Virus record (IMG/VR): IMGVR_UViG_3300035228_001239 | Coordinates: 1-21,249 of that record | Direction: 5' to 3' (one strand) | Origin: a virus | DNA length: 21,249 nt | Part shown: positions 1 to 21,249 of the stretch, piece by piece | How the letters are laid out: each line of letters opens with the position of its first letter | Position numbering within the stretch: position 1 is the stretch's first letter | Notes under the pieces: generated by a model | What the model was told of the DNA's origin: nothing | Database searches by the model: none | Seen by the model: only the letters and a program-made list of their open reading frames with translations | Program-made: the position numbers and the translations under genes

Positions 1-160
1 ATGCTTGCTCAAACACAGACCAATGTCCATGATTAATACAATACTTCAAGAGACCTTCAAAGCTAGGATTATCCTGATTATTAGGATTTGAAACCCTTGC
101 TATGTACGCCATCGTCTCCTCTGGATTGGGAGTCGATTGAACTAGTCTCACTTTTTCCAT
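1..160 (-). CDS. thyX: ThyX-type (flavin-dependent) thymidylate synthase, N-terminal part, runs off left edge
   Basis: ThyX methylates dUMP to dTMP using methylene-tetrahydrofolate and FAD/NADPH, supplying thymidylate for phage DNA replication. Only the first 53 codons lie in the window. The translation begins [20 protein letters not shown], continues with ARVSNP and ends at the edge with GHWSVFEQA. The A-R-x-S segment and the H-W-S-x-F-E-x-A segment are typical of the ThyX N-terminal region. The RHR-x7-S signature would lie beyond position 1, so it cannot be checked. The start is ATG at 158-160, preceded by the ribosome-binding sequence AAAGGA four bases upstream. The 5' end overlaps the end of the upstream small gene by 80 bases. 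It is the last visible gene of the small-gene operon. Identification is strong for the family; activity is inferred. Confidence 0.9.
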
Positions 161-302
161 GATTTCCTTTCAGTTGTTTTAATTTTAATCCTTTTTTAGC
201 AACTTTCTTTGCTTTCTTCATATACAAAAGTTCTTCATCCGTATATAGCCAAGGATTCTTAAGTGCTTCCTTGGTTAACCGAATTGTATCTTTCATCCGC
301 AT
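81..302 (-). CDS. Small basic cyanophage-type hypothetical protein (73 aa)
   Basis: Function unknown. The protein has a basic N-terminal half with the segment [18 protein letters not shown], which resembles a short motif I associate with small cyanophage proteins. The Lys-rich middle could bind nucleic acid, but that is a guess. The start ATG at 300-302 has a GAGG ribosome-binding site seven bases upstream; a second in-frame ATG lies two codons in. The C-terminal 26 residues are encoded in an 80-base overlap with the thyX start and are Ser/Gly-rich, so they may be poorly constrained. The first 44 bases overlap the end of the upstream gene. Overlap on both sides fits a compact phage operon. 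Confidence 0.75.
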
Positions 303-516
303 AATAGACCTCGTAATACTTGATAATTCCGTGAGTGATCATATTACCTTGTGACACCCAATCATGGGCACACTCATAAATGGACCTGTTACTATATTTA
401 GGTTGACCACTGGGATCTAACTCCCTTCCAAATCTTTCAAGTAGAGTGCTGAGAGCACTAGCCCTCACTTGCATCTTATCTGGCGTGTACCGCCAATCAG
501 TCGGGATATCCGTCAT
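259..516 (-). CDS. Cyanophage-type hypothetical protein (85 aa)
   Basis: Function unknown. The protein begins MTDIPTDWRYTPDKMQVRAS and continues with a run rich in charged and aromatic residues (LLERFGRELDPSG, YECAHDWVSQGN), consistent with a small soluble helical protein. I recognise it only as the kind of short conserved protein found in T4-like cyanophages. Start choice is uncertain. ATG at 514-516 has GGAG close upstream (three bases); ATG at 523-525 and TTG at 529-531 are in frame but lack a clear ribosome-binding site. It overlaps the upstream gene by 20 bases and the downstream gene by 44. It lies in the operon that ends in thyX. Confidence 0.75.
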   Translation of the reverse strand: MTDIPTDWRYTPDKMQVRASALSTLLERFGRELDPSGQPKYSNRSIYECAHDWVSQGNMITHGIIKYYEVYYADERYNSVNQGST

Positions 517-667
517 CGTCTCCATCAGCAAAGTATTCTACTGGATCATCAAGATTTTCTCGCGTATCTTGTTGATATGCTTCTTTATTGGAAAATACTT
601 CAGATTCCAATTCCTGAACCAGGGCTTTCATGGTTAAGACTAGACCCTTTAAAACTTGTCTATCCAT
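497..667 (-). CDS. Small acidic hypothetical protein (56 aa)
   Basis: Function unknown. The protein begins MDRQVLKGLVLTMKALVQEL and ends in an acidic Asp-rich tail (FADGDDDGYPD). The N-terminal half looks amphipathic and helical. The start is taken as ATG at 665-667 because a strong promoter has its -10 box at 689-694, giving a predicted transcript start near 682. The upstream GTG at 695-697 therefore lies inside the promoter spacer and could not be on that transcript. No clear ribosome-binding site precedes the ATG, and a second ATG lies 12 codons in. It is the first gene of the operon leading through two small genes to thyX. Confidence 0.65.
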   Translation of the reverse strand: MDRQVLKGLVLTMKALVQELESEVFSNKEAYQQDTRENLDDPVEYFADGDDDGYPD

Positions 668-688
668 CAGAATAATGAGGTTTTGTCT

Positions 689-717
689 ATTATACACAAA
701 AAAGGGGTCCCCGTCAA
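689..717 (-). promoter_or_regulatory. Host-type (sigma-70) early promoter fused to a terminator
   Basis: On the minus strand TTGACG (712-717) and a perfect TATAAT (689-694) are separated by exactly 17 bases. The predicted start is near 682 and drives the small-gene/thyX operon. The -35 hexamer is exactly the loop of the terminator hairpin, and the spacer consists of the hairpin 3' arm plus the U-tract. It may act as a T4-like cyanophage early promoter read by the host polymerase. Confidence 0.8.
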
Positions 718-726
718 GGAACCCCT
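698..726 (-). terminator. Intrinsic terminator, minus strand
   Basis: The minus-strand RNA forms a 9-bp stem (AGGGGTTCC with GGGACCCCT, one G-U pair) around a 6-base loop, followed by six U. Read from the plus strand the same position is a C-A mismatch, so the structure favours termination of minus-strand transcripts coming from the DUF4278-like gene upstream. Confidence 0.85.
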
Positions 727-746
727 AGTTATCTATGTAAGCATGA

Positions 747-914
747 TCACTTGCTATAAGTTCTACCGCGATAGCAGAAAGTCCCGTGAGACTCTTTGCT
801 TTCTACACAACGGGTAGAATACTCAACACCACGATATGAAGTGTGGGTAATCTGTGCGTTATGCAAAGCAGATGCTTTTTGAATCTGCCTGCGAATGAGA
901 TTAAGTGTGTTCAT
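747..914 (-). CDS. DUF4278-like small protein (55 aa)
   Basis: Function unknown. The protein starts MNTLNLIRRQIQKASALHNA and contains two YRG motifs (SYRGVEYSTR and CYRGRTYSK). These are the hallmark of DUF4278, a short cyanobacterial and cyanophage domain of unknown role. The start ATG at 912-914 has an excellent AGGAG ribosome-binding site seven bases upstream. A longer frame to position 980 exists, but it would run into the upstream gene and ignore that site. It lies 41 bases after the preceding 53-codon gene and is followed by a terminator, so the two form a short two-gene operon. The basic, aromatic composition could suit a small binding protein; this is only inference. Confidence 0.8.
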   Translation of the reverse strand: MNTLNLIRRQIQKASALHNAQITHTSYRGVEYSTRCVESKESHGTFCYRGRTYSK

Positions 915-955
915 TGTGTTACTCCTGAAGTTAGGGTGGTTTAATCCCCGTTCCT

Positions 956-1117
956 TCAGTCGTTTGCGTCCCAATAGCACTCAGGTGTAGAATCCTTTAC
1001 GGTTTCTACTAACTCAACTTTAAAAGCATCTGGGATATTCTCATTTGCTTTCATCCGAAACATAATTGCATCGGCTTGTTGACAGGTGAGTGATGAATAT
1101 AATAAAAATTCAATCAT
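956..1117 (-). CDS. Short cyanophage-type hypothetical protein (53 aa)
   Basis: Function unknown. The translated frame begins MIEFLLYSSLTCQQADAIMF and ends TPECYWDAND; I recall similar short proteins with this ending in cyanophages. The N-terminus is hydrophobic for about 12 residues, but it is too short and polar-interrupted to call a membrane anchor or signal peptide with confidence. The middle (RMKANENIPDAFKVELVETVKD) is predicted helical. Two cysteines (positions 12 and 46) could pair. The start is ATG at 1115-1117; the leader upstream carries a hairpin and only a distant GGAG. It is the first gene after the strong promoter at 1180-1208 and shares an operon with the DUF4278-like gene. Confidence 0.7.
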   Translation of the reverse strand: MIEFLLYSSLTCQQADAIMFRMKANENIPDAFKVELVETVKDSTPECYWDAND

Positions 1118-1119
1118 GG

Positions 1120-1190
1120 GATGAACGGCTCCGTTCCGCGACTTACTTGCGTCTCCCTAGGGAGATGAACGACAGGTCTATTATAGACCT
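1120..1190 (-). promoter_or_regulatory. Leader with three successive inverted repeats (possible operator or structured 5' UTR)
   Basis: Three dyads lie between the promoter and the 53-codon gene. AGGTCTAT-A-ATAGACCT (1174-1190) is a 17-bp near-perfect palindrome enclosing the -10 box. TCTCCCTAGGGAGA (1152-1165) is a 14-bp palindrome. GAACGG-AG-CCGTTC (1123-1136) is a hairpin just before the start codon. The first looks like a repressor-type operator; the others could fold in the leader RNA. Only the symmetry is seen; any function is inferred. Confidence 0.5.
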
Positions 1191-1208
1191 CATACTGTAT
1201 TTAGTCAA
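1180..1208 (-). promoter_or_regulatory. Host-type promoter with embedded late-type box
   Basis: On the minus strand TTGACT (1203-1208) is followed after exactly 17 bases by a perfect TATAAT (1180-1185). The -35 region also contains ACTAAATA (1198-1205), the late-type box seen upstream of the structural operons. It drives the 53-codon and DUF4278-like genes and lies directly after the terminator of the glutaredoxin operon. Confidence 0.8.
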
Positions 1209-1218
1209 CCCTATAGAG

Positions 1219-1250
1219 CAAAAAAAACCCGGAGATTTTTTCCCCGGATT
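1219..1250 (-). terminator. Intrinsic terminator, minus strand
   Basis: The minus-strand RNA forms a 10-bp stem (AATCCGGGGA with TCTCCGGGTT, including G-U pairs) around a loop of five A, followed by a run of U. It ends the five-gene glutaredoxin operon 19 bases after the stop of the last gene. Confidence 0.85.
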
Positions 1251-1269
1251 CTTGAAATTAAAAGTTGAA

Positions 1270-1551
1270 TTACTTTTTGGACTCTTTAACCTTACTTTTG
1301 TACCCGTACATTTTTGGATCAATTCTACCCTCGGCTTGAATCCAACCCTTAAATCCTTTTTTATACTTATCGTAATAAAAATCAAAAAGATCTACTTGTT
1401 TATAGGATGAGGAAATATCATATTTTTTATTCCCTTCCGAATCATAGTATTCAACTAAAAAAGCAGAATTTGGCAAACTTTTATCATTTGCCAATTCAGG
1501 GTCACAATCCTCATGCAGGATATTTACTCTTTCATTACTTAATTTACTCAA
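1270..1551 (-). CDS. Cyanophage-type hypothetical protein (93 aa), probable TTG start
   Basis: Function unknown. The protein is hydrophilic and aromatic-rich, with SAFLVEYYDSEGNKKYDISS in the middle and a strongly basic C-terminus (KSKVKESKK). It looks like a small soluble protein of T4-like cyanophages. The start is taken as TTG at 1549-1551: a GGAGG ribosome-binding site lies six bases upstream, and the TTG overlaps the stop of the preceding gene as TTGA, the same arrangement as the common ATGA overlap. An in-frame GTG five codons earlier lies before the ribosome-binding site. It is the last gene of the glutaredoxin operon and is followed by a terminator. Confidence 0.8.
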   Translation of the reverse strand: MSKLSNERVNILHEDCDPELANDKSLPNSAFLVEYYDSEGNKKYDISSSYKQVDLFDFYYDKYKKGFKGWIQAEGRIDPKMYGYKSKVKESKK

Positions 1552-1997
1552 CGCCGTCCTCCCCACTCAACATCTGGATAAGCCTCTTTAATGACATTGT
1601 GAGTAATACGATATTTTTTACTCAGATTCTTATCCTTGACCAGACAAACAATTTCTGCCTCATCAGGGTGCAGAGACTCTAGCAACTCAATGAATAGAGA
1701 CTCTCTACGAGTACGCTTAAGAGTATCATTACCTCCCTTCACATAGTTATAGAGAGTTCTATACTGACTAGCTAACTTACTTTGATTATCTACAGTAGGA
1801 GAATCATTTGGAGTAAATGGAACATCTCCGTCAGGAATAGCACTTTCGACACTATCATCAAAGTTCCATACGAATAAAGAGACTAAAGCAGGAGATCTAT
1901 GCTCTTTGAGTAGATTGATTTTTGCTGCTTTAGTCTTTGCACTCGATACAGCTTGCAAAATTTCAGACTGAAGTGGATGTGGTGGTAATTTGCTCAT
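1548..1997 (-). CDS. DUF6433-type protein (149 aa)
   Basis: Function unknown. I recognise the family as DUF6433, common in T4-like phages of marine bacteria. Features include an N-terminal helix with KTKAAKINLLKEH, a central acidic/Pro segment (WNFDDSVESAIPDGDVPFTP), then KRTRRESLFIELLESLHPDE, and a C-terminal segment with VCLVKDKNLSKKYRITHNVI followed by EAYP. The C-terminal K-D-K-N-L pattern is the most family-specific part. The length of about 150 residues is usual. ATG at 1995-1997 is the start; the site upstream is A-rich with no strong Shine-Dalgarno. The stop overlaps the next start (TTGA), suggesting translational coupling. The family is often found near recombination or replication genes, but nothing here fixes its role. 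Confidence 0.8.
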   Translation of the reverse strand: MSKLPPHPLQSEILQAVSSAKTKAAKINLLKEHRSPALVSLFVWNFDDSVESAIPDGDVPFTPNDSPTVDNQSKLASQYRTLYNYVKGGNDTLKRTRRESLFIELLESLHPDEAEIVCLVKDKNLSKKYRITHNVIKEAYPDVEWGGRR

Positions 1998-2016
1998 GAT
2001 TTTTTCAAGTTAATAA

Positions 2017-2241
2017 TTAGTCTTCGTCATCGTCTTCATCTTCATTAAAACGAAAGGCGATTAGTGAATCAGGGAGGACATTGCCATGCTCATCGTACAT
2101 TTCTGGATGAAGGACTTGCTGTTGCTCTGGACGATCATGATGATAGATCATATACTCTCTAAGCACCCATCCTAACATACAACCAACGATTAAAGCACCT
2201 AGAACCAAGAATGATCCTACGACTAAACTGACTGCTAGCAT
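2017..2241 (-). CDS. Small single-pass membrane protein with acidic tail (74 aa)
   Basis: Residues about 3-27 form one hydrophobic segment (LAVSLVVGSFLVLGALIVGC and onward), followed by a charged region. The rest is hydrophilic with a conserved-looking LHPEMYDEHGNVLPD segment and an Asp/Glu-only C-terminus. It probably sits in the host inner membrane with its tail in the cytoplasm; orientation is inferred from the flanking charges. Such short membrane proteins recur in cyanophages, and their function is unknown. ATG at 2239-2241 is preceded by AGGAAA, and a stronger AAAGGAG lies within the end of the upstream gene four bases away, so translation is probably coupled. Confidence 0.8.
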   Translation of the reverse strand: MLAVSLVVGSFLVLGALIVGCMLGWVLREYMIYHHDRPEQQQVLHPEMYDEHGNVLPDSLIAFRFNEDEDDDED

Positions 2242-2245
2242 TTTC

Positions 2246-2443
2246 CTATTCTCCTTTGGGAATATCTTTTTTGATATCCAGAGTAATTTCTAGATAAAAA
2301 TGGAATTCTCTCTTAAAAAACCGGATCATATTTCCAAAAATTACTTGGAAAGTTTTCGGTTTTTCTTTCTCTTTTCCTCCGCTGAGAATAAATTCAATCC
2401 CACGATTTGGGTTGATATCATTATTTAGTTCTGTTTCAGACAA
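2246..2443 (-). CDS. Small basic hypothetical protein (65 aa), TTG start
   Basis: Function unknown. The protein has an acidic, Asn-rich start (MSETELNNDINPNRG) followed by a Lys/Phe-rich region (FGNMIRFFKREFHFYLEITL) that is amphipathic and may associate with membranes or another protein. The start is TTG at 2441-2443 with AAAGAG seven bases upstream inside the end of the glutaredoxin gene, which it overlaps by eight bases. No better ATG exists near the N-terminus. The stop lies four bases before the membrane-protein start. It is the second gene of the glutaredoxin operon. Confidence 0.7.
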   Translation of the reverse strand: MSETELNNDINPNRGIEFILSGGKEKEKPKTFQVIFGNMIRFFKREFHFYLEITLDIKKDIPKGE

Positions 2444-2666
2444 GATTCTGCTCTTTAAAATACCTCACTGTGTCGGCAGCTCCTCCAACAACTGTATCAT
2501 TATGAACTACTTGGGGGAAGTACTGGGTCTTGAATTCGTTTTCAAATTCTTCAATAGTAAAATCTTGATTCAAAGTGTAAACCACATGCTTTTGCTCTGT
2601 GATTTCCATGAGCTGTTTTACCTGGCGGCAGTGTCCGCAACCAGGCATTGAGTAGATTGTAAACAT
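2436..2666 (-). CDS. grx: Glutaredoxin
   Basis: This is a small thiol-disulfide oxidoreductase that would use glutathione to reduce protein disulfides, for example in ribonucleotide reductase. The protein (76 aa) begins MFTIYSMPGCGHCRQVKQLM, with the active-site motif C-G-H-C at about residues 10-13. It has the cis-proline segment YFPQVVHNDTVVGG (about residues 49-62) and a GG-x2-D motif for glutathione binding. The length matches phage and bacterial class I glutaredoxins. The active-site C-G-H-C differs from the more usual C-P-Y-C and may shift redox potential. ATG at 2664-2666 is the first gene of its operon, with a T4-late-like box 22 bases upstream. Glutaredoxins are common in cyanophages and often sit near nucleotide-metabolism genes. 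Confidence 0.92.
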   Translation of the reverse strand: MFTIYSMPGCGHCRQVKQLMEITEQKHVVYTLNQDFTIEEFENEFKTQYFPQVVHNDTVVGGAADTVRYFKEQNLV

Positions 2667-2688
2667 AATCGATTTCTACCTACAAATA

Positions 2689-2696
2689 CATTTATA
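2689..2696 (-). promoter_or_regulatory. Putative T4-type late promoter box (TATAAATG)
   Basis: TATAAATG on the minus strand lies 22 bases upstream of the glutaredoxin start and matches the T4 late consensus TATAAATA at seven of eight positions. It lies in the only gap between this operon and the oxygenase-like gene. No hairpin terminator was seen in the gap. Confidence 0.45.
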
Positions 2697-2702
2697 AAAA
2701 AA

Positions 2703-3257
2703 TTAAATTGCCCTACTATATCCCCGAAGCTGTGGGGGAACATGATCAATATTTGCAGAAATAACTATTCTTCTTCCCTCATGATTATCAGGAACCCAAT
2801 GGGGTAAACTAGCGTCAAACGCTAAAACTAATCCATTTTCTACAGATCTACATGTGTCTCCAAAACAAATAGGTGCAGAGTTTTCCTCCACATCAATATA
2901 AAAAATCAAAGACAACGCTGAGGGAAAGTGACTATGAAACTTTGTCCCTTCATTTGGACCATAATCCATAGCCCATAGATTAATTACCTCATATATGCCG
3001 TTAGTAGAAAAGTACTGCTTGCCAATAGAGTTTGCAACCCCTTCAAAGTAATTTACAATTGGAGAAAATCTAGAATCAACCTCATGAAGATTCCAAGCAG
3101 ATCTCCAGTTAGCATTGACATTGGAGTCCTTACATGTGTCTGGATTTTCTTTTTTGTAATCAAGAATGATTTGCTTGAACTCATCCAACCTTTCAGTCCA
3201 TTTAGACTCAAAAATTGGCATTTCAATCTGAACTTTTGACAGTGTTATGGCAGACAT
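2703..3257 (-). CDS. Putative 2OG-Fe(II) oxygenase-like protein (184 aa), paralogue 1
   Basis: This is likely a non-haem iron, 2-oxoglutarate-dependent oxygenase fold (double-stranded beta-helix); the substrate is unknown. The core runs from about residue 88: INLWAMDYGPNEGTKFHSHF, then SLIFYIDVEENSAP, a VENGLVLAFDASLPHWV strand pair and GRRIVISANID. Candidate metal ligands are His108/His110 and His153, with Arg162/163 for the 2OG carboxylate. The H-x-H (rather than H-x-D) pattern resembles the 2OG-FeII_Oxy_5 type seen in cyanophages. It aligns end to end with the next gene upstream, so the two arose by duplication. Their coding regions overlap by 13 bases. It is the last gene of the operon that starts with the protease-fibre gene. 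Confidence 0.65.
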   Translation of the reverse strand: MSAITLSKVQIEMPIFESKWTERLDEFKQIILDYKKENPDTCKDSNVNANWRSAWNLHEVDSRFSPIVNYFEGVANSIGKQYFSTNGIYEVINLWAMDYGPNEGTKFHSHFPSALSLIFYIDVEENSAPICFGDTCRSVENGLVLAFDASLPHWVPDNHEGRRIVISANIDHVPPQLRGYSRAI

Positions 3258-3805
3258 ACTTTATCGATATTCATGGCGATTGCTATTCTTCTTGCCTTGG
3301 TTGGTGGAACAAAATGTGTGAGTACTCCGGGGAATAAGACCATCATACCATTTTTAACATGAACCTCCTTGTCTTCTAAAAAGATAGGAGCAACATCTTC
3401 TTCCACATCTATGTAGTAGACGCATGACCATGCTGCAGAAAGGTGATCATGGGGAAGAGCTTGGTCACCCTTTTCCATGACAACTGCCCATAAGGACACC
3501 ACTTTATAATCTGCATTAGTGTCAAAGACATGCTTCATGATGTATTTTAGCACATGCAAAGCATAATCGCCAACAGGGATAAATCTTTCGTCAGTTTCGT
3601 ATGTGTCCCATTTGGTCAACCATGCTTTAACAGAATGGCCTGCTGTCTCGTTAGTATCCAGATACTCTGGATCTTTCTCTCTTTTTTCTAAAATTATATC
3701 TTTAAATTTATTAAATTCTTCAGGACCATCTTCAATGACGAAGGTGGGCAGATGACTGACCACCTTGTCATAGTGAATGATCTTAGATGTAAGTTCTCTC
3801 TCCAT
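3245..3805 (-). CDS. Putative 2OG-Fe(II) oxygenase-like protein (186 aa), paralogue 2
   Basis: Same family as the gene downstream, with the same domain order. Core: VVSLWAVVMEKGDQ, then LPHDHLSAAWSCVYYIDVEE, NGMMVLFPGVLTHFVPP and ARRIAIAMNIDKV. Candidate ligands are His119/His121 (with Asp120 between) and His164, with Arg172/173 for 2OG binding. Substrate unknown. ATG at 3803-3805 is chosen; an in-frame TTG at 3815-3817 would add four residues, and neither has a strong ribosome-binding site at ideal spacing. The 5' end overlaps the end of the protease-fibre gene by 23 bases, which ties its expression to that structural protein. It might modify a virion component or a host metabolite; the sequence does not decide. 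Confidence 0.65.
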   Translation of the reverse strand: MERELTSKIIHYDKVVSHLPTFVIEDGPEEFNKFKDIILEKREKDPEYLDTNETAGHSVKAWLTKWDTYETDERFIPVGDYALHVLKYIMKHVFDTNADYKVVSLWAVVMEKGDQALPHDHLSAAWSCVYYIDVEEDVAPIFLEDKEVHVKNGMMVLFPGVLTHFVPPTKARRIAIAMNIDKVCLP

Positions 3806-6800
3806 CCTGTCCGCCAAGTGTCATAATACTAAGTTCACCCAAGTCTTCAAGGGCAGGAATTCCATTATACACCCTAACGGTATATCCATTAACCGTTCTG
3901 TCAGAAATCCTAAGATTAACAATACCACCTGGGAAGGCATTTGTACCACTCGCGATGCCAATGACAGCATAATCAGTGTCATTCATTGCATCTGAGAAGT
4001 TCACATTGTATGTTCCAGTAGCAGTTTGTTCAATGGAGCTGACATTATGTGAGCGATCACCAGGAGTGTAGTCACTGTTGCCAACACCAAGATTACTATT
4101 CATGTACCAGGAAGTAGCACGACCTTCATAGAACTGGGTGTAAGTAGCAGTCTTGAGACCTACAAGGTTCTTAAACTCCCCAACTCTGCTGACCTTATGG
4201 AAATCATTATTAAACACTTGGATGGAGTTACCCATGTTTCCAAATCGTGTTCCAATACCAGCACCATAGTACAGAAGCTGAGGTGTGTTCTCATCAATGA
4301 GAATTTCAGTATAAGTTCCAGTCTCAGTTACATTATCAGAGAACTGGTTCGGAGTTGTTGTACCAAATCCTACTGCAGAACCATCTGGAGCATAGTAGAA
4401 CCTGATCGGATAGTTTGCCTGCTGTGATGCATTAGTAAAGCGATAGGTTTGACCTACTTCAAATCTCAGGTAAGGAGATTCATAACCCTGAACATTGATA
4501 GAACGATCAGATCCAATACCAAAGTATCTGTGATCTGTTGTCTTCGTACCAATAGTAGTAGGTAGAGGCTTGAATGTACCCTCAAACTGCGTGTAAAGGT
4601 TCTTAGCGGTGTCTGCAGCACCCGTTAAGGTGGAGAAACTAGAACTATTAGCAAAGAGTGCATTGTTTGCCTGAGAGGCAAGTCCAGCGAGCGTAGCGTA
4701 GGTAGCAATGCCAGCGACAATAGCCTCAGATGCAATGCCTGCAAGTGTAGCACGAGGTGCCTCGTTAATCGTTATTGTAACGATACCAGCAGAGACTGGA
4801 CTTACATCAAGACCAGCATTAAAGTTAACTGTTCCTGCTGTACCAACTGCGGATCCAGAGTCTTGGATAATGACACCAGAACCAGCAGCAACAATATTAG
4901 TTAACTGAGATCCGTCACCAATGAATCTCGGTGCAGTGATGTCATTATTAGATGTGATTGTGGCAGCTGCGTCCAATTGAGCAGCTGTTCCTGCAGTTGT
5001 TGCACTGTCAGCAGTTTGTGCCGAGGTCGCTGTAGTTGCTACCGTAGCAATTCCGGCAACAGTTGCAAAGTCTGCTTGAGTTGCTTTCGGAACAGAGACA
5101 CCAGCAGCAAGACTATTAGCAGTTTGTGCAACACTTACAGTATCCGCAGCAGTAATAGTGACAATACCAGCAGAGATTTGAGATACTGTCAGGTTTTGAC
5201 CGAAGTTAATGGTAGCAGCAGTGCCAATAGGACTATCATTGTCCTTAATGATAACACCTGCACCAACACCAGTTACACCAGTGATACCGGAACCATCACC
5301 AAAGAATGAAGTTGCAGTAATATTACCGGTAGTATTGACATTAATGTTTGTACCGATACCAGAAGGACCAGGATCCTGAGGTACAGAGTGAGCAACAAAT
5401 GTTAGGTTGGGTTTAGAACCACGAACAATCAGACTCTGACCTTTAGCAAGAGCAAGGTTATCAATCTGAACATCTTGTAGAGGAGCCAGTCTTAAACCAA
5501 ATACTAAGTAGTCAGACTCTTGGAACTCAGCGATACCACCAGATGACAGACCAACTGACATACCGACAGTAGAATCAGAGTTCTGGTTTGTAGCGTGAAC
5601 TGTGACTAGACTATCTTCTTGTGCTGTAAAAAACTCAAGGTTAGTATTGATCTGGAAAGGAGGTTTGAATCCAAGAGTACCAGATCTTCTTCTGCCATGA
5701 ACCAGAGCAGAGTCAGGGCCCAACTTATCAAACTTTCTAGTAGCAAAGGCAAGGAAAGAGATGTTAGGGTCGAAAGAAGATACGAAAATCTTATCTCCAG
5801 GTTTAATACCAACTTTCTCAATCAGTCTCGTACCACCTCTTTCTAGAGGAATACCATAAGTGATAAAATCACTCTTTTTAAATCCAGGTGTACTAGAGAT
5901 ACCAATAGAGAATGTAGAACGGAAGTCATTCTGGTTTGCAACACTGATACTAACCTCAAGGAGGTTATCTGCCTCATATAACTGGACGGGCTCAACAACA
6001 CCATTCGTCAGTGTTGTTTTAATAGAAGCAAGTCTACCTACCTCGGCAAGAGCGGCACCAGGAGTGGTGAATGTGACGACTGCTGAGAAAGGAGATGTAT
6101 GTTCAACACCAGATGTGCCATCAGCATTAGATAGATGACGACATCTTACATAGAAAGTATGACTAGAGTTAAGTCCGTCAGGAATTATTTGAGATAGAGA
6201 AGTATTATTATCACCAATACTAGTAAATACTATAGTACTAAATCCAATATCTTCAGCAACTTCAAATTCAACTGCTTTTAAAGTACCAGATACTGCTTCG
6301 CTATCAATAGAAACAAATGCACTGGATACAAGAGCAATACCAAATCTCTGATTCAGAGTAGATCCACTAATAGGTGATGTAACAGTAGGCGCTTGAACAC
6401 CAGGAGCATTACCTAAGGTAGAGAATGAAACAATACCTACAGAATAATCAGAGACATAAGCAGTGAATGCTGTACCATCATCATTAGACAGATGTCTTGT
6501 ACGAGCATAGTGAGTCGTAAAACCTGCTAACTGAACATCAACTGTTTGAATTACATTAGTATTATTATCTCCAGTAGATTCCCAAACAATAGAACTAAAG
6601 TCAGATGCGACTGAGAGTTGCATCTCAATTGCTTTTAGAGTACCAGATACGGTAGTGTCTCCAACAGCAATATATTCACTAGATCTTAATAGTAGCCCTT
6701 CAGTACTAATGCCAATATCATTATTAATTGGAGATTCAATAGAGGGTTCTGTAATACCAGCAAATTCTGTTAAGATGCCTGCGTTGACATCCAAGTAAAC

Positions 6801-8732
6801 AATTTGGACTAGACCATCTCCACTGGCAGTTCTTTGATTAAACTGTCCGGTCCACCATCGGTAATCAGAGACACCATAGTCGGGAGTAGAGAACTGATCG
6901 AATAGTAAATCACTACCGGCAGTAGTACTACCATAAGAAACGAGATTACTAGTACCACCATAACCCAGAGTACCCTTACCAACACCTTGTCCACAATCGT
7001 TTAATAGCCACTTCCTCAAATCATCAGATGTAGCACCGGGGTTTCTCTGTAGGTATAGAGCAACCAGTCCAGTAACTACAGGAGCAGCAGCGGATGTACC
7101 GTTGAAGTTAGCATCGAAATGAGTAGGGTTATCATATCTCTGGAAGTCTGCATAAGTTCCGCTAGGAAGACCAGCAGCTAGAGTATCCTCGGCAGGTGCA
7201 TAAATGTCAACACCAGGACCACTGTTAGAATATTGTGCTTTTCTTTCTTTAAAATTAGATTCTACAAAGTCATCAAGAGCACCCACATTAATAACAGGAT
7301 GGTATCCAGTAAACTCATTAAATCCAATGCCCTGAGGGTTCATCCAATCTCTATGGGATGTTGGTGTCCTCTGACCACCAAACTCAGTCCTTGGATCATT
7401 AGAACTAAATGTTAAATCCTCAACTCCATTAAGTCTATGAGGATCCGTAAATCCAAGACCAATATACTGGTTGTTATTACCAGCAGCAGCGACCATAATG
7501 ACACCGGCTTCCATCATCTCATCGCCAGCATTATTAGTGGCGTTAGATCTAGATGAAGAAGACCAGGATTTATAAGCACCAATCACTTGATTATTGAAAC
7601 CAATAATCATATCTTCGACACCAGATGGTTCTCCAGCGGCGAGAGTTGCTACATCAATTGCACTAGTAATACCAGTAAATTTATATCTTGCAACTCCTGT
7701 TGCAGGAACAGCAGCTTGGTAACCCCAAGAACCGTTAACAACCGTAGGATTTCTTACACCAGTTTGCGTATTTACTGGTTTATATAAGTGGAAGAACTTA
7801 ATGAGATCATAAGATGTCTCAATGTCCATACCAACATTATCAGACACACAAGGCATTGCCCAGATGTTTGACTTAAATGCCAGACCAAAGTTTTTACCAG
7901 CAGCAAGAGATGCAGCTGCAGTACCGTGACCACTACCTAAGTTATTAGAACCTGCAGTACCAATACCAATAGCACCATTCCTATTGTATCCAGAAGGAAT
8001 AGAAACTTCAGGAAGAAGAACAAACTCAGAAGATCTAGCGTTGTTATCTTCCCACCATGCTTCTGCTCTGCTGGTATCAATACCAGTAGATCCATCTGCT
8101 AATGTAAAAGTAAACCCATTGACAGCAAAATATCCAGGGTCAAGATAATATGGGAAGTCAAGAACAAGATCAAGCACCCTACTTGTTCCATCATCATTCA
8201 AGAATTCTGGGTGTGATTGCAGAGTACCAGAGTCTTGAACAACAATATCTACATCTCTACCATCATATAAGAAGTTAAAGTTACCCTGCTTAGGTGCAAT
8301 ATCACCAACAACACCAGCCCAAAACTCTCCGTTGGTTGTAATACCAGAAAGTCTAGGAAGTGCCCAGTTTGTTCTATTTAATTCTGCAGAGGTTGGATTT
8401 GTGGCTGGTGGACCATTACTATCTAAGTCCCTGTAAATTTTTACATCACCAGAAAATCTGTTGGGCATCACCAGAGATGGATCTGGAAAGCTTTCTCTAT
8501 TATCTTTTAGTGAAAGTTCAATCCACTTGACATAAGGATGACGACCAATCTCTTGAGCCTCATCATCCGTTAACTCATAAGTACCACGAACCGCACTGAT
8601 TGAGTGCGAGTCGGTACAAGTTATTTGTCTGTCTGGAATTCCATCTTGGTTTGAGTCAATGGTGAGAGCACCATGAATATCGTTCCAATGTTCCGCACTG
8701 GTAACTGCCAGGGTATATCTTTTAAGAGTCAT
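3783..8732 (-). CDS. Giant virion-type protein: N-terminal subtilisin-like protease fused to a fibre-like region (1649 aa)
   Basis: Residues about 1-75 resemble an inhibitor-I9-type propeptide (LTDDEAQEIGRHPYVKWIEL). An S8 subtilase domain follows at about 155-580 with a complete apparent catalytic set: Asp167 (IVVQDSG), His269 (GSGHGT), oxyanion Asn419 (AAAGNNN) and Ser547 (NGTSAAAP). Next come two Fn3-like repeats (about 690-770 and 812-888, both with SGTLKA and RHLSN), then two copies of a beta domain (about 900-1000 and 1022-1118). Two copies of a module with F-x-GDGS and SAGIVTIT follow (about 1133-1192 and 1262-1320), with Ala/Thr-rich stretches after them. A C-terminal domain of about 270 residues ends the protein. 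The modules after the protease resemble cyanophage tail-fibre proteins, so a virion role is likely. The protease could mature the fibre or cut host surface protein. A late-type box lies 33 bases upstream. Confidence 0.85.
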   Translation of the reverse strand: MTLKRYTLAVTSAEHWNDIHGALTIDSNQDGIPDRQITCTDSHSISAVRGTYELTDDEAQEIGRHPYVKWIELSLKDNRESFPDPSLVMPNRFSGDVKIYRDLDSNGPPATNPTSAELNRTNWALPRLSGITTNGEFWAGVVGDIAPKQGNFNFLYDGRDVDIVVQDSGTLQSHPEFLNDDGTSRVLDLVLDFPYYLDPGYFAVNGFTFTLADGSTGIDTSRAEAWWEDNNARSSEFVLLPEVSIPSGYNRNGAIGIGTAGSNNLGSGHGTAAASLAAGKNFGLAFKSNIWAMPCVSDNVGMDIETSYDLIKFFHLYKPVNTQTGVRNPTVVNGSWGYQAAVPATGVARYKFTGITSAIDVATLAAGEPSGVEDMIIGFNNQVIGAYKSWSSSSRSNATNNAGDEMMEAGVIMVAAAGNNNQYIGLGFTDPHRLNGVEDLTFSSNDPRTEFGGQRTPTSHRDWMNPQGIGFNEFTGYHPVINVGALDDFVESNFKERKAQYSNSGPGVDIYAPAEDTLAAGLPSGTYADFQRYDNPTHFDANFNGTSAAAPVVTGLVALYLQRNPGATSDDLRKWLLNDCGQGVGKGTLGYGGTSNLVSYGSTTAGSDLLFDQFSTPDYGVSDYRWWTGQFNQRTASGDGLVQIVYLDVNAGILTEFAGITEPSIESPINNDIGISTEGLLLRSSEYIAVGDTTVSGTLKAIEMQLSVASDFSSIVWESTGDNNTNVIQTVDVQLAGFTTHYARTRHLSNDDGTAFTAYVSDYSVGIVSFSTLGNAPGVQAPTVTSPISGSTLNQRFGIALVSSAFVSIDSEAVSGTLKAVEFEVAEDIGFSTIVFTSIGDNNTSLSQIIPDGLNSSHTFYVRCRHLSNADGTSGVEHTSPFSAVVTFTTPGAALAEVGRLASIKTTLTNGVVEPVQLYEADNLLEVSISVANQNDFRSTFSIGISSTPGFKKSDFITYGIPLERGGTRLIEKVGIKPGDKIFVSSFDPNISFLAFATRKFDKLGPDSALVHGRRRSGTLGFKPPFQINTNLEFFTAQEDSLVTVHATNQNSDSTVGMSVGLSSGGIAEFQESDYLVFGLRLAPLQDVQIDNLALAKGQSLIVRGSKPNLTFVAHSVPQDPGPSGIGTNINVNTTGNITATSFFGDGSGITGVTGVGAGVIIKDNDSPIGTAATINFGQNLTVSQISAGIVTITAADTVSVAQTANSLAAGVSVPKATQADFATVAGIATVATTATSAQTADSATTAGTAAQLDAAATITSNNDITAPRFIGDGSQLTNIVAAGSGVIIQDSGSAVGTAGTVNFNAGLDVSPVSAGIVTITINEAPRATLAGIASEAIVAGIATYATLAGLASQANNALFANSSSFSTLTGAADTAKNLYTQFEGTFKPLPTTIGTKTTDHRYFGIGSDRSINVQGYESPYLRFEVGQTYRFTNASQQANYPIRFYYAPDGSAVGFGTTTPNQFSDNVTETGTYTEILIDENTPQLLYYGAGIGTRFGNMGNSIQVFNNDFHKVSRVGEFKNLVGLKTATYTQFYEGRATSWYMNSNLGVGNSDYTPGDRSHNVSSIEQTATGTYNVNFSDAMNDTDYAVIGIASGTNAFPGGIVNLRISDRTVNGYTVRVYNGIPALEDLGELSIMTLGGQDGERTYI

Positions 8733-8764
8733 GCCTCAAAATCTATCGGTGAGCACCTTTTTTA

Positions 8765-8772
8765 TATTTAGG
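8765..8772 (-). promoter_or_regulatory. Putative late promoter box (CCTAAATA) for the protease-fibre operon
   Basis: The minus strand carries CCTAAATATAAAA 33 bases upstream of the fibre ATG. The CTAAATA core recurs at a similar position upstream of other minus-strand operons in this window (1198, 16063, 17898). It resembles the T4 late box TATAAATA. Confidence 0.5.
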
Positions 8773-8774
8773 TA

Positions 8775-8783
8775 TGGTAGAAT
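8775..8783 (+). promoter_or_regulatory. Extended -10 promoter for hldD
   Basis: The plus strand reads TGGTAGAAT, an extended -10 (TG-n-TAGAAT, one mismatch from TATAAT). The predicted start near 8790 leaves a leader of about 16 bases that includes AAAGAG as a ribosome-binding site. The surrounding TATGGTAGAATAT nearly matches the promoter of the glycosyltransferase operon at 16088. No good -35 was seen. Confidence 0.5.
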
Positions 8784-8805
8784 ATATATTATAAAGAGTC
8801 TTACT

Positions 8806-9600
8806 ATGAATATTGTTACTGGAGCAAAAGGTTTCATCGGTAGTCATTTTGCTAAGACCATGAATGATGTTCTTGAAATTGATATTGATAATTGTTTTGA
8901 TCTTCTAAACAAATTCAATCGTTGGGACGAAGTAGATATGATTATTCATATGGGTGCTCGTTCCTTTACAACAGATAAGGATGTTGACCTAGTTTATAAG
9001 TATAATATTGATTATAGTATAAAGTTATTTGAGAAAGCCATTGAGCATGGAATTCCAGTAAAGTATGCATCCTCGGCATCTACTTATGGCAAGTGTGATT
9101 CTGGTCCCATCATCAATCCTCTAAATTACTACGCGCTATCTAAAGCAACTGTTGATTACTGGGTGCAAGATAACATGCATAGATTCTCCCATATCCAGGG
9201 GTTTAAGTTCTTTAATGTATATGGTAGCGGTGAGGTCCACAAAGGAGAGCAGGCAAGCCTTGTAAGTAAGTTCAAGTGGCAATCTGCTACAGGCAAAGTT
9301 CACCCCTTTGAAGGATCAAATAAGGTACATAGAGATTATATCTGGGTGGGGGACATTGTAAGTGTTGTGCTCACTAATAGTGCAGGCAGTGGCATATACG
9401 ATCTAGGAACTGGTGCCGCAATTACTATTCAAGAGGTGGCAGATTTAGTCGCACAAAAAACCGAGGCTATGGTAGAGGAAGTTCCCTTCCCACCAAACCT
9501 CGTTGGTAAGTATCAATACAATACTCAAGCAGATATGAATTGGTTAACTTATAAGTTCAAAACCGTTGATGATTATGTCAATCACCACGATGAATTCTGA
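8806..9600 (+). CDS. hldD: ADP-L-glycero-D-manno-heptose 6-epimerase-like protein (264 aa)
   Basis: HldD is an SDR-fold epimerase that converts ADP-D-glycero-heptose to ADP-L-glycero-heptose, the donor for heptosyltransferases. Visible features: the nucleotide-binding loop GAKGFIGSH at the N-terminus, Ser-rich SSASTYG (about 89-95), catalytic Y109-x3-K113 (YYALSK), the HldD-specific FNVYGSGEVHKGEQAS (about 136-151, containing the second Lys), RDYIWVGD, and a C-terminal PFPPNLVGKYQYNTQAD that closely follows the HldD pattern. At 264 residues it is shorter than bacterial HldD (about 310). The start is ATG at 8806 (MNIVTGAKG, AAAGAG upstream); the frame extends 25 codons further, but that extension covers the promoter. 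It is the only plus-strand gene, divergent from the fibre gene and overlapping the cupin gene tail-to-tail by 23 bases. Confidence 0.88.
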   Translation: MNIVTGAKGFIGSHFAKTMNDVLEIDIDNCFDLLNKFNRWDEVDMIIHMGARSFTTDKDVDLVYKYNIDYSIKLFEKAIEHGIPVKYASSASTYGKCDSGPIINPLNYYALSKATVDYWVQDNMHRFSHIQGFKFFNVYGSGEVHKGEQASLVSKFKWQSATGKVHPFEGSNKVHRDYIWVGDIVSVVLTNSAGSGIYDLGTGAAITIQEVADLVAQKTEAMVEEVPFPPNLVGKYQYNTQADMNWLTYKFKTVDDYVNHHDEF

Positions 9601-9940
9601 TCGAGTCTGAGTCAAAGTGTTGCGTTGAAAACTCAAACAGTTCAGAGTCATCCAAAGCAATCATCTGATGCTTTAGTCCAGGAGGAACATAAAACTTATC
9701 CCCAGGTTCTAAGACTAACAATTCTGATTTACTAAGATCGTCATCCCACCCATAATATAATGAGATGAGGCCACTCTGTAAGTAGAAGGTCTCATCTTTT
9801 AGTATGTGATAATGCCAAGAGCATCTCTTATTCTTTTCAATGAATAAGAGTTTGCCACAATACATTTTATTATTTACAATCCACTTTTCATATCCCCATC
9901 CTTTGGATACGATTTTAATGTCTGAAGAAGTCTTTGTCAT
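9578..9940 (-). CDS. Cupin-fold sugar-metabolism protein (120 aa)
   Basis: This is a single-domain cupin, a small beta-barrel usually binding one metal ion. The first cupin motif is seen as CSWHYHILKDETFYLQSG (about 39-56, two His and one Glu ligand) and the second as PGDKFYVPPGLKHQMIAL (about 78-95, third His). The N-terminal KGWGYEKWIVNN resembles the start of cupin domains in mannose-6-phosphate isomerase/mannose-1-phosphate guanylyltransferase relatives. Its place at the end of a nucleotide-heptose operon suggests a sugar or sugar-phosphate isomerase or epimerase role. One speculative possibility is a stand-in for the missing sedoheptulose-7-phosphate isomerase, but GmhA belongs to a different fold. 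ATG at 9938-9940 has AAAGGA upstream and overlaps the HAD gene by 26 bases. Confidence 0.75.
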   Translation of the reverse strand: MTKTSSDIKIVSKGWGYEKWIVNNKMYCGKLLFIEKNKRCSWHYHILKDETFYLQSGLISLYYGWDDDLSKSELLVLEPGDKFYVPPGLKHQMIALDDSELFEFSTQHFDSDSIRIHRGD

Positions 9941-10241
9941 TGATTCCTTTGTCGTCTATGTAGTAATCAGCTGAAGGTTTTCCTAAGTATAGATTGTGAA
10001 ACTTACATCCCCACGATTCTATTTGATTCTTAGTAAAGTCATAAAACTCTTTCTCAGATAGATCTCTATCGTTATTATATCTACCCATACCTCTAGCAGT
10101 AAGATAGGTAATGATATGTCCCTCATCATAGAGTTTATTTATTGTTTGTATGCGATCCCACATGGGTGTTGCGTGGGTATACCTGTGTTCTCCTTGTCCA
10201 GGAAAACAAATAGTACCGTCAATATCAACAGTATATCTCAT
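9915..10241 (-). CDS. Small HAD-superfamily phosphatase (108 aa)
   Basis: This is a minimal HAD-type phosphohydrolase. Motif I is DIDGTI at about residues 6-11 (nucleophile Asp6, acid/base Asp8), motif II is LTARG (about 47-51), and the C-terminal LGKPSADYYIDDKGIND supplies the motif III Lys and motif IV Asp pair. It has no cap domain. The layout matches a small HAD family found in bacterial capsule and LPS gene clusters. In context it is a candidate for the GmhB step (heptose-1,7-bisphosphate to heptose-1-phosphate), though it is much shorter than GmhB and lacks its Cys/His zinc site. That assignment is inference. The start overlaps the stop of the upstream carbamoyltransferase as ATGA, indicating translational coupling. 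Confidence 0.78.
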   Translation of the reverse strand: MRYTVDIDGTICFPGQGEHRYTHATPMWDRIQTINKLYDEGHIITYLTARGMGRYNNDRDLSEKEFYDFTKNQIESWGCKFHNLYLGKPSADYYIDDKGINDKDFFRH

Positions 10242-12073
10242 TCGGAATCATCAACTAAACTATAATTAATTTTTCCCCGTTTACCACTGTTAGAATTCTC
10301 TGGTATGTACAACATTTTAGAACATTCTGGGAAATAAACATACTCTAGTTCAGATCTCTTCAAAGTATCAACAGCATCTTGAACTGTCTCACAAATCGTA
10401 TCTCCCCCAAGATTAAAAGAAGTATTAAGGAGCATTGGTATGCCAGTTCTATTGTAAAACTCTTCTATCAATTTATAATAATTTTCGTTCTGGTCTTTAG
10501 AAACTGTTTGAATTCTACATGTCTTATCAACATGAAGAACTCCGGGAATTTTATCCCAATTTTTCTCATGAGCATTGACAGCAAACATCATGAAAGGACT
10601 TTCTTCAAGTCCACGCATATCAAACCAGTCATTAACATGGTCCAACAATACTGATGCAGCAAAAGGTCTCCACAGTTCACGACCTTTCTTTTTATTCATA
10701 ATAAATTGTGCTTTTGGATTTCTAGGATCAAAAAGTAAAGATCTATTTCCAAGAGCACGAGGTCCTTGTTCCGATCTCCCCTGAAAGATTGCTACTGGAT
10801 TGCCTTCCATGATCCTATCAACAACTGGTCCAACCCCCGTAACAAAGTATGAACTCTCCGGGATTATATGATTATTTGGTGGACCGAGGTAGAGACTCTT
10901 CAAAGGTTTGATCTCGGTTGACTTAGTTTGTTGTCTCCACTCAAGCATTGCTTGCCCAGCAGAGAGACCAGCATCATAGCAAATTGGTTCAACAAATAAT
11001 TTACCACCCTCGGGTAAGTATTTTAAGTATTCGTAGTTAGCTACACAATTTAAAGCACATCCACCAGACAGCACAACATTTTTACATCCAGTAATTTCAA
11101 CTGCTTTTTTGATGAGAGAAATCATATAAGACTCAAAGTCTTTTTGCATCTTATATGAAAGATCACAATTAACAGAGAATTTAACTCTCGGATCCTCAAC
11201 TTGATCTGGTGCCGTCAGAGCAGGACCAGCCCTAACCGAATCATCTTCCTCTCGTATACATCTCTTTGCCCCATCATTATACATCTTAAATAGATCAATC
11301 TTTCCACTTGGAGCAATGTAATCATAATAATCAATGAGAACACCGTTCATTATACGAACGAATATATCCTCATTCACTTCACCATCAATTACAAATGGTT
11401 TTATATTGTCATTATCTTTTCCGTATGGAGCAAGACCCATCGTCTTTCCAGATGCAGTATAGTCAAATCCAATGTACTCACTAGCTGCAGCATATGCCAT
11501 ACCAATTCCCGTGGTTGGATTTTCAACCTTCTCATCAGTTTCAATGAACACTGGGACATATCTTTGATGTAGTAGTTCAAAGTTATGTGGATAAGAAGCT
11601 TTATAAATGCTTTCAACTTCATGACCACCCTTATTGATAGCTCCAGCGCCATCAACAACTACTACGGCAGCTTCTTTGAATCCAGAATTATAAAAACCAA
11701 TAGAAGCATGAGACAAATGGTGTTGGTTTTCAAACGACTTACATTTATATTTGTTTTTTCTCATCACTTTAGAAGCAACAAGAAGACAAATATCAATAGA
11801 ATCACCTACCATTTTCTTTTCCAGAGGAATTTCAATGGTAGTATATGCAATCAAGGAATCGTTAGATACAATTCCATTCCCTGTCAAGATAGACATGAGA
11901 GGATATGAATCATGTTTTCTATGAGTCAGTCTTTCTTCTTCTATCATCCATTGAACTTTACCATCGACAAGATAACATACCGAAGCATCGTGAGCAATGT
12001 TCATCGATAAGATATGTTTAACATTATCAGGTAGAATCGGAACTTTGGTTTGATGGTCAAACAATTTACTCAT
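10238..12073 (-). CDS. NodU/CmcH-family O-carbamoyltransferase 1 (611 aa)
   Basis: Enzymes of this family move a carbamoyl group from carbamoyl phosphate, through a carbamoyl-adenylate, onto a hydroxyl of a sugar or antibiotic. The N-terminal Kae1/YgjD-like domain has the metal-binding HHLSH (about 118-122) followed by VVVVDGAGA. The C-terminal domain has LSGGCALNCVANYEYLK, the family signature GPRALGNRSLL, RPFAASVL and LLNTSFNLGGD. The length of 611 residues matches complete family members. An acceptor sugar made or transferred by the same operon is the likely target. It is clearly paralogous to the carbamoyltransferase at 13215-15038 but diverged, so the two may modify different hydroxyls. 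ATGA overlaps exist at both its start (with the kinase) and its stop (with the HAD gene). Confidence 0.9.
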   Translation of the reverse strand: MSKLFDHQTKVPILPDNVKHILSMNIAHDASVCYLVDGKVQWMIEEERLTHRKHDSYPLMSILTGNGIVSNDSLIAYTTIEIPLEKKMVGDSIDICLLVASKVMRKNKYKCKSFENQHHLSHASIGFYNSGFKEAAVVVVDGAGAINKGGHEVESIYKASYPHNFELLHQRYVPVFIETDEKVENPTTGIGMAYAAASEYIGFDYTASGKTMGLAPYGKDNDNIKPFVIDGEVNEDIFVRIMNGVLIDYYDYIAPSGKIDLFKMYNDGAKRCIREEDDSVRAGPALTAPDQVEDPRVKFSVNCDLSYKMQKDFESYMISLIKKAVEITGCKNVVLSGGCALNCVANYEYLKYLPEGGKLFVEPICYDAGLSAGQAMLEWRQQTKSTEIKPLKSLYLGPPNNHIIPESSYFVTGVGPVVDRIMEGNPVAIFQGRSEQGPRALGNRSLLFDPRNPKAQFIMNKKKGRELWRPFAASVLLDHVNDWFDMRGLEESPFMMFAVNAHEKNWDKIPGVLHVDKTCRIQTVSKDQNENYYKLIEEFYNRTGIPMLLNTSFNLGGDTICETVQDAVDTLKRSELEYVYFPECSKMLYIPENSNSGKRGKINYSLVDDSE

Positions 12074-12864
12074 AGTCCTAAAATCCTATCAACATCATCC
12101 ATCCTGATAGTATATGTACCAGGATTCTGTACTGCAACTGCTGCTGCCTTGTTAGCAAAAGAAATAGACTCTTCCATAACAGGGAGCTGAATATAATAAA
12201 ATACCAGAGCAGCAAGAAAAGTATCTCCTGCTCCAGTAACATCAAAAGTTCTTACAAGATCTTTGCAAGGAAACTTTTTCTTGTTCCACAAGGCACCATC
12301 AGCACCAAGAGTAACAATCATATTTTCCCCGTTAGGAATGTCACTAGAATCTAATTGTTCAAACTCCTTCTGATTTATCTTGTAGATAACATTACTAAAC
12401 TGAGTAGGTAGTTTAGTTTTCTTCGTGTCAACAAATATCTTTGTACTCGGATACCTACCGGCAATATAACTAATGGTCTCAGTATCAGGTAGAAATCCTT
12501 TATTGTAATCGGAGATTATAATTGCATCATAAGTATCATGCATCAGTGCCATTTGCAACTGAGATGGATGCAATGGTTTTACATTAGATTCAGAGTCTAC
12601 TCGGACGATTTGCTGACCACTCTTCTGATCAATATATCGTGTCTTCTTTAGCAACTCTGTATTACATATAAAACTTACAGTGATGCCGAGTGATTCTAGA
12701 TTCTGCTTAACATTACCTGCCATACCGGAAGCAGTATCTGTACCAGTTTCAACAAGGACAGGTACAGGTGCTTCTGGACTCAGACGATCACAGTCTCCAT
12801 AGACCCACTCATCGGTACAATTATCCCCGATCAATAATACTTTGTATTGTTTTGCTAGTTGCAT
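12070..12864 (-). CDS. hldA: HldE/HldA-type heptose-phosphate kinase (PfkB family, 264 aa)
   Basis: By analogy with the HldE kinase domain it would phosphorylate D-glycero-D-manno-heptose-7-phosphate at C1 using ATP. The N-terminus reads VLLIGDNCTDEWVYGDCDRL followed by SPEAPVPV; the SPEAPVPV segment is characteristic of HldE. Further features: SGMAGNV (substrate/glycine segment), KTRYID and QQIVRVD matching the HldE middle, SDYNKG, and the PfkB signature DVTGAGDTF (about 208-216, catalytic base Asp214). It is about 50 residues shorter than the E. coli HldE kinase domain, partly through loss of a segment after the GG loop. In bacteria this domain is often fused ahead of the nucleotidyltransferase; here the two are separate genes in reverse order with a 44-base overlap. 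The start ATG has only a weak ribosome-binding site, so it may depend on coupling. Confidence 0.85.
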   Translation of the reverse strand: MQLAKQYKVLLIGDNCTDEWVYGDCDRLSPEAPVPVLVETGTDTASGMAGNVKQNLESLGITVSFICNTELLKKTRYIDQKSGQQIVRVDSESNVKPLHPSQLQMALMHDTYDAIIISDYNKGFLPDTETISYIAGRYPSTKIFVDTKKTKLPTQFSNVIYKINQKEFEQLDSSDIPNGENMIVTLGADGALWNKKKFPCKDLVRTFDVTGAGDTFLAALVFYYIQLPVMEESISFANKAAAVAVQNPGTYTIRMDDVDRILGL

Positions 12865-13222
12865 AATTTTCTAAACGATCAAAGAATTTCAATTCGGCGG
12901 CATACATGGAACCGATAACACTTTTATCTTTCCAATCCGATCCGACTATCATTATATCAGGTTGATATGCTTTTATCAAGTTCTCTAGTTCTTCATCACT
13001 AGAGAAAGAGAAAACTTTATCTACAGACTTAAGTGCCAATAGCATTACTTGTCTATCTAGACACGAATTAACAGGTCTAGATTCACCTTTCATCTCTCTA
13101 ACTCTAGCGTCAGTGTCGATAGCGACAGCAACTTCATCACCTTGGGACTGGGCATAATCTAAAAGTGCAAGGTGCCCACGATGAAGAACATCAAATGTCC
13201 CATTAACAAATACTTTAGTCAT
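12821..13222 (-). CDS. hldC: HldE/HldC-type heptose-1-phosphate nucleotidyltransferase (133 aa)
   Basis: By analogy it joins heptose-1-phosphate and ATP to make ADP-heptose. It is a cytidylyltransferase-fold enzyme with NGTFDVLHRGH at the N-terminus (H-x-G-H at 14-17), then VAVAIDTDARVREMKGESRP and VN, a segment that closely parallels the HldE C-terminal domain (SDAS-x-KRLKG-x-SRPVNP). VGSDWKDKSVIGS occupies the place of KGGDY in bacterial HldE, and the C-terminal ATSKTIQSI corresponds to the STT-x-II segment. Full length for a stand-alone domain. A glycerol-3-phosphate or other cytidylyltransferase cannot be excluded, but the neighbouring HldE-like kinase and HldD-like epimerase favour ADP-heptose. 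It overlaps the upstream carbamoyltransferase by 8 bases and the downstream kinase by 44. Confidence 0.85.
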   Translation of the reverse strand: MTKVFVNGTFDVLHRGHLALLDYAQSQGDEVAVAIDTDARVREMKGESRPVNSCLDRQVMLLALKSVDKVFSFSSDEELENLIKAYQPDIMIVGSDWKDKSVIGSMYAAELKFFDRLENYATSKTIQSIIDRG

Positions 13223-15038
13223 TAGAAACTTTTACAATCTTACCATATTCAGGAAGATATAGATACTCGATGTCAGAATTTGCAAGGGTCCGAAGAGCAT
13301 CATCAAGAGTTTCTACAAGAGGTTCTCCACCAAGATTGAAAGATGTATTGAACAGAATAGGAACACCAGTCTTCTCATAAAAAGTATTGATCAAATCGTA
13401 ATAGTTTTTATTCTGCTCTGGTGTGACAGTTTGAATACGACATGTTTTATCAACATGAATAATAGAGGGAATTTTTTCGTCCACTCCAGGTTGACAGTTG
13501 ACTGCATACATCATGTGAGGAGTCTCTTCCAAACCACGCAGATCAAACCATTCATCAACATGTTCTTTGAGAATTGAACCCGCGAAGGGACGGAAGAACT
13601 CACGATGTTTGATTGTATTTACAAAATCTTTACCGTCAGGATCACGGGGATCATAAAGGATAGAACGGTTACCAAGAGCACGAGGACCAGATTCAGATCT
13701 ACCTTGGAACATAGCAACAATGTTCTTTGTAGTAATGAGATCAATTACATCTTGATTAGAACCTTCGGATACTTCGCCACCATACTTTTCTGTAGTCTCA
13801 ATGATATCACTGGCATTATAATGATGCTCAGGTCCCAGATACAAACTTTCGGCATATGGTTTAACTTCGGTATCATTATTAGCATAATGATGCCAGAACA
13901 AAGCTGCTCCAATAGCAGTTCCTGCATCATTACTTACTGGTTCAACATAAATGTCAATTCCTTCATCCTTGAGTTGCTCTAAGTAATAATAGTTGGCAAC
14001 ACAGTTAAGACCATATCCACCAGAAATAGCGACATTTTTAATTCCAGTAAGATTAACAGAAAATCTGATCAAATCTAAAACTTGTTCTTGAGAATCTTTT
14101 TGAATCTTATAGGAGAGATCCTTACGATTCTTTAGTCTAACCAAGTCTTTGAATGACACATCAATAGGAGTAGACAACTCTCTATTAAGTTGGTCATTTA
14201 CAATAGCACCATTTGGATAAGTTGGAGTAATTAATGACTGATTTACAGGTCTATAGTGAGGAACAAACTCATTATTTTCACGAAAAATTTCTGGGATATT
14301 TTCATTCTCACTACCATAAGGGAAAAGTCCCATAGTTTTACCTGCTTCAATAGAATCAAATCCATTGTACTGAGTTACAGCTTCGTATGCTTTTACAATT
14401 CCAGCAGAGGAATCTGCAATCAGGATACATTCCGAATCATCAGAGTGGTCAAACTGATTATTTTTAAATGATGGATCAATAAGAAGTGGTCTTAGTCCAT
14501 TACCACCCAAATGCCTATACCTCGCCTCAATTTGTGCAGGGTAAGAACATTGGAAAACACTTTCAGTTTCATAAAGCATCATTTGACGACCATTCATAAC
14601 ATGATCGTAAAAGGTGCCAGCACCATCAACAACTACAGATACTGCTTTATCAAATCCCGAACGATAAAACGCACAGGTTGCATGAAGCTTATGGTGAATA
14701 TTACCTACATCAATAACTTGAGGGTGAGTTTGTTGTTCGGGATCATAATTTGCTTCGCTAGAAATCAATCCTAATTTTCTAGCGAAAGAAGTGTATGGAT
14801 CCTCCCCACAATAATCCAGTTTGGCAGCACTGTTTTTCATCAACTGTGTGTGTGCTACTACTAGATAATCTAATTTATCAGTATACTCTTTGATTTTTAA
14901 AATAGAAAGTAAGGGTGCTCCATCATACTTTTTACGAGAGAGTCTTTCTTCTTCAATGGCAAAGACAACTTCACCATCCTTTAGTAAACAAACACCAGCG
15001 TTATGTCCACGGGTGATGCCAGCAATCCATTGTGTCAT
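13215..15038 (-). CDS. NodU/CmcH-family O-carbamoyltransferase 2 (607 aa)
   Basis: A second complete carbamoyltransferase with the same architecture as the one at 10238-12073. The N-terminal domain has HHKLH (about 115-119) and VSVVVDGAG. The C-terminal domain has ISGGYGLNCVANYYYLE, GPRALGNRSILYDPRDPDGK, RPFAGSIL and ILFNTSFNLGGEP. The two proteins share motifs and length but differ widely elsewhere, for example in the segment before GPRALGNRS and in the region between the two domains. This suggests an old duplication or separate acquisition, and different acceptors. It starts by ATGA overlap with the glycosyltransferase gene and ends overlapping the nucleotidyltransferase by 8 bases. Carbamoyl phosphate would come from the host arginine/pyrimidine pathway. 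Confidence 0.9.
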   Translation of the reverse strand: MTQWIAGITRGHNAGVCLLKDGEVVFAIEEERLSRKKYDGAPLLSILKIKEYTDKLDYLVVAHTQLMKNSAAKLDYCGEDPYTSFARKLGLISSEANYDPEQQTHPQVIDVGNIHHKLHATCAFYRSGFDKAVSVVVDGAGTFYDHVMNGRQMMLYETESVFQCSYPAQIEARYRHLGGNGLRPLLIDPSFKNNQFDHSDDSECILIADSSAGIVKAYEAVTQYNGFDSIEAGKTMGLFPYGSENENIPEIFRENNEFVPHYRPVNQSLITPTYPNGAIVNDQLNRELSTPIDVSFKDLVRLKNRKDLSYKIQKDSQEQVLDLIRFSVNLTGIKNVAISGGYGLNCVANYYYLEQLKDEGIDIYVEPVSNDAGTAIGAALFWHHYANNDTEVKPYAESLYLGPEHHYNASDIIETTEKYGGEVSEGSNQDVIDLITTKNIVAMFQGRSESGPRALGNRSILYDPRDPDGKDFVNTIKHREFFRPFAGSILKEHVDEWFDLRGLEETPHMMYAVNCQPGVDEKIPSIIHVDKTCRIQTVTPEQNKNYYDLINTFYEKTGVPILFNTSFNLGGEPLVETLDDALRTLANSDIEYLYLPEYGKIVKVSND

Positions 15039-16042
15039 TGTCCAAATCCTTTGTTAGGTTCACAGCAAGAATTATTACTTGGAGTTTCTGGAGATGCAGT
15101 TCCAGAGTAAGGTTTAGACTTTCCCAGTCTCTTCCTACAAGAAGTAATAACCCTTTTAATATCTTCCTTACTCATTTCCATACATTCATCATTCATTAGA
15201 TCTTGATAATCCTCCATGGTGAGTCTGATAGGAGAGAATGTTCTCTTACCCTCTCCAAGATCAAGTATATCAAAATCTTTATCACCAGGATAAGAAATAT
15301 TCTCTGGATAAGTAGAACCAATTACAGCAGTGACTGTAGTGCCTACAGACTTAGCAATATGTTGACCAACTGAATCACATCCTAAGAAGTGATCGGCACA
15401 TTCAATAATACCTGCCCATGTACGAATATCTCCCTGAGGCCAAGCACATGGAATTTTACTTTCATCCACATCAATAGGAAACTGAAATTCGGACATGATA
15501 ATGACACCATAATCTTCTCTAAGATTATTGATGATATCTACAATATAACTTTGATGGAAACTCCTAGAACTAGGATCAATAATATAGTCTCCTCTAACCT
15601 CAGCGGTTCTACCGAAGGGTTGAATAACAATAGTCTTTTCTTTACCAGTCTTTGCTTTAATTTCTTCTACAATGTTGATAGCACTAATAGCTTCAGATTT
15701 AGAGAGTTTAATTTTTGGTGTAGGAAGTTCTCTTGGTTCTGTAAGACCATTGATTTCCATATCAAATGCTTGAGCAATATTACACTGCTGATTGTAATAG
15801 TGCCACTGACGATATGGTTCTGGAGTTACACAATCTCTAGGTTTGATATAATCTTCAAAAAGATTTTTATGCCAATTATCAAAGGAATATTTGTGCAGAA
15901 TAGGATGACCTTTAAAGAAATTCATTCCGCCTTCACATACGATAATAAAATCATCATGAGTTTCTGCGTATTTTTCAAATGCAGGGATGGAACTAATTAC
16001 TCTACCAGCACCACCATTGATAAAGAATGCTTTTGATCTCAT
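15035..16042 (-). CDS. GT9-type (heptosyltransferase-like) glycosyltransferase (335 aa)
   Basis: GT9 enzymes, such as WaaC and WaaF, are GT-B-fold transferases that usually move heptose from ADP-heptose onto LPS core; some relatives glycosylate proteins. The N-terminal FFINGGAGRVISSIPAFEKY fits the first Rossmann strand and loop of the acceptor domain. The donor-domain signature is ECADHFLGCDSVGQHIAKSV with the D-S-x-G-x-H core at about 223-228, then TAVIGSTYPENISYPG. IVIQPFGRTAEVRGDY corresponds to the inter-domain strand where GT9 proteins have their donor-side glycine/arginine segment. The last 25 residues are Pro/Ser-rich and contain SCCEPNKG, unusual for the family. It is the first gene of the cassette operon, with an extended -10 promoter and a late box upstream. 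Confidence 0.8.
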   Translation of the reverse strand: MRSKAFFINGGAGRVISSIPAFEKYAETHDDFIIVCEGGMNFFKGHPILHKYSFDNWHKNLFEDYIKPRDCVTPEPYRQWHYYNQQCNIAQAFDMEINGLTEPRELPTPKIKLSKSEAISAINIVEEIKAKTGKEKTIVIQPFGRTAEVRGDYIIDPSSRSFHQSYIVDIINNLREDYGVIIMSEFQFPIDVDESKIPCAWPQGDIRTWAGIIECADHFLGCDSVGQHIAKSVGTTVTAVIGSTYPENISYPGDKDFDILDLGEGKRTFSPIRLTMEDYQDLMNDECMEMSKEDIKRVITSCRKRLGKSKPYSGTASPETPSNNSCCEPNKGFGQ

Positions 16043-16062
16043 ACTATTTTGTTCAACAATTT

Positions 16063-16070
16063 TATTTAGT
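16063..16070 (-). promoter_or_regulatory. Putative late promoter box (ACTAAATA) for the sugar operon
   Basis: ACTAAATA on the minus strand lies 20 bases upstream of the glycosyltransferase ATG, identical to the box upstream of the Gly/Cys-rich gene (17898-17905). With the early-type -10 at 16088 it could allow expression in two phases of infection. Confidence 0.45.
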
Positions 16071-16087
16071 TAGTAACTAGTAATGAT

Positions 16088-16096
16088 ATTATACCA
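16088..16096 (-). promoter_or_regulatory. Extended -10 promoter for the glycosyltransferase operon
   Basis: The minus strand reads TGGTATAAT: a perfect TATAAT (16088-16093) with an extended -10 TG. At 17-base spacing the -35 position reads TTACTT inside the terminator stem, a weak match. The predicted start is near 16081. The promoter abuts the U-tract of the preceding terminator. Confidence 0.6.
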
Positions 16097-16097
16097 T

Positions 16098-16132
16098 AAA
16101 AAAGGTCCCCAAGTAATCGATTACTTAGGGAC
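16098..16132 (-). terminator. Long-stem intrinsic terminator, minus strand
   Basis: The minus-strand RNA folds around the perfect palindrome AAGTAATCGATTACTT flanked by GTCCCT and GGGGAC, then C and a run of six U. The stem is about 12 bp with a tight TCGA-centred loop. One position is a U-G pair on the minus strand but a C-A mismatch on the plus strand, so minus-strand termination is favoured. Confidence 0.8.
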
Positions 16133-16153
16133 TTTTATAAAAAACTTGAGGAG

Positions 16154-16185
16154 TCAAAAAATTCTGGGAGTTTTTTTCCCGAATC
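16154..16185 (-). terminator. Intrinsic terminator after the chaperone-like gene, minus strand
   Basis: The minus-strand RNA pairs ATTCGGGA with TCCC-A-GAAT (one bulged A) around an A-rich loop, followed by a run of U. It lies about 27 bases after the stop of the 16212-16982 gene and is followed about 20 bases later by a second terminator. Confidence 0.7.
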
Positions 16186-16211
16186 TATGTAATTAAAAAG
16201 TCAATTTTCAA

Positions 16212-16982
16212 TTAGTCATCCTTAGTAATTCTTTGAGGACCTACCATTCCCTCAAGATCATCAATTGCTTTTTGCTTGGCAGAATTTTGGACATTAACTG
16301 CTGCTTCAGGGTCAAATGGCCATTGAATTAAGTAGGTTGAATTTCCAACATCAGACCAAGTTGCGGGAAGATCTCTAAGTTTTTGTCGATAATCTAACCA
16401 GGGTTGCTTAACAGAATCAGGAATATCAGAAGCTGATACCCGGTGATCACATTCAGAAAGCATACTATTTCTCAAGTCTCTTACTACAGTCCATGAGAAT
16501 CTTTCAGTTTCTCCATCTGGAACTGTAATCTCAGCAGCAAAATCAGGTCTGAATTGAGGATTCTTCCATACATTATTGACTACATCATATCCACAAGAGC
16601 GAGGAATGATAGATTCATAGAGGCTAAGCGGATCACAAATGTCAGCATTAGGTTCGGAATCTGGTCCTACTTGAACCTCAACTCTATCGGGTTCATATGC
16701 AACACCATATAACATAGCTGCATGTATGGGATATTCTTCAGCGTCGAGAATAACTTCAACACAATCTATAGGACAAGGCATAAATCCGCTAGGATCATCT
16801 ACACCCCAGCAACCTTGACTCCAATCATCAGGGATAACCCCATTTGAATCGGGCATAGGCCATCTTGTCCTAAGATATCTAGGTCCGATGTAAGTAGCAA
16901 TTCCTACTTCAGTATCATCCTGAACATCACCGCAGTATTGTTCTGGAACTGGGAATAAAAAAGTTTTGGTAATTTTAGACAT
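16212..16982 (-). CDS. Putative fibre accessory protein with tail-assembly-chaperone-like C-terminus (256 aa)
   Basis: Residues about 1-160 are not recognised. They are acidic, rich in Pro, Trp and Cys (including PCPIDC and CDPLS), and have a beta-rich look. The region about 164-223 (VVRDLRNSMLSECDH, then WLDYRQKLRDLP, then LIQWPFDP) resembles the R-x2-LL...D...W-x2-YR-x2-LRD-x-P pattern of phage tail assembly chaperone C-terminal domains (Phage_tail_APC-like). This suggests a role in folding, trimerising or attaching the neighbouring Gly/Cys-rich protein. ATG at 16980-16982 has a strong AAAGGAG ribosome-binding site and lies 18 bases after that gene, so the two are co-transcribed. Two tandem terminators follow. 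The function of the N-terminal part is unknown; it could itself be structural. Confidence 0.7.
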   Translation of the reverse strand: MSKITKTFLFPVPEQYCGDVQDDTEVGIATYIGPRYLRTRWPMPDSNGVIPDDWSQGCWGVDDPSGFMPCPIDCVEVILDAEEYPIHAAMLYGVAYEPDRVEVQVGPDSEPNADICDPLSLYESIIPRSCGYDVVNNVWKNPQFRPDFAAEITVPDGETERFSWTVVRDLRNSMLSECDHRVSASDIPDSVKQPWLDYRQKLRDLPATWSDVGNSTYLIQWPFDPEAAVNVQNSAKQKAIDDLEGMVGPQRITKDD

Positions 16983-17000
16983 GGTTAATTTCTCCTTTAA

Positions 17001-17864
17001 TTACTGCCAGAAAGATACTACGACCAACCCACTGCCGCCATATCCACCCCAACAGCAACTGCCATCAGTATGAGCGGATGATCCACCACCGCCAGGGAAC
17101 AGAGCGTGTCCTCTACAGCATCCGTGACCAGTACCAGCAGAGCAGTTATCATCAAACATTCCACCCCAAGTTGCGTAAGGACCAACGGCAGATCCAGCAA
17201 GCGCACGGTGGTCACCACGACAGTAACTAGTGTTCATTCTCATACCGTTGACACCTTTGATACCATATGAGCGATCTCTATCGTCAATACAGTTTGGGTT
17301 TGAAGTAGTTACAATACAAACACCACCACACTGTTGCATGTGAGAACAACCGTAACAGTTTTGAGTACAACGGTGGTGACCCCATGACCCACCTTCAGCG
17401 CAGAAGTTACTCATTCCTCCCGCAGCACCGTCAAATGGTGTTACGAAAGAAGTACATCCTTTAGTACCACAACAGTTATAAGCGTGAGAATACCCACAGC
17501 AAGAACAACTGTTACCACCGGCACAAATAGTATATCGACTTGATCCAGGAGTAAAGTGCCCACAATGAGCAAACACAGTTCTCACTGCATAAGACCCAGA
17601 TCCGCCACCAGGACCGCTACTACAGCAAAGACCGGGAGATCCAGATCCTCCAGCAGCTGTCAATTCAAATCTTACAGACTGAGTATTTCCGGGTACTGTC
17701 CAGAGAAGGCAGCATCCAGTGGAGGCACCATAGCATGTATTTTCATACACATAAAGTTGGTGAGCAACCGCTGTGGATAGACCAACAGCCTGAGTTGATG
17801 AGATTGTGGCAGGTAGAATAGCATCACTGCCGTTAATCTTTTTATAACTTTGATACTTCGCCAT
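17001..17864 (-). CDS. Gly/Cys-rich fibre-tip-like structural protein (287 aa, 26 Cys)
   Basis: The N-terminus (about 1-40, MAKYQSYKKINGSDAILPAT) looks like a virion attachment segment. From about residue 54, WTVPGNTQSVRFELTAAGGS begins a glycine-rich beta domain of the type found in phage tail fibres, ending GGYGGSGLVVVSFW. Between these the protein has 26 cysteines, including seven CC pairs (51-52, 80-81, 122-123, 131-132, 249-250 and 270-271, plus closely spaced C120), and 11 histidines in Gly-rich loops. Such a density suggests many disulfides or bound metal. Glycine-rich loops are also the receptor-binding element of some T-even adhesins, so a host-recognition tip is plausible but unproved. 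It has its own late-type promoter and is paired with the chaperone-like gene downstream. Confidence 0.75.
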   Translation of the reverse strand: MAKYQSYKKINGSDAILPATISSTQAVGLSTAVAHQLYVYENTCYGASTGCCLLWTVPGNTQSVRFELTAAGGSGSPGLCCSSGPGGGSGSYAVRTVFAHCGHFTPGSSRYTICAGGNSCSCCGYSHAYNCCGTKGCTSFVTPFDGAAGGMSNFCAEGGSWGHHRCTQNCYGCSHMQQCGGVCIVTTSNPNCIDDRDRSYGIKGVNGMRMNTSYCRGDHRALAGSAVGPYATWGGMFDDNCSAGTGHGCCRGHALFPGGGGSSAHTDGSCCWGGYGGSGLVVVSFWQ

Positions 17865-17897
17865 TAGTCTTATTGTAAATGGGGTTGTTCGTAATAG

Positions 17898-17905
17898 TAT
17901 TTAGT
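17898..17905 (-). promoter_or_regulatory. Putative late promoter box (ACTAAATA) for the Gly/Cys-rich gene
   Basis: ACTAAATA on the minus strand lies 33 bases upstream of the start codon and just after the terminator of the long fibre gene. No sigma-70-type -35/-10 pair was seen here, consistent with late expression of a virion protein. Confidence 0.55.
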
Positions 17906-17916
17906 AAAAACATAAC

Positions 17917-17941
17917 GAAAAGAAAGGGAGGTCGCCCTCCC
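17917..17941 (-). terminator. Intrinsic terminator of the long fibre gene, minus strand
   Basis: The minus-strand RNA has the perfect 6-bp stem GGGAGG-GCGA-CCTCCC with a GCGA tetraloop, then TTTCTTTT. It starts about 12 bases after the fibre stop codon. Confidence 0.85.
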
Positions 17942-17952
17942 CAATCAAAGAA

Positions 17953-20900
17953 TCAGATGGTGATGATTCTCCAACCCTGTGTGCCATCGTAGAAGACCAA
18001 TTCAAAAGCAGCACCATCAGTGTCAATTGTCATGTCAGCAGCATCGCCCATGATTGGGTTGCCGTTTCTAATGATCGTAAGGTTGTTAGTGTCAAATGTG
18101 TCTGCGACATCAAAGATTCTAACGCTATCGCCCTTAACAGGAGATGCGGGTAGAGTAAGATTGAATGCACCACCAGAGGTGTTACAGAAAGCTTGCTGCC
18201 TGTTAGCAAGAGTTACATCAGCAGTTGCATCGACATTAGCGTATGCGCCCAGAGGCAACCAAGCACCACCGTTATAGAATTCAAATCCATTTGCATCTGT
18301 ATCGTAGCGGAGACCGCCTTCAATCAGATCAACACCAGTAGGTCTGCTTGCCTGAGCACCGCGAGGAGGAACCAGGATGCCAGATGTGACATCCATCTTA
18401 CCGCGAGTCAGGAATCCACGAACTGCTTTCTCAGTAGGAGAAGCAGAGTTCGAGTCGCCTGCCATGGTCTCGTCAGATGAGAACTCGTTAATTGCTTCAC
18501 CAATCTGACCACCAATAGCACCCAGTCTCAGTTCCGTCAAACCAGACAGGTTGAAAGCGGAAGCATCCAGGGTAGCAGCACCAGTCAACTGGTTGACAGA
18601 GAAGAATTCACCAACTCTGAAGTTACCACCTTGGTCAGTGGAGACGAAGAAGATCTTACCAGAGTCCTGAACATTAGTTTCATTACCCTGAGCAGCATTG
18701 TTCTCGTTAACATTCGGGTAACCAGTGTCGGCAGTATTACCAGTACCGATCAACAGGAAGTCATGACCCGTGAGACGAACCTTTGAGAAGTCCGTTCTCA
18801 TTGTGAACTCTTGATCATCGAACGATGCAGGTGCAGAACCCTTACCAGGAGCAACATTGATCGTTGCACGACCAGTGCCAGAATCATAATTGGTTACGGT
18901 TCTAATGATGTACACACCAGTGTCAGAGTAACCCATACCGACAGTAGAGAATCCAAGAGCATCACCAACTTTAGGTGTTGTGCTCAGACCAGTGATCTCG
19001 AACAGGATATCTTTCTGACCAGAGACTGCATTAGAAGCAGACTTGATTTTGAATCTACCAGTTGCACCTGCACCAACAGAGTCAGTCTCAACAAACTCAC
19101 CAGGAACGAAGACAGTAGTACCAACACCAACAGCACCGTTAGCACCATCAGGGTTACCGAAACCACTGTTATACTTGAAGTAGATCTGTTCACCAGACTG
19201 CTGATCGTTAGAAATAACAGCACGAGCACCCGATAGAGTACCACGCATCGTAGCACCAACAGAAAGCGTACCCGCTACCTGACCAACAACGAGTTCCAGT
19301 TTGTCACCGAAGAGGCGACCAGTTCTTGCAGTCTCAAGGGTGGAGAAACCAACCGCGACAGCACCATAATCACCATAGGAATTGTTACCAGATAGAGATC
19401 TGATTTCAGAACCATCATCGGAAACATAACCGAAGGAGCAATAGTATGTGAAAGAAGAAACGATCTCAGCAAGAGCATCGTCTTCCAACCAGTAACCCAT
19501 ACCATCGGAATGAATGTGGGTGAAGGCGTCGAAGACCATCGACTTACCGCCTTTACCTTCGGGTTTGCCCTCGTGGACACCACCCTCAATGTGAACACCA
19601 ATAGCACCACCGTGACCAGTGCCATCCGTAGTTACATCAGAGAAAGCAGTACAGTCTTTAATGTAAGGAGAGCGTTGAAGGATCGGAGTCTCAGGGTTCA
19701 GTCTGAAGTAAACACCACAACCAGTGGTGCCAACACCAACCTTTGGACCCCAGAGGTCAGTATTGAATGGATCACTTGAATCGTATCTGAAACCTTCCAG
19801 ACCCTTCATCGTGATCGACTGAACCGTGCAGGAATCAGAGACGAAGAACATGGTCGAACGACTGTTCGGCGTGACTCCATCATAGGAAAGACCGTCAGCA
19901 GCTTCGACGCTTGTACCTCTCAGAACATCACCAGCGATGTTGAAGTTCTTAGGTAGAGTAATTGGAAGTCTCTCTTTGAATACACCAGCAGAGAGTTTCA
20001 GGATAACTGGAGATGCATCAGTTACAGTACCACCAGTCACATAATCGTGAGCGATGGTAGAGATACCAACATTGGTTATGAAAGTATTGGAGTCAGTAAC
20101 AGAGTTAACTCTGAAGAAGAATCCTTGTGTACCGTCAGGGAAGAGAGTAGTTGTGACACCAGAGTGTGCAGAACTACAGGTCATTGAAATGCCAACTAGT
20201 TTTACCTGACCGTTGGGGAACAGACCATGACCAGATGCGGTGATCGTTGCAATACCAGTGGACTCATCATAAACAAATGCACTAACTGGTGCAACTGTCT
20301 GTGCAGCAGTAGACGCATATGAAATATTAGACCATGCTGAGTCGGGAGTAAGACCAGTATTGTTGTTGCTGCCCTGCTGAGCATCAACATAGTAAACCTT
20401 GGTACGAATACCAGGATACTCCCATACAACCTCATCGCTAGAAGATACTTTCAGGAATGTACCTACAGTACCAATACCTTGTCTGGTCGGACCAGTTGAG
20501 TTTCTAGTAAGAATGTCGCCTTTAGTTGTCAGCAGTGCTGCGCTATCACCGATAGCAAATGCCTGCCACATTGTGACGGCAGTACCAGGAGTGACATTAA
20601 TGTTAGAAGATGCAACCGAGATGTATGCCGAAGAGGAATACTCTACAAGGTCACCAATTTCATAGTAATTGGAAGTAGAATATGTGCCGTTCCAGTTGGT
20701 GCCTTCAACAAGCAAACTCCAACCACCAAGTCCAGTTGCTACTGAAGTAATAGCAGTACCAACTGGTCTAGTTTCAACAGGGATTAAAGTATCATCAGCA
20801 ACATAAGTGTTACCACCTAACTGTACAATTTGACCTCTAGAATATGTCTGAGTAGGATCATATGTAGCAGCACCACCTGTGCCGATGCCACCAATCAGCA

Positions 20901-21249
20901 GTGACCACGCATCAGTGTTTTCTGCAGGGTCAAGAGCACGAGGATTGGTGCCGATAGCAACATAAGATGCACCGTTATACTCAACGATGTCACCTCTTTC
21001 ATATCTACCAGAAGAATCAAACTTAAGTTGGTTAGCAAAACCTTCGGAGAAGGTAGCAAAGTTTCCACCAGGAGGATAGAAACCATCCGAACCAATACCC
21101 GTTAAGTCATGCGGGGATGTGGAGATACCCTGCATTGTATAGTCTGCAGGGACTTGGAATGGTGTGGTACAACGATACTGGTAGGGACCGTAGCTAACAA
21201 TAGCGTTGATACCATAATAAGTGTCAGTGGTGAACGCACCTTTAAAGCT
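17953..21249 (-). CDS. Long fibre-like structural protein with beta-helix, N-terminus outside the window (at least 1098 aa)
   Basis: The frame is open to the right edge: the 38 codons upstream of the first in-window ATG (21135) contain no stop and read as coding (TTDTYYGINAIVSYGPYQYR). The true start is therefore outside. About four repeats of a carbohydrate-binding-like module follow each other (core Y-x2-GD-x-VEY...Y...W, e.g. YERGDIVEYNGASYVAI and YEIGDLVEYSSSAYISV). A linker leads to KVYYVDAQQGSNNNTGLTPD, which resembles the opening of a right-handed beta-helix (pectate-lyase-like) domain of phage fibres or tailspikes. The C-terminal 150 residues (LRYDTDANGFEFYNGGAWLP and onward) resemble a common fibre end domain. 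It is most likely a tail fibre or baseplate-associated protein with glycan-binding ability; enzymatic activity of the helix is not evident. Confidence 0.82.
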   Translation of the reverse strand, partial: SFKGAFTTDTYYGINAIVSYGPYQYRCTTPFQVPADYTMQGISTSPHDLTGIGSDGFYPPGGNFATFSEGFANQLKFDSSGRYERGDIVEYNGASYVAIGTNPRALDPAENTDAWSLLIGGIGTGGAATYDPTQTYSRGQIVQLGGNTYVADDTLIPVETRPVGTAITSVATGLGGWSLLVEGTNWNGTYSTSNYYEIGDLVEYSSSAYISVASSNINVTPGTAVTMWQAFAIGDSAALLTTKGDILTRNSTGPTRQGIGTVGTFLKVSSSDEVVWEYPGIRTKVYYVDAQQGSNNNTGLTPDSAWSNISYASTAAQTVAPVSAFVYDESTGIATITASGHGLFPNGQVKLVGISMTCSSAHSGVTTTLFPDGTQGFFFRVNSVTDSNTFITNVGISTIAHDYVTGGTVTDASPVILKLSAGVFKERLPITLPKNFNIAGDVLRGTSVEAADGLSYDGVTPNSRSTMFFVSDSCTVQSITMKGLEGFRYDSSDPFNTDLWGPKVGVGTTGCGVYFRLNPETPILQRSPYIKDCTAFSDVTTDGTGHGGAIGVHIEGGVHEGKPEGKGGKSMVFDAFTHIHSDGMGYWLEDDALAEIVSSFTYYCSFGYVSDDGSEIRSLSGNNSYGDYGAVAVGFSTLETARTGRLFGDKLELVVGQVAGTLSVGATMRGTLSGARAVISNDQQSGEQIYFKYNSGFGNPDGANGAVGVGTTVFVPGEFVETDSVGAGATGRFKIKSASNAVSGQKDILFEITGLSTTPKVGDALGFSTVGMGYSDTGVYIIRTVTNYDSGTGRATINVAPGKGSAPASFDDQEFTMRTDFSKVRLTGHDFLLIGTGNTADTGYPNVNENNAAQGNETNVQDSGKIFFVSTDQGGNFRVGEFFSVNQLTGAATLDASAFNLSGLTELRLGAIGGQIGEAINEFSSDETMAGDSNSASPTEKAVRGFLTRGKMDVTSGILVPPRGAQASRPTGVDLIEGGLRYDTDANGFEFYNGGAWLPLGAYANVDATADVTLANRQQAFCNTSGGAFNLTLPASPVKGDSVRIFDVADTFDTNNLTIIRNGNPIMGDAADMTIDTDGAAFELVFYDGTQGWRIITI

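What the first reader, a model, noticed from the sequence alone, without database searches (positions are those of the whole stretch)
3783..8732. Subtilisin-like protease with propeptide fused to a tail-fibre-like protein
The N-terminal 580 residues carry an apparent complete Asp/His/Asn/Ser subtilase set and a propeptide-like lead; the remaining 1050 residues are fibre-type repeats. A virion-borne serine protease could digest host surface-layer or outer-membrane proteins at adsorption, or cut itself during fibre maturation. Virion proteases of this class are unusual compared with glycan depolymerases.
Basis: partly seen in the sequence, partly recalled or inferred. Interest (0 to 1): 0.75.

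Follow-up and report, generated by a model that had tools for sequence, protein, structure and literature searches.

The report
Tail-fibre-linked protease of marine cyanophages
A virus, probably of ocean cyanobacteria, makes one long protein that joins a complete, well-preserved proteinase-K-type protein-cutting enzyme, with its own likely built-in inhibitor, to a tail fibre, which suggests that some of these viruses carry a protein-digesting tool on their tails.

Summary
The minus-strand ORF 3783-8732 (1649 aa) has a subtilase domain (PF00082, E 1.6e-21) with Asp167, His269, Asn419 and Ser547 in place, unchanged in 48 of 48 aligned rows and in 10 of 10 reference phage proteins. A predicted structure matches proteinase-K-type enzymes (Z 26-28). 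Residues 1-87, modelled alone, match subtilase pro-domains best. The C-terminal third matches tail-fibre families. It is not a one-off: the family (phrog_9158, 'unknown function') occurs in many T4-like cyanophages, mostly as a separate gene, beside a fibre-like gene in 30 of 49 loci (1 of 258 other ORFs), and joined to different C-terminal modules on several branches. One relative, S-SCSM1 ORF228, is labelled a virion protein in a record whose labels roughly track published virion mass spectrometry. Best explanation: a tail-borne zymogen protease that digests host surface proteins at adsorption. Catalytic competence is well supported; virion location is supported only through a relative; substrate and timing are inferred. 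My searches of one open-access library (nine, listed under Tried and rejected) listed no paper describing a tail-borne phage subtilase.

The parts
3783..8732 (-). Whole ORF, 1649 aa: pro-domain, subtilase, linker, repeats, tail-fibre module
   Evidence: 18 complete fused relatives align with it from residue 1
8472..8732 (-). Residues 1-87: propeptide-like (I9-type fold) domain, beta-alpha-beta-beta-alpha-beta
   Evidence: model m989fa5a2e2b3, pLDDT 76; the twelve best structural rows are subtilase pro-domains, pro-enzymes or the inhibitor POIA1, Z 6.7-7.8; best unrelated row Z 6.5
8457..8504 (-). Residues 77-92: predicted junction where self-processing would occur
   Evidence: in the twelve best rows the pro-domain match ends at model residues 83-87; in the 16 best rows mature chains align from residues 85-93; region 77-115 is 58-67% identical while 1-76 is 79-93% in L010, L012, L027, L039, with no such contrast in L002 and L003
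6963..8468 (-). Residues 89-590: proteinase-K-type subtilase domain
   Evidence: PF00082 E 1.6e-21; Z 27.6 to keratinase 5wsl, 27.2 to aqualysin I 4dzt, 26.2 to proteinase K 2prk
8232..8234 (-). Asp167 codon (catalytic Asp by homology)
   Evidence: invariant 48 of 48 rows; conserved in 10 of 10 reference phage proteins
7926..7928 (-). His269 codon (catalytic His by homology)
7476..7478 (-). Asn419 codon (oxyanion-hole Asn by homology)
7092..7094 (-). Ser547 codon (nucleophile by homology)
6738..6962 (-). Residues 591-665: variable linker
   Evidence: 58-68% identity in L003, L010, L012, L027, L039 and 87% in L002, the lowest or second lowest region in each; pLDDT below 50 at 593-595, 601-606 and 616-633
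6051..6737 (-). Residues 666-894: two repeats of about 110 residues
   Evidence: 41% identity, E 2e-23 for the single comparison
5343..6032 (-). Residues 901-1130: second, weaker repeat pair; 901-1140 is the region most conserved between L003, L010, L012, L027, L039 and the window
   Evidence: 92-99% identity and dN/dS 0.04-0.07 in six fused relatives
3786..5318 (-). Residues 1139-1649: tail-fibre module
   Evidence: phrog_6942 E 1e-22, phrog_30742 E 2e-13, phrog_11355 E 5.4e-9, all 'tail fiber protein'

Best explanation
The protein is a zymogen subtilase carried on the phage tail. It is made in the host cytoplasm without a signal peptide, folded and held inactive by its N-terminal I9-type pro-domain, and built into the tail through its C-terminal fibre half; relatives made as a separate protein instead keep a short conserved C-terminal tail that may be a docking peptide. 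After self-processing near residues 83-93 the protease, held at the fibre base or baseplate by a flexible linker, digests host outer-surface proteins during adsorption and so opens the way to the receptor or membrane. Shown here: the conserved catalytic set, fibre homology, linkage to fibre-like genes, joining to different modules; predicted: the folds of protease and pro-domain. Supported through one relative: presence in virions. Inferred: activity, processing site, docking, position on the virion, substrate and timing.
For: Active-site set complete in 71 of 76 rows (75 loci plus the query); the 5 others are truncated and show no substitution. Invariant in 48 of 48 chosen rows and present in 10 of 10 reference phage proteins, seven of them 24-34% identical to the query over the matched part. 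Purifying selection on the protease: dN/dS 0.15-0.23 in six comparisons. Fold: Z 26-28. Pro-domain fold. A fibre-like ORF directly adjacent in 30 of 49 separate-gene loci against 1 of 258 other ORFs (near copies not removed); in eight named cyanophages the gene lies among tail fibre, tail or baseplate genes (for S-T4). S-SCSM1 ORF228 carries '(virion protein)'; counted by eye, 48 CDS carry that label, the paper reports 45 proteins by mass spectrometry, and the three it names are labelled; several structural homologues lack the label. C-terminal partners are adhesin-like: fibre here, LamG lectin in S-SCSM1, Ig plus an esterase-like domain in S-TIM54. A C-terminal pattern fits 52 of 54 separate-gene proteins against 21 of 1711 other ORF ends (the pattern was written after seeing the tails).
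Against: No activity, cleavage or virion evidence for this very protein. The link from S-SCSM1 label to mass spectrometry is inferred: 48 labels against 45 reported proteins, ORF228 is not named in the main text, and the supplement could not be read. S-CREM1 has the gene and 14 virion proteins were detected, but its main text never uses the words peptidase or protease. In 19 of 49 loci no fibre-like ORF lay next door. In S-TIM54 the gene follows the portal and a small virion gene, not fibre genes, and in Agrobacterium phage Atu_ph07 the neighbours are unnamed. The protease sits at the N-terminal end, where T4-type fibres usually attach (recalled), which would put it near the baseplate rather than at the fibre tip. 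The S-SCSM1 authors warn that some detected proteins may be carry-over.
Confidence: 0.5

Rival explanations
1. Tail maturation protease: it trims its own fibre half or neighbouring fibre and baseplate proteins during assembly and has no role on the host surface.
For: Linkage to fibre and baseplate genes, including very large neighbours; the variable linker at 591-665 could be a cut site.
Against: Most relatives found are separate proteins without a fibre in cis. Joining to lectin, Ig and esterase-like modules is not expected of a maturation enzyme. I did not search for a conserved cut motif.
Confidence: 0.25
2. It acts inside or on the dying host late in infection (lysis, release from debris, removal of surface proteins from lysate), and its presence in virions is incidental.
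For: No signal peptide, so it is probably cytoplasmic until lysis; carry-over in virion preparations is possible.
Against: Joining to fibre and adhesin-like modules on several branches and the conserved C-terminal tail argue for an anchored enzyme.
Confidence: 0.15
3. Structural, non-catalytic use of the subtilase fold as a fibre or baseplate domain.
For: A S-CAM1 'putative proximal tail fiber protein' matches the model in the viral structure library (E 2.8e-20; its active site was not examined), and phrog_15006 'tail fiber protein' overlaps the S-CREM1 protease region.
Against: Asp, His, Asn and Ser kept wherever the rows reach them, also in S-SCSM1 annotated as baseplate wedge subunit, and a retained N-terminal domain in 36 of 36 aligned rows.
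Confidence: 0.04
4. The fusion is an assembly or frame artefact of this contig.
For: None found.
Against: Eighteen complete fused ORFs on other contigs form one clade with this one, support 100/100.
Confidence: 0.01

Closest known systems
PHROG 9158 (unknown function), including P-SSM2 PSSM2_297 (T4-GC 292, 'contains PF00082 domain'), S-T4 gp070, S-CREM1 SCREM1_165 and S-WAM2 gp058
   Same: Same family match, subtilase with an N-terminal extension, fibre or baseplate neighbourhood
   Different: These are separate proteins of 552-611 aa as annotated or translated; here the protease is joined to a 1050-residue C-terminal half ending in a fibre module
S-SCSM1 ORF228 (QFG06492.1, 'baseplate wedge subunit (virion protein)')
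   Same: N-terminal domain and subtilase, large C-terminal extension, fibre neighbourhood
   Different: Extension holds LamG/concanavalin-like lectin domains, not this fibre module; 26.9% identity over residues 4-577
Cyanophage S-TIM54 UYE97265.1 (2140 aa, 'virion structural protein')
   Same: N-terminal domain, subtilase and fibre-like C-terminus in one chain
   Different: An esterase-like domain lies between the N-terminal domain and the protease, and Ig domains follow
Proteinase K family of secreted subtilases (aqualysin I 4dzt, proteinase K 2prk, keratinase 5wsl)
   Same: Predicted catalytic fold and order of catalytic residues; pro-domain of the same fold class as other subtilases
   Different: No signal peptide; larger domain; joined to a phage fibre

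Membership tests
Peptidase family S8 (subtilases, PF00082) | Profile match above the curated cut-off | tested here: met
   77.3 bits against a cut-off of 21.8; 48 of 48 rows of A1 match at E<=1
Peptidase family S8 (subtilases, PF00082) | Asp-His-Ser triad in that order plus oxyanion Asn | tested here: met
   D167, H269, N419, S547
Peptidase family S8 (subtilases, PF00082) | Subtilisin fold | tested here: met
   predicted model, pLDDT 79, Z 26-28 over 257-272 residues in the 16 best rows
Peptidase family S8 (subtilases, PF00082) | Proteolytic activity | not testable with these tools
   needs an assay
Subtilase propeptide / inhibitor I9 (PF05922, number recalled) | Match to the Pfam I9 profile | tested here: not met
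   no I9 match among the 12 families listed for 48 rows at E<=1; a PDB profile search with 36 pro-domains found none. I call it I9-type by fold, not an I9 member
Subtilase propeptide / inhibitor I9 (PF05922, number recalled) | Propeptide fold N-terminal to the protease | tested here: met
   best 12 structural rows are subtilase pro-domains, pro-enzymes or POIA1, Z 6.7-7.8. Weak points: Z below 8, unrelated folds from rank 13 (Z 6.5), and no Foldseek match at E<=0.001 (best 7.4e-3, pro-subtilisin E)
Phage tail fibre proteins | C-terminal homology to known fibre families | tested here: met
   three 'tail fiber protein' PHROGs, E 1e-22 to 5e-9
Phage tail fibre proteins | Present in the virion | tested here: inconclusive
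   label of a distant relative only
Phage tail sheath 'subtilisin-like domain' (PF04984) | Match to PF04984 | tested here: inconclusive
   not among the Pfam matches at E<=0.1; the match is to the peptidase family instead

The most novel reading that the evidence does not exclude
T4-like cyanophages carry a general tail-borne proteolytic entry device: a self-inhibited subtilase tethered to the baseplate or fibres, by a docking peptide when separate and by covalent fusion when joined to fibre, lectin or Ig/esterase modules, that digests host surface proteins, the protein counterpart of glycan depolymerases.
Probability: 0.4. Interest if true: 0.75.

Novelty: new variant of a known kind. Interest (0 to 1): 0.55.

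Why it matters
Tail enzymes that degrade host glycans are well known; a tail-linked protein-digesting zymogen would be a different way of crossing the surface of some of the commonest photosynthetic cells in the sea. Phages with the gene have been isolated on laboratory hosts (for example S-T4, S-SCSM1, S-TIM54, P-SSM2), so virion location, processing and substrate can be tested directly. It would also give a function to PHROG 9158, now listed as unknown.

Tried and rejected
Pfam search of 48 rows and a PDB profile search with the pro-domain alignment found no pro-domain by sequence; only the fold comparison did. A self-BLAST of the whole protein printed no internal repeats, but direct comparison of the segments did, so that self-BLAST was uninformative. 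I checked S-CREM2 ORF128, an unknown virion protein with 93 unique peptides near a short tail fibre gene, as a possible hidden subtilase: no PF00082 match. An HMM of the C-terminal tail was run against ORFs of the loci then held: below E 0.05 it found only subtilases or pieces of them, P-SSM2 included.

Literature (PMC open-licence library only): nine searches for cyanophage with subtilisin, peptidase S8, proteomes or serine protease, and for phage, tail or virion with subtilase, subtilisin-like, proteinase K-like or virion-associated protease listed no paper whose title or abstract start describes a tail-borne phage subtilase; two searches showed 20 of 85 and 20 of 854 papers. A tenth search was for S-SCSM1. 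Seen as passages only: PMC9004378 and PMC12796325 (there 'subtilisin' refers to the tail sheath), PMC3037559 (it mentions an S8 peptidase cluster in P-HM1 and P-HM2 without a role), PMC9146016, PMC9964418. Passages plus one section: PMC10665884, PMC9602691.

Rows left out: the search for related loci matched 80 stretches, 75 distinct loci, which is at its output cap, so more may exist. One search used 47 of those 75 loci (near copies, truncated ORFs, L059 with a broken frame and L066 with an insertion were dropped). One search dropped 9 loci by name and any short match. One search used the 48 rows plus 9 of 10 reference proteins (Atu_ph07 left out), counts an unidentified extension in L051 (cut by the contig end) and L055 as a fusion, is a quick search, and warns of long branches at S-WAM2, S-SSM7, S-TIM54 and others. 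In one search only loci with both ends of the gene inside were counted; some of the 19 without a fibre-like neighbour have little flanking sequence. One search aligned ten relatives and printed six.
Full report
What is there. The minus-strand ORF 3783-8732 encodes 1649 residues. Residues 165-590 match PF00082 (E 1.6e-21) and residues 3-589 match phrog_9158, a family of unknown function (E 2.7e-77). Tail-fibre PHROGs match residues 1139-1196, 1377-1531 and 1560-1602. Between them lie a variable linker and two pairs of repeats.

Is the protease intact? Asp167, His269, Asn419 and Ser547 lie in canonical motifs; the profile alignments to aqualysin I and keratinase pass through all four motifs. Of 75 related viral loci plus the query, 71 of 76 rows show all four residues; the other five are truncated and show no substitution. 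In a chosen set of 48 rows, 45-86% identical to the query, all four are invariant. Ten of ten reference phage proteins keep them: seven are 24-34% identical over the matched part, S-T4 and Sf-CH5 52-54%, and Atu_ph07 matches over only 14% of the query. dN/dS between the window and six fused relatives is 0.15-0.23 over the protease. The predicted structure (pLDDT 79, pTM 0.80) aligns to proteinase-K-type enzymes with Z 26-28. I could not measure active-site distances.

The pro-domain. No I9 profile match was found. Modelled alone (pLDDT 76), residues 1-87 have the order beta-alpha-beta-beta-alpha-beta, and the twelve best structural rows are subtilase pro-domains, pro-enzymes or the inhibitor POIA1, Z 6.7-7.8. 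Against this: Z is below 8, unrelated folds appear from rank 13 at Z 6.5, and Foldseek had no match at E<=0.001. For it: one class fills the top twelve rows, the domain sits where a pro-domain should, and it is kept in 36 of 36 aligned rows. Alignment ends suggest processing near residues 83-93, not 76; this is inference.

Who carries it. Photosystem reaction-centre genes occur in 4 of 6 related contigs tested and the T4-type capsid gene in 3 of 6, so the window most likely comes from a T4-like cyanophage; the window itself holds neither. Of 50,697 phage records, 50 match the first 582 residues at E<=0.01: 47 are named Synechococcus or Prochlorococcus phage, cyanophage or 'Marine virus', two are Agrobacterium jumbo phage records and one an unnamed bacteriophage; several are duplicate entries of one phage.

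Architecture. Most relatives found are separate proteins, usually of about 640-660 residues; 18 complete loci have the fused form, and with the window they form one clade (100/100). In a second, quicker tree that also holds S-SCSM1 and S-TIM54, the fused state needs at least four changes, gains or losses; some branches are long, and one case is an unidentified extension (L051/L055). Partners differ: fibre (window), LamG lectin (S-SCSM1), Ig plus an inserted esterase-like domain (S-TIM54), which makes separate gains likelier. Separate proteins end in a short conserved peptide after a spacer that can be a run of Pro-Asp repeats; a pattern written after seeing these tails fits 52 of 54, against 21 of 1711 other ORF ends, one of which is a piece of the broken subtilase in L059. 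I read it as a docking tail; that is inference.

Neighbourhood. In 30 of 49 separate-gene loci an ORF matching this protein's fibre half lies directly before (22) or after (8) the protease, against 1 of 258 other ORFs of at least 150 aa. In S-T4, S-SSM7, P-SSM2, S-CREM1, S-H38, S-WAM2, Sf-CH5 and S-SCSM1 the gene lies among tail fibre, tail or baseplate genes (the S-T4 neighbours are recognised as fibre). In S-TIM54 it follows the portal and a small virion gene, and in Atu_ph07 the neighbours are unnamed.

Virion evidence. In the authors' record of S-SCSM1, ORF228 (the relative) is noted as 'baseplate wedge subunit (virion protein)'. Counted by eye, 48 CDS bear such a label in product or note; [quoted passage not shown] section read). 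Several structural homologues are not labelled (for example ORF17, 209, 211, 215, 245). So the label most likely marks detection, with a small mismatch, but ORF228 itself is not named in the main text. For S-CREM1 the main text does not use the words peptidase or protease, so I cannot say whether its enzyme was among 14 detected proteins.

How it most likely works. A cytoplasmic, self-inhibited subtilase is built into the tail through its fibre half and digests host surface proteins at adsorption. The lectin, Ig, fibre and esterase-like partners favour action on a cell surface over a pure maturation role, and separate-gene relatives have no fibre in cis to mature. A maturation role in trans remains the main rival. 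The substrate is unknown.

Verdict. Real, conserved and probably catalytic; a fused variant of a family found in many cyanophages but unexplained in the sources searched.

Noticed in passing
window 8731-9600 (+), 12070-12864 (-), 12821-13222 (-), 9915-10241 (-), 15035-16042 (-): Genes resembling the ADP-heptose pathway: HldD-like epimerase (TIGR02197, E 7e-55), separate HldE-like kinase (TIGR02198, E 5e-41) and adenylyltransferase (TIGR02199, E 5e-30), a HAD-type phosphatase and a weakly heptosyltransferase-like protein. All these NCBIfam matches are below the curated cut-offs.
   Followed up: partly
window 10238-12073 and 13215-15038 (-): Two NodU/Nol-like carbamoyltransferases on either side of the kinase and adenylyltransferase genes.
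   Followed up: partly
window 2703-3257 and 3245-3817 (-): Two 2OG-Fe(II) oxygenase-like genes directly after the protease-fibre gene; the nearer ORF as listed overlaps its 3' end by 35 bases.
   Followed up: no
L079:7995-14417 (S-TIM54): One 2140-residue chain with N-terminal domain, an esterase-like domain, subtilase and Ig domains: two enzyme-like domains in one annotated virion protein.
   Followed up: partly
L059:7992-9927: The protease gene is split over two overlapping frames on a contig whose capsid gene also shows in-frame TGA codons; it may be low-quality sequence or a decayed or recoded genome.
   Followed up: no
L066, L067, L073 near the C-terminus of the protease gene: Pro-Asp repeat spacer before the conserved C-terminal peptide.
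   Followed up: no
window residues 901-1140 (5313-6032): A highly conserved segment of the fused protein (92-99% identity, dN/dS 0.04-0.07 in six relatives), with almost no family match (only the first residues of a fibre PHROG match at 1139); possibly the virion attachment part.
   Followed up: no

Follow-up and report, generated by a model that had tools for sequence, protein, structure and literature searches.

A recurrent T4-like cyanophage cassette with a predicted ADP-heptose pathway, a cupin proposed as its isomerase and a possible virion-tail target

Results and Discussion

What does a virus do with a set of genes for heptose, a rare seven-carbon sugar, and could the set suffice to make the sugar and place it? 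The question is raised by a 21,249 nt viral sequence (IMG/VR record IMGVR_UViG_3300035228_001239, positions 1 to 21,249, hereafter the window). Besides a GT9-fold transferase and two carbamoyltransferases of NodU/CmcH type, its positions 8806-16042 encode HldD, a kinase and a nucleotidyltransferase of HldE type on separate genes, a HAD phosphatase and a cupin. All motifs and genes listed in an earlier note on this sequence were recovered in place on re-check; the cupin (9578-9940), lying between HldD and the HAD and conserved with the cassette, was absent from that list. Our preferred reading, to which we give a probability of roughly 0.6, is a virus-encoded route from sedoheptulose-7-phosphate (S7P) to ADP-L-glycero-beta-D-manno-heptose, with a transferase pair that would place carbamoylated heptose on the virion tail.

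A syntenic cassette with the same genes in the same order is found in the cultured phages S-SSM7, P-SSM2, S-CAM1, S-CAM3 and Sf-FS3, and the order recurs in dozens of IMG/VR contigs, so the arrangement is not due to chance. The virus is probably an ocean virus of cyanobacteria and the cassette is a T4-like cyanomyovirus module. The earlier note regarded such genes as unusual phage cargo; they belong instead to a module that recurs among Kyanoviridae, parts of which were known from P-SSM2 and S-SSM7 (PMC3037559, PMC7378029), and given this synteny in cultured phages, phage-borne heptose genes are not in themselves new. The two halves also occur apart: core heptose genes without GT9 and carbamoyltransferase in S-SM2-type sugar loci, and GT9 plus carbamoyltransferase without nearby heptose-supply genes in some phages.

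Kinase, nucleotidyltransferase and epimerase

8806..9600, + strand: HldD-like ADP-glyceromanno-heptose 6-epimerase, 264 aa
12070..12864, - strand: HldE-type D-glycero-D-manno-heptose-7-phosphate kinase, HldA-like, 264 aa
12821..13222, - strand: HldE-type heptose-1-phosphate nucleotidyltransferase, HldC-like, 133 aa

Profile searches returned HldD, HldE kinase and HldE nucleotidyltransferase as the best-matching families, as the earlier note had predicted, with all three scoring below the curated cut-offs. HldD, whose start is likely 8806 and not 8731 and whose gene shares 23 nt at its 3' end with the 3' end of the cupin gene, matches TIGR02197 (E=7e-55) better by far than any other family, at 186.4 bits against a cut-off of 274.6 bits, and its best solved relative is 1EQ2 (E=3e-58). 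The catalytic Ser, the YxxxK pair and the HKG lysine (S90, Y109, K113 and K146, equivalent to E. coli S116, Y140, K144 and K178) are present and invariant in 11 phage homologues, leaving the proposed epimerase identity standing.

For the kinase, TIGR02198 (E=5e-41; 140.9 bits, below the cut-off of 345 bits, with about 26 residues of E. coli HldE absent) far outscores ribokinase (1e-13); the B. cenocepacia-type HldA 4E84 is a solved match (E=3e-28) and the motifs SPEAPVPV, QQIVRVD and DVTGAGDTF are present. In a tree, phage kinases and HldE kinases form one group apart from RbsK/PfkB/FruK/YihV (split 98/97). A ribokinase-like identity is rejected on both counts, and the grouping expected from the earlier annotation is obtained. 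The nucleotidyltransferase carries HxGH and matches TIGR02199 best (E=5e-30; 104 bits, cut-off 181.5 bits) versus 5e-16 for glycerol-3-P cytidylyltransferase (TIGR01518), by which a TagD-like assignment is rejected. For all three, sequence comparison shows family membership and catalytic residues.

The cupin as a putative isomerase

9578..9940, - strand: cupin, 120 aa, proposed sedoheptulose-7-phosphate isomerase (GmhA replacement), active site K30 H43 H45 K48 E50 H91 E103 D110

The enzyme still lacking at the start of the route is most likely supplied by the cupin, as an S7P isomerase in place of GmhA. Structure models were built from contig sequences, and in the PDB the predicted cupin is matched best (Foldseek) by D-lyxose isomerases, some of them solved with bound fructose or mannose; the E-values lie close together among cupins. 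Sugar and metal in the Thermofilum D-lyxose isomerase are bound by K62 H75 H77 K86 E88 H143 E156 D163 (PMC8378251), and 8/8 of these align with the putative active site listed above. Across 60 homologues, seven of the eight cupin residues never vary, and the position of D110 holds Asp or Glu in 59; related outgroup cupins are without H43 and D110. At the sequence level the cupin bears a modest resemblance to sugar isomerases (PDB profile E about 4e-6 to 1e-5), and quercetinase scores higher by HMM. All 13 phage cupins match PF07385 (Lyx_isomer) weakly; the window cupin, at 18.7 bits, is below the gathering score of 20.8, which the archaeal homologues L151 (21.2) and L152 (25.4) pass.

Linkage points the same way. 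The cupin is accompanied by kinase and nucleotidyltransferase in 48/48 IMG/VR contigs, and archaeal MAGs encode a kinase+cupin fusion (L152:8065-9375), a GmhB+cupin+nucleotidyltransferase fusion (L153:8446-9873) and a cupin-kinase-nucleotidyltransferase operon (L151). MAG hits L095, L097, L099-L101 and L154 were excluded as evidence of cellular operons since their gene order is of phage type and they look like phage contigs in bins. Prochlorococcus AG-409-P03 was likewise rejected as a cellular owner, because the genes neighbouring its cupin, among them one for a RecA/UvsX-like protein (read from sequence), look phage-derived.

A search for GmhA (TIGR00441/SIS model) in nine complete cyanophage genomes returned 0 candidates, by which a GmhA hidden elsewhere in these phages is rejected. 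Among HldE-positive Binatia genomes, 0/11 that carry the cupin have GmhA, against 37/50 of those that do not carry it (Fisher p=6e-6, the genomes being related to one another). GmhA-like SIS proteins below the cut-off do occur in a few cupin-positive genomes (G006, G235, G242, G251) and a real GmhA in G004. Intermediate Binatia cupins (68-93 bits), which fall outside the proposed isomerase family, show no anticorrelation with GmhA.

Could the cupin instead be a sugar-nucleotide tailoring enzyme, an RmlC-like epimerase or ketoisomerase, with heptose-7-phosphate coming from the host? Nucleotide sugars are substrates of cupins of about this length, and CapF is among the other cupins hit by the phage cupin profile. 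Set against this are the eight-residue D-lyxose isomerase match, the GmhB/HldE fusions in MAGs without GmhA, the phyletic complementarity of cupin and GmhA, and the fact that only 33/151 genomes of the Prochlorococcus family encode GmhA-like proteins, most well below the cut-off; we consider this alternative improbable. The cupin also bears the annotation 'cysteine dioxygenase' (a PHROG name), an activity that we do not favour, since in structure and family it is linked best to sugar isomerases. In the literature searched, neither GmhA nor the name sedoheptulose-7-phosphate isomerase is linked to a cupin enzyme, co-mentions belonging to unrelated fields.

The HAD phosphatase

9915..10241, - strand: small HAD phosphatase, EcbF/BcbF-like, 108 aa, proposed heptose-1,7-bisphosphate 7-phosphatase

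HAD motif residues D6, D8, T48, K88 and D97 are invariant, and solved relatives are 9IQW and 1XPJ. The only family models matched were EcbF/BcbF and BT0820; GmhB models gave no match, so membership of the GmhB family, named among the checks proposed in the earlier note, is rejected. The proposed role of this enzyme is removal of the heptose 7-phosphate. In relatives the gene is mis-annotated as 'phosphoheptose isomerase'. The ADP-heptose route proposed in that note, feeding a GT9 enzyme with carbamoylation, is supported apart from the phosphatase family; since the cupin looks like an isomerase, 'near-complete' probably becomes complete.

Glycosyltransferase, carbamoyltransferases and tail genes

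10238..12073, - strand: NodU/CmcH-type O-carbamoyltransferase B, 611 aa
13215..15038, - strand: NodU/CmcH-type O-carbamoyltransferase A, 607 aa, GT9 partner
15035..16042, - strand: GT9-fold glycosyltransferase, proposed heptosyltransferase, 335 aa
16212..16982, - strand: tail-fibre assembly chaperone-like protein (Tfa), PF16778
17001..17864, - strand: Cys/Gly-rich tail protein (9% Cys, 18% Gly), proposed glycosylation acceptor
17953..21249, - strand: tail fibre, alternative acceptor, extending past the window end

By sequence profile the glycosyltransferase has no Pfam match and only TIGR02201 at E=6e-4. Its AlphaFold model (pLDDT 85.6, disordered past residue 320) bears out the earlier GT9 call as a predicted fold: all of its top 30 PDB matches are GT9 heptosyltransferases (3TOV, TibC 4RAP/4RB4, WaaC 2GT1, WaaF 1PSW). 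The C-terminal tails of many homologues, in the region disordered in the model, hold Cys pairs. Both carbamoyltransferases contain PF02543 and PF16861, placing them in the NodU/CmcH family as first annotated. Copy A matches carbamoyltransferase 7XB6 (E=1e-53) and TobZ (E=3e-42) and follows the glycosyltransferase in 38/38 IMG/VR contigs; copy B (TobZ, E=1e-38) is variably present, in 12/48 cupin contigs.

The earlier note named no acceptor. In IMG/VR, tail genes lie upstream of the glycosyltransferase-carbamoyltransferase pair in 36/38 contigs, and in 49/49 contigs found by the Cys/Gly-rich tail protein alone, Tfa, GT9 and carbamoyltransferase lie just downstream of it. This linkage, which falls short of proof, points to the Cys/Gly-rich protein as the candidate acceptor. 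Alternatively, the pathway is as described and its target is the host envelope, with carbamoyl-heptose on LPS or another surface glycan, for example as a superinfection block. GT9 includes LPS heptosyltransferases, WapO carbamoylates heptose in Pseudomonas LPS (PMC8005017), a similar proposal exists for pelagimyophage glycosyltransferases (PMC7029224) and the genes were earlier annotated as LPS genes (PMC3037559). However, cyanobacterial LPS core is reported to be without heptose and Kdo (PMC4390846), the module is without polymerase, flippase and ligase, and the pair is tied to one tail protein and its chaperone in the 49/49 contigs above; we therefore regard a host-envelope target as unlikely, if the strongest of the alternatives. 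From the linkage and the reported LPS composition we infer that carbamoyl-heptose decorates the virion tail rather than host LPS.

Promoter-like elements

8775..8783, + strand: extended -10 promoter-like TGGTAGAAT of HldD
16063..16069, - strand: CTAAATA, T4-late-promoter-like box, ~21 nt before the glycosyltransferase start
16088-16096, - strand: extended -10 TGGTATAAT near the glycosyltransferase start
16105..16132, - strand: terminator hairpin, 12 pairs and T run, between tail-assembly gene and cassette

A promoter scan of the window alone gave no excess over shuffles, and only comparison across relatives was informative. TGnTA[TG]AAT occurs upstream of HldD in 25/52 non-redundant relatives (0.9 in mononucleotide shuffles) and CTAAATA in 21/76 upstream regions (2.1 in shuffles). 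The late-like promoter is in keeping with a tail target.

Such conservation bears on the idea that the genes are 'stuffer DNA', a possibility raised in PMC3037559, or serve to make a small, diffusible heptose compound and no glycoconjugate; antibiotics are carbamoylated by certain NodU/CmcH enzymes (TobZ, GdmN). Gene order and promoters are conserved, catalytic residues are kept at 40-55% identity across genera, and the distant phages L308/L326 assembled GT9, carbamoyltransferase, HldD, a divergent cupin and a fused HldE independently. Both versions of this idea seem to us very improbable.

Proposed pathway

What follows is putative as regards every substrate, the removal of the phosphate, the acceptor, the place where the carbamoyl group goes and what the phage gains. 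S7P, a host Calvin-cycle/pentose-phosphate sugar, would be converted by the cupin to D-glycero-D-manno-heptose-7-P, which the HldA-like kinase would turn into the 1,7-bisphosphate. After the small HAD takes off the 7-phosphate, the HldC-like enzyme would yield ADP-D,D-heptose and HldD would produce ADP-L,D-heptose. The GT9 enzyme would then transfer heptose to an acceptor encoded just upstream, most likely the Cys/Gly-rich tail protein or the fibre, with O-carbamoylation of the heptose by one or both carbamoyltransferases.

Joining these proposals, we can speculate, at somewhat less than even odds, that cupin S7P isomerases form an unrecognised family that takes the place of GmhA in cyanophages and in Binatia, Planctomycetota, Patescibacteria and Woesearchaeota. 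Marine phages would, on this view, also possess a dedicated system, made up of a Cys/Gly-rich tail adhesin, a chaperone, a GT9 enzyme and a carbamoyltransferase, through which the virion acquires carbamoyl-heptose, with the heptose supplied by the phages themselves since it is missing from most hosts. If so, the first committed step of ADP-heptose synthesis would have a second, unrelated solution, tail proteins bearing heptose and carbamoyl groups would represent a novel form of virion decoration among abundant marine T4-like phages, and two propagated annotations, 'phosphoheptose isomerase' for the HAD and 'cysteine dioxygenase' for the cupin, would be corrected. The question posed in 2010, whether the 'LPS' genes of cyanophages have a function or are stuffer DNA, would then also become directly testable.

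Comparison with known systems

P-SSM2, S-SSM7 and S-SM2 carry cyanophage 'LPS' gene clusters (T4-GC 302-308). The cassette has the same genes and order as P-SSM2, S-SSM7, S-CAM1, S-CAM3 and Sf-FS3, where the glycosyltransferase is named 'hypothetical', the HAD a phosphoheptose isomerase and the cupin a cysteine dioxygenase; the literature consulted on these clusters recognised neither a complete pathway nor a tail target. The bacterial ADP-heptose pathway (GmhA, HldE or HldA+HldC, GmhB, HldD) has homologues of the phage kinase, nucleotidyltransferase and epimerase, and their motifs and catalytic residues are conserved. It differs in that the predicted phage isomerase is a cupin, not SIS-fold GmhA, and the predicted phosphatase an EcbF/BcbF-like HAD, not GmhB.

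Working viral NDP-heptose enzymes, with ADP-heptose synthesis shown enzymatically, were reported by Tang et al. (Science 2024), with the phosphatase absent in viruses and the viral role unknown, according to the accounts in PMC11461863 and PMC11573728. Compared with that cross-kingdom survey as so described, our proposals add candidates for the phosphatase and the acceptor and a cupin as isomerase and, if correct, would complete the viral pathway and supply the missing phosphatase and purpose.

With cupin D-lyxose/D-mannose isomerases (Thermofilum TsLI, B. subtilis 2Y0O, E. coli Z5688) the phage cupin shares the fold and the full active-site set, but is shorter (~120 versus 167-230 aa), falls below the Pfam cut-off and would act on a 7-phosphate heptose. 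BAHT protein heptosyltransferases (TibC, AAH), which use an ADP-heptose donor and a bacterial protein adhesin as acceptor, have the GT9 fold in common with the phage enzyme and TibC is among its top structural matches, yet identity is ~10% and WaaC and WaaF match about equally. Members of the BAHT class are also marked by an iron-binding Cys motif and a dodecameric assembly. WapO, likened here by description (PMC8005017), is also a carbamoyltransferase working with heptose, its acceptor being the Pseudomonas LPS core. What appears new here, relative to all of these systems, is the proposal of a cupin isomerase and that of tail decoration.

Source and gene layout

The window, an IMG/VR virus record of 21,249 bases, is a fragment of a T4-like marine cyanomyovirus, because PHROG families match its tail fibres, some small proteins and one protein resembling glutaredoxin, and its distant DNA matches come nearly all from Synechococcus and Prochlorococcus phages. 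Every gene named in the earlier note, which proposed an ADP-heptose and carbamoyl-heptose cassette, was found where that note placed it; the cupin lies within the same interval and went unmentioned there. From the terminator through the minus-strand run, first gene to last, and then HldD, the features are:

16105-16132, minus: strong terminator, 3′ of the tail-assembly gene and ahead of the GT9-like gene
15035-16042, minus: GT9-like glycosyltransferase (GT)
13215-15038, minus: carbamoyltransferase A
12821-13222, minus: HldE-type nucleotidyltransferase
12070-12864, minus: HldE-type kinase
10238-12073, minus: carbamoyltransferase B
9915-10241, minus: HAD protein
9578-9940, minus: cupin
8806-9600, plus: HldD, opposite in direction, overlapping the cupin gene tail-to-tail

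Gene ends overlap throughout the minus-strand run, and a CTAAATA late-like box occurs ahead of GT starts far above chance frequency.

Identity of the enzymes

HldD finds E. coli 1EQ2 as best match (E=3e-58) and retains the catalytic Ser, Tyr and Lys residues. The proposed HldE assignments are supported: in a tree the kinase joins the HldE kinases and separates from RbsK, PfkB, FruK and YihV (support 98/97), and the nucleotidyltransferase matches the HldE model 14 orders of magnitude better than the one for glycerol-3-phosphate cytidylyltransferase. The kinase keeps SPEAPVPV, QQxxRVD and GAGD and lacks ~26 residues found in E. coli HldE.

The GT has no Pfam match; its AlphaFold model (pLDDT 85.6) returned GT9 heptosyltransferases (3TOV, TibC, WaaC, WaaF) as 30/30 top PDB matches. 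In this GT and its homologues the C-terminal tail is of low complexity; many such tails contain Cys pairs and finish in a KGF-like motif. Both carbamoyltransferases are of the proposed NodU/CmcH type, carry both of its domains and are kin to TobZ. Those of cyanophages S-SZBM1 and ms29 were presented as pyrimidine-synthesis enzymes (PMC9146016, PMC10436341), a doubtful reading if they are of this type.

The HAD protein retains its family's motif residues and groups with EcbF/BcbF capsule phosphatases instead of GmhB; its phosphatase role in the cassette rests on gene context. Such HAD proteins bear a propagated mis-annotation, 'phosphoheptose isomerase', in cyanophages and many T4-like phages (phrog_1238; e.g., 20975-21286 and 22616-22945 of compared locus L007).

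A cupin as candidate isomerase

We predict a heptose route as far as ADP-L,D-heptose (probability about 0.8), in which the cupin is the likely missing isomerase. Its AlphaFold model (pLDDT 95.5) has D-lyxose isomerases as top PDB matches, fructose and mannose complexes among them, and interconversion of D-glycero-D-manno-heptose-7-P and sedoheptulose-7-phosphate is the same chemistry as that of D-mannose and D-fructose. All eight ligand or metal residues listed for the Thermofilum D-lyxose isomerase (PMC8378251) have one-to-one counterparts in a HMMER alignment (K30, H43, H45, K48, E50, H91, E103, D110); across 60 homologues seven are invariant and position 110 is acidic in 59. Neither H43 nor D110 is kept in the neighbouring cupin subfamilies.

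Gene context points the same way. The cupin accompanies kinase and nucleotidyltransferase in 48/48 IMG/VR contigs with enough flank. In Woesearchaeota MAGs, such a cupin is fused to an HldE kinase with GmhB adjoining (L152:8065-9375), sits between GmhB and HldE nucleotidyltransferase in one fusion (L153:8446-9873), or shares an operon with both HldE activities (L151).

GmhA, the usual SIS-fold isomerase, gave no candidates in nine complete cyanophage genomes, all with the kinase. Among 78 Binatia genomes it occurs in 0/11 with HldE and cupin vs 37/50 with HldE and no cupin (p=6e-6, optimistic because the genomes are related). None of 29 cupin-positive genomes, most from other groups, has GmhA above cut-off, and 23 have an HldE nucleotidyltransferase match. 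In the Prochlorococcus family (151 genomes), 33 show GmhA-like matches, mostly well under cut-off, and the one close homologue of the cupin comes from an apparent phage contig; given this, the phage would supply its own isomerase. Our literature search, with subscription papers mostly outside its coverage, found no paper tying GmhA to a cupin.

A second sugar-locus type (NTase, kinase, HAD, cupin) occurs in S-T4 and Sf-CH8, with no HldD match within the region retrieved; these loci possibly use the D,D-heptose form.

Linkage to tail genes

Carbamoyltransferase A and GT9 co-occur in 38/38 contigs, with fibre, Cys/Gly-rich or tail-fibre assembly chaperone-like (Tfa) genes upstream in 36. To avoid selecting on the GT, a separate scan used the Cys/Gly-rich tail protein as sole query: Tfa, GT9 and carbamoyltransferase follow directly downstream in 49/49 contigs with room, 13 of them distant. 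This tail protein, GT9 and carbamoyltransferase also recur in two distant phages (L308, L326), where the supply route is built in another way, from a fused HldE, a divergent HldD and a divergent cupin. In other phages (L230, L233), the genes after GT9 and carbamoyltransferase encode 2OG oxygenases, a tryptophan halogenase and a GmhB-like HAD, with no heptose kinase nearby.

From this linkage, the late-like box and a cyanobacterial LPS core reported without heptose (PMC4390846), we infer virion tail glycosylation; the last point also speaks against the main rival, a heptose modification aimed at host LPS. A tail protein is the slightly favoured acceptor.

Several neighbouring genes deserve mention. 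The tail fibre at 17953-21249 (minus) exceeds the CBM_5_12 carbohydrate-binding cut-off. A 1649-aa tail-fibre-like protein (3783-8732, minus) has an N-terminal subtilase (Peptidase S8) domain, related to the stand-alone PSSM2_297 of P-SSM2. Just after it lie two adjacent 2OG-Fe(II) oxygenases (2703-3257 and 3245-3817, minus); in Sf-FS3 and further contigs, similar ones form part of the cassette itself, so hydroxylation may accompany glycosylation.

Comparison with known systems

Cyanophage heptose/LPS genes were noted in 2010 and 2020 (PMC3037559, PMC7378029). Tang et al. 2024 reported viral heptose enzymes to be functional, with the phosphatase and a known role missing (via PMC11461863, PMC11573728). 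Apparently new are the cupin as candidate isomerase, a seemingly complete route, the assignment of the GT to GT9 and the linkage to the tail.
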